Positions 1 to 64,000 of a DNA stretch of 64,000 nucleotides are shown in pieces; position 1 is the stretch's first letter; each line of letters starts with the position of its first letter. Where the stretch lies: NCBI GenBank assembly GCA_000499405.2, contig HG738139.1, positions 9,696,616-9,760,615 on the forward strand. The letters are read 5' to 3'. The notes under the pieces are model-generated. The model was not told the origin of the DNA, made no database searches, and saw nothing but the letters and a program-made list of their open reading frames with translations. This DNA is from Onchocerca volvulus. Lineage: Eukaryota > Nematoda > Chromadorea > Rhabditida > Onchocercidae. Made by a program: the position numbers and the translations under genes.

Positions 1-719
1 TAATTGCTAATAATTGTTAATAATTAATTATCAAGAGAGTTCAAAATATCTGCAAAAGTTTCAAGATCTAATATCCGATATACAGTTTGCAAATATCCAA
101 GAAAAAAAAACTGCAGTTATGCAAATTTATCATTGTATTATTTAAGGAATCAAATTGTGGCCAGCAATGTTTGTGAACGGTCAATATTTTGAACGCAATT
201 GTCCGTCCGAAATTGAAATATGTAGGCATACAACATGGTGCTAACAACAAAATCAACAAATATGATTTTCCGAAAACCGGGATTTCAAGTCATTTCACAC
301 TGTATTCGAGAATATCTTTATAAAATTTTCAACAACGATTTGGACTGCCTGAAAAGGGCGCATGTAATTATGCTATATTTGTCGATTTATCTCACGCATC
401 ATTCTACAGTACATATTCCTAACCAAAATAAATGTTATCTTTTTCGGCACTGTTTCCATGATATATTGTTGTTTCATTATTTTAACTTTTAATAGCAGTA
501 AATGTCTACAAAGAAATCCAGCAGATATTTCATTTACCAACTTCATCTTTATAAATTTATACAAGTGATGCGTTTCGGATTGAAATATTTTGCCTTCTGA
601 AAAAGATGGCGTTCAAATAAATATATCGATTATATTAAAAAATTTTTGATGACAAATGGTGCATTTTCAAAAGAATAGTTCGAATTATGTTTGATATCAT
701 TTTTTGACGAAGTTTCAGA

Positions 720-895
720 TCTATTTAAATGAAAATGTAAATGTTCGCTGTGGTTTTTAATATAAGTTGCAAGTTTTTCACTTGTTTTGAAATTTTTACC
801 TAATAAACGATCCGAATAGGCGCGTGTTTCTATCTGGATATACCTTTTTTTTTTTTTATCTGTACGTGAGAATAAACATGTTTCCCGCCAAAATG
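720..895 (+). mobile_element. Helitron-like repeat, partial copy
   Basis: This copy begins with TCTATTTAAATG after an A and shares with the copies near 966 and 56,985 the blocks AAAATGTAAATG, TTTGAAATTTT and CCGAATAGGC, in the same order and spacing. The 3' hairpin and CTAG end are not seen, so it looks truncated. It has no coding capacity. Membership of the family rests on eye alignment. Confidence 0.45.
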
Positions 896-965
896 ATCCG
901 ACTAACATATAAACAAAGTGAATCAACCAATCATTGATTCACTGTTAGTCAGTAGTCGATAAATA

Positions 966-1199
966 TCTACATGAATAAAGATGTAAATGTTTGTTGTAGC
1001 TTTTGACACAACGTTGCAAGTTCCTTACCGATTACTTTGAAATTTTAAAAGAATGTTGCATTCGAATAGAATCTTGTTTCTAATAAGTGCATACATCCAC
1101 TTTTTTTTTTACCTGTCATACCTGTTACAGATAAAAGAAGTAAGCAGACTTTTTATTTTATAGACTAGCTGAACGGTCACGCTTCGCATGGCCAGCTAG
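966..1199 (+). mobile_element. Helitron-like non-autonomous repeat
   Basis: The copy starts TCTACATGAATAAAG after an A and carries the family blocks GATGTAAATG, TTTTGACACAACGTTGCAAG and GCATTCGAATAG. It ends with a near-perfect hairpin (GGTCACGC, TTC loop, GCATGGCC) followed by AGCTAG. A 5' TC, a short GC-rich hairpin near the 3' end and a terminal CTRR are the classical Helitron signature. The next host base is A rather than T, so the 3' insertion site is not perfect. There is no Rep/helicase ORF, so this would be non-autonomous. Confidence 0.5.
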
Positions 1200-3630
1200 A
1201 GATAAATATTCGTCATTTTTGTATCACTTTAAAAATTTGATGATATCGCATTGAAATTCATAAATGATTGAACAAACTTCAGGATTTAGGCAGTGGTCAT
1301 CAGTTGAGCTTTACAAAAATGTGATATGTGATATATCCATTCAACGGGACAAAATTTTTCATTCTAAATATTTTTGGTTTAATCTCTGAACTATTATCGA
1401 ACTCCGATTTATGAATTTTTCTCTGATCCAAAAATTCTTCCATTCAAGTAGCAAAAAATGAATAATATTGAACTTTTGTGCTTAAAAAAATACTCAGAGA
1501 TATCAGAAATGGATAGATTTGAACAAACTTCATTATTTTAATTGATGATAACAAATTTAAAAAGAGAGCGGAAACTGTTTTCTTCCTCTATAAATTTGAT
1601 TCTTTCCAAAAAAGTCAGATTCGGGAAAAATTTGCAATAAGCGAATCTCACAGTTTGAAAAATTAATTTAACATTTCATATATACAAATAGACAGTGTTG
1701 CTGTGAATCTTGAATCCACTTATTAACCAAAATAGAATTACGTAATGAAAAGAAGAAAATATGGGATGAGACAATCGATCGATGTTATAATTTAATAATT
1801 TTACAAAGGTAAAAAAAAAAAGACGATCAATGAAGTAAGATAATATCTATTTGAAATTTATAAATCAAAATTTAAAGCATTTTGATATTCAGGTCGGAAA
1901 TTAAATTTTTAATATTTGGTTATTATCAGGGAAAAAAAGATCAAATTCAGCCATTTCTTCTCAAGTGACAGGAAATATCATGGAACAACTCAGTGGGAGG
2001 TCAATTCTTAGAAAAAGCAGGTGTGAAATCGGAACATAGTTTGCATGCTACATCTGCCTTCGCTCATGAGATCTATTTAACGTGACCACCAGTTTTCTCA
2101 ACCCTTCCAGTTAAGAAGCTTGATAATAAAATTAATTAAATATTAGAGATATTTCTCATGTATGCGTGTAAAATTTATATTTCACCAATATTATAACGTA
2201 ATAATCATAAGGAAAATAAAATACTTCCCAGTATTCTTTCGTTTTTCCGACGGTGTAATTGTCGGATGTAAATGAGCTAAATTGGTATTCGGATTGAAAT
2301 CATCAAGAAGATCCTGCACAGAAATAATTTGCCAATTTCATTCTGAGTTTTGAATTTTGATCAGTTCTGAATTGTTTGATAATTATATTTGTTTTTGCAT
2401 TTATTATTTCGTGTTAAATTCCTGTTGTGTTAATCCAAAATTAAACGAAATTTTGCGCTTTATACTTTCCTACCTTTATTTTCTCCTAATTGTCATTGAG
2501 TCGTTTCATTGGTATAAACTTCACACATTAGACAATTATTCATGCATAAATTTCCAAAATTATCATTGCAAAGGTGACTTTCTCTCTCATTTCTCCGAAT
2601 TTTCACATCAATGACTGCATAATCTTCTAATCATCTCTAATACATAAAATTTTTAAACTGCATAATATCGCAGTAATCTTTGTATTTTTCATCATATTTT
2701 CATCTTCTGAAGTATTTATTAAAAATTCAACTGTCACATCTTCACAATTTCATTCGTCGTTATCCTTTTGCATTCACTCAATTATTCGCCACTATCAGTA
2801 ATGTATATTCATGAAAAGTTTAAATAGTACTTGTGTTTCTTGCAAAGTCCAAAAGCTGTTTTATTTGATTTTTCTTCTTTTCTTTATTTTCTCTAAAACA
2901 CCTAATTTTTTGTACATCTTATCATTTGCGTCGTTTGCATTTATTTCCATTTATCTGCATTTGTTAATTATATGACAACCATCTTTCTTTTTATAAATAT
3001 AATTTGTTAATATTAATTTATCTGATGTTTAGTTTTGAGAAAATTTTCATGATCTGAATATAAATTCGATCTGGCTCTTATAAATCATAATTTATTTATT
3101 ATTGATCAAAAAAAGACAGTCTGATCTGAGAAGATGAAAAGGATTACATTTCTATCACCAATATGTATAGGCTTACATAAATTAATGTAAAATGAGAAGT
3201 TCCAACAAAAGCATTCTAATTTTTGATATATCGCATAGTTTTCGAAAAATGTCCTGTAACTTTCTGAAAATTTGTTTGTCTTCCATTTCATCATATTGTT
3301 GCAATTTTTTCAAATTTCAAAGATTGAAATGTTTGACTATGCAAATGAATCAATTTTTATTAAAAAGAAGCAGTGAGAAAATGTAATGGAAAATTAATTG
3401 ATATACAATGGTTGATTGTTCAATTTATTAAAATTTTATTCAGGCTCTCAAAGTTATATTTTATTAAATTTTTGTTGACTATGTACTTTAAATTTAGAAT
3501 TTATGATTTATGACAACTTCAGGCATTTGTTAAACTTTCTTTTTTCAATAAAATGAAATGGAAAATTCGAAATTAATGTGTTCCTTATATTCCTCAAAAA
3601 TTGTCTTATATCACCATTGCAGCAATATAA

Positions 3631-3681
3631 TAATGTTTTTATATCTTAAGTCTTTATACCTTAATGTTTTTATATCTTAAG
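3631..3681 (+). repeat. Direct repeat, 20 bp, two copies
   Basis: The 20-mer TAATGTTTTTATATCTTAAG occurs at 3631-3650 and again at 3662-3681, 31 bp apart. It looks like a small local duplication in non-coding sequence. Confidence 0.7.
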
Positions 3682-6600
3682 AAATCCCATCGTAAAATCA
3701 TCAAATCGTAGAATTCTAAGTTTGAAAAATTGACCATTTATTGTAAAAAAATCAGATTACATCTTTTCTGCAACGATTAATGATTAAATTGTATTGTTCT
3801 TTCGCTACGTTTAATTCCCCAAAAAAATTCTTTTCAAGTTTAAATTGAAACTTAATCGTAAAGTATTCTGTTCATAAATCAATGCCATTATAATTCATGG
3901 AAATTGTTTAAGGAAGTTCAAAAGAATGAATGAATGATAGTGTGACATTTGATCTCACCTATTTGCTCTTCTAATTAATCATCGATATGAGTGTATATTT
4001 TTTCAACTGCTTTAATAATGTTAAATAATTTAACATCGAAGTTAAATGAGGTCATCACATATGTTCTGATTAATTATAATCGATTTTGTACTGATAAACA
4101 GTTCAACAATGACAATGTGATAGATGGATGGATGGATGAGAAAGAAAAATATTTCGATTTGTTTGCTTTAGTATTATTATAGCATCGATGAGCCCGATCG
4201 AAAGAGAAATGAGAACATTTTCCGAAGGAATGGCATATTTTATGTGTGAAGCAAAAAAGTAGAATCTCTTCTTATCGACTCATTCCACCTTTCTTTTTTC
4301 TCACCGATTAGTACTGTCTTTTTCCGTCGATTCATTAGAGTTGACATATAGCTAAACAGACGAAGAATTGTTTGTATGATCATATTTAATTAAATGGTTA
4401 ATTAATTAATTATTTTACAATTATTTTCAATATTATCCCGTACTGTTATTTATATACCACATGGAAAATGCGCCTGTTGTTAAAATTTCAAAATGTGAGC
4501 AATTGCAGTTGTGCTTTCATATCATTTAAAAACTGATCTTTTGATTGAAAATAACTTGATCTCAAGTGACACAATGGGGACATTTACTATCACACATATA
4601 TATCTATAGTTTTTGATTTTTCTCTTCTTTTTTTTTTTTTTTTGTACAAATCAAATTTCGCCGTCCCAGAATGAAAGTGACATAGTACAAAATAAAACGC
4701 ACCTGAGTGAATTCTTCATTAGATCAAGACACGATCAGCTTAGAATACTGAACGTTTTGACGATTGCCATAGTGCAATCAGCGTACGTGACTCATTCGTT
4801 GAACGCCAATTTTATTATTTTTCGTTGAACATTAATTACTGCTTGGTTTGAAGTATTATAATTACTTTGTTTATGTGCTATTCTGTGTTGATTTGATTGC
4901 CTTATTTTTAGGTTGCGCTGTTGTAATTTAACTGTAAAATTTCTAATTTGTAATTAGAGATTAGTTCAGTTTGTATTTGTTTTCTTTTATTATTTTGTTT
5001 TTTCGAGTTTTTCCTGATTGCTCTTGCTGTGGTTGTTTATTTTTTCTTTCATTCTTTCAATTCTATTTTTCTTATCTGCTATGAGTGTTTGTTTTTCTTA
5101 CGTTCAAATCATTTTCAGACAAAAAAAGCAACTCAAATAATTATGGAAATTCGTAATCACTTATGATTTCGATACATTCCTTACAATCTTTCAATCTGCG
5201 TGTTATAGATTTTCCCATTCTTGTTGATAACCGCTCCAATTTCAATAAATTCGGCTTTCAGACGAAAATTTCCAGAAACTTTGAAGAATTCTTTGGATAC
5301 TTCTATCTGGAAATTCGTTATTGCTGAGTAATTCCACATGCGTAATTGTCATTAACAGCACAAATATATTTTGATGGATCAGATAGTGAAAGAAAAAACA
5401 ATGTGTGTGTATTCTCGAGTTTTGCATATTTATAGAAAAGTGCATTAAGTGACCTAGACATATTTTAAGCACTTACGGCATGGCATGTATGGCAATCATT
5501 ATGTGGAAATAGGAGATGAAAGTCTCGTACGTGAGAGTTCCACTCACTTGACTGATATATGATACTATTTACATGGTGCAAATAGTACAGCATAAAGTGA
5601 CCAAAGTAATGGTCATCACATCGAGTGGACGGTCATATGCCTGAAAATTTTCCATTCTTTCCTTTTTATTTCTTCCTTTTCTTCTGGGTTTAATGAGCCG
5701 ATAAATTTTTTGCTAATCTCATCTCATTAATAATTAATACGTTAATGATTCAACCTGATTCATTGGAATTCTCCTTTAAATTGGCAATTTTTTTCTTACC
5801 TAAAATTTGTCTAGAAATTCAGCAGCAGAAATTTATTGAATAAATTTTTAATTTCATAAAACTTCGGGATTTGCTGCGACTGAAAACAAGATCATTTCAA
5901 TTTTTAAGGTAATCTTATCGACACTGTTAGGTCATGATCGTATGTCAGTAGTTTGAAGTATTCCTTTTCACTTTCATATTATTAATCAACTAAATTTTCA
6001 GTCTTTTTTACACACTTTTTTTGTTCGCATGAGTTGATCGTTTACTTATTTATTAAATATTATGTCTAACGTGTTATTATTTATGTTTAACTCAAATACA
6101 TATATTGTCTTTAGTATAGTAGGCAACATGCAATATTCAATAATTTAAGTGAAAATGCGTATCGAATTATCGAATCATTTCAAAATTTGAAGATTTACGA
6201 CTGATCATATTAAGTGCTCAAAAAACATTTATTAACCATCACATTTCATCATGATGATCAGAAAATTCCAGTTTGAAGAAAAACAATCTTATTTTTATCT
6301 TTTTTTTATATTTTTATAGGTGTTGAGATGAATGATGTTTTCTAAAGACTCTACTTTTTTGTATTCAAAGCATCGGGAGTGAAAAAATGTGGACGAGTTT
6401 GACGCTTTCAACAAATCCAAAATTTAACAAGGTATAGATTAAAAAAATTGCAAAATTAAAATTCTCAACATTAAGTATTTCTTATAACACTGCAATGTTG
6501 ATTGAAAACATTGTTAGGAAATTTCCTTCAAAATTTCTACATTTGAAAAAAATATTGACAAAAAAAAAAAAAAAAAATAGAAATGTTGAGCAAGGTTTAT

Positions 6601-7270
6601 AAGAACATTGCATAAAGTTGAATAGATTTTGGAGAAAAAAGAAATTATTTTATCTCGAAAAAAATCCATTTACCAGAACAAATACTTCAATATTTCATCC
6701 GAAAAATGCGAAAATTTTCAAAAAAAAAAAAAAAAAAAAAGGAAATAATTCTTTGAACATACCGGTTCTTTCTAAAAAGGAAGATGTGCTCCAATAAGTA
6801 ATTCCAACCCGTTCTATTGATTAAACTATTTTCCGTTTGTGAATTTTACTATTTTTGTCGATGAATTTCACTTATATCAGATTCCGTATTGCTCACATCT
6901 TTGCAGATCTAATTTTTGTTGAAACTAAATATCATCATATATCACGTCTGATTTACGTCAACGAACTAGCATTTTTGCCACTTACACGTCAAATTACGTA
7001 TAGTTTTGCGAATTGTATTACGTCCATCTTTTTCCTTAAAAATAAACTTGAAACTCAACAGTGGTACATTTATACATTTAGTAAGTATGCTGTTATTGAA
7101 GTTGGTCAAAAATAAACGTTTTTTTAGGTTTATCATTTCCAGTTTAAGTATAAATCTTTCGATCCAAATTTGTTTCAGTCTCCAAATAGTGCTCAATGCT
7201 TGTAGATCAAATACCGATCGATAATTGATCAAAATATCAATCAATGACCTATCTTTAAGCGTTATTACAA

Positions 7271-7291
7271 ATATTCTGTGAAACAGAATAT
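7271..7291. repeat. Perfect 9-bp palindrome with 3-bp spacer
   Basis: ATATTCTGT is followed by GAA and then by its exact reverse complement ACAGAATAT. The layout (two inverted half-sites, 3 bp spacing) is like a dimeric transcription-factor site, but no factor can be named and no promoter is evident nearby. Confidence 0.4.
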
Positions 7292-10200
7292 GTCGTATCT
7301 TTACATGAAACTGATATAGATATAAAAAAACACAAGATATCTAATAGGTAGTGAGCTTTTATTGCTGAAATTGGTCATTAGTTCTACAGATGACCGTGAT
7401 CAGATCAAATGACATGATAGATATCTGGGTCAGTTTGATAATAAAAGTTTGATAACCTAAACTTATCCACTTCGTGTTATATCAGTTGTAATAATGATTA
7501 TTTCATTATGTATTATCTTTTCGCCTTTTAATTTTTTCTTCCTTATTATTAATTTAATGTTTGAAACATTTTCTATTTTTCGTCTGAAGAAAAACATAAA
7601 TTTTTAATTTTGGTCTTTGTGCCTCAGAACTGATTTCCAGCTTTGATGAAAATGTGGGACTTAGGTTTTGAGTTCAAAGATCTTTTTTCACTCATAACTC
7701 AAAACTATGAAATACTTCAAGCTTTTCACTCTATCTCTTTTTTTATCAATTATCATCAAATAATATCAAATTTACATCGTTTGACTGAATGATACGAAAT
7801 GATTACGGCAGCAACGGCAATCACATTATTAAATTTATTAATTTATTAGCATAATTTGCACTTATTTTTGATTCTTACAATGGAAAGTGACATTTGGAGT
7901 GCTTTATAGAATATAAACTATTGATTATTTAATTTAGCATCATATCCGGTTAGATTGTTAGGTCAGATTTTATCATTCTTCTTCTCCCCATTTTTTTTTT
8001 TTGTGAATTTACTCCTCTAAATTTCTTATTCTCCTTTTTTTTTTTTTTTTTCAAATTGTAAATTGATCTGATCAGAAGAAAATTTGCAAAAATCATTAGC
8101 TGTTGAAAATTTGAAACAATTCGTTATGTCCTTGAAACTTTCATTTATTTATTGACATGGCAAATTGCCAGTGGCCATAAGATTGATAATATTTTGTTGG
8201 CTGTTCATTTGATTGTCCGTCTTTTTTTTTTTTTTAAATTTAAAAAATTTTCATTTAGTTATCTTTTTTCTTTCATTCTGCATATTCACTTATTGAAATT
8301 AAACTTCAAAAACTATCATTTTATTATTGTTTAATGAGTTTAATTACTTGCCAATTAAAGCTCAAGCATTCAAAAGCAGAATGCTTAACAAAATTCCTGC
8401 ATTAATTATTTCGTTTAATTTTGCAGCCTACTTGTATTGAATAATTACTGAAATTATGTGAATGTTTGTTGGTGGTATTTACTTAATGAAGAAGAACCAC
8501 TTCTAAGTAAAGCCCCACTTCGTAAATATAACTATTTGAATTACTACTTTCTTTAATTTCTCCCACTGTTGCATTAATTAGTAAAGGAAAAACTTCATAA
8601 GAAAGCTAAAGTCTAACTTTTCTCAAGTTCGACTTGTTTTTTCAAAGTAGAAATAACCTTAACGAGGCACCCAAATACATTGATATCATTTATGTATCAA
8701 CAATTTTTTCAATTATATCAGCACAATTTCATTTTTACCCGTTATTTATATAAAATCGAATTTCCGATTGCTGTTTATTTAACGTACAAATGACCAATTT
8801 CATATTAATTTGTTTTTTTTTTTTTCATTTGTTGATAAAAGTGAAATTGCCTGACCCTTTATTTTCTGTAAAATTTCAATTCGTAAAATTGAAATTGCCT
8901 GGCTATCTGTCTTTATGCTAAAATCGAAGATAATAGTTGCATGGAGATTTATTCGCTTTCATAAAATTTTCAAATGAATTCACAGCAAATTTTTAAAAAT
9001 TTCGAACAGTTCAGCGAATTTGTTTTCTATCAAAAGAATGCATTGAAAGCTAAAATATTTGGAAAATATCGATGAGAAATTTGTCTTCCTCTATGATCGG
9101 CAGATTGCTAACCTTTCCATGCATCTTTTCATGTCCTCAGCCTTTTCGGATTTCAAGGCCGTTCAACTTGGTCGGAGGTCGGAGGGAACACAAACAATGG
9201 AATGGCATAAAATTTTGCTTATTCGGTCCATAAATTTTTCTTTCTTTGCAATATTTCTGAAAAATTTGATAGATTTTCATCAATTCCAATCGACAATGAA
9301 TTTTTATAAAAACTCAATGAAGAAAATAGTTGGCACGTTGGAACACATTCATACAAATGAACTTAATGAACTGAAACCATTTTATAATCGTGGCAAAATT
9401 CACATTCATTCGTAATATAATCGCTACGAATTTATAAAATATTATTTGGAGGCAATTAATAAAATAATTTCTGTGCAAATACCATGCGATCAACGTCGCA
9501 AATAATCTTTTCTCCTTGGCAACTTGTAAAGGATCTTAGCTGAATATATCTTTCAGGGAAAAACAGTTTACTTTTTTTCTTTGCTCGATTATTCGCTTCT
9601 CAGAAAACAGTCTGAAAAATAAAAAATCATGTCTAGAAATTAATTATGAATCAAGAAAGAAAAAATCGAGAGAGAGAGGGATACCAAAGGTGAGAGGTTG
9701 TAAAAGAATTACGAACTAAGTTGAAACTGATGATAGAAGCATTTCAAATGAATGAGCAAATCGATTTTTTTATGATGAATTTGTTAAACCGTCAATAATG
9801 TGCGATAGATTTTTGTAGCAATAATTGAGAATTCTTCATGACATGACTGTACGATGTGGAAGATTCACTTTTTTCTTCCATCAAATTGATTGTTATAGCT
9901 GTAGAAACTAATATTTGAGCGCTTCTGAATCATTAACGATGGATTCCAATGAGCATTCTTCAGTTGGAATTGATTCTTAACCAGTTTATCATATTTGTCA
10001 ATTGTCTCCGTAAGATGATTTGCCAACAATTCCTCTTTTAATACTTTGATAAGATGATAATGCTGAACATGCATTTGCCATAAAATTGTCATTTGTTTGT
10101 AGATGATAAGTAACATATAAAAATTTTCATGTCTGCAATTTATGACTTTTTGACTGACATCATTTTATAACTTTTGAATTCAAATTGAGAAATAATAAAT

Positions 10201-12142
10201 ATACAGTTGGTGTTAGTAGCAACAAAAGATAAGAATAGAGGAAAGGAAGGAATGATTATCATTCATTTTACGATTATCATCTCATATATTATAGGTCTTC
10301 AGCCTCATCACATTATTAATATCAATTTTTCTAATTACCATTGTTGAATACCATATTTTCTCACATATTTACTTTTGTCTATATGACATATCTATTTGTC
10401 TATTTGTATCAAACATGTCCGAGAATTCTCGAGAAATCGCAAGTTTTCGAGAATCCTTAAATAAAAAGAAAAAAGAAAAATATTAAAAAAAAATCGTATC
10501 GTCAGAAAAACTATTTTGTTGCTGACTGGACAATAAATGGTTGGGTATGCTCCGAAAAATATCTGTGTTCTGTTGCTTTTAATTTCATTCATTTTTGTTT
10601 TCTTTTTCATTTCGAACTTTTTTTAAAATTTAAATTACATTTATCTGTCAATCAATATGAAAAAGATTGATTATTCTGACTGAAAAAAAAAAATCATTTC
10701 CTTTTACTTTTTCCATTCAGATGTCAATACAAAATCGATAAGTTTCATTACGACAGTGAAACTCACATTCCCGAATATTCATCTCAAAATAATTATAATT
10801 TCGGTAAATTACGGTAAATCGTACAGGTATTCAAAATGTCGGTTGTCACATCTTATGATAGTTTTTACATGCAAGTTAAATGAAATCATCATAAATAACC
10901 TATTATTTAATCTGCACAAAAACTTCGATAACTGCCAATTCAGTCTTTTTCCACTATATAGTTGGGTCGTAAATCAATTGCGATCGCCGATTGTGATTGA
11001 ACTTCTGCACTTGTATGTCTGGTCGAGAGACATTTATTTCATTGGTATGTAATATTAACATATCATCAATGGTTTTTGCAAGCCATATTTGCAGTCCATT
11101 CTCATGATCTTTCGAAAGTACCCCAAAGTTTCGGGAACAAATTGCTTTGATCATAATTGCTAGGTGAAGTAATCATAACAATCAGGTCAATTTCACTTCA
11201 GAAGTTTGACTCTTTTCTAGTTTGACCCCTTTACATCTTCACCTAAGTGTGCATTATTCCGAAGCATATCCTTGTGTGTTCTAGAAGTTTGTTATTGAAT
11301 AATGTTGAATGTTCAAATCTGGTCGCTGAGATAAGTGGAAAAATATAATGGAATCGATCCAAATATCTATTAAAAATGTGACACAACAAGTGCACCAACT
11401 ATTTTCCATTCAATCACAAGTTACATAAATGTTTTATTTGGTCGATAAAGTGTAATATTAATATTTGAAATATGAATCAGACCTCGAATTGCGCTATATG
11501 TCACTACGATTTTTTCTTTTGCTAAAATATTTTATCAATTTCTCCTCCAGATTATTTTGCTTCATTAATTTTTGCATTTTCTTGAAAAATATTTGAAAAG
11601 GAGTTTAAAATTTGTGCAATAAAGAAATATGCAGCGAATCATGAAAATATTAACCAACTCGTTTATTTCTATTAATCACATCGCCAAATGAATTTATAAA
11701 GGATTAAATTCTATGGTAATTTGAGTGTTACTTATTATAATATCCTTTTATTAACTTTGTAATTTCATCTTCTTCAAACTTTGTAGCATTTTTTCACAAA
11801 TTCAAACTTTATAACATTTTAAAGAAAGATTCCAGTAAAAGGCGAATAGGCTAATTTTATTTTTTAATGAATTTAAAGTATATAAAACAACCATTTTTTT
11901 CGTTATTTTGTCTACGATTGTAGTTTCGAGGATTCTATGATCCGATGATTCCGAAATCACGTTTTAACATTCGTTTATAAAAAATTGAAACATTCGCTGT
12001 ATTGCGCTTGCATATCTGCACTGCCATCTATATAATTCGCATTTATCCATATCACTTCAAAAAATCGTTGGAAAATTTCAACATTCAGTGTAGGTGAAAC
12101 ACAACCCTATAAGATAATTGATCATTGGACTTGTAAACAAAC

Positions 12143-12175
<33 letters not shown>

Positions 12176-13537
12176 ATGTTTTACAATGTTCTCAGCAAAT
12201 TATGAAAATTATTAGATGTGTGATATTTTTAATGAGATTTGCAAAGTACAACTTCGACCAATTAATCTTTTTCCGGATTAGCTCAGATTGATTTTACTTC
12301 TTTGGATTTCAAAACAGAATAATATATCGATTTTTTGGAATGAAAAAATAATTAAATAGATCGAATCTGTAAAAAGAAGCTGAAATGATGAATGATGGAA
12401 AGTGATGATGATAAAAATGAAATGAAATGACAAGGCCTTGAAACCAAAACTATGTACAGAACAAGCTGATATCAGAATTGATATCATCCAAATAGGCCAA
12501 CCAATTAACAGTACATTATGAAGGACTTAAAATTACATTTTGATGGCAATTTGAATAAATAATTTTTCATTTTGTTAATTAGTAATGTTTAAGTTGTCGA
12601 TGAGGGAATTTATCATGCATTACTATTAGTTTAAGATAATCTATTGCGTTTATGCGTTGAATATCATAAAGTCTTATTTTGTTGTATTTATTTTTTCAAT
12701 TATCATTCCAGCGTATTTGCAGCCTACTTATGAAAAATGATAAAATCTGGACGGAAGCAATATAGAAGAGTAATTGATCATCGCTCAGAAAAAGGGTAAT
12801 TCATAAAAATCAATCAAATTATTTTTCTGTTTGCTTAATTCCTTTGATTGTTTGTAAAAATTCTTTCATTATTTGATTATTCGTTATTGTAATCTGAAGT
12901 GCAGTTGTTACAGTAGGAGAGAGAAGTAAATTAGGGAAACTTTTTTGTGGATTATTTACTATTCCTTACCAAACAACCTGTCCTCTTCACCATCCAAGCC
13001 TCTTTCTCCTGTGCTGATTAAATACCAGTTGAAATGATGGATCATCGCTTGCTTTACTTTCGAATCGTACAAAAATTTTATTCATTTTAATTTTATAAGA
13101 CTACTGCATGAAAATGTCAATTGTAGCTTATACCATTTCATTATTATCATATGATTATCATTATCAGTATTTCTAGTCAAATCATAGTCATCGATTAAAT
13201 TTAGCAGTAAAACAAAATATGACTGTCATATGACAAAAATTGTCCTTATATCAATTTGAAGCATTTTTTGTATCCGAAATCGATCCCAGAATAGTACAAC
13301 CAAATCTCTACTTTTTGTCTGAAGCACCCTTTTTCAATTTCAGTGAAAATATTTTCAGACAAAAATTACAATTCTTAACAGAAAATAGCTAAGACATTTG
13401 ATGATTTCTGATCTAAATAGCAAGTGCTAAATTCCTAAATTTTAATTAAATCATCGATTTTTAATTCCACACTTAAGTTTCAACTTCTTTTATGCCACAC
13501 AAAAAATTTACAGGCAAAATAATAGCAGTTGAGTTGC

Positions 13538-13606
13538 ATGGCGATGGAACATGAAGGAAGAAGTAGTTCATTCTGGGAAGCTGATTGCTACCTGCGAAAA
13601 GCACAG
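13538..13606 (+). CDS. Candidate 5' coding exon (start ATG to donor)
   Basis: An ATG at 13,538 opens 23 codons (MAMEHEGRSSSFWEADCY then LRKAQ) ending exactly at a CAG|GTAACT donor in phase 0. Upstream, TTTACAG at about 13,506-13,512 is a good acceptor for a 5' UTR or trans-spliced leader. Residue composition is protein-like and unlike surrounding noise. It probably begins the plus-strand gene whose next recognised exon is at 19,111. That exon needs a phase-2 donor, so at least one exon between them is missing from this model, or this exon joins a phase-0 exon such as 20,358. It could also belong to an unseen gene. Function is unknown. Confidence 0.42.
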
Positions 13607-15828
13607 GTAACTGCTTTCACCTGTTATTTTCATATTTCTCTCACAAACAGATCAAAGATTCTATCATCCATTCCATGATGATATAAAGAGATTTGCAAAA
13701 GATATGGTATTTTTTGACAGAAAAAAATTTGTTTTTAAAAAAATTAAAAAAAAAAAAGGAAAGGATAGGTTAGCTATCAGAATGAGACGGAACGGAACGG
13801 AATGGTGTTGACATGTCACAAAAATTCAGCCATTTTTGATGAATAAATCATATAGCAATTAATCTGGTCAAGTTGTATAGAATGAATTAAATCCCGAAAT
13901 CTCTCAATATACCAATTTTGGTTTTCTTTCCCTTCATCACAAGACACATTTCATTGATTCCTTTGTTAATTTTAAAACGAGATTTTATTGATTTCTTTGT
14001 TTATCTCTTCATAATCAATGACCATGTGATACAAGTCATTCAAGCAACCACATAGACTATTCTATGTTTCGCGATGCATATTGTTTAATATCATTTTATC
14101 AAAGATCAAAACGACATTTTATCGACGAAAAATCAATTCATTTGCTAGACAAATGCTATCTGTCCATCTGTTTGTCCTCATTTTCATATTTGTTAGCGAT
14201 TCCAAACAATTTTCCACACATATTTGAAGACAGAAACAATCAGTAACGTTAACATCCTTCATTCTTCTATAATCATTCTTTCGTAATGTGACGTGCTTTT
14301 TCATGCTTCAAAGAATTGATCGTTCATTTCGTACAGATGCGGGAGAGATGAAAAGTTTCGGAGGATAAAGGAAAATAGATCAGAAGGCTCAACGATCTAC
14401 TGAAATCCTAATCAGAAGATAGCTAGTAATGATGAGATTCTCTCCTAGTTTCCTGATTATTATGGATTTTCTGACAGGTTTTTGGTTCTATAAAATAACG
14501 CCGAACTCAACACAACATTTTTAGCTTATTAAAGATAAACGAATAATTGATCTTCGTCGTGCATCTTTGATAATCCAAATGAATCACATTTATGATTTTT
14601 GAACTAAATAATAGGAGGATATTATTATTTTGATCCAACAATGTTTAAATTTAGAATTGCTAAAATCTATAAATTTGAAATGATAGTTTTATGATTTTTC
14701 CATTGTAATCTATTGGTGACATATTCGTAAGCCCAGTGATGTTTACAATGTTTGCAAACTTTTTCCGACGATCAGTGTAATTGAACCGTTTCTCCTGATA
14801 AAGTGGCTTATTCAGGATTTCATTATGTTGTCACTTTTTGCTAGATGGAGATAAATTTGAATTAATTGAAAAATTTTAACTAAACTCACTACTTTTCATT
14901 ATTTAATTCATTCATGAGATCATAAAATTCTTTGAATACCAAATATTGTATTTCAATCCCGGTAATCGATTTTACCGATTTACTGGAATGTCCTGAATTT
15001 TCAGATTATTTTGCATAATGCATTTAATGTTGTGAAACTTTTGTTTTCTTTTAATTTAATTTTATTGAATCTTAAAAGTAGTTACTGTGAATATCGATTG
15101 AACGATTTTTCATAACAAATTCAGAAGTTTAAGTTTGTGATTCTTTATTTCCCAATTCTTCCAATTGCCAATGTCATCATCATCGCATCAGCTGAAGAAG
15201 CATTTTTATTTTTTCCTTCTTTTTTAAAAGAAATAAATAACTTCCGTTTACCAACCAAAAATGTCAATTTGATTTAAAATTTTCTGATGGAAGTGCCATT
15301 ACCTCATCTGATATCATTCCCTTCGATAATTCACAATTCATCATGAATGAAATATTCTTTTTTATTTTTGAAAAGATATTATAATAATTTCTGCTTAGTT
15401 GAATTGCCAATTTATTACTCAAAACTGTCACACTCAGAGGATCGTCTTGTCGGTGACAAATTTGGTGACATGTTTGCTTAATGGTGAAGCGTTGTACATG
15501 TCTACAAAATTGGCATTATTTGCATCATTTTGTTCCAACTTGACTGGCAGTTTCTTTAACGTGCAGTCGTCTTTTAGTCTGCATGCTGCAGGAAGCATTT
15601 GCAGTAAATGCATGCAAAAGAAGTGAATTGTATGTCTTTTACATGCAAATAAGCTTTTCGTTATTGTTCGTTGTCAAAAATCTTTTTATATCAATTCGGT
15701 CTTATCGCTATCATTTGCTTTCTCTTTCTTATTCTTTTATTAGCATTCCTTTTTTTTTTTTTCAAAAAAACTATTTCTGAATATTGTTGGAGCATGGATT
15801 TTGCTATGCTGATAATACTAATTTCATT

Positions 15829-15870
15829 TGCGTGTATTACGTGAACTTAACACGTAAGCATTTCACGTAG
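15829..15870. promoter_or_regulatory. Cluster of ACGTG motifs with inverted repeat
   Basis: TTACGTG at 15,837-15,843 and CACGTAA at 15,851-15,857 form an exact inverted repeat around a 7-bp spacer. A third CACGTA follows at about 15,864. ACGTG cores are bound by bHLH-PAS and bZIP factors in animals. A regulatory role is inference; no transcription start is mapped here. Confidence 0.25.
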
Positions 15871-18103
15871 AAAGATTTTTTTTGATTACAAATGGTTGAA
15901 ATAATCACTTAAACCTTCTATCTTCCACACATCTTCCTTTAATCTTTTTTTTGCATTTACTAGGAAGAAGGCTTTCTTGGCTGTTTATGAAGAGTGCATG
16001 GATTGAACTAAAAAAAGGTTAACGATTTTCATTGTAATCAAAATGACTTCTGTTATATGTTTTTAAAAAATTTTCATAAAAATTACATCACAAATAACTC
16101 GTAGATTTTATTCATTTCATAGGTTTTTGTTCATTTTTGCAATTTTCATAAATCACACTTAGAACAGGAACTTTTAAACAATGGTTTGAAGTAGAGAAAG
16201 AGTCAAGAATACTGGGAGGATGAATGAAAAATAATTTGAGTGATTTTGATTTTGACCTTTTGAATGATGGCAGCATTTCTCATAATTTGATCCAAGTTAT
16301 GACAGTATTTAATTGATCTCTATCATATGTCTTTTAAAATTTTTTAAAGTCATAACTTGAATCGAATGTTTAATGAAATTTTGAAATTCCAAACTTTTGA
16401 AGTCTATTAGTATCAAAAATTTGGGTCAATTTTTAGCCATTGTCTTAAAGATAGCAATTGCTATCCCTTGTTCTCATCTTAGTTCCAACTTTTAAACATT
16501 CCCTATTTTTCGTATTCAAAAAATTCAAGTTATCTTATTATAAGAAAAAAAAAAAACCCTTCTATTTGCGAATAAATTTATCCGAGTAAGATTGCTTCAA
16601 ATTCAATTTATTCAAATTAAATTTCAATTTTACTCCTCATTTCTCAAAAAACATTATCTATTCGAAATTGCCGAAAATTCGCAGCCTTTTATCTTCGAAT
16701 CTTTAATACCATTTCAGTTCTTCTTAATATTCTTCTTATTGTGTCAGAGCTTATATGCGACATCAGAATATTTTAAATGAGACAAAGAGTTATATTTTCA
16801 AACAATCAATAATTTAAATTTAAATTTTCCAGCAACAATTTGTTTAATGTCATGAATTGGCGTAAAATTTTTATTGAGAATGGAGATTATGTTATTATGC
16901 TAATTATTAAATTATTATGTTAATTGCCGCTATAAACCGACTATATTTTCAATTTCTGTTGTTTGTCTCATCCAATATTTTCGCTGCTTTTATTTCAAAT
17001 TGAATATAAATGAGTGATACAAATAGTTGTAATAACAATTTGACCTTTCATTACTATAAAAAATATTCTATCTTTTTCTCTTTTTTTACTCTATCGTAGA
17101 AACCTAGGATCAAGCTGGGCTTGATATTATGGTACCACTGTTGGCATATATAATATTTTGACTAAGCTGACTGGATTAGCAATATGCCAGGATCAGTGTA
17201 ATATGTGACATGGTTCGATTTTAGTTAGATAAATTAAATATGAATGTTGATAATGTTTTCAAATAGAAGTCTTAAAACATTACATCACAAATAATTCAAT
17301 TTAAGAAGAAATTTAGATTCGAATAAAATCAGAAAGACCATTGGATATGTTTAGACAATTAAGGAAGCTGGGAACTTTTCTCTTATTTTCGTCATTCATT
17401 AATTAATACATACTGGCATTCACTCTTTCCTTTCTAGAAGCTTTAAGGATTATAAATTAAAAATCAATTTATTTTTAGGATGTCATATCACGAAGTCTTC
17501 ACGAACTTGCATCAATAACTATTAAAAACGAGGACGACAAAAAGACTAAATTTTCGAGACGGTTGTTTTTTTTTTTTTTTTTTTAAATCAAGTTTGTTAG
17601 AGCAAATAATTTTATGTTCAAATAATTTCGAAAATGCAAGAACTTTTTTGAATTCTGAAAAGAACGTGGCTTCGTTTAGTTTTGTCACTTTGTGTTACAA
17701 AAGATGTTAGAAGAGCAAATATAGCGAAATGCGCTATTAAACATTTATTCGAAAAATCACTTCAAGAAATCTCGAATTCACATTGAATTACCTGTCTTGG
17801 ATTCTAGAAGATGTGATGGTACTTCTAGGAGAATGAATTGAAAATATGAAATAATTCAGTTAGGCCATTTACCAGTCACTTTTCTTTATATTTTAAGGCA
17901 CTTTATCTAATTTACGCTTATCTCATCCATTTCTTATATTAGATCCTGTCTAGCATCTATCTGTAGTTGTTGGCTGACTCAAAATGCTTTCACGTCCCAA
18001 GAGATTTGATTAGGATTTATAAGACTTTTTGGCCAAAGATTTTTCACATTAAGATTTTTTGTTTTTTCAAATCTTGATATGCGTAAAGTTAGGCGACGAA
18101 TTC

Positions 18104-18196
18104 ATGTCATTTTTCCTTCTTAACAAAATAGAAATTTTAGTGAGAAGGAAAAATGACATATTATGAAAAGACAAATTTTTCCTTCTTAACAAAATT
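18104..18196. repeat. 17-bp perfect inverted repeat plus overlapping direct repeat
   Basis: ATGTCATTTTTCCTTCT at 18,104-18,120 has its exact reverse complement at 18,143-18,159, giving a 17-bp stem with a 22-base loop. TTTTTCCTTCTTAACAAAAT then recurs as a direct repeat at about 18,177-18,196, and the loop segment AAAATAGAAATTTT has its reverse complement AAAATTTCTATTTT just beyond. The block could form a hairpin in RNA or reflect local duplication with inversion. Confidence 0.6.
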
Positions 18197-19110
18197 TCTA
18201 TTTTTGATCTCAGAGATTTTTTATTCTGAAGAAAATTAAAAATTTGAAGTGGTCAGTTTTTTTTTGAAGGAAACGGTTCCATTTTTTTAAAATCTCCATA
18301 ATTGAAAAATTTTAAAACAATTTTAAACGCATCGCATTTTAATTTGAGCATTCAGTTAGAATCTAAAAATAATTAAAATTTGCAAAAAATTTTAGTATCT
18401 AATTTTGAATATCTAATTTTCTGCTTTCTCCATACAATCTCATTCTTTTTCAGTGGATTAATTCATGTTCATTAAGAGATCCAAAATTGGTTCTCGTTAA
18501 GTAAGAATCTATTATAGATGGACAAATAGGCTACTGGTCAAGGGCACTGAGAAAATAACCAGAAAGCCATTTCATTTCATCTTCAAAGCTCAATATCCAG
18601 GCTTCAAGGAGAGAATATTTGTTAATGAAGAGGACAGGAAGTGAAGCACAATTTTAAATTAGTACCAATTGATGGTCATTAGAAGTGTACCGTCCTGCAA
18701 ACTTAATCAAATATAAGCTGTGAATAGTCAATGCTGCATTTGTTTACAATTCTTTCCACTGATTGTTTGTCATCAACTTCTGATACGTAACTATTTCTTC
18801 CTTCTGACACAAAATTATGGCTGATAACGCTGAATACGTAGCAAAAGTAATCAGAATAATTGTAAACTTTGTGATAAAGTCTCATTTTGAAGATATTTTT
18901 GTCAGTCGCCTTTTTCCAATACATAATCGAATTATGAAAATTGTATAAAATCTTCGAGAATTTCTTAGGAAAAAAAAAAAAACGATAGAATTATCTTTTT
19001 TAAAAGTACCAATGTAAATGGAAGTGATAACGAATGATATTTCTGACAGCATTAATTAACTCAATTTCAGAAATACTTTCTTCTCATTACTTCTATCTTT
19101 CTGTTTTTAG

Positions 19111-22100
19111 AAATCGTCAATCTTCGTCAGATCTTCTTTCATCTGCTATTTATCGAAAGAATTCATTTCCTGCTACTTGCTTATCCCAGCATGACATTGT
19201 AAACTTTGTGCAATCATTCTCATCAAATGATGATCAACGTGGTATGTTCAGAAATCTACGCTTTTGAGCTAAGAACATCGTTGTTGAAAATTGTTGCTTA
19301 CTCGAAAAAGAAGCGGCGATATCCAAGTTTTTATGGATTATTCACGAAGATTTGAAAGTAATATGATGAGCATGAAGTACTGCAAGTTATTATTAGCTTT
19401 GGATTGATGTTCAAGTTTTCGTGAGATAAAGAGATTTCTTAATGATAAGCTTCTTCAAGTCGAAATCGCACTGCAATTTATTTGTAGATTAATGTAATAC
19501 TTTTACAAGTGTTACCATATTAACTAATTCAATTCCAGTTTAAAATTGAATTGAAATTTAGCGATGTTTAGTCCGAATTCCTTCTGAATTCTTTCCAACA
19601 TGGAAATTCTTGAAAGAAAAAATAGAAAATCATGAGATTTTAGGGCAAAGAATAGGAAAAGCGTCTGGAAAACTGGAATTCCAGAAAAGATTTTCTAAAA
19701 AATAAAAATTGAAAGTTTTGGTGAAATATGTAAAATTTATAAAAAAGTTTTGCAGCAGATGCAGAATATTACGTGTCATCACGTCGTAAACGTTTTACAC
19801 GTCGCCAACGTCGTAATTTAACGGGTGGGATTTTTGGAAAACGTACGTCGAAGTCAACTTCAGCTTTAAATAAAGTACATAGGTCAGAATCTACAAGTAG
19901 CAGTGATAATAATAATATCAACGAGCGAAGAAAACGATCGGTAAGTGTTATCAAAGTATTATAATAAGATGGTTAAGTGGTTAAGAGGAGGCAACACTTG
20001 TCATGAAAAGTTTGAAATTTTTAATCCTTTCTTTTAAATCTGAATATTGATTTCTTATTTTACAAACTTTCTGGAAAATAATGGATATATTTCTTCCTTT
20101 TTATTGCACAAATTCTGTTTATATACTAATGAATATAATTTAGCGATTTCCTCCTTAGCTTTTTATTCATACTAATGGATAGCATAAAATTCAGAAATAT
20201 TTTTCACTCTTAAGGTTCGGCTTTCTTAAAAGGTGATTAAGGTTGCAATAATAAGCGTTCATGAAATATTAGGTTGTATTATTATTTCCAATTCTTGAAT
20301 TTTCAGTGGAAAATTAAAAATTTTTGAAAATTTGTAAAATTTGCGCAATTTTTGCAGATTCAATTAACGACTGCAAGTAAGAGAGGTCAATCAACAGCTT
20401 CACGCCGAGCAACAACATCAACGGAAGCAGCTTTTCTTTCATTGAGACAAAATTATGTTAATTCCAGTTTGATCACTCGATCGACAACAGAAATTTGCTG
20501 CAAATCAACTTCAACGCGGCCATCAACATCCATCGAACCGACTGATATTTTCCAGAAATTCAAAGGTTTCACACTGATGCTTCTTTTGAGAAAAGCCACC
20601 TTGAAATTACCTGTTATTTTGAAGATAATTATCAGTAGTCGGTACTATACAAAGTGTTGCCACTTATTTTCATCCTTCGAAGGACACAAACTATTCAAAT
20701 ATTTGTTGTCTATCGATGGTTCTACATCGATTCACATTATTATATATGTTTTGAACCTGTAAATAGTCCCCTTGTGGTTCATCTATGAATTTAGTTAGTG
20801 CAATTTGTTGTTTTGTTAGTTGCTAGATTGAGATCCAAGATAACGGACATCATAGCAAGAGATAATAATTAATAATTAATATGAAATCAATCTAAGGACC
20901 AACAGCTCGAAAAGCTCGTCGTCGTACACTTCGATATAAATTGAATTCATTCGTCAATAATAATCAATTCGAGACGAAAGCAGGGTCACAAGCAGGGTAA
21001 GTGCTACAGTATTGCAAATCGCAAAGCAATATGCCATAATTTTATATTTCAAAAATTCTTCGAATTCCATTACTTTCATTTTTGATCATCTTTTTAACTG
21101 ATGATTCTTTCCAGGTTGGACGTTCATAATATACAATTCGAAAAAGATACGCTTGTTCGACGTTCTGTATCTGTCCGAGAGTTGAACGGAACGATGATCG
21201 ATTTTACTAATCAAGATTCCGTTACCAGGTATTTTCCTAAATTCACTTTTCTCTTTCTTTTTTTCAATTTCTATTCTTACGATGCAAAGATATTTGTTTT
21301 CAATAATTTTCTTCATCAGAATTGAACAAAAGTTTCAAACAATCAGATGATCATTTTTAAATCACGAGAACTTTATATTACCGTTCAGAATTCCCAAAAC
21401 AGGTCAATCTGATATTATTGATTAAGTAGAGAAAAACTTTTGGAATAAAAGTTTAAAATGTCCGCCAATTTTGACCTATCTATTATTCTTCTGATTTTGC
21501 CCTTTCTTTTGCGCTTCACTGAAAATTTGCACGGAAAAAATTCGCAATGAACAGTGAAATGATTGACATCAATCAATATTCATCATTCAATTCATCATAA
21601 ATTCGAACATGAGATATTTCTAATTTTTGCACAGTTTCTGCTTCTTTTTGTTTATTTAAATCCACTAATCACAATTTATTCATGCAAATATATTCTACTG
21701 TGATAACAGTAATCTTTGGATAATTTCTAAAAAAAAAAAAAATATTCATCAATCACAACTATTTCTGATATTATAAATTTCGAAAAAAATTTTTTCTTCT
21801 TTGCTGCAAAAATTAATTTCGATCTGTTACATTAATGCGGGGAATCTATTCAATCTGAAAAGATTATTTTGAATTCTGATTCAATTCATCTTACCATTTT
21901 CTTTCAAATCTAGGATTGAAGAGAATCAATTTTAATTTAATTCGATTTAATTTGATTTTTTAATTTTTTTTTAAAATAATTGTGAATATGGTAATTTTCA
22001 ATACATATGATAATTAAAAGTTCATTTTTCTCAGATGGACGTCGCAAATTCTTGCCGAAATAGATTCATTACCATCTAGTAGTTTTGATTTAACTGGACA

Positions 22101-25100
22101 ATCAACTCGGCAATTATCACCTTTTATCATCTCTGCTACTTCGGGTGCTATCACTGATAGTATTATTAGTAGTACTACTACTGATGCTGATATGGTACGT
22201 CCCAATGAGCTTAAATACGATTCCTTAAAGGTACATGTTTGTTTTAGTAATTAATTGAGCAATTAATTTAAAACATTCTTTACAGAGGATTTCAAAGTTA
22301 TTTTCGTAATATTCAAATATGATGGATAAATAAAATCATCATTTCACACATATAATACTTTGTTTAGTGGATTAATATTGAATAAAATCTTTTACCAAAT
22401 GAATGATATCACAAGAGATAAGGAATGAGTTTGTTGTTTTTTCCTAATTAATTTTTGTTTATTTTAATTGATCAAAAATTGCAATTTAAGCAAAATATGC
22501 AATCGCCAGTAAGAAATAATTCAAATCTTTCGTTCGAAATGGGTGTAATGAATTCGACGCCATCAGCACAATCGCATGATAACGAATCGCAAATTTCTCT
22601 ACCAACTCATCATCATCGGACGCAGAAAATCGCATCAAAATCCAGTTCTAGTCATTTTATAAAATTTCAAAAAAGAAATTCCTATAAAAAAGTATCGTTT
22701 TTATTTTTATCAATGATTAATTGAGATAAATTTCTCTTCATGAAGTTGAATTCAAAAAATGTATAAAATAGCAATGGATTTTTTGAAATTTCAACTATCC
22801 TTCATTTTTTGCTTTAACAAAGTTTTATTTCATTTTTGATCAGCGATTTAAATAAATAATTCCATTCCTTTGCAAAAAAAGAGTTTTACGGAAGAATTTT
22901 TGAAATTTTTTTAAAAATTTGTATTCGAACGAAAGGTTTTTTTTTTAAGTTGCATATATATATAAATAGACTTTTGTTCTGAAAGATTGGTTGATGGACG
23001 GATTTTCAGATTGAATTCCATTATTCGTATTACTTAGTGCAGATAAGCCTTTTTGCTTTGCAATGCAAAATTTAATTTGACCTTTCATTCCGCTCAACCT
23101 TTTCATCTCTCTATTTCGCTAATGTTTCCAAAAACTTTGAAGACTTTTTTTTCAACACAAAGAAGGAAGCAGGAAAAAGGCTCGGAGTTAGGAAAAGACC
23201 TGAAATCGAAAATAGGCAATTTGAAAGCTACAAGTGAGAAATAGTAATTTGTGGCTGAAGAGGAAATAATTTTGCCCATAGACTTTATGGCTGAAATGGG
23301 ACAGAAAGAGGAAGAAAGAGAGAAATGAAATTTTCAGGCAATCATTTGATTCATTTATTTACTTTACCGATTTTAATTAGATTTACCAAGCATTATGGCA
23401 ATGTTTCGTTCATCAATCTTTCTCTTCATTTCTTTCTTTTTCTTTTCTTTTTTTTTCCATTAAGCATTATCTCTCGTAAAAGTTTGTTTAAATTTTAAAA
23501 GAGAGGATTGGGAATGAAAGGCGAATTTAAAATGGAAATTGAATTAATGATAAAAATGCTACAGTAAAATAAAACAAGTTAAAATAGTTAAAAAGTAAAA
23601 TGTCACATTACTTTTTATACCTAAAAAAAACAGCCTATCCTCATTTTATGGCCAAATTAGAGTGGAAATGAATTTTGTAGCCATAAAATCGTAGCCATAA
23701 CATTTTCAGAATATTTGGCGCCAGTCAATGGAAATTCCTGAAGTTTCTTGTACAGCACATATAGTATTAACAGCACGACCATCGAATCGTCGCAAGCAAT
23801 CAGTGCATGCAATCGTTATCAGTGTACCAAAAGATACGGAAAAATCAGAGAAACTTCATTTCTTATCGCCAAAATTCAGCAACAATAATTGTAGCTCAAA
23901 TTTGCAAAATTGTGCCAGTGTTAAAAATGCAAGCAACTACAATGAATCGTCACGTTTATGGCGTTTTTTGCCACGGAAAAAATATTCATCTTTCAAAAAA
24001 TATTTAAAATTGTACCAGAAAAGTACTCCAACGACCGAAATCATTTCTGACACCAAAGTTTCGGGATTAAGCAAAGGAAATTCACCGATAATTATGAATG
24101 GCAAAAATCATCTTCCTCAATGTAATTCCGGATTAAAGTGGAAAATTAAAGAAATAGAATCAAATCATGGCCTACCACTATCCAGAACTAATTTATCTTT
24201 AGTTCTGGATATAAAACCAGACCAACGTTTCTCACAAATGCCAAATTCAGTTCATGGACAGTTGTCTGGTTATGAGACCGCAAATGATGTAAAATGGAGA
24301 AGCAATATTGACAGTGCTGATTTGAGAGTAGGTTTTCTAATTTTCACGCTACCACAAGATTTTTCAATTCATGAGCTATTTTGGATAAGGTAAGAATAGC
24401 ATTCAGATGATCTGAATTATCGGAGAGAACTTAGATCACCACAAATACCAACATGTACTGAAAATAACTTAGATAACCAGAAATAAATTAGAAACTTGTT
24501 ATACTCAAAGACCATAAATATTGTTTACTGTTATACCACTGTATCTAATCGATCGCTTTTTTTATAAAGAAATTCTTTGTGCAAATAAGAAATGTTTTGT
24601 ACTTACGATTATGATTAACATTGATTTTTGATTTCTCGAATTTTTCAATCTTTTCATCTAATTCAATTTTAAAGTTTTAAATAAATTTGAAATTCAGACC
24701 AATGATGAACGTATTGGTAGTAATCGTACATGTTTCTCTATGGAAAGTATTGATTTAGTGAAGGACAACGGCATTGATGATAGATTAAAATTTTTGGGTG
24801 AAACAAAACGGATTCAACCGGTTGATGAGACATCTTCTGCGCTTACCGTTTGGAAACGAAAGGTCAGTTGTGTTGTCTTTCTTGATTTCAGTTACGACAA
24901 ACTTTCATCTTAATATTGGAAAATGCTGTAAAATTGAATGAAAAAGGTTGGATGATTAAGTTCAATAAGTTGATCATTTGTAATTATACTTGGAGCATTT
25001 TATATATGTAACAACTTTGTATTGCCACATCAGTTAACCTTTTCTGTTCGTTGAAATGAATTGTAACAGTTATTTGTTGCAATTTCTATCAATCGTCACA

Positions 25101-28100
25101 AATATTCCCAAATTAATCTTCTAATTATATTTATTCTTTCTTCTTTTATAGTATCAATTTTAGCATTCAAATCTTTTCTTCATCTCAATTTTTGTTTTTT
25201 ATTTCCGACAATTTTGTCCAAAAATATAAACCATGGAGAGATGTCATTTGTTGGCCGAAAAATGATCCTAACATATTGACTGCTATCTTTTTTTATCTGT
25301 CATCCAAGCTATCTTTACTGAGTTTGTTTCCTTTTTGGCTTTTCAGTCTTGGATTTTTCGTATCTATCAAATTTAAATCTCCATTTCAATTTCTAAATTA
25401 CAAGCAGCGATTATAACTAACATTGCGCTAGTTGTATCATAATTTAGAACAAAGATTTTCTCGAGATACGACTTGATTTTTGCTTTAAAAATGAACGATA
25501 TGTGCCCAGATTTGCTTTTCAAATAAAAATTATATTTGAAATGATGGGAGAAAGGAATTGCAGCAAAAAAAGGAGTAAGCTAATTGTCATGTGGAGATAA
25601 TTTAGATGGAAAGGGAGCATTGAAAAAATGAATTTTACTACTACCATATTATCCGAAGAATATAAATTTAGCATTTGCTTTCTATAAATTTACCAATTTC
25701 ATTAATTCATTCGTCTCTTCAAATTTATACCATAATTTAAGCCTTTTTTTTTTCTTCGAAAATTATTCTTAAAAAGTATGAAAAAATTTCGAAACTTGAA
25801 GTTAAAATTTAAAAATGAAAGAAGTGGAAGCAATCTATTGAAATGAGGACAGCAGAATTTCTTCGATTTTTGCGACACGTAAAACTGATTGTAATTCAGC
25901 AGTAGTTTTGCAGAATAATTAGGCGTGAAAGTGATGGATCTAAAGCGCTGCATGCACATAACAATGCTTGACCTTTACTCGACCTTTGCTTCCATCAATG
26001 AACAATTTAATGAGCATAAGATAATTTCTGAAGGTCTTCAAGTCATTAGTAAAGATCAGTATTGTATTTCAGTACTTACTGTAGTGCAATTTGTCTCCAG
26101 GTATGTTTGTGGCGGTAATCTCAGAAGTTGTCTGCTAGTGATGCACTTTCTACTCTCCCACTAATTCATTCTAACTCATCGCTATTTCCTCCTTCTTTGC
26201 TTTCATTGGAGAAGTCAAAGGTCATCATTGATATGATAATCGTCCATCTATTGTACTATCATCTCTCAAATAATTCCACTTTTGAGTTACTACTACAGCA
26301 CTTCGCTGTTACTTTAATTTGAAATTAATTATTTAATTTGCACTCCGATAATGTTTGAATTATGTATTTTCCAATTATCCTTTTGTTGTCCTTGACCATT
26401 TTAGAAAGATGATAACGATAAATTGAGAAAGTGATATGGGATAAGAGATGGGATCGTGAGAAGTCTCAGTAACAGAGAATATTGTTGTAAAATGGAATAA
26501 TTGTCTTCTCGTTAAACATTATGAGAATTATCTTTTCTTATCAGTTTTATCCATCACTGATATCGACTGAATTCATAGATTGCACGACAGAAAGTGAAAT
26601 GGCCAACATCTGGCATAATAAGTCTCTTTTATTTGTCCAAGATAGGGTACTAGGCTGTGCTGACATGTTTTGTTGCATCACTGTAAGGAATTAATGCACT
26701 AAAGACTAATTAATTAATTTTGAAGAGAAATTAATTGTTAATCAAGTTCTTATATCGACAAAAAACTCATGTAAATTAATATTTTAGCAATAAAATTGAG
26801 AAGATCAAATTTTATGATAAAAATTCATTGAACTTTGACATTTCGCAATGAAATGCCGAGAAACTTAGCCAAGCTTTGAACAAGAAAAACCGAAGAAAAT
26901 GCTGAAGAAAACAGAGAAATATGCTTGAATATTTGAAATACAGCAGAATGTAATTTTTAATGTTAAGATGACTGAAAAGAAAGAGCAAGAATTTTGATTT
27001 CGACAGAAATGGGACAGACAGTTTCAAATTTCAATAATGTTGAATTATTTCAACTATTTTATTAACTTTACCCAATTACCCATTTTCGAATCATTTCTTC
27101 TTCCTATCTTTATTGCTGAAATATATCGCTTCAAAGGTAAAGATCGTCTTACACATTACACTTTTCTTTGCAATTAACATTAGTTTAATTTTGCTGCAAT
27201 TTGATTAATTCGCTTTTCACCTCATTCAACGTTGCACATTCTTGACAAATGTTTGGTAAAAATATTCGTAACAAGAGGGAACGTTTGCTCATTTTTACGT
27301 TTAAAATAATAAGAAAATAAGTGAAAAATGTAAATGAAAGTTCAAGAAAAGTTCGTGTTTGTTAATTTTATGTTTAATGAATTTCATGAAGTTCATTTAA
27401 AAAAAAAGTGATCTTTAATCTTGCCTAAAAGTTAATTTTCGCTGATATTTCAAGTAACACATCTGTTTCTATTTTATTGTGCACCACATCTCTATTTCCA
27501 GCAAATGATTTGTTCATTTTACTTTAAAATTCTTACACATTCAAAATTTTAATCCTTCATTTGAGCAGTTCGTAGTAAATGATGTGACAGCTGTTTATTG
27601 ACATCTTCTGCATTCAGTTTCAAACTTATAATTTAAATTGACAGAAACTTTTCCATTTTATTTAGCTAAAACTTATCATTATTCATTGCTTTGTTGATAA
27701 TTTCATATGTAGCGATTTTTTCTTTTCTTTTTTTTTTTTTTTTTTATTTTAAATTTCAACTGATGGCTAGAAATACGACGTGAAATTTCACAAAGACCAA
27801 AATTTATGATTGTAGATTTAAGTTAAAGTTTTAAAATTAAAAATTTTATTCCGTTTAAAATTTTAGAATTTTTTAAAATTTTGGGCGCTCTTAAATTTTG
27901 TTGTTTTTTTTTTTTTTCAATTTTTTTTAAGGAAGATGAAATTGAAATTTGAGAGAGTTAAATCTGTTGTAGAATTTTATCGATTCTTTCTTTTTGCTAG
28001 CCTTATGCGACTCTCTGGATGTTTATTTCTGGCTTGGTGGCCAAGTTTCAAGGTGTAGACATCAGGCATTGAACTTTGATATTTTTAACTGCAGACATTG

Positions 28101-31100
28101 TTACCATTACTACCTATTTCTCCATAAATTCATCAAAAAAAAAAAAAACTGCCAATTTCCTATTACCAGATTTTCTAATAAAGCAAAAAAAGATCAAAAT
28201 ATATTGAAATTACCAAATTTTCAATAATAATTCTTCAAGTGACAGCCATTTTCTTCCATTTTTCATGCTAACTTTTTTCAATTAAATAATTCATTCAATG
28301 CTCTCAATTGCATGAATTTTCTTCTCAGAAATGATAGTTGGCTCTTTAAAAGACACTGAAATGATCTTTTATTATTTGAAAATCATTCCATTCCATTTTT
28401 GTCAATTCAATTCTATTGAAATTTTTAAAACTTTTTCAACTTTTCTAATTGAAAATAATATATTTCGTTAAATTTTGCTTGAACTTCTTCGGAGACGAGA
28501 ATTAAGCAATGATAGTGTAGGATGAAGCATATGGTCCTAGAAGCCTCCTGAAATAATCAGGAGAACACTTGTATCGGGCTGATTAATTAACAAAGACTAG
28601 TAAAGTACTCGAAATCTGTCAAGCTTGCATAATTAAGCGCAAGAATGGACAGTATTCTCGGAGGGGTGGACATTAAAGAGTGGACAGTACTCCCGAAGGA
28701 GTGGACATTACCCAAGTTTGATGAGTAATATATAAATGTGCAAATATCCAATCATGTCACTGCAATGCAGTGCAATAAATGCAAACAAGTGCAAGTTTTA
28801 TGTCGTGCAATTACTGCAAATGCAAAATGCATTTCATATAAATCCATTGAGTGAAATGAGGAATTGATTCTCTAATAGTTCGTCATTCCTCATCAATCAT
28901 TTTCGTAAAATTGTTTAAAAATATGAGTTCACTTCCGAGAATCTCTGAAAGACGTAATGTGAAGCAAGAAACAATTAGTATTGATTGTTAAATAATTTCT
29001 CTTTCTCATAAATAATCGCTTCAGATTCTCCTAATCAATTCATAGCTTATGAAATTCATCTTGCACAACAGTATAAGTTCCTAAACAAATAAAGCATTCT
29101 TCAAGCTAAATTTCTTATCATATCACTTCTCCAATCCTCATTATTCTTTCCTTTCATTGCGAGTGTTTCCTACTCTTCTTGTTTATCCAAAATCATTAAA
29201 GAGATTTTAAAGTATTTTCAGATCTCTCAATCATATTGACCTCTCAATTTAACCTTTTTATCGTTGGATTACAGTTTTAATACATTTACAGAAGTTTTTG
29301 TAAGCTGATACTGTAAGGAGTTGTGCACAGGAATACTGTAATATCAAAAGCATAAGAATGTTATTCAGTTTTTTATAATTAGGATAACGAGAGATCTTTC
29401 ATGCAGTTCTTATTTCTTCTACCTTTGTGTATGTTACCTGTTCTATTCAAAGAAGTTTCACTGAATTGCTGTATTGTCAGTTTTTTATTTTTGTTGTTAG
29501 AAGTGTTGAAAATCGTTGTTTGACATTGTTTTGGTTGAATTTAATGGCAGTTAAATGTCATTTTGACATCTAAACTTGTCACATTCATTCTCTTTCAGTA
29601 GGAAAAGGGAAAATTTATACCATATATGCCGTTGCTTTTTCGCTATTCTTTTTTTTATTTTTTTTAAAACATGCTATGTATCATTCCCGATGGGAATTTT
29701 TGCGATTCATTGACTCCAGGTCAAGCTGAACTACTTCACTAAGTACTTTTCCTGATCATGTTAATATTTCTTGGATCTTTAATCTTTCTAAACTCACTCA
29801 ATCGATATTTGAACTATCTCGGAAATCTTGGGACTGACAAGTATTACACTTTTCTTCATACTTTCCATGTTTTTGCTCTCTCTCTTTCTTGTTTCAATAA
29901 ATTGAATTCTGCTGAAAAATAAGTCTGAAATGAATTTTGGAATAGATTAGTGAACCAAATTCCTTCTAAAGCAAACTGTAGTAGGGGTTAAAAGTATTAC
30001 ATCAAATTTTCACTATCAGTTTGATGATAGTGCATCGAGAATTCATGGTGCATTTCCACAGTCACTTTATAATTTGCTTTTAGATTTAAAATGCAACTTG
30101 ATCCATTATCGAACTTGGGGCAAATTTTTATACAGCCACTTAGGCTGTAATGCAAAAGTTTCTCTTTCAAGCTATGAGCAAAGGAATTAAGCCTATCGTT
30201 ATCATTGGCCTGCAATTTGAATATTTATTTAACAGACTTTTCTAATATGTATTTAACAGGTCAGTTATGTCATGAAATCCATGTTATTCATTCGAATGGA
30301 TGAAAAAGAACATTTTAAACAGCCACGTTGTAATACAATTCTGTTTGGAAATGTTATTGTTGCTATAAATTTCAATGATTTACAATACAAATGTTGCTGA
30401 CATAAAGAAAAGAAGAAATGCTGAAATGAATCAGTATGATATTCTATGAAAATTGATTAGTGACAGTTGCGAAAAGAGGACAAATCTTTATTTCATGTTT
30501 AATATTTTGTTTAATAATTCATTTATTCAAACGAAATGATTCAACGATTGGAACTTTGCTGAATCTTTTTCTCTCAAATTTTTCAGTCTATCAAGATTAT
30601 AATGAAATTATTATCAGTTCGCTTGAAAATTACAATAAATTTGCTAGCCAGTAATTCTTCTATCATAGATTAGTTTGTTCTTCTAATCGCTCAGAACTCT
30701 TTCTTGTCTTATTTTTTTCTCTTCTAAAGAAGCGAAAACTTTTAAGTAATACACATCACAGAAGATTAGAATGATCATTAATATCTCCACTGGATTTAAC
30801 TTTACTATCACAAATATGTCAGATTGATGAATTCTGAAAGTACCATTCTGTATTTTTGGATTCAGAATCATACCTTACGTTTTTTTTTCTTTATTTTTTA
30901 AATTGAAATATGACAGATGATGTTTTATGCGATTTCAATTGCAGTAACTTTCTGTATAAATAGGCAGAAGAAAGATGTCATATCAACTTTATACTGTCAT
31001 AGCTTTGTGGGAATAAGAAATGGATGAATAGAGGTTTTAATGGAATTTGCTTAGTTTGTTTGGAAATAAGAGATTAAATTGAATTGTATTCTTAATTTTC

Positions 31101-34100
31101 ATCGCAAGAATTCTCTCAAATTAATTAGAGATTAAAAGACAGGAAATTAAAATTTATTCTTCAATCTTCAGTTCTTTATTACTACAGGAAGTGTTATTAC
31201 TCAAGGAGCAGGTAAAAACTCTTCCTGTGTTTGTCATGTGTTTGTCACCTATTATGAATCATTCATGTCACATTTCCATCACTTTCATTCATTAATTATT
31301 AACCTCAATTAAATTTACTGCTTCCGATACTTTTCATTTTGTATCATATCCGCTGTGATTTTCTTCCAATACTTATTTTGAAAGAAAAAGAGAGAGAAAA
31401 AGTTAAATCTTGTTAATAGTTAAGTTATCAAGTTACATTACAAATTTTGTAAGTCATAAACTTAAATTACAAGTTTTTAATTCATATATTCTGATTTTTC
31501 GATTTCAGCTTAGCTAAAATTCTCACTCAAGCTTAGAGTGCATTATTTATTGAGAATGCTAGTTAAATTACCTAAGGAAATGAAAAAATAAACATTTTTT
31601 TAAAATACAAGTCTTCCATTTATGTTCTACTTATAAATGAAAAACTTCTGTTTTGCTTATAACTGTTACTATGAACTATTTAAAAAAAAAAAAAAAGAAT
31701 TTCTTCCTCTTTATGGCAAAGTTTTTTGTTTTCTTTTTCAAATTTCCCGAATTCCTTTACCGAAAAATGAGAAAAATGTCTCAGAATTAGTTCTTTGCAT
31801 TTGGAAATATGAAAAATTATAAGTGATATGAAATTTCAAAATGAATCAAAGCGTCTTTCTTCTCCCAAACTACAGATGGAAAGAGTATAATTGATCATTT
31901 CATGCAGAAAACAAATATTTTGTTTTTTTTAAATTTCAAAAGAAGGCATGATAATGAAGAAATGGATGACTGTTCCGTCTTTAACATCACCAGAAAAATG
32001 ACCCCTTCAGGGAATCCGATCCATTTATGGATGTAAAAAATGAGGATGAATTTTACATTCTTTCTCTCTCTCTCTCTCTCTTCTTCCTTATACTCTTTAA
32101 ATTTCATAAATTTTGTTTATTTCTCCATTCAAATAAAAGTTTCCAATAATGCCATCGAATTTCTATTAACTCGCCGATAATTGTACTTTAGTTTAAATGA
32201 AATTTAGGATTAAAGAATACATTGATACTTAAAATTACAAATCGATAAATACTTCCATTTGAAAGATTTATTTTCATTCATATCGAAGTTGTGCAATATT
32301 TCTGATAAATAATGAAATATACTAGTCGATAGGCAAATTTATTTGATTTTATTCATATATCTATCATTTATTGCTAATTTTATTCATTTGGTAGTTCCTT
32401 CTAGGAGGATGGAGGAAGTTTAGAGTGCTTAACTTTAATTCAGTTTTTCAATTTTTTAGACCATCAAAATTAGCTGATCCTTCTCTCTCTGCCGGATATT
32501 TACACTCAGTACAAATAAAAATCGGAAATGTAAACAACCGTCGAATTTATCGTTCATTTTATTTCCTGAATTATTCTTAATAAAAAAAAAATCAGATAAA
32601 TTTTTAAATAAATTTGCCATCGATCTGTACATCTCATTGTTTGAAAAAAAAAAAAAAAAGGAAAAAATATCAAATTCTAAAATTTAGATTTTTTGAGATT
32701 AATAATTTTTCAAAATTTTCATCAATTCTTATTTTCAGCTTTTTTTTTTTTTTTTTTTTTTTTAGATGAATTCTTTTAATATTTTCAAAGAACTGATAAT
32801 TTTCTGAAATTAAGATGGAATTTCCTTCTTCTTCTGGTCATTTAACAAAGATCTCTGTTTTTCATGGAATTTTTTACGGATCATTGATTTTTTGTCTATA
32901 ATTATTTACGCTTTCAGAGGAAAAAATCCCTTTCCTTTAATTGTCATGCTTCTATTACGTCTTCTTCAGGAATTTTAAAATTCTTAAAATGAATTTCCAA
33001 TCTAACGGATGATTACTAAAATTGTAATATATTTTGATTTGTGAATAATAACAATGTTGAAACAAACTTGAATTCTAATTGATATAAATGATGAAAAAGC
33101 TTGAAAGATAAATGCAAGTGGAATTTCTTGTCATTTACGAATTTCAGAACTTTTATAGTTGACTATTACGAGGCGGAAATTGTCCCATAATTTCATTGTT
33201 TGCCACATAACTGGACATTGCAACATTTGAAAAATACTTCAAACTTCATAAAGTTGAAATGTGTTATCGACGAGCCTTCAAGCTTTAATTTTTTTTTATT
33301 TTTGATATATTTTTGAAATGATATAATTGAAATATTTCATCTAATAAATTCATTTATATATCATTCTGCGGCCAGTAAACTCTTCAATTTCCTCTTCCGA
33401 AATGAGATGACAACACAGCTTATTTTATTTTCTCGAGACTCTTCCAATCTCGCTCTACCAACTGTTTACGTTTCTCCGTTTGTGTGTTGTTTACATATCC
33501 TTCCTCATTCCCTCCTTTCTTTGTTTATGATTTACGCTTTTCATTATTGAACTTACAAGTAATCTTCTAAAGAGTGTATTTCATTTCTTTATTACTTTCG
33601 ATATGATAGGCATCTTTTGCATGATATAGAAATAAAAAGTAATGAAAATGCCCATTTCTCACTTAACCAATTTTCAGAAAAGATGAAAAATTAAGGTTTA
33701 TTCCAAAATAGATAGAAAGATTACCTTCTTATTTACAAAACCGGTAAGATATAAACAATCAGCATTGTGATTCATCAAAATATTGTTTGAATTGTAGAGA
33801 ACCTGTTTTTGTTCGATGAATTTTTCTCATCTCTTTGCTCATCTTCCTCCGCTCTTATGCTCTTTTCTTGATGACAAGTTTAATTGGTTAAATCCGAATT
33901 AATGAGCAGAATTACCCGAATGTGCAGCGGTTGTATGTTATACAGATCGGCAGGGGTCAAGTGGAGTGCATTACACGGTGATACGACGATGATTGTCGTA
34001 ATTTCTACTGCAATTCCTTCCTTCCACTAAACTTCTGTTGTCGCATGTCTTTCGCTTCTGATTGCCATGCTATCATCACGACACCACTATTTATACATAT

Positions 34101-37100
34101 TTCTCCATTTGAGTACATTCATTGAAGCATATTTGTTGCCCGCAAACTGATTATTCCACTTGAGTCAAGTTGATTGCCCTCTCCTATCACTCCACTGATC
34201 CGTCCCTAAGTTTGAAATTTAACATTCGAAAAATGATGAGTTCATCGATAGCGGGCAATATTCTTTTGTTTCCCAAGGAAATATATTTCATTTTTGCTTT
34301 CAAGTGATAAATTACCATCAGTGGAAGTGATGTAGAAGATTTGATGCTCGATAGAAAGGAGTAAATATTTTAGAAAGTCATGGATGGACGAGGAAGTGCA
34401 ATGAATCTTTTATATGAGACATATTTATTTGAAGGAAAAAGAAATGATTCTTTGAATGTTAAGATTGTCGAATTTAGCACCATTTACAGTAATTAGTTAT
34501 TCATTTCAAATAAAATTTAATCTTATATGTACATGTTTTTTATAGTAATTAACATATCTTTGTATCACATATATTTAAACTCATTTAATTAGAGAAATTT
34601 CAGTTAAATCAAAGTAGTCATCGAATTTTTCTCCACTTTATCATCATTGCTGTCTTCATTTTGCAAATTAATTATCCAAATATTTCACTAATCCATTATC
34701 CATCATCAAAGGGGGAGAGAAAATTACCTAAATAATGAATTCGAAAGTATTTTTTTATTTTATTTGATTCCAATTTTCTTTTTCCTATTCGTTTCTTCGC
34801 TCATTTTATGTGAATCGATAATTCGATTAATTTTCAATAGGATTCTGTTCTATTTAAGAAGATGCATTTACTCCTTTTTTTGCAACTTTTTTTCACAGTG
34901 AATTTATAATAAACATTTCTTCTTTCTTACTAAAATAAAAAGTTGCCAATAAATTTATTCTTTTCGATAAAAATCAAAAAAACATGAGTAATGAAAGTTT
35001 TTGCAATAGTTCCTTTATAAATGATTCGCTAGAAAATCAATTATTATATCAAAGATCCCAGTATGAAAAGTAAATTAGAGAATTCTGCTCTTTCAAAATT
35101 TTAGATGATTCTTTCATTGTCTTCAGTTCTATGCTGTTATTTATTATATGCCTGACCTTTAACCTTCTGTTGAATATTACGATCATAACATTTATCGTTT
35201 TCATTTTTTTATTATCATGCATACACTTGATGTTATTATCGCGTTATGCTAAAGCATTGCATGAAGTATTTGAGATGTAGTTTTACAGTGAACAGGGCTA
35301 ATGAACTTGAAACAAGGAAGTTGATATTGATAACAAAAACAACTTATCAAGATAGTAAGCGGAGAAGATCAGCTGTTTTAAGTGATTGGCTAAAGATGAT
35401 GTTCACGGTAACCGGTACATTCTCATCCTCATCATCATCATCAACACCATCAATGGTACCGTTGCTGCTATTACAACTATCACAACATAAATAATCGTAA
35501 TTATATAAGGATGATGGAGATTACGATACAGATTATCGTAACATTTTCTTAATTTTCAACAACTATACACAGAGTCAGTATTCTTTCAACATATCGTAAA
35601 TACTTCTCTGACATACCGTATACTACTTTTTATGGTACAAAGGATACTATCATTAATTTTTTTCAAAATTGTATGGGATGAAACGTCATACTGTATGCTA
35701 ACCGTTGTGAGAACGTTTGGTACGTAGGATAAGTACCATTAATTTTTCTCGAAATTAGACAGAATAAGGCATGGACATGAAACTTTGACATGAATGATGA
35801 ATATTTCTGAAAAGATATAAATATTTTCATGCATTTTCTGAGAATTGAAATCTATGAATTCTTCAATTTCATTTTCCTTCCTTTCTTTCCTCTTCTAATC
35901 GTTTTTAATAGCTGAAAGTGTAAAATGAGCTGCTTACTGATTCATTTTTCAAGTTTAAAGGATGGCAAGAAAGGAATATCTATTTCAGTGTATCCACTAT
36001 TTAAAAATTTTTTATCTTTCTGATACAGATCAATTCTTATCATTTGGTCAGATTTGCTTATATTCATTGATTTTTCCCTCATTGCTGTAATTGAAGCTTA
36101 TTATCATCCTTCACTCATCAGTTAATTAATTCCTCTTCACTGACATTTGTTTATTCTAATGTTGTTTTATTGTTTATTGAATTATTAACTTATTCGCGCA
36201 TTGCATCACATTTTCTAACTACTTCCTTATCTTTTTTTAACTTTTTTTTTATTTTTTTAACTAACTTATACTGCAATTGACCATAAATTTTTATAATTCA
36301 AATTTTTTAATTTTCTACTTCAATCGATTGATTGTATACTTTATCACAATTTTGATTTAGAAAATATGAATCGGACAATCCTATAATATAAAATATATTA
36401 TTTCTGATAATTCTTATTGATTAAAGGAGATTTTATTCATTAGTTAATTCTCCACCTTAATGATTTTAGTTTCAATAACCAATAATAAAAATGATACAGT
36501 AAAATGAAAAAAGCTATGAATTCTTCCTTTTGTAAAATTTAGACATCGTTGAGCTTTATATTTTTAAAGATCTTTTTTGATGGAAAGAAGTAATTGCTTA
36601 AAATTTTATTAAATTCGATTAATTTTTAGGCTAAGTGTCGTGCGCAAAAGTTAGAAACATTTGGTGATGTTGTTGATGGTACCACGGAACTGAACAGCAC
36701 CACCACACCAAATTCGACGATAACAGCTGTTCAACCTGTTGATAAGACAGCAACTTTAGCTACAACAACAACAGTTATAAATAAGGATTTAAGTGAAGAT
36801 GTTGACGGAAGTGATAAATCGGTACACGGAATCGTTGCGTCATTGATACGAGCAGCCGAGGAAACACGTTTTCAGGCACCAGATAAACCGAAGTCGTTGA
36901 ATCTGAGTAACAAGAAGTTTCAACCACAACAACCATCGACAACTGCTATCGCCACAATCACTTCTGAACAACAGGTACTCTATCATCGTTCACATTTTTA
37001 GCAATTTTTCATTATCATTTAGAATCTAGGTTAAAAGGTTAAGAAAGGAAATGACATAGTGCTTGCTGCTTGAAAAGAAATCTGGTGAGGAGTAATTTAA

Positions 37101-39659
37101 AGGAAGAAAAAACTCTCGTTGTTTTTGGAATTGATACAAATTTAATTTCATGTTTCAAAGTCGCTGTTCTCTTAATAATTTTCTTGTTTCGACAAACTGC
37201 CATAATTTTTCGATTTGTTCGTATTTTTTTATTTTTATTTTTTTTCATTTTTAACTGCATCAATGTTGTTTGTCCGCTTATTTATTTATTTAGTAAGTAC
37301 ATTTGTTATTTGTTTATTTTACAAGTACATTTGTTTTTTGTTTATTTTTGAGAATATGCAGACGAAAATAATTTCATCCATCCATTTCGAATTCAGATGA
37401 GATATGCATATAATTTTCTTAATTATATGTTATTTAAATAGAGAATTAATTGCAATATTCAAGTAAAATAAAAACTGAACCGAACTAATCGAAAAATGAA
37501 CTGAATTGAACCGAAATGATCCAAATTAAAATTAGTTCTATCTAAAATCAAATCTGATATTTTGGAAGAAAATGAGCTATTCGCCGAAAATTAAAATATA
37601 TGATAATTTTAATTTGGCACCAATTTCGTTTTTCTTTGTTTGTCCTTGTCGATTTTCGTCAGCATGTTATGCATATTTGTTTAGTTTGTTTGCTTATTCG
37701 TTTATTTATTTGCTGATAATTCGCGCATAAATAAGTTTGCGACAAGTCTTCTTCTTTTTTACTGCTCCAAACAAGGCAACAAGAAAGGATCAATTAATTG
37801 ATTTAAATTCAAACTTTTAATCTAACCGAAAAATTGGAATACAGTAATGATTGAAGTTAGCGCCATGCTAATTGTATACATTATCAAACTAATTTTAAAT
37901 TAAGTTAAAGCACAATGCATTACTCTGTCGCAGTCACAGCACTGTCTACCCCAGTAATTCATCGTTTTAAAAGTAAAAATAATGAATTATTGAGTTTACT
38001 TCAAACTTAGCTCTGTGTTTGCAACTCTTTTTTACTTTCATCCTAATGAGTTTTCCAACGTTTGCAGTCAACTTTTGCACTTTGAACTCCTTACTAGGCT
38101 CACTGGGCTCTCACGAAGTCATTTTGCTTCACATATGTATATAGATAGTTATACAGATTACATTGAACACGCACGTACGTGTGTGTATAAGTTATCCGTA
38201 ACATATTGTAAGATTTTTTTTTTCCTGTTTAATTCAACCAAAAATTATTTCTATTAGTGATTTCAATCCTTGAACAGTCATACTGACTTATGCTTATGAA
38301 ATAACTCATCATAATTTGATAATTAAAATTTTCTTTTTGGTAACACAAATTATATTCAAAGGCTTTTCAAACATTAATTGTTATAAAAGGCCGGCTTCTT
38401 TAAGAAATTTGCATGTTTGAAGATTGAATATGAAGTGTAAAAACAGTTTTCCAGAAAAATTGACCGAATTCATTTCAAACCAAACAAAAAGTAATATTGC
38501 TCTCAAGTTACCTAATTTTTTCGTTAATTTTTTACTGACACTTCTGCTTTTCAAAATTTGAAAGTTTATATATTTTCGAATATTTGCAAATGATGAGATT
38601 CATGTCCAACTCACCGCTTTCAAAGGAGAATAAATTTTGTAGGATACTGGTACTCAGACAAGTCCATATTCATTGTCCAGGTCCAGTTCCTTCGATTGGA
38701 TCAACGAGTCATCTCTTGAGGATCAGTACAGTGAAGAACTTATCATTACTTCAACAGAATCTCCGGGAACTCCTGGAGATCCTGAATATTCCTCATTGAA
38801 TAGAACTGTAAGTGCTTCACTGATTTTGCGTCCAACTTAAGGTCTTCATTTTCTAATAATTCTAAAGATGGATAAGTTGTAGTTCAGTTTTACATTGAAA
38901 TAAAAATACTATCATTAAAATTCAATAAAATCTAAAGCGAAATAAGTAAGTAATTCTATCACTTCCAGTTTGACGATATTTTAATACAGGTAGAATCTCA
39001 TACTCCTCATAAGGAAGTTCAAGGAATGTTGCGCAAAACTCCAGAAACACATGGTAGTTTGCTCGACGAAAGAAAGATACAGTATGTTTTTTGTTACAAC
39101 AAAAACTGAAAAAAATGAATAATTAAGCATTTTGTTTACTAAAAGCTTGCAAATTTATCCAGAAAAGCTGAAAATATGAGATTCTGTACTGAAATTATTT
39201 TCCTGACTTCGGGAACAATTGATTTCTCACCTGAAGTTATAAGATATCATTGAAATTATCATTCTTGCAGATCATCGGAAGATATTGATAATAGTATAGC
39301 AATATTGTTGGAATATGCTGGCGATCTGGATATGGTATCAAATCGAGAATTACATTATCCTGTCACCGGTGAAAATTTTACAAAGGTATAGAGCAGCTTT
39401 TTCAGGAGAAATGTTAAAATGTTAATTGATCTGCTAATTATTATCCAAATTTTCCGAAATTTGACATTGATGAGTAACAGTTTTTCAAATTTCAATTCGA
39501 TGCATTTAAATTGTTATCGAATTTTTTTTATTTTTATAGGTTACGAGTGATATTCGAAATAATGAATCAGTTTTATCACGTGAAATTCCGCCTGATATTT
39601 TGAAAAATAGGATATCATCGACGAATAATCAGCGTGGTTCGCTTATGCACTATTTATAA
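19111..39659 (+). CDS. Unrecognised Ser/Thr-rich basic protein, multi-exon, 5' incomplete; possible 5' half of the DLC-family gene
   Basis: Fourteen exons join with consistent phase: 19111-19241, 19756-19940, 20358-20565, 20897-20996, 21115-21228, 22035-22230, 22491-22691, 23710-24327, 24698-24862, 36630-36974, 38643-38807, 38969-39081, 39271-39385 and 39540-39659. About 925 residues are seen; the start is upstream. I recognise no folded domain. Exon 2 carries an Arg/Lys cluster (RRKRFTRRQRR) and exon 4 another (ARKARRRTLRYK), both NLS-like or membrane- or actin-binding in character. The rest is rich in Ser, Thr and Asn. Exon 11 holds a TQTSP motif resembling a dynein light chain LC8 site. 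The last exon ends at TAA 39,657-39,659 with AATAAA at 39,830. An internal donor (CGTG|GTTCGC, after 39,636) is in phase with the exon at 41,933, so this may be the N-terminal part of the RhoGAP gene downstream. Acceptor ambiguities are 19,756/19,759 and 38,969/38,990; a second donor of exon 6 is at 22,194. Confidence 0.62.
28517..28860 (+). mobile_element. Possible solo LTR or retroelement remnant
   Basis: This block is visibly less AT-rich than its surroundings. It starts with TGTAGGATGAAG, has a TATATAAATG box at about 28,729 and AATAAA at about 28,775, the order expected in an LTR promoter and polyadenylation region. It contains the duplicated 35-mer at 28,646-28,715. I could not identify a matching CA end with a target duplication, nor any internal coding region, so the call is tentative. 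An ordinary unique intron segment is the alternative. Confidence 0.22.
28646..28715 (+). repeat. Tandem duplication of a 35-bp unit
   Basis: Two adjacent 35-bp units begin TGGACAGTATTCTCGGA (28,646) and TGGACAGTACTCCCGAA (28,681). Each contains GGTGGACATTA or AGTGGACATTA. The copies differ at several positions, so the duplication is not very recent. Confidence 0.7.
33900..34210. other. Less AT-rich pocket inside the long intron
   Basis: Base composition rises clearly above the flanks. The stretch carries an AGGGGTCAAGTGG segment, a small hairpin (ACGAC, GATGATT, GTCGT) near 33,985, and a 36-codon open frame from ATG 33,920 with a possible donor CACG|GTGATA. It lies 1.0-1.3 kb before the candidate first exon at 35,246. 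A promoter or enhancer is a reasonable guess, but no element is diagnostic. Confidence 0.25.
35246..35455 (+). CDS. Candidate alternative first exon
   Basis: From ATG 35,246 an open frame of 70 codons runs to a donor ATG|GTACCG after 35,455 (or ACG|GTAACC after 35,407). Both are phase 0, as the next exon at 36,630 requires. The segment contains a basic stretch SKRRRSAVLSDWLK followed by a run of serines from TCA repeats. If it is used, it would give a shorter product beginning inside the long intron. Without splicing, the frame stops at about 35,490. Transcript support is needed; a chance open frame in repetitive TCA sequence is possible. Confidence 0.28.
37295..37350 (+). repeat. Tandem duplication of a 28-bp unit
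   Basis: AAGTACATTTGTTATTTG at 37,295 and AAGTACATTTGTTTTTTG at 37,323 begin two adjacent 28-bp units. The block sits in the intron after 36,974. Confidence 0.6.
38652..38666 (+). other. TQTSP motif, possible LC8 (dynein light chain) site
   Basis: The start of the exon at 38,643 reads DTGTQTSPY. The TQT core preceded by a small residue resembles the LC8-type dynein light chain consensus. Vertebrate DLC1 also has an STQTS segment, in its Ser-rich linker. Binding is not shown by sequence alone, and TQT tripeptides are common in Ser/Thr-rich chains. Confidence 0.25.
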
Positions 39660-41932
39660 TTATTTTAGGCAAAGTCTGAAAAAGGCTTGTTCACATTAGG
39701 CAATTTCTTGACGTCTATTTTACTTCAAATCACGGAATTTTCGCGCAGGCCTATTTGGTATTCATAATATTATGAATGTAGAAAACACAGAAATGTATAA
39801 ATGTAGAATGAGGTATATTCGTAATTAAGAATAAAATTTTGCAAATCTTTTTACAATACTGCTGCTTAGTTTCCTTCTATGCATTTTTCCCAATAAAACC
39901 ATAATGAGTCATATTCTCGGATATTTCCATCCAATTTTGAAATGCGAAATTTCTGGACTAACTTTTACATTTGTGAAAAGAAAAAGAAATTTCCATTCAA
40001 ATTCTTAAAAATACCGAAGCAATGACAAATTTTCATCTCTTTTACTTCTTCCTCATCCTTTTGTTTTTATTTCTGTTTCATTTTGCGAACGATTAATCAT
40101 TCATATCAGATAAATTCAGACTAAAATAGATGACATAGGGATGATTCACAGTCGGTATCGAATCACTCGTTCATTGACAACAGATGATGATCGATTGATG
40201 TGGTGATTGCATCAATCGAGTCTTTTTAATACGATCCAAATTTACTCATACAGACTAGCAAGATTTTCAAAATTTCATCAAAAACACTTCTCTATAATGC
40301 TTTTATGATAGCTATCATAAGACTCGAAACTACGGTGAAAACAAGAAATGAAAATATTTGATGACTTGTGATATATGATTGAACTTGGGAGAACTAGCAG
40401 AAATCTTTTGATGTTACCGAAAATAAATCATGCCTGAAATTTTTGTAAAATTGGTCAGATCAACTTTTTAGGCATTATATATCTACTAAAGGTTTAGTAA
40501 TTTTCGACTAAAAATCGTAATATTTCAGATTTCTCTGATTTTTGGCATAGAGACCTCATTACAGTAATAAATTATGTTTGCAAAGTTTCAAAATAGCTCT
40601 GTTCTAGCAAATTCTCACTTTGTTCCTTTTCTTTGGCCAATTTTTTAAATTTAAAATCGAATATTGGCCTTTTGTGGTTGCTAACTCAACCCATCCATCT
40701 ACTTGGCATTGTAACATTCAGACTAATATTTCTAAAATATTCTGTCTAGCTAGAGACTGCTATTGCTGTCTCATAGAGAAGTCAACATTGTCACCTCTCT
40801 CCCCTCCCACGCGTTTAATTAAAAAAAAAAAAAACTTGTCTATAATATTTTAAGCATCGTTTTGTACTGTAATCATAAGCAGCAGAAGCAGCATCAGCAC
40901 TCGCTGATATGTTTATAAAAGTTGTCACTGTCTCCTGATCGTTGGTTTACCATCAAATCAGGTTCATTTTTCTCGACAACTTCCTCTTGATGATTCAGTT
41001 AATACAAAATCTTCGAGGTTAATATTCCTTTACAATTTTCCACTCAACTTAATAAATTATTTTAAATTTTAAATTCAATATATGTCTGATTTTAAATTTC
41101 CAATTAGAGTAATAGGAGATGGATGAATCATCATCGTTCTTCGAATTCGGATTCAAATAATTGAAAAGTAAACATCGCATCCTATACTTTTCACGGATTT
41201 CTTATTGCATTATCTTTGCCAGACATTTCGGATAAATTAATAAAAAAAGAAAAAAAAAGAAGTTGATTATCTTTACTTATCATAAAGCTTCCCATTCTTT
41301 AATGCTCTAACAAATTAATTCTTTCTCCACGATTTTGGAAAAATTTTTTTCTTTTCAATAACAAGTTCTTTTTAATTAAAGCAAGTATTTCATCCATATT
41401 AAATTTAAAAAAAAAAAAAAATGAAAATCATTCGGTAAGCCAACAATATATTCAATTATTATTATCTTTTTTTTCTATATTTCATCAAATCTTAAATTTT
41501 TTCATTAAACTAATTTCTAAACTTATCGATTTGGTTCTCAACAATACAGCATGTACCTTCAAGCTTATTTTAATACTTCGGTTCTTCATTTTTCAAGTTC
41601 AGTGTTTGTAATGTTTTAGGGAACTTTTTTTGAATTCTTTTAATAAGCAGAAAATGTCACATTTCCGCCTATGTTTCAAGCTTTTGAAGCAATCTTAAAT
41701 TTTAAATCTTTTAAAAATTTAATAGAAAGTTTAGAGAAGTTCAAGTGAGAATTGAAATAAAGTGAAAAGTTTAGGCAGGAAGAGCGGAAATGTCATTCTT
41801 TACTAAGTTGACATTTTTCTGAGACATGCAGGCAGTAAGTCTTAGCCGCATGACACAGCCACTCTTGCAGAAAACAAACTATAATATATTGCTAGATTTT
41901 TGAACGAAATAAAAATCGGCGCAAATTTGCAG
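39660..41932. other. Junction between the two coding blocks
   Basis: The left part holds the 3' UTR-like sequence and poly(A) signals of the upstream block. Coding-like fragments occur at 40,962-41,017 (frame reads VHFSRQLPLDDSVNTKSS, phase 0 in and phase 2 out) and at 41,108-41,126 (completes RVIGDG, then TGA). Together they could form an alternative C-terminus after the exon ending at 39,385. The rest is AT-rich without further exons. If the two coding blocks are one gene, this is an intron with an alternative poly(A) site; if two, it holds the promoter or leader-acceptor region of the DLC-family gene. Confidence 0.4.
39830..39897 (+). terminator. Poly(A) signals of the upstream coding block
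   Basis: AATAAA occurs at 39,830-39,835, 171 bases after the TAA at 39,657, and again at 39,892-39,897. Given how often A-rich hexamers arise in this DNA, either could be chance, but the spacing suits a short nematode 3' UTR. Confidence 0.4.
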
Positions 41933-44900
41933 AATTCTTCCGACGTTTTACGTCATCCACGTCTAATGGTAATGGTACCCATGGCCTGGCTGCTCAAACC
42001 ACGTGCATCCCAAAAAATTCTTCACAAGGTTCTATGAACGGTAGCATATATGACAATGTGCCTCATGCAATTAAGCAAACTGCAGCACTGCAAGCATCGC
42101 TATTAGGAAATGCCAATGCAGCAGCTGCAGTTGCTACCAATCATACTGCTAATGCTTCACATGAATTATCCCGAAAAGATAGCAATGGTTTGTTAATTTA
42201 AAATTTGAATCGAATTATTTTCTTAATTGCGATAAAATTTAAGCTTATTCTACGGTTACTTCTTGCAAAGTTGGTGTGTACAAAAACTTGAAATTTTATT
42301 GTCTTATGCTTTGGCTTTGTTGATTTGAGGAAATCGATTTCCAAAAATAAGTAAATAAGTTATTATGGATAGAGAAAATTAAATTATGATGACAAAAATG
42401 CCATATTCAACTAGCGGTTTTCCGAGTGTCGTTATCTGTAACCATAGATCTTTTAGAATTGTTTATTTACTAAACCTTCTCTCATATTTTTAATCTTAAA
42501 TTGGAATATTAATAAAATTTAAAGTGTTTCACTCATCGAAATTTCAAATTATTCACTTCTCCTTGTGACACTCAAACGTTTATTTTTATTGAAAGTTTAA
42601 AGTATTAAATTTATTCAGTAATTTAATTCACAACAGATTCAACACCATCATCGACCAAATTGAATCACGATGCCATCTTATCCTCAAAAAGCCCAAAAAC
42701 TATCGACAATTCAGTGTCACCAAATGGTAGTACTGTATCTCAGCGTGATATTAGTACCAGCTCTGGCTTGGCTGATAGCGAAAGTTCCCCGATAACGCCA
42801 ACTGCGATCAGTTTGGATCAGAACGTTAGATATAGGAAGCAAGAGCCAAATGTTAACAATAACAGGTCTCAGATGGATCAGGTAACTAATGAATCAATAA
42901 CTGATTGATCAGGTAATGACTCAGGCGCTGTATCTGTTAAAAATTAATTAATCAAATGAATAAATAAGAATTTTTATAGATAGTGATAGATTCATCGTTT
43001 GAAGTGGATACGGATGACAGGAAAGTTCGTTCACCACCACCACCTTCTCCTCGTTTGAGCACCGAAAAGCAAACCTTATCGATGGTACTAGCATCTGATT
43101 TGTTCGCTTTTAGTACTGGACGTGTTCCGGGACGAGCGGAAAGTTGTGAAGAGTTAGATGTCAATTTTACTGAACAGGTCCGATTAATAGTAATTAAGAC
43201 TTTTTTTTTTAAAATAAGATTTCGATGATTATTAAGTTTTCTGAAATGTTGTGTGTTTGAAGAGAATTATTAGAAATTATCGAAAAGAATTATATTTTCA
43301 TTGTGATGTTATCTATTTTGTTTTGAAAAATTAGACTTCTGAAATTAAATTCTATATTTTTATTTTCAGACGAGCGATGAGTTATATGCTCAAAAAAAGC
43401 AAAAAGTTGGTAAGTATTTCAGTGTAATTAAATTTTTTGAAAAATTTATCGAATCAATACCATTTCTCGAAAGATACTAAACTTGTCATTGTGTAATTAA
43501 CCGTGGTATTTTATGCATTTTTACCAATAGTTCTTCTACTTTTTTAAAAAATTTGTATCAAAAGAAACTAAATTACTCTGTCTGTCCTCTTTTAATTCAA
43601 TAATGAAATCAAATTTTAAAATTTCAGTGTGTTTTTTTTTTTTTTTTTTTTTTTAAATTTGCCGAATAATGAGTAGTCAAATTAAGAGGTGTGAAAAAAG
43701 TGAATTAACTTTTGATCTTATGGCATTTTTGCTAGTTGTGAAGATTCCGCAAAACTTCTAATTAATTTTTTCATGCATCATTGTGTTGGGATAATCTTTG
43801 TTCTTTCTTTTTTCCAGTTTTCGAGTTCTAGCATTTTTCCTGTTTCGTTTTCCTTCAAATTTCATTTTCCACTAATTAATTTTAGATTTTTTACACTCTA
43901 CTATTTTTATTCTATTTGTAATTAATTTCCGGTAAATGAACAACGATAACACACATATGCTTGCTCATTTCTGTCCAAAAGCATAATTTCAGGAAAAATT
44001 TAGGAATCGTTCTGTATTTTATCGGAATGTCGGATGGATGTAAACGATTGATTTCATTTCCATCTGTGTACCATCGGTGCAATTTAGGGCAAAATTTTTT
44101 TGTACAAAATATTGGAATTGGAATACATAAAATGGAACTTCTAGTAAATAAAAGTTTAATTGGAAGCAGATGCTTCCTTTCTCTCTCTCTCTCTTTCCGT
44201 ACCATTATCTCTCAATTATAAGTTGATTTTTTATTCTTTCGGCAAACTCTTCAACCAAGCTACATTTGTTTCTTGCAAATGCTATCATCCAAAACAGCTG
44301 CTGTGCTACCGTCGTTGGCATTCCTTCAAATTTAGCTTCATTCTTCTCAAAAACCAGTCTGTCTCAATTTTAACCTAAAATGGGGAACTTGACTTGAACT
44401 TGAGCAATTCCAGGTTAAGATTTGTAATATCCGCGGGAAATTCAGGTGTAGATGCTTATCAGATAAGATTATCTGGGATAGCCTGCACTTCCCAAATTTA
44501 TGCATCACCTTATTTTTGCTCCAGTATTATTTTTCCGCTTTATAAAACTTTACAAGTTTGCATAGAATTCATAGTTTCCCTAACTTCTCGAGAATCGGTT
44601 GAAGAGAGAAACAAATAAAAAGTTATTTCATAAATTTAGAACAATACGAGAATGTTACTGTAGAATTACAGAATGAATGTCTTTCAGCTTTTAATTTTGA
44701 AAACTCGCTTAGCAAGAATGAAAATTGTCCACTCTATTCTTTCATTTTTAAATTTTACTGTTGAGGAAATTTATTCGGAAGATACTATGATTTTGATAAG
44801 ATTATTTGTAATAGAACAAAAATGAAAAAGCTAAAAAATTGGCTGAATAAAAAGTAGAAGGCCGGAAAATGACCACAACTCAACCCGATTTCCTGAATCA

Positions 44901-47900
44901 TCTTTCCTGAATCACCTGAACCATTCCGATTTCCTGAAGATATTTTTCTTATTTTTTTAATAAATAAAATATGAAGGATTTGTGATGAGATTTTCGACTA
45001 TCTAGTACTATTTTACTGCGTAAAAAAATGATTCACAATGCAAATATTTAAAATTTTAAGATTTTTTTTTTTCCTTTTAATAAACACGCTTACATTTAAC
45101 AGATACAATTTCATATAACGCCATTCCACTTTTAACTTAAAAATTGAAGTTTATTGTAGATCTCTGTTGTAGGAATTTATCTATTAAATTAAATGATTTT
45201 TTCAAAAATAATCATCAATTTTATAATTCTTTTATAAATTTGATGGAAGTCTTTATCCCTATTTACAGATAATAAAGATGACATAAGTGATGTGCAATTG
45301 GTAGTGTTTTTTATCGAGAAATAATGTAAATGAAAATTACGATTTCAAATTTCTATTTAGGAAAATTCATTAAAATTAATCTCTTCTATGGTATGAAAAT
45401 GTTTTACATCTGATGGACAGTAGAAAATTTTATACCACATGCCAATATTTTTTTAACTTTTTCATTTATTTTATTCATTAACATTATCAAAATACCCCAA
45501 TCATTCAACTCAACCGATTTTCACTGATAGTGTCACTTCCTATCAATCATTATCAGTCCCTGCGGAAATTCAAGATTTTGACATTCCGTTTAATCCTTTC
45601 CGTTTAATCCATGCGTCGTCAATGTGGGTTTTGATGAATTTGATATTTCCTGATAATAATGTCTTTTTAGCTTGTTTTAGATTTATATAACATCTCTTCC
45701 ACCTTACAATTATTATTGCTCTTAAATTACAATGAGGTATCCAGGAGTTAAATTTTACATGAAAATTATTAATTATATTTAATTTTAAATAGTTTTACAA
45801 AAAACGATAAATCTTTCATTTTTAGACTACAATAATGAATTATTCTGAGCAGTATTTGATCATGTTGTATTTTTAAATGAAATTGAAAGTTAATTTCTAA
45901 TTTTCGTATTATTTTTCTTTATGTATCTCCGAATGTTACCATATATTTTACATCAGATGGTTGAATTAAAATTTTCAAGCAGCGTTTGATCATCATTTTA
46001 CACAAATTTCTCCGCAATATCCATCTCTCAGGTAACAACGAGTTTTGCAAGTGCGACATTTACTCAGATATTTGCTGTGCATGTTTGATACGTCTCAGTA
46101 AATCTTTTCAACACATTTCTTCCTTTATCAAACTATATGTGTGATACGAGTAGTTGAATTCATGTTTCACTTGATTTCCTCTTTGTGAACCAACTCTTTC
46201 AGTTCTATTTCAATCTTTGAAATGCCACTTTTCTGGTTGTTCGATTCCTTTCAGCCATCATTCTTCTTCCTTCATTTCAACATTTTAACCATTCCAGGAA
46301 TATTAAGTTATTAGTTTCTTTAATATTTATAAAATTATTCTCATTTTTTCCTATCAGTAATAAATTCCACATTTTTGACTTACTTGAGTTTGATTTAATT
46401 AATTGGTTTTTTCAGTTGAATTCTTCGAATTACCTATTATTGAAATATATTAATTTTATATTCTTATCATAAATTTCAATGGAAATAATGCCGTATGCTT
46501 GTTGAAAATGTTTTGACGTATTTTTTTCTGATAATCGACACAGACAACTTCATCATTAGGAAAAGCTAAAAGTCTTAGAAAAACTGCTGCGGAATTGAAT
46601 ATTTTTTGTTGTTAAATACCAGAAATAATTTGAAATTCTAAGCAAGACTGTAACAAAAGTAAACATTTGATTTCTGAGCTTCGCTTTTCGGACATTTTTT
46701 AAAAATTTGTTAAAAATAGAATAATTCCATTATGCATTTCTCTGTGTTCTATTTGCTTTAGAATAAAAAGAAAAAGTAAAGATGTTTTTTGTTGGGATGC
46801 GAAATAATGACTAAGAAAGTTGTATTTTTATCTTTTCCAACAATTTTACTTTTTGATTTCTTGATATGATTGTCTCATCTTCTGTTTTGTTTTAAGTAAA
46901 TTGAAGCATATTATTAAAAAATCACTTATAATATCATTAAGATGTCGATGATTCTTGTCAAGTTGATTTTCTGATTTTGTCTTCATCTTAATTCATCTCG
47001 CTTTTTTGAGACTGATGGAAAGGTAGTGGAAGGTATTTGCGAACTTGAAATTTTAAAATCTTTATCATCATAAAATTATTCCTAATTTTAAGATTATTTC
47101 AAATCACCTCTCAAATTCATTAAATGTTCTGCAAATTCCCAAGAAATGCTTTTTTTCTTCAATATAATATTTCGATTTTACTTAATTTTTACGCTTCAGA
47201 ATATTCATATAACAGGAGTCTGCATTCATGATCTGTCTGTTGAATAAAGGAGTTTTCTGATGTCAGTTGAGAATCCGTTGTTCTAGAAAATTTTGAGGAA
47301 ACCATTATCAGTTTGTTAATAATATTTATATCCATGCTCAAGTTTGAAATAATTTTCAGAAGAAGAAGCAATTGAATGTGTTCGTTGGTTGCGTGATGCT
47401 GGCTTTCCGCAATATGCTCGACTTTATGAAGGTATAAATACATTCTTCATATTGAAAATAAATAAGTTTAATTTTTTTCTTAAAAAATCGGAGAAATTAA
47501 ATTATGAAAAATTGAAAAGTTCTTGAGACAGAATTTCGTCCGTTTAATTCCATTTGTACGAAATAGAAAGTTGCGGAATATATAGAATTGCAGCAGAATA
47601 AGCATTTTAAATTTGATAGTTAAATTTTTCAAGAAATTAAAAAAATTGCAAATTGCAGAACATCGCTTTCCAATAGATATTCGTTCGGTACAACGAGATC
47701 ACGAATTTTTGGACGATGATTCGTTGCGAGCACTGTTCCGCCGTCTCAATGCGCTTAATCGATGTGCTATTATGAAAGTTGAAAACGTGGTACTTAGGAA
47801 ACATGTAATGTTTCTAATTTTCTTATTGGATTTGTTAGGTTTCCTGGAAAAGGCTGCATGATTAATGACACTTCCTGGTAGATCCAGGTCCCAGTAAAAT

Positions 47901-50900
47901 CTCATCGATTGATAGTTTTGAGATTATCAAGTTGTTTTGAAGATTGAACTATGGTTTTCATAGTTTTATAAAATATTTTTATTGTACAAAGAACTATTGT
48001 TTAATTATAAGTAGCATACAAAACTGAATTGAAAATTTGAATTGCAATAATCAATAAATGAATTATTCATAACAGAAGAGAAGCTATAAATGAAAGTTCA
48101 AAACTGTTCGTTTTAGACATGCACTCATTATTTCAGCCTGAACGATTTGATATTAATCCACTGGAAACAGATATTGATGACGATATGACAATCAGCAATT
48201 ATGATGATGACGATGATCAGGTTGATATTAAAGTTGAAAAAGTTTCTGAAGTACTCAAAACGATTGACAATCATTACAATGACTCTGTTTTTGTTTTTGT
48301 TTTTTGTCAAATTTTCAATGATCATCGATCGAACTTCTTCATTTATTCATTTATGTGCTTTCTGTTATTATACAGTAAGTATTGACTTTTTTTAGATGAA
48401 TGTTTGTTTTTTGTTCACAACCTTCTGTTATTTCTCTGTCCTTATGTTTATATTCGAGAATTAATGACGTATGTAATTAGAAGAAGGAAGCAAGCTCACT
48501 AATCACATAACATACTGCTTACAAAGTTCGTATAATTCAAAGTTTGTGAATCGATCATTTTTAGGTAGCTATTTCAAATAAATGGAAGTATCAACGTAAT
48601 TCCCAAACTTGGTCTAGAATTGTGCGAGATGATGACACTGCTGGTAAACATCATGAATCTATATTTCAAAATTCCAAATATATTCATACATATACATATG
48701 TTCACTTTGATTCTAAATCATATTAAAGGCTCATTTCACAGAGAATCGTTCGTTGTGAATATTCCTAACTTAGAGATTTCTTTCGATCATTTTAATCAAT
48801 TGCGACAGCAAGTAATTAAGCAGAAAATCAATGACATTAGTGAAAAAGTAGAAAAAAAAAAATCGTGAAGTAATTAAACGTAAACACAGGTGATAGTGCT
48901 TGGTCATCGCACAAGGAAGAAGTTTCCGGAGCTGAGCTTGACGATGCGTTACAGATGTCATTCGGTCATAGACAGAATCCTAGAAGACAACCGGATGGCG
49001 CTCCACGTTTTAACGATGATATATACAACAGCAGAAATCAGCGTGATATTACTGCTAATCTGGTTATTGCTCGAAATAATCGGAAAAATTGGTAAGAATT
49101 TGAGAATGAAATTCATTTTTAAATACAGAATCTTTTTGAACTAAGAAATATTTCTTCGAAATATTTCAAAGATTATTTGTCTTCTGTATCGTTTTCAGGT
49201 TTCTGAATTTTTGCTTTTGAATGCGACGTTATTTCAATTTCTTTACCTTCCAGTCCGAATGATTCGATCCGTTTGTTATCTTTCAGAATACGAAGTTTCT
49301 TCTATCTTTTAAATATTTATCTTCTCTTCTTTAGTTTTGCAATCGATTCATCATCACCACCATCAACAGCAGTACCGGCAGTAAATTTGCAACGATCGCA
49401 AAGTGAAAGATTGAAGGAACGCGCACGAGCATTAATGAAACGTATGAATATACGATCATCCAGCAGGTCTTGCTTCTTTTCCACTTTTTTCTAATTTAAA
49501 CAACTGCAAATATAATTTAATTTTCATTGGAACAAATTATTCCATTATTTATCCGAATTATTTTATGATTTTTTGGATTGAAATTATTCATTGATATTTC
49601 ATTTCCAAACAATTTGCTAAATCAAAAAATCCATACGTTTCATTGCAACGTATTTTCCATATAAATTATGCATTTTCATCTTTTTTATAAAATTCTTAAG
49701 GTGTTTCTATGATATAAAAAATTAAATTCATTTTAGTCTTTTCGAATTCATTTAATCCGATAAAGCTGTTGTAGTAGATATTTCCAAATCGATGACTTAT
49801 AAACAATAATACAATTTTTTTTTTCCAGTTTTACTCTTATTACGTCTATTCTAATAGGAGTTTCCGTTAAATCATAATTTGTGGGACTTCTCGGGAGCTT
49901 TGAGAGAAATATATTGAATCTTGGAAATTCATCAGTGATCTATTAAGATCTATTCAGTGATCTATCCAGTGATCTATCCAGAATTATTGCCACTTATAGC
50001 ACATTTTGATCTCCTGCTGTATCTTTGCATAACACGATTTCTTTAAATAATTATGTCACATTCAAAAAACTTACGGCTCCTTATTTTTTAAAAAATTATT
50101 ACTTTTGATGAAATCGTGCAAATTTTCGCTTTTAAACTCTTACTATAATTTAACAAGAACATCAACTCAGTTTTTTTTCTTTAGTCATATCATTAAAGGT
50201 GCCTCATTATCATCATTAATAATTATGTTGTAATTCGAAGTTATTGCAACCATAATTTTAATAATAAATATATAAATAATGGTGATAGCAATAATGATTT
50301 CGAATGGATAATTCATTTTAATCTATTCAGTTCCACAATTATATTAATTCCTATTTAAGACGTCGTCGACAGCGTAATTCCTCCGTAGCTGATTCAGCAT
50401 TTTCCTCGACAGCTGGAATTCCGCATTCGTCGCCATCATCAACCACGACATCATCATCATTATCGAAAGCAATTTCAACTACGGGAGGTAGAGATTTAGT
50501 AATCGGTGATCCGGTACTTGTTTCGCATTTTTCGGCCAGTCCACGGACCATGCGTATGTTCCCTGATGGTTTATCCAATATTTTATCATCACAAGCTGTC
50601 ACTCCACAAATGTTGAATGAATTTCGTCGCGACAGTACTGCTACAACAACGGATGATCATACATCCGATGGAGGTATCCATATATTTTGCTCAAATTTCA
50701 AATGAATTTAAATTTAATTTAAAAAGCCATGCATATTTTGAAGTACAATTATGAGACTTGAAAAACAATATAGCTTAATGAAGTGTGAGATAATGAAGTA
50801 ATTATGAAAGTAATTTGTTTTTTTCTAGTTTAGACTTTAACGAATCCTATCACTGATCTGATCATCGCTGATGATCATTTTGCTTTGTTATCTTCTTGTT

Positions 50901-53900
50901 ATTCGTTATTAGATACAAAATAATCTTCACTTTTTCATCAGATTTCTCAATATCAAAAATTACGAAATTTATGACGAATAATTCGATCACTGAATTAACA
51001 CAGAAATTAGAAAATTATAGATTTTAGCATGGCATGTTGGAATTGTTTAACTGAGTTCTACTTCAAAACTTCAAAAATTCAACTTGAAATTCTTTTCACA
51101 CATAAGAAACAGATCAAGATTTGTTGCGTCTATTTCATTTCTAATTTTTTTCTTTATATCAAATTCTAATATTGATTTATTATGCTAGCTTGAACAAATA
51201 TGAAACAATTTATCAGTTTTTTGCCAATATTTTGCCATCGATGGTAAGCTGTCAGGGCTTCTGAAATTGATTCTACCAGAATTTGTGGTTCCATCACAAA
51301 TTCTCATTTCTCACTTAATTGATTTATTCCTTCTAATGCAGTCTTACTACTGTATGATTGCGTATGTTGCAGTAACGTTTGCCGTATTACAACCTATGGG
51401 ACAAAAACAACAACAGATGATGTCTGATTCGCCACAATACAAGAATTCTTCTTCACCATCTTCCCGAATGCGGACACGTTTTTTAGGTGCCAGTAATCGA
51501 CGTATGGGTATGGTACTTGATTCTTCCGAATCATCTGCTCCTATCACCACTGGTCATTCATCACGTCATGAATCGATATGTCGCAACAAATCACGTGAGT
51601 TATCTTGCGATCCGGTATTGATACGTGGATTATCACGTCATGATCGCAACACACGAATATACGATCGAGTAGCGCAGGATTTATGCGCTGATAATACTGA
51701 ATATGCGAATCCAAGACATGGACCCGTTGATTTAGAAGCAACAACTTATTATGATAGATGTCCCGCAGTAAAGCATAATGAAAGAGCATCATCATCGCAA
51801 TATTGCTATGCCAATAATACAAATTTCTCTTCATTGATAAGGTTTTTATTCTGATTATTAAAATTTTAAGAATATTTCAATTTTTCTTTTTTCAAATATT
51901 ATCTCGGTCTTTGGATTTTCGTTTCTTTCTATCGAAGACACTACACAGCAAGAATACAATACCCGGGTATTAAAAGGTTTTAAGAATCTCTCGCAATGCT
52001 TGGTAATTGTGAAAATTGGGCAAATATTTATTTTTAGGACATCTTTTGAAAATTGCGGAAGTTCTTAAGTTTCCTTGTATGGGCAATGCAAATTGGAGTT
52101 CTTTTGAGAAGTGATGAAGATTGGTGTATTCCTGATCTGTATTTAAAAATTTTTTCTTCAATTGACGAATATATTTTTCCGAAAATATGCAAATTTTAGA
52201 AGCGATCTGCAATTTTCGGGTGAGAATGTTCTTTCTGACAGTTCATTGAACTATGATGTACTGAGAAGTCATCCTAGACAGAATATGGAGTATGATCGAG
52301 ATCGAGGTTTAGCATCTGAACAGTCTTATGCTCGTTCCAGGCTAGTCGTCAATGCTGATGGTTATTATGAACATATTCCTTCAGATGGTTGGTGATTTCC
52401 TGTGCTATCTGTTTATTGTTTACCATACAAATAATATATTAATTCATTTCACACGATTAAATCCTGGAAATTTTGATAAATTTAAATTCCTGAAATATTC
52501 TTTTCTAGTTATTCGTGATCTATCATAACAATATTGGCACTAGTCTAATCCATTCTAATAGCTTATTCATATTCTTAATAATTAAAGGTAGCAAATTGTA
52601 TATCAAGTCTTCATTTTCTTTTTTTTTTTTTAATTTTTAAGTTGAAAAATATCCAAAAAGAATCGATAATTTTGCATAATTTAGAGTCAATAACTGTTGC
52701 TCAAGTTGACTTTTGAACTATTTCAACTTCAACAATTAATTTTTTTCATAACGAAATTTGTTTATTAAATTATGAACGATGAAGATATTATAGATGTTCA
52801 TGATATCTCGCTTGATCTGGCAGCATTCTCGTCGAACCTTGATGATTCAGTGGTTGGAAGCGGTACCTCGGGAGCGACAGTATCCATTGCTGCATGTCAT
52901 CGTGCTGTATCACCAGAATCATCTTCCTCCAATACAAGCAACTCTAATCATCCCAATCGTTTAAAGGTTAAATGTCTTACCGTATTCGGAAAGAAATGGA
53001 AAAAATAACGATTTATTGATAATGGATTTTGGCGGTGATAGAGATGGGACATGCTTCATATCATTAATTTTCGATGAATGAGAGAATTTCAGATGAATTT
53101 CAGGATATTTATAGAATTTAATGTTTAAATTTTATCATGAAGTTGTAATTTCTCTCTCTTTACATATTTTCTGTTAAAATGGGGAAATTTGCGAAACTTT
53201 AATTTTTGATGATAAATTTCTTAAAATTTCTTCAATTTCACTATTCCATTCGTCTTTGCTTTGATTTTCAACAAAAAAAATAATGTTTTTCTATAAAATT
53301 TCTAACCCTAAATTGTCAATATTTCGAAAACATTTCAGACGGAAATTGATAGTCGAAGTGGAAAAAGGCTTGTTTGCGGCAGCATTTCTTCATCATTTAG
53401 TGCAGTTAGAGGTATGTCAACGCAAAGGTCACATTCCAGTTTGGAAAGTAGTGGAAATGACGATGAACTAATTACGCGACAACATAGGTCAGGTGTCGGT
53501 GAACGACGTGATTCTGGTGTTGGTTCAAGCCTTTCCAGGTCACCTAGGTTGGTTAATAATTTCATCTTTTTCTTATTTTTGGCAATATATTGTATCTAAT
53601 AGTTTAGTAAAAAGGCCCACAATTTAGAAAATAGATCTGAATTGGAATTTTTAACTTTTAAATTGTATCGTTCATAATGGATTAAATTATTAAAAAAAAA
53701 AAAAAAAAAAAAGAAAAGAGGAAGAAATTTCGTCGAAAAAGTAGAATTTATCGTAAGAGCGTGTATAATTTTAACGATGCGCACGACCCACAAAATCGCA
53801 AATGCTCAATTAGAAAAAAAAAAAAAGTTAAACATTCTCGGGATGATTTTAATATCTTCCGGGAATTCAGTGGACCAACGACGCAACGACAACGCAACTC

Positions 53901-56900
53901 CTTGTTATTTACGTCAACACCATCGACATTACATATTCGAGAAATGAAATCGAAGCATTTATCGCCCAATCCATTGAATACTTTTCGTGCTGATTTTAAT
54001 GAAACATTCATTAGTGATGCTAATTTGGCACAATGTATGGATGCCTTAAGTGTCGGCGAAATGGTTGGTAAATGTTGGATTTTCGTCATTTACTTGAAAT
54101 GTTATCTTCTTTGGCTTAATATTTATTACTTATCTTACTTATTATTTTACTTATTTACTTAATGTTTATTTACTTATATATTTATTTATTTCTTTATAAT
54201 TATATCTGCCTAATTATTACGCTTACACAATTTCACACCTATTTTTTCGTTTATTTATCTCCCTTCTGATTTCAATTCTTATCAGTCTCATTCCTCAACT
54301 CTTTCTTTTTTTGTTCATTTTTTGAACTTGTTTCATTTGATTTATTTTCTTTGATTATTATTCGCTTTTATTTTACTTGCTACATCAATTTAGACTTCTT
54401 CTTTTTAATTAATCAAATCTTTCGCTTTAGCAACAAATACGAAAATTGGCGTTTCTTAAACTATCAGTGATGATCGAAACTTATGCTGGAAGTGGTATTA
54501 GGATTGGTGTTATCGCTGATAATAATGATAGTGGCAGAGTAAGCAAAAGTTGGGCAGTTCATAAATTTATCAGACGAATGCGCAACAATGATGCCATTAA
54601 TAGTACTAGTAAACCTACTGGACGTAAGCTAATACTTTTGTTTAATGAACCTTAATTATTGATGGATATCTTCAATTACAGAATGAAATGATATGCATGG
54701 ATAGTTCCAAAACATATTTCTTGGCCAAAAATATAAATACGCAGCATTATTTAGATTGAACAATATGATCATAGCAAAAGAATTTTTTCTAATCGGTTGA
54801 AAATTACGAACAATCAAATATGAAATAATAGATTTGGAATATAATTCTCTATTCAGCTTGGAATATTTGTTAACAAAAAAAAAATTTGAAAATATAGAGT
54901 ATAATAAAAATTTTTGCCTGTTTCTTCCCCATCAATTGTTTCTATATTTTTCTATAGTCATCCATTAAACAATTTTCAAGAATTTTCTCATTTTCAGCAG
55001 AACTTTCAACTTTCGGTTTACCGCTAGCCGTCATCCAGAGTCGTTCGGGTTTTGCTCTGCCTCGATTCGTTTTGGAAATGATGTATTTTTTACGTATCGC
55101 AGCTCCAGATACTGTCGGGATATTCCGGAAAAGTGGTGTTCGTTCACGAATTACGGAATTGCGAATGCTATGTGATGTGGCTCCAGAAGCGGAAGTTTTT
55201 ACAGATGGAAAACTTGACCTATCTCAGGTATTTACCACTTCTCAATATCTCGGAAAGCTTAAAATCATTTTTTGATTTATGGTAATTCGTCAAGGTATTT
55301 TATAAATCGATCAACATGTTAAACTTAAAAATACTTTGACTGTATGCTATTTATTAAATTTAAAAAGGAATCGCAATAATTTTTATAGAGCATAGATGCT
55401 ATTTTGATTTCACTTGATCTCCATGGCAATGTGGAATGATTTATTTTGATACTATTTTATTTCATGTATATTCAATGTGGTACCATTTTAGGTTCATGAC
55501 ATAGCTGATCTTTTAAAGCAGTACTTCCGTGAATTGCCAGAACCTTTGATGACTGCCAAATATTCGGAAACATTCGCCAAGATTTTCATACGTAAATTAT
55601 AATATTTATTGGATATTATTACATTTCGATGTATAAATTTCATTAATTTATTTACTTTTTTCGTACAAAATTGCATAATTATTACCCTTTTGTCAAATTC
55701 ACAGATATTCCGATGGAAATGCGTATGGAAGCTCTTCAATATGCTGTTTTGTTGTTGCCTGATGAGCATCGTGAAGCATTGCAAACTTTACTTTATTTCC
55801 TTCATGATATTGCTAAACATTCTGCAACTAACAATGTTAGTTTTTATTTTTCATAATTTTGTTAATTTCTGTTTGCATTTCGAATATTGTATTTCTAAAA
55901 TCATTCAAATTTCATATGCTACTTTTTTGTATTTCACGATTACATTCAAAATTCATTTTTAAAAAATTAAAAAATTAAAAAGGAAGTCACAGACAAAAAT
56001 AAAAAAAAGAAAAGAAAGGATCTGAAAAGTAGGTATTTCATATTCATTTTTTTGAAAAATTTTAATCAGAGCAAGAGAAGAGTTTCGAATTTTATTAATG
56101 AATGTTAAAATTTCCAAGATCTTTTTCTGCTGAATTTGAATGTTATTTTGTTTTTTAGATGACGTCACAAAATCTCGCTGTATGCTTCGCACCGTCATTA
56201 TTTCAGTTATGTGGTTCACGCTTGAATAATATTAGTCCGACAAGGTTGGCATTAATTTGGTAGCTGAAATATGAGATAACGTCACGATCACGTGAAGTAT
56301 TGGTATCTTCGCGCCTAGCAAATAGTAATATTTATTTTTACGAAGAATCGTCTTTCTAGACGTCATAAAACAATTGGAGCAGCAGGACTGCCGACAGAAC
56401 GTGAAATTAAGGAATCACGCGCTGCACAAGAATGCCTGGTGCAGATGATCGAACACTGTAGCAAAGTATTCATCGTACCAGCCAGTCCCGGTTTCGAACG
56501 TGATAGAGGTAACGAGTACTGTAAAGGTACCGAACCGGATGCACCATTTCTCGCCGAATTGGGTTTATCCCAAGATGGAAATTACAAAACGTATCTGTTA
56601 CAAAAAGCCAGAGAGCTGTTGAAGGTAAGCAGCTTTCAATTTATTTCGCTTTCGAATATCTTATCTCAGTTTATTTTAAAATACTCAAAAAAATCAGCTA
56701 CCCAAATTGCAATATTTCTTCAGGAACATCGGGATCGTTGGAAAGGTTGGATTGTTGAGGGCACAGTGAATGGTGTTGAAATTTCAACCAAAAAATCAAC
56801 CGATGGTCATCCCTTGCGATTCTTCCGTGTTTGGGTTGATATTGAAGCACCACCCAAAGAGATTCTTACTAGGATTGTTCGAGAAAGGTTGTCTTTATTT

Positions 56901-58038
56901 TTATTTTATTAAATTATCAAATAATACTGTTATGAAAAGATACAAGAGAGTTTGATGATATGATAAGGCATGTAATAGCCTATATCTATCCATATAATTA
57001 AAAATGTAAATGTTCCTTATTTTTTTTCTCGGAGACCTTAAATCTTCGAAAATTCTTCACCGATTGTTTAAAATTTTGATACAAGGTTGTATTCGAATAG
57101 GTTGCGTATTTTTATATAGATATACCTACTTTTTTCTAATGTTTTACACCTGTGACAGGTAAAAGTAAGTGAGCGGACTGATTTTTTGACCACGCCTTTA
57201 TAAGCATGCAGAATTTATTGACAACGTTTGCTTTCTGCATTCACCAGAAGCCAGCCACTCGAAAGCGTGACCGGTCAGCTAGTATAGTATAATTATTTTT
57301 AAATTTAGAAATGTTTGGGATCATCAAACTATCAACTGGAGAACAGTGGCAATATTGAATGCCGAAAATTGTGACGTTTTCCAGTATGTTATCAATGATA
57401 CGCCATCACATCCTACTCGTGACACCACGGTGGTTAGGTATGTCCAATTGTATTTACAAAAAACTTGCTTAATATGCGACAGTAGGGGAATTTTACGAAG
57501 GATTGCTGAACTTGAATACGTAGAGATACTATGTATGCAATTAATTTCATGAAATTTAATTTTTTTTTTTAAGTTTGAAATTTAATTTTTGAATTTATTA
57601 GGCTGTGGCGTACGGATATGAAAGAATTACGTGGTGGTTGTGTTTTAGTAGAGCGTTCAGTACATTCCAGTGAAACACAACTATTGGGTGGTATTTCTGC
57701 TGCTGTACTTTCATCACAATTTCTCGTTGAGCCAATTACTGGCCGTTCACGTGTTACGTATATCACGAGAACTGATTTAAGGTATAGCATGAAAAGTTTT
57801 GTCTTTGTTGGTTATATATTTCTTTATTTATCTTTCAGTTAAGGTTAGCTTTTTTTGACAAATGAATTTTTTCTATTTCAATTTAAAAAATTTTCTTTTA
57901 AAATTAAATTTTAGAGGTCGAAGTAATGTTTGGTATAGTAAAATATATGGACAGCTTATTGCTCGACAACTTTCACAATTACGAGACTCATTCAAACAAT
58001 TTACACGTGTCGATGATGGCCCTGAAACGAAAGTTTGA
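41933..58038 (+). CDS. gei-1: DLC1/STARD13-family RhoGAP with SAM and START domains
   Basis: Twenty-six exons join without a frame break: 41933-42187, 42637-42881, 42980-43177, 43370-43409, 47360-47431, 47659-47789, 48137-48220, 48565-48643, 48890-49091, 49335-49466, 50360-50673, 51373-51841, 52200-52387, 52794-52966, 53339-53547, 53745-54063, 54431-54623, 54998-55227, 55492-55591, 55705-55835, 56159-56244, 56360-56624, 56724-56887, 57309-57437, 57602-57781, 57915-58038. They encode about 1,570 residues. Order: SIYDNVP (38-44), SAM (about 247-314), Ser-rich linker, RhoGAP (about 1,105-1,283, arginine finger near 1,145), START (about 1,335-1,550), TGA. Family members accelerate GTP hydrolysis by RhoA/Cdc42 at focal adhesions and bind lipid through START. 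The first exon begins after an acceptor with one carried base, so the 5' end is upstream: either a small unseen exon or the block ending at 39,636. It is longer than human DLC1 (1,091 or 1,528 residues) because of the linker. The symbol follows the C. elegans orthologue. Confidence 0.9.
42043..42063 (+). other. SIYDNVP motif (tensin SH2-binding type)
   Basis: Codons AGC ATA TAT GAC AAT GTG CCT spell SIYDNVP inside a Ser/Asn-rich segment. The identical heptapeptide is the focal-adhesion targeting site of vertebrate DLC1 (around Tyr442), bound by the SH2 domain of tensins. In vertebrates it lies between SAM and RhoGAP; here it lies about 200 residues before SAM. That the same partner binds in the worm is inference. 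Confidence 0.75.
43410..47359. other. 3.95 kb intron before the SAM exons
   Basis: Phase-1 exons flank it (GTT G|GTAAGT on the left, TTTTCAG|AA on the right). It contains a long T run (43,629-43,655), a CT microsatellite (44,178-44,193) and otherwise AT-rich sequence without supported exons. Its size, next to introns of 100-900 bp downstream, and its place just before SAM would suit an internal promoter for a short SAM-RhoGAP-START form, but nothing diagnostic is seen. Confidence 0.45.
47360..47789 (+). CDS. gei-1: SAM domain exons of the DLC-family gene
   Basis: Exons 47360-47431 and 47659-47789 encode a SAM domain. The first has the helix-1 signature AIECVRWLRDAGFPQYARLY. The second has FPIDI, RDHEFLDDDSL, RRLNALNRCAIMK and closes with KVENV. 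Human DLC1 has GFPQYAQLYE, FPIDI, REHDFLD and RRLNTLNKCAVMK at the same places, so the assignment is firm. This SAM type acts as a protein-interaction module and is reported to autoinhibit GAP activity in DLC1. The intron between the two exons is 227 bp and falls in phase 1. Confidence 0.93.
48137..54623 (+). CDS. gei-1: Ser-rich linker exons of the DLC-family gene
   Basis: Eleven exons between SAM and RhoGAP are mostly disordered, but landmarks of the DLC family recur in order. After an acidic run DDDDDQ comes VAISNKWKYQRNSQTWSR (DLC1: CAISGKWTFQRDSKRWSR). Then come RARALMKRMN (49,335 exon), RDLVIGDPVLVS (50,360 exon), RTRFLGASNRRMGM (51,373 exon) and ERRDSGVGSSLSR (53,501-53,539). The last is a helix QQIRKLAFLKLSVMIETY leading to SWAVHKFIRRM before RhoGAP. 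The acidic exon donor is taken at CAG|GTTGAT (48,220) because that restores the family match. The exon at 53,339 has two donors three codons apart (53,538 and 53,547). Confidence 0.85.
49933..49978 (+). repeat. Short tandem repeat CAGTGATCTATY
   Basis: CAGTGATCTATT at 49,933 is followed by CAGTGATCTATC at 49,955 and 49,967, with an AAGATCTATT variant between them. It lies in the intron after the 49,466 donor. Confidence 0.6.
54110..54195 (+). repeat. TTATTTACTTA-type tandem array
   Basis: Degenerate TTATTTACTTA/TTATTACTTATC units repeat over about 85 bp in the intron after 54,063. It is a simple-sequence array with no evident function. Confidence 0.5.
54998..56244 (+). CDS. gei-1: RhoGAP domain exons of the DLC-family gene
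   Basis: Exons 54998-55227, 55492-55591, 55705-55835 and 56159-56244 encode a complete RhoGAP domain. FGLPLAVIQSRSG opens it. VGIFRKSGVRSRI carries the arginine finger (CGG at 55,126-55,128) and the conserved Lys. Then come VHDIADLLKQYFRELPEPLM, a helix with LLLPDEHREALQTLLYFL, and MTSQNLAVCFAPSLF with the Asn that helps coordinate the switch region. All residues expected of an active GAP are present. The domain stimulates GTP hydrolysis on Rho-family GTPases. The first acceptor is a NAGNAG (54,998 or 55,001), adding or removing one residue. Confidence 0.95.
56360..58038 (+). CDS. gei-1: START domain and C-terminus of the DLC-family gene
   Basis: Exon 56360-56624 holds the post-GAP helix (AAQECLVQMIEHCSKVF) and START entry. 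The exons at 56724, 57309, 57602 and 57915 complete the START fold: RWKGWIVEGTVNGVEIS, GHPLRFFRVWVDIEAPP, NVWDHQTINWRTVAIL, DVFQYVINDTPSHPTRD, LWRTDMKELRGGCVLV, SRVTYITRTDLRGRSNVWY, and a final helix RQLSQLRDSFKQF. Human DLC1 has ARDYVVLRTWRTNLPKGAC and LTYMCRVDLRG at matching places. START domains bind lipid in a closed groove. The TGA at 58,036-58,038 is followed by no clear AATAAA; AATAAG near 58,156 is a possible variant signal. Confidence 0.93.
56985..57282 (+). mobile_element. Helitron-like non-autonomous repeat, complete ends, in an intron
   Basis: This is the best copy. It starts TCTATCCATATAA after a host A and ends GTGACCGGTCAGCTAG before a host T, the A|T target expected of Helitrons. 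A hairpin-capable segment (GCCACTCGAAAGCGTGAC) precedes the CTAG end. Shared blocks are AAAATGTAAATG, CTTCACCGATTG, TTGTATTCGAATAGG and GACAGGTAAAAGTAAGTGAGCGGAC. The 298-bp copy has no ORF and sits within the START intron 56,888-57,308, in sense orientation. Confidence 0.6.
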
Positions 58039-59009
58039 TGAAATTAATCTTACACTGAATTAAGTGCTATTTTTATATTACATTGTTAAAGTTGCTACTA
58101 AATCTGTCTGTTGATTTATTTTTATTAATGTAACATCAAATCATAGCAATCTATGCCAATAAGCTTTGGGCTTAGTTTTGCTTAACAAATAGATTGAGTT
58201 GCAGTTTTTTGATAAATTGTTATAATATATGTTAGAAGTTTTCTTTTCTTTTTGAGAATCGCTAAATGCATCACTCCATTCTTGTTGATTGATATCTAAT
58301 TCACTTATAAATTTTTCATTTCTCTTTCACTATCATATGAAATTTGCTCCATTTCTAATCAGTAACGATCATTTCGATTCCCCCTTACCAATTTTAATTA
58401 GTGCTGCCAGTCGTTGACATTGCTAACACAGCTGTATTTCTTTTACTTGTATAATTATAATTTATTCGTTTTCTCGAAATGATCACACTATACGCTCATG
58501 TGGTTATAAATTTTCCCTCTATGATATACAAATTTTATTTACATTCTTTTCCTGTTAAAAATTAGGTTTTCTTTAATAAGTTCTAAATTGTTTTAAATTA
58601 ATTCTCATGGAAATTTTAATATCTCTTTTACTCTCATAAGTAAGATTGTCTTCCGCTTACCACATTCGAGTTTGTTCTTTTTTTTTTTTTTTGTTCGTAT
58701 TTTTTCAATGTGAATATTTGAGAAAAAAATCGCTTCATTTTGCGCTTCCTACCGCTATTTTTGTCTCTTGATTTATGATTGTAACAAATTTGTTGCGATT
58801 TTGTCGCAAAAATTGATAAGTAAATTCTGAAGTATCGCTCTCTCATTAGGCACTCTCTTATTCTTTTCGAATTATCCGAAGCAATAACACTTTGTTTCAT
58901 AAAAAATTGATGCATTTTATCTTAAAATTGTTTTTAGATTCAAGTTTATAGATTTAAGTTCAATTTCCCTTTTTGAATTTACTGGCTTCAATCAAATGAT
59001 ACAATAATT

Positions 59010-59205
59010 TATATAAATAAAAATGTAAATCTTGCTGTGTTTTGCGAAATAAATTTGTAACCTCTTCACCGATTGCTTTTAAATTTTGACACAACCTTGT
59101 ATTCGAATAGGCCGTCATTTTTATATAGACATATTCAGTTTTTTTCACATGTCACGTCCGTGACAATTAAAAGTATGTGAGGGAGCGGAATTTATTGACC
59201 CCGCC
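59010..59205 (+). mobile_element. Helitron-like repeat, 3'-truncated
   Basis: Family blocks AAAATGTAAAT, CTTCACCGATTGCTTT, TTTTGACACAACCTTG, ATTCGAATAGGC and GAGCGGAATTTATTGACC are present in order. The 3' hairpin and CTAG are missing and the 5' TCTATCC is degraded. Confidence 0.5.
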
Positions 59206-59744
59206 TTCCTTTTTTTCTCATTCTTCCCCGCCTCCCACCTCTCTCTCTTTCCATTGCTATGCTTATTACATTACGTGGATCTATCCAAGGAAAGAAGGGA
59301 AAAATGAAAAAAAGAATTAAAATGCTTTCTGATATGACAGGTAAATATAAAAATTTTTTCATTTATAACGAATCTGAAAAAAAAAATTTAAATAGTTGTT
59401 AAATTTTGAATTCGAAGTTTTTTCCTTAAAAAAATTGGCCTAGTTTGTTTGAAAAAAGGCATCAATTTAGCTTAAAGAAATTTTATTATATTCTAAATAT
59501 TTCTTAGGATCAAATTTTTTGCTCAGTTAATTTTCTCCGACTTAATTTTGATTTAACTTAATTTGATATGAATTTAATGTTAAAATATTAACTCATAACT
59601 CTCTTCATTTTCCCACTAAACATTCGAAAAGATTAAATATTCAAATTAATCAGAAGTATTAGTGACTTATAATTTAATATAACTGATACTAATCCTTTCT
59701 TTTTTGAATTTTATTCATATTATACCTTAATTTCTTTATTTTTG

Positions 59745-59945
59745 TCTATCCATATATATAAATAAAAATGTAAATGCACCCTATTATCTCTAATATCTCT
59801 AATACAAATGATAAATCTCCAGAGGTTCTCCACCGATTGCTTTGACTGCGACTGCTCCCTCCAATGTTTCAAGTTCTTATTGATTGATTTGAAATTTTCA
59901 TACCGCGGTTGCATTCGAATAGACGCGTGTTTTCAAATAAATAAG
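59745..59945 (+). mobile_element. Helitron-like repeat, 3'-truncated
   Basis: It opens TCTATCCATATATATAAA, matching the complete copy at 56,985, then AAAATGTAAATG, CTCCACCGATTGCTTTG and TGCATTCGAATAGACGCG. It lacks the 3' end. Confidence 0.5.
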
Positions 59946-60157
59946 GCGAATAATTTAAGCTTTTTGTTTATTTTTGCTTTATGAGAGATGTAATTCTGTT
60001 TACTTTCTGGTTTATGGGAAAAGTAGTTGTGTCGCAGAAATGTCGAGATCATGACAGTGTATAATGAAATGTCTTCTCCAAGCAATTTATGATTTCTTCT
60101 AATATTAGGCTGATATTACTTTTAATATTAGGTTGTGTCTTGAATTGTCTCTTTATC

Positions 60158-60341
60158 GTAAATGTTCAATATTCATTTTGACACAACGTTTCAAGTTTTA
60201 ACCCATTGATTTGAAATTTTGACACAACGTAACATCCGAATAGGCACGTTGTTTTTGTGTAGATACATCTACTTTTTTACCTGTCATACCTGTGACAAAT
60301 AAAAGTGAGCGGACAGAATCTATTAATCACGCTTACTTTTT
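60158..60341 (+). mobile_element. Helitron-like repeat, internal fragment
   Basis: TTTTGACACAACG, CCGAATAGGCACG, ACCTGTCATACCTGTGACA and AAAAGTGAGCGGACAG match the family. Neither terminus is intact. An inverted fragment of the same family follows at about 60,390-60,480. Confidence 0.5.
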
Positions 60342-60389
60342 GCAAAATGGACGTGGCTTTCAATATGCAACGCTCAGTAGGCTTGGTAA

Positions 60390-60655
60390 AGTATGCCAAT
60401 GCAACGTTTTGTCAAAATTTCAAAGCAACAGATAAAAATTTTCGGAGATTTAAAATTTTGAACAAACGTACATTTAGGACTGCTAGTTTTAATATCATGT
60501 ATAATTTTTTATAGTAGCAACAGTTCAACAATTCAATTGAACAATTTCCAATCCAACTTCTATCAAGATTTCCAAGGAACAGGTAAAAACTTTCGGAGAT
60601 TTAAGATTTTGAACAAGCGAATATTTACGACTTTTAATATCTTTTAATATCATAC
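60390..60655 (-). repeat. Inverted family fragment with a local duplication
   Basis: The reverse complement of 60,390-60,480 reads the family blocks (TTTGAAATTTTGACAAAACG). The segment TTTCGGAGATTTAAAATTTT with its TTGAACAAACG tail, starting near 60,435, recurs about 151 bp later near 60,586 as TTTCGGAGATTTAAGATTTT. It is followed in both by an ATATTTACGAC/ACATTTAGGAC and TTTTAATATCAT segment. Confidence 0.55.
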
Positions 60656-60832
60656 ATTTGAGCAGTTTCGAATTCAATTTCAAGTTCAGTCAGAAATCAA
60701 TTTCGAGAATAGTTCGGATGCAATTTATCTGCTTTAGTTCATCTAAATAATGCCTCGCAGAAGAATACTTGACCAAGTGTACAAAAATATCTATATTGTT
60801 ATCACATTTATAGGATGCAATGTTCATCACTA

Positions 60833-63019
60833 TCAAGGAACGAGTAAATGAGTTGGTATGCCAAGGGAATTCATTTGTTCCCAATTCAAATTTCTCCAGG
60901 TTGGAAAATAAGTAATTAAAGCACGAAAGCTTTGCTTCAGCAGCGTTTCTGGATTTCTATAAAGCAATAGAAAAGAGTCAATTTGTGTTTGATTGGCCAG
61001 AATTTTTTTCTGAAGCATAACCACGGTCCCGTGACAAGTGACATCCAGCGTTAGTTCATCGAATTTACATTTAGGAAGCCAATTCAGACGATACCACGTA
61101 AATGTTTGCATTTCCAAGATACATACCTGCAATGAAATTTCTGGTATTAAATATTAAACTGAAAAAAGAGTGGAACTTGAAGTATTCATTTCAGGCCCTG
61201 TCTTAAGCACATGATATTCATCGATTGTCAGAAACCCTGAAGTACGAAAGAAGTCTTAGAAGCCAAAGATTTCTTCTGAATCATGCAATACACTGCATAT
61301 ATTGTGAAGCAAGCCTTTGAATCGTTCATCAAATTTTGGCTCTTTATTTTGACAAGGCTTGGATTGAGACTTTAATTTAGCTCACTTTTCTATTTATTCA
61401 ACAGCAAAAAAAAGTAATTGATCAAATCTCTAATTTTTGAGAAGTATATCTAATTTTTATGATATGAAAATTCCGAATACTGTTATTAGTAAGATGACAG
61501 TAAATATTCTTTTGGTAAATCAGAGAAAGATTTATTGCTGGTTTAGCAATAATAAAAATAATGAAAGATAATAGCGCTTCCAGAAAACTGCTATCATCAG
61601 TTTGATTTCCTGAAGTAAAAATGCTAATCTTTCAACAACAAAGTTTTCACTAGTAAAGTTACACTCAGCAGTTAGACGTGAATGGAAAAGAGATTGTAAA
61701 GATATTCAAAATGAAAGTTAAGGATTAAAAATGAATATGACTTTCTGGAAAAGGCAAGAATCGGAATCCGCAGATGCCCTTAAGGTTCAGGACAGTTTAG
61801 AAGTAAGACTTCGAGCAACTAGAATTTTCTGAATCAGTCATGAATGATTGCTGATAAGACTTTAGTTTTATTTCTTGCATCTTACCTTGCTGCCTATACT
61901 GTTAAAACTTTTTAAATTATTTATCCGTTTATCCTTTAAATATTTCAAGGCCGAAATGAATTAGTGGAGAAAATTGATATTTGTATGCAAATTTAGAGAC
62001 AATTCTATGGAAGTAAATGGCAAACATGCAAGCACCTCACAACGATTAGTATTCTGATTAAGGCTATCATAGGGTTCCACAAATTCCGCTATTATCCATA
62101 ACCATCCGTTACGTCCCACGTGTTTCACGCGCCTGATAAGCGTAGTGGTACTTCTCATTTGTTGTGATATTGCGTTAGGTAATGGTTGTTGTTGTTCAAC
62201 TTGTTGTTGTTGTTGTTGTTGTTGCTGAACAGCTGGTAGACTATTCCCAATGATACCTGCCGCTTTTGTATAAACAACATCCAATTCACCGGTATTTAAA
62301 TTGGCCCGAACCAAACGGCCCGTTAAATATCTCATTTCCGGATAGATGATTGTTGTAGCACTTTCGAATAAAAACATATAATTATCATGAACCCACGGCT
62401 GACCGCAAAAACGCAAACCAGACATATGTGCAGTGAGGAAAACAGATTGCACTGGTGCATCCAGACTGATCTGAGCCACGTAGTAATTTTGGATCTGATC
62501 ATTTTGAGACAAGAAAATAATGCCTCGCTCAGAAGAAGCTCTTGCAGAACTCCAGAAATGTGAGGTGTCGCTCAGTTGATAAAAGAGAGTTTTTCGAATT
62601 CGAATTAATTCCTGAGAATGATCGAATCGAATTGCGTAGACGTGAAAGCATCCAATGGCGAAACATACCAGTATCCCCTCCAGTGAATTGATCTCATACA
62701 GATGTTTCATTTGTAAAGACGGTGGCAAGTTGATGATTGCGTAGCGTCGCGCAACTCCTCGATGTAAATCCCATACGAAGAGTTGAGATTGTAGTTCCGG
62801 ACCTTCACCGATCACGTAAACATATCGTGCATCTCTGCTCACCGAATAGTGATAAGTTACGCTTGGATAAGTCAAATCTTCGATTCTTTCATCCGCCAAT
62901 GGAAAAATTTTTTGCGGCTTACAGCGGATAACTCCATCATTTCGCTTATTTTCAATTTTTTTAATCTCATCATTGTTGCCGGAATTGTGACCATTACTGC
63001 TCAATGCTGAGTCAATCAT
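60833..63019 (-). CDS. Two-exon gene, beta-propeller-like protein with polyglutamine tract
   Basis: Exon 1 is 62036-63019 (ATG at 63,019, 328 codons, ending TGT GAG|GTGCTT in phase 0). Exon 2 is 60833-61126 (acceptor ATTGCAG, 97 codons, TGA). They join in frame as NTNRCE|VCILEMQTF, giving 425 residues. I do not recognise the family. Blade-like strand patterns recur, for example YSVSRDARYVYVIGEG then QSQLFVWDLHRG, and WLWIIAEF, as in WD40- or Kelch-type propellers. Residues about 264-280 are nearly all Gln. There is no signal peptide or membrane segment, so it is probably cytoplasmic or nuclear. The ATG is the first after an in-frame stop 13 codons upstream, with an AATCAG acceptor-like site between them that would suit leader trans-splicing. 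The gene is convergent with the DLC-family gene. Exon 1 read through would end at 61,961 without the second exon. Confidence 0.75.
62183..62227 (-). repeat. CAA microsatellite encoding polyglutamine
   Basis: On the coding strand nearly pure CAA codons give nine Gln, then Val-Glu, then three more Gln. Pure CAA coding makes length variation between individuals likely. Confidence 0.85.
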
Positions 63020-63868
63020 TTCGTTTATATTCGAATACTGATTTGATTCTTTTTAAGTAAATTTTCCTTTATATGCTCTGAAGATTAATAAATTATATTA
63101 GAGAAGACTTATTCATTCAAAAACATTTACAGTGTAAGTTTCGAATTGAACTATTTGAATTTAATGATTTTATAAACACATACATTACTTATGAATCAAG
63201 ATCACTTCAAGTATGATGCAACCATGTAATCAACTTTTTTTTCACACAAAGCATAAATTCACATTAATTTTTGTATTTGAAAATCTCTGCCAAAATAGTC
63301 TTCATAATATTTTAAAAGAATTCAAAGTGAAATTTTCGATGTTTCCATGAAGTGACGATAAAACAGAACTCTGAACGCATTTCGTTCTAGCAGTACTGTT
63401 TTCAATAACTTACTATTAATGTAAATTGATTAAATTTGCATTCATTGCTTAAAATTTAAGACATTGCCACTTTATCCATGGTTATAATAAAATAAAATGA
63501 TTCAGTAAATTCTGTGACACTTCTTTTATAATTAATTCTTTTGCGGAAACAAAAAAAAAAAAAAGTTATGCAATTTTTAAGAAAAAAATTGGTTTACTTA
63601 AGGAGACTTTTCCATGATAACAATTCATTCCAACTTGTTTACTTTATCTCTTACAGTTGTATTTTCGGTAATATTGTTATTATTCTTGCTTTTCCCTCGC
63701 GGTTTAAATCTTTTGACCAATCTTTAACTGATTTAGAATAAGCGAACTGTAGAGAATTTCCATCGAGGACCGATTTTCATCAGTTTTTTTTTTTTTTTTC
63801 TTGCTTTGATCTTTAAAAAATTCTTATTTCTCTGAAATGATCGAAAGAAATGAACAGTTGCAGATCGA
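63020..63868. other. Divergent intergenic region
   Basis: This 849-bp gap separates the starts of the minus-strand propeller-like gene and the plus-strand gene at the window edge. It is AT-rich with an A run at 63,550 and a T run at 63,786. It should hold both promoters, but no TATA box or other element stands out. GTTGCAG at 63,858-63,862 is an acceptor just before the right-hand ATG. Confidence 0.45.
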
Positions 63869-64000
63869 ATGGATTTTACTGAAAATGGATTCCTAGCAGT
63901 TACAGTAATTATTGGTGGCATAATATGCATTGCACTTTCAAACATTCTAAATTGTGCCGAAAGACAAAGCACCAAAAATCGAAAAGGTTTGATAAATAAT
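63869..64000 (+). CDS. 5' exon of a membrane protein gene, cut by window end
   Basis: ATG at 63,869 opens a frame that stays open to the window edge. After MDFTENG comes a hydrophobic stretch FLAVTVIIGGIICIALSNIL, long enough for one membrane span, then a Cys and a basic tail ERQSTKNRKG. A donor AAAAG|GTTTGA after 63,986 would end the exon in phase 1. An acceptor (TTGCAG) lies 5 bases before the ATG, as for a trans-spliced nematode message. The family cannot be told from 40 residues. A signal anchor is more likely than a cleaved signal peptide because no small-residue cleavage site follows. Confidence 0.5.
   Translation, partial: MDFTENGFLAVTVIIGGIICIALSNILNCAERQSTKNRKGLINN

Follow-up and report, generated by a model that had tools for sequence, protein, structure and literature searches.

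Most of the nematodes sampled here, the filarial worm Onchocerca volvulus among them, carry the tensin-type motif of their DLC/STARD13 RhoGAP (SIYDNVP in O. volvulus) ahead of the SAM domain, in contrast to the other animals sampled, in which the motif, where present, lies after SAM. We analyzed a 64,000-base stretch of the O. volvulus genome (the window) together with homologous proteins, and conclude that the linker site was probably lost in the nematode lineage, while an equivalent site was gained in an already existing, disordered N-terminal segment, where it would serve as a dock for tensin. Tensin motifs in DLC proteins and the turnover of short motifs are already known; none of the titles and opening parts of abstracts that we surveyed, a scope outside which most subscription journals lie, describes a nematode motif swap across SAM, and a literature text search for SIYDNV gave no match. 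Docking motifs are usually mapped by alignment, by which the nematode DLC would be scored as having lost its tensin site. With the site conserved in a wide set of nematodes, yet across a folded regulatory domain, the family offers a natural experiment on motif place.

The DLC/STARD13 locus of O. volvulus

The gene carrying SIYDNVP is of the SAM-RhoGAP-START type and comprises 32 exons in our model of the O. volvulus window, all on the forward strand (Table 1). Searches of the worm's own genome with linker and N-terminal pieces matched this locus alone, with no paralogous or second gene, which makes it the one DLC/STARD13 orthologue of this Onchocerca-like filarial worm; the closest protein among the matches listed is an O. 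ochengi model, identical at 1747 of 1758 aligned residues (99.4%). The window protein has SAM, RhoGAP and START in the order that characterizes the family. Pfam did not report SAM in it at E 0.001, and the domain, which starts at about residue 535, was confirmed by its match to solved DLC1 SAM structures (2dky, E 6e-23). The RhoGAP segment GIFRKSG, whose arginine has the catalytic role in RhoGAP domains, is present in the window protein and its relatives. Orthologues place one acceptor at 53871, so that a length of ~1824 residues is right, as against 1874 in an exon model with the acceptor at 53721, which carries 50 extra residues; everything before residue 1226 is the same in both.

Table 1. 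Features of the O. volvulus DLC/STARD13 gene in window coordinates, with the tensin gene of the same genome.
Feature	Position	Strand	Details
Start (MMFTVTG) and six upstream coding exons	35396..39636	+	35396-35455, 36630-36974, 38643-38807, 38990-39081, 39271-39385, 39540-39636; in-phase splice sites; orthologous models P0001, P0002, P0003
Conserved helix DIDNSIAILLEY	39281..39316	+	~100 residues before motif; LD-like; pLDDT ~92 in Loa loa homologue
Motif-bearing exon	41933..42187	+	Acceptor ATTTGCAG, donor GTTTGT; in phase with neighbours
Met codon three residues ahead of motif serine	42034..42036	+	M there in 16/20 nematode sequences
SIYDNVP, tensin SH2-type motif	42043..42063	+	Residues 329-335; AGCATATATGACAATGTGCCT; frame of ORF 41896-42201
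Exons between motif and SAM	42637..43409	+	42637-42881, 42980-43177, 43370-43409; GLADSESSP and RAESCEEL blocks
SAM domain exons	47360..47804	+	47360-47431, 47659-47804; match to DLC1 SAM 2dky, 2gyt, 2kap
Linker exons	48137..53547	+	48137-48220, 48565-48643 (AISNKW), 48890-49091, 49335-49466, 50360-50673, 51373-51841, 52200-52387, 52794-52966, 53339-53547 (ERRDSGVG)
RIYDRV, degenerate site in usual linker interval	51654..51671	+	Inside TRIYDRVAQD, 51651-51680
Exons through RhoGAP inclusive	53871..56244	+	Pfam RhoGAP E 4.2e-40; acceptor 53871 from orthologues P0001-P0003 and the sequence at 53861-53880
Last exons with START domain, to stop	56360..58038	+	Pfam START E 3.5e-15
Tensin gene (L038), SH2 and PTB exons	C2:10061000-10070900, own genome	-	

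The first-pass annotation of this DNA had reported the exact DLC1 heptapeptide about 200 residues N-terminal of SAM. Both parts stand: the codons read SIYDNVP in frame, with the serine and tyrosine of the core that a tensin SH2 ligand has, and the computed spacing to SAM is ~205 residues. When the 64 kb window is read in six frames, the pattern [ST][ILVM]Y[DE]N[VILM] occurs once, at this very place.

Distribution and conservation of the motif in nematodes

Our nematode sample amounted to 31 sequences, namely 30 proteins among the matches listed and the window protein. One homologue search gave 183 matches, 63 of them outside the list examined, and the matches listed held no Tylenchina, Dorylaimia, Enoplia, tardigrade or priapulid. 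The counts below include isoforms and close relatives (O. ochengi beside the window, two D. immitis models, three Pristionchus, isoforms of fish) and are thus not independent. Six contigs were counted as non-nematode and P0013 as nematode, in agreement with blastp against both sets in all seven cases, the weakest of which was P0139 (290 bits against non-nematodes, 117 bits against nematodes).

An N-terminal block with SRSSSFDW is held by 24 of the 31 nematode sequences among the matches listed, and the seven other models, being without the block, are uninformative on the motif. S[ILV]YDN[VM] was found in 20 of these 24, always with SFDW first, the LEY helix next and the motif last; 16 of the 20 models continue into SAM, whereas the Loa, A. 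viteae, Setaria and Plectus models are without SAM and the place of their motif rests on block order. The carriers are the window, O. ochengi, B. pahangi, Loa loa, Acanthocheilonema viteae, Setaria digitata, Plectus sambesii, Mesorhabditis belari, Haemonchus contortus, Necator americanus, Nippostrongylus brasiliensis, Diploscapter pachys, Angiostrongylus cantonensis, Auanema sp., Caenorhabditis auriculariae, C. bovis, P0013 and three Pristionchus species. Judged from these models, a motif before SAM is common to most sampled nematodes and not specific to the O. volvulus genome. As Plectus belongs to Plectida, outside Rhabditida, the pre-SAM site apparently dates at least to the ancestor of these two groups. 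The four models that have the region and miss the motif are two of D. immitis, Ascaris lumbricoides and Parascaris univalens, indicating that the motif can be lost. We also looked for nematode relatives with the motif in the usual place, and none of the 25 nematode models that include linker sequence, of which 22 have SAM and three begin within the linker, showed [ILVM]Y[DE]N[VILM] there.

The site stands out from its surroundings: among five filarial genera (excluding D. immitis), SQGSMNGSIYDNV is invariant at 11 of its 13 columns, compared with 7 of 34 columns for residues 289-322 and 2 of 41 for residues 335-375 of the same genera. In a 20-sequence nematode alignment that includes one D. 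immitis model and leaves out the ascarids and the window, the S, Y, D and N positions hardly vary (at least 90%), with a mean column identity of 30%. The consensus around the site is M[NST][EGDS]S[IVL]YDN[VM], YDNM (M for V) being found in 9 of the 20 nematode motif sequences and SIYDNVS (S for P) in B. pahangi. As to D. immitis (models P0002 and P0005), one model misses a 23-residue block that includes the motif and the other misses more; in each, the sequence picks up again at ALHASF behind a lysine or arginine, so that, judged from these protein models, a true in-frame deletion seems likelier than two splicing errors.

Position of the motif in other animals

Among the matches listed, none of 130 non-nematode relatives has the motif before SAM, and 75 have it after SAM (74 in the linker and one in a fragment); the other 55 are without any, so the motif is not family-defining. 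SAM begins past residue 150 in 52 of the 130, and when F and Y were allowed at the hydrophobic place, the after-SAM count rose to 78 and the pre-SAM count among these 52 proteins with long N-termini was still 0. The linker motif is kept in a millipede and a crab, and in two spiders with Tyr replacing Ile, which indicates that arthropods had the site in the linker too. All 41 hymenopteran models examined are without it after SAM (40 hold RhoGAP and one ends at SAM), which we read as an independent loss. Mapping the motif relative to SAM, the check proposed by the first-pass annotation, placed it before SAM in most of the nematodes sampled and, where present, after SAM in the other animals sampled, a distribution that bears out the annotation's view of a motif that kept its sequence while its place changed.

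The order of landmarks was compared between all 31 nematode sequences and a subset of 25 non-nematodes. Of the latter, 17 showed an AISxKW-type match, 5 the PVL block and 19 RDSGVG, and the order where landmarks were found was SAM, AIS, PVL, YDN, GVG, RhoGAP. The nematode order is identical except for YDN, placed before SAM, and AISNKW and ERRDSGVG follow one another as had been claimed; since the other landmarks hold their order, it is the motif that moved and not SAM. A KERAR-type block after SAM was tried as a further shared landmark and set aside, as its pattern matched nematodes only.

With vertebrate DLC1, STARD13 and STARD8 (S440/Y442 in DLC1), the nematode proteins share the same letters in the same family, and tensin is encoded in the O. 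volvulus genome. They differ in having the motif before SAM instead of in the linker, in M[NST][EGDS]S in place of RxS, and in a linker without the LD motif, which in DLC1 is the talin site (PMC4938799). Arthropod Cv-c/RhoGAP88C resembles the nematode proteins in its SAM-RhoGAP-START order and its homologous N-terminal extension (TQTSP, SRSSSF); unlike the nematodes, none of these arthropod proteins has the motif before SAM.

The N-terminal region that holds the site

A profile of the nematode N-terminal region matched arthropod N-termini (best hmmsearch E 5e-9 over the 52 sequences searched, with some composition bias), and the TQTSP and SRSSSF blocks are common to both groups. By this comparison the region is older than the nematodes. 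The DIDNSIAILLEY helix ahead of the motif was matched in 23 nematode sequences, Ascaris and Plectus included. In the AlphaFold2 model of the Loa loa homologue, whose mean pLDDT is 49.8, confident helices span residues 84-101 and 194-238, and ~90 residues separate the end of the second helix from the motif, which itself has a pLDDT of ~47; the stretch around the motif is presumably disordered.

We also tested whether the tensin motif had been accompanied in its move by the talin LD motif; the N-terminal helix misses the strict LD consensus. That consensus was found in the linker of none of 22 nematode models tested, and it is also missing in 7 of 15 non-nematodes tested; given that the linker LD motif is present in 0 of 7 arthropods tested and that the helix falls short of the consensus, a joint move of the LD motif stays a lead.

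Probable loss of the linker site and gain of the N-terminal site

The first-pass annotation had also held that the linker lacks the motif, which is right insofar as no YDNV is present there, and requires qualification in that a degenerate [KR]IYDRVA stands in the old interval of Spirurina. Located between PVL and RRDSGVG, it was found in 11 of the 11 Spirurina models among the matches listed that reach this interval, and the 14 nematode models with linker from outside Spirurina are all without [KR]IYDRV. It is without the serine, asparagine and proline of the tensin motif, and may be a remnant of the old site or unrelated.

Either exon relocation or independent gain had been offered to account for the changed place, and the evidence leans to gain and loss. 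The sequences upstream of the two sites differ: 16 of 20 nematodes have M at the third position ahead of the serine, and 15 of 21 others have R at the second. A profile comparison of ~60 residues on each side (20 nematode and 21 non-nematode sequences) detected no likeness, although this is a weak test, the shared heptamer itself being unaligned. Taken together with an N-terminal region that predates the nematodes, the unlike flanks favor turnover of the site over transfer of an exon.

Relocation, whereby the ancestral linker site was carried to the N-terminus with its exon and its surroundings have diverged since, would fit both the identity of the heptapeptide to the vertebrate one and the missing intact linker copy in 25 of 25 nematode models with linker sequence. 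Against it stand the differing upstream consensus, the lack of likeness outside the core (in the same weak comparison), the remnant-like [KR]IYDRVA kept by Spirurina in the old interval, and the presence of the receiving region, without the motif, already in arthropods; we regard it as unlikely. The preferred reading, loss at one place and gain at another, has a parallel in the turnover of short linear motifs reported for Csd (PMC6288827), where a motif was likewise lost at one place and arose elsewhere. The nematode exchange differs from it in crossing a folded domain, and in that the new site was kept from Plectus to filariae and Caenorhabditis.

Tensin as the candidate partner

The O. volvulus genome encodes a tensin, the SH2 of which we joined by hand from three exons; it matches the tensin2 SH2 structures 2kno (E 4e-44) and 2l6k (E 7e-44) along its length. 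A point against docking is that it has Phe at the position of tensin2 Tyr41, a residue reported to be important for binding in a study in which the human DLC1 peptide bound the tensin2 SH2 with a KD of 248 nM unphosphorylated and 31 nM phosphorylated (PMC3134462). S440 and Y442 of DLC1 were reported to be required for focal-adhesion targeting, while their mutation lowered tensin2 binding only partly, a PTB-binding site at DLC1 375-385 being used as well (PMC2680019).

On our reading, the worm motif would bind the tensin SH2 and target the RhoGAP to integrin adhesions. As in vertebrates, the worm SH2 is expected to dock on SIYDNVP whether or not the tyrosine is phosphorylated, and docking would hold the RhoGAP at the adhesions, where Rho activity would be lowered. 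A dock on the N-terminal side of SAM would tether tensin beside SAM, the domain by which the GAP is restrained. The tensin C2 was reported to contact DLC1 SAM in human cells, where SAM restrains RhoGAP (PMC12383349), and since C2 contacts SAM also, docking and release of the restraint may stay coupled. It is possible, if doubtful, that one tensin molecule grips the motif through its SH2 and the adjacent SAM through its C2 and so forms a direct RhoGAP switch, in which case the RhoGAP of Dirofilaria and the ascarids would be uncoupled from adhesions. The question of motif place can be tested in C. elegans, and gives a defined prediction on the control of RhoGAP by tensin and SAM.

The pre-SAM motif could instead be an SH2 ligand for another partner, such as the Grb2-like SEM-5 or, where it reads YDNM, a PI3K-type SH2, and resemble the tensin motif by convergence. 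The consensus of Grb2-like SH2 domains is pYxN and that of PI3K-type domains pYxxM, which YDNV and YDNM fit, and the worm's own genome gave 25 SH2 exon matches. A serine two residues ahead of the tyrosine is no part of pYxN, however, and all 20 nematode sequences having the motif keep this serine, on which focal-adhesion targeting of DLC1 depends, in the same protein family and with tensin present in the genome. We thus find convergence on another partner improbable and retain tensin as the candidate.

Ancestral state, gene continuity and chance

An ancestor with both sites, of which nematodes lost the linker one and other animals the N-terminal one, would agree with the N-terminal extension that nematodes and arthropods have in common; given a pre-SAM motif in 0 of 52 non-nematodes with long N-termini, it would need several losses, and we give it little credence.

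That the motif exons belong to the SAM gene is indicated by several lines of evidence. Exon 41933-42187 joins in phase through 43370-43409 to the SAM exons, the phases fitting across the intron 43409-47360. In relatives, where we looked for signs that the motif exons lie in a different gene, the models join them to SAM: those of O. ochengi and B. pahangi combine homologous N-terminal exons with SAM, RhoGAP and START in a single protein, and in the D. immitis models the exon chain likewise runs into SAM with the motif block missing. Motif and SAM lie within one reading frame in 16 nematode models, among them P0013, a 1804-residue frame without interruption on a contig of 5,772 bases, which from its size looks like a cDNA. 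Setaria is split in the intron before SAM into two models (P0123, P0007), the Loa N-terminal model ends at that intron, and the A. viteae model ends one exon earlier; we take these ends as annotation breaks. They are what would speak for motif exons from another gene and a pre-SAM place produced by annotation, which the fitting phases and the 16 shared frames make very improbable.

Chance resemblance without function is hardly credible either: short motifs arise easily, and the D. immitis and ascarid models do without this one, but just 2.5e-6 copies of the exact heptapeptide are expected in a protein of the same composition, even the looser [ILVM]YDN[VILM] appeared in 0.085% of cases when the 534 residues before SAM were shuffled, and the motif is kept from Plectus to filariae in a fixed block order.

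Additional observations

Two Caenorhabditis models (P0014, P0153) have a SAM domain. The C. elegans homologue is said to be without one (PMC5854602), and its gene may thus merit re-checking.

The linker holds a second SH2-like tyrosine motif, GYYEHIPS, at window positions 52360-52383. Filariae have DGYYEH[IL], Gnathostoma has DGYYDHI and several Rhabditina have DGY[YF]MHD, which suggests that this tyrosine stretch is a nematode landmark.
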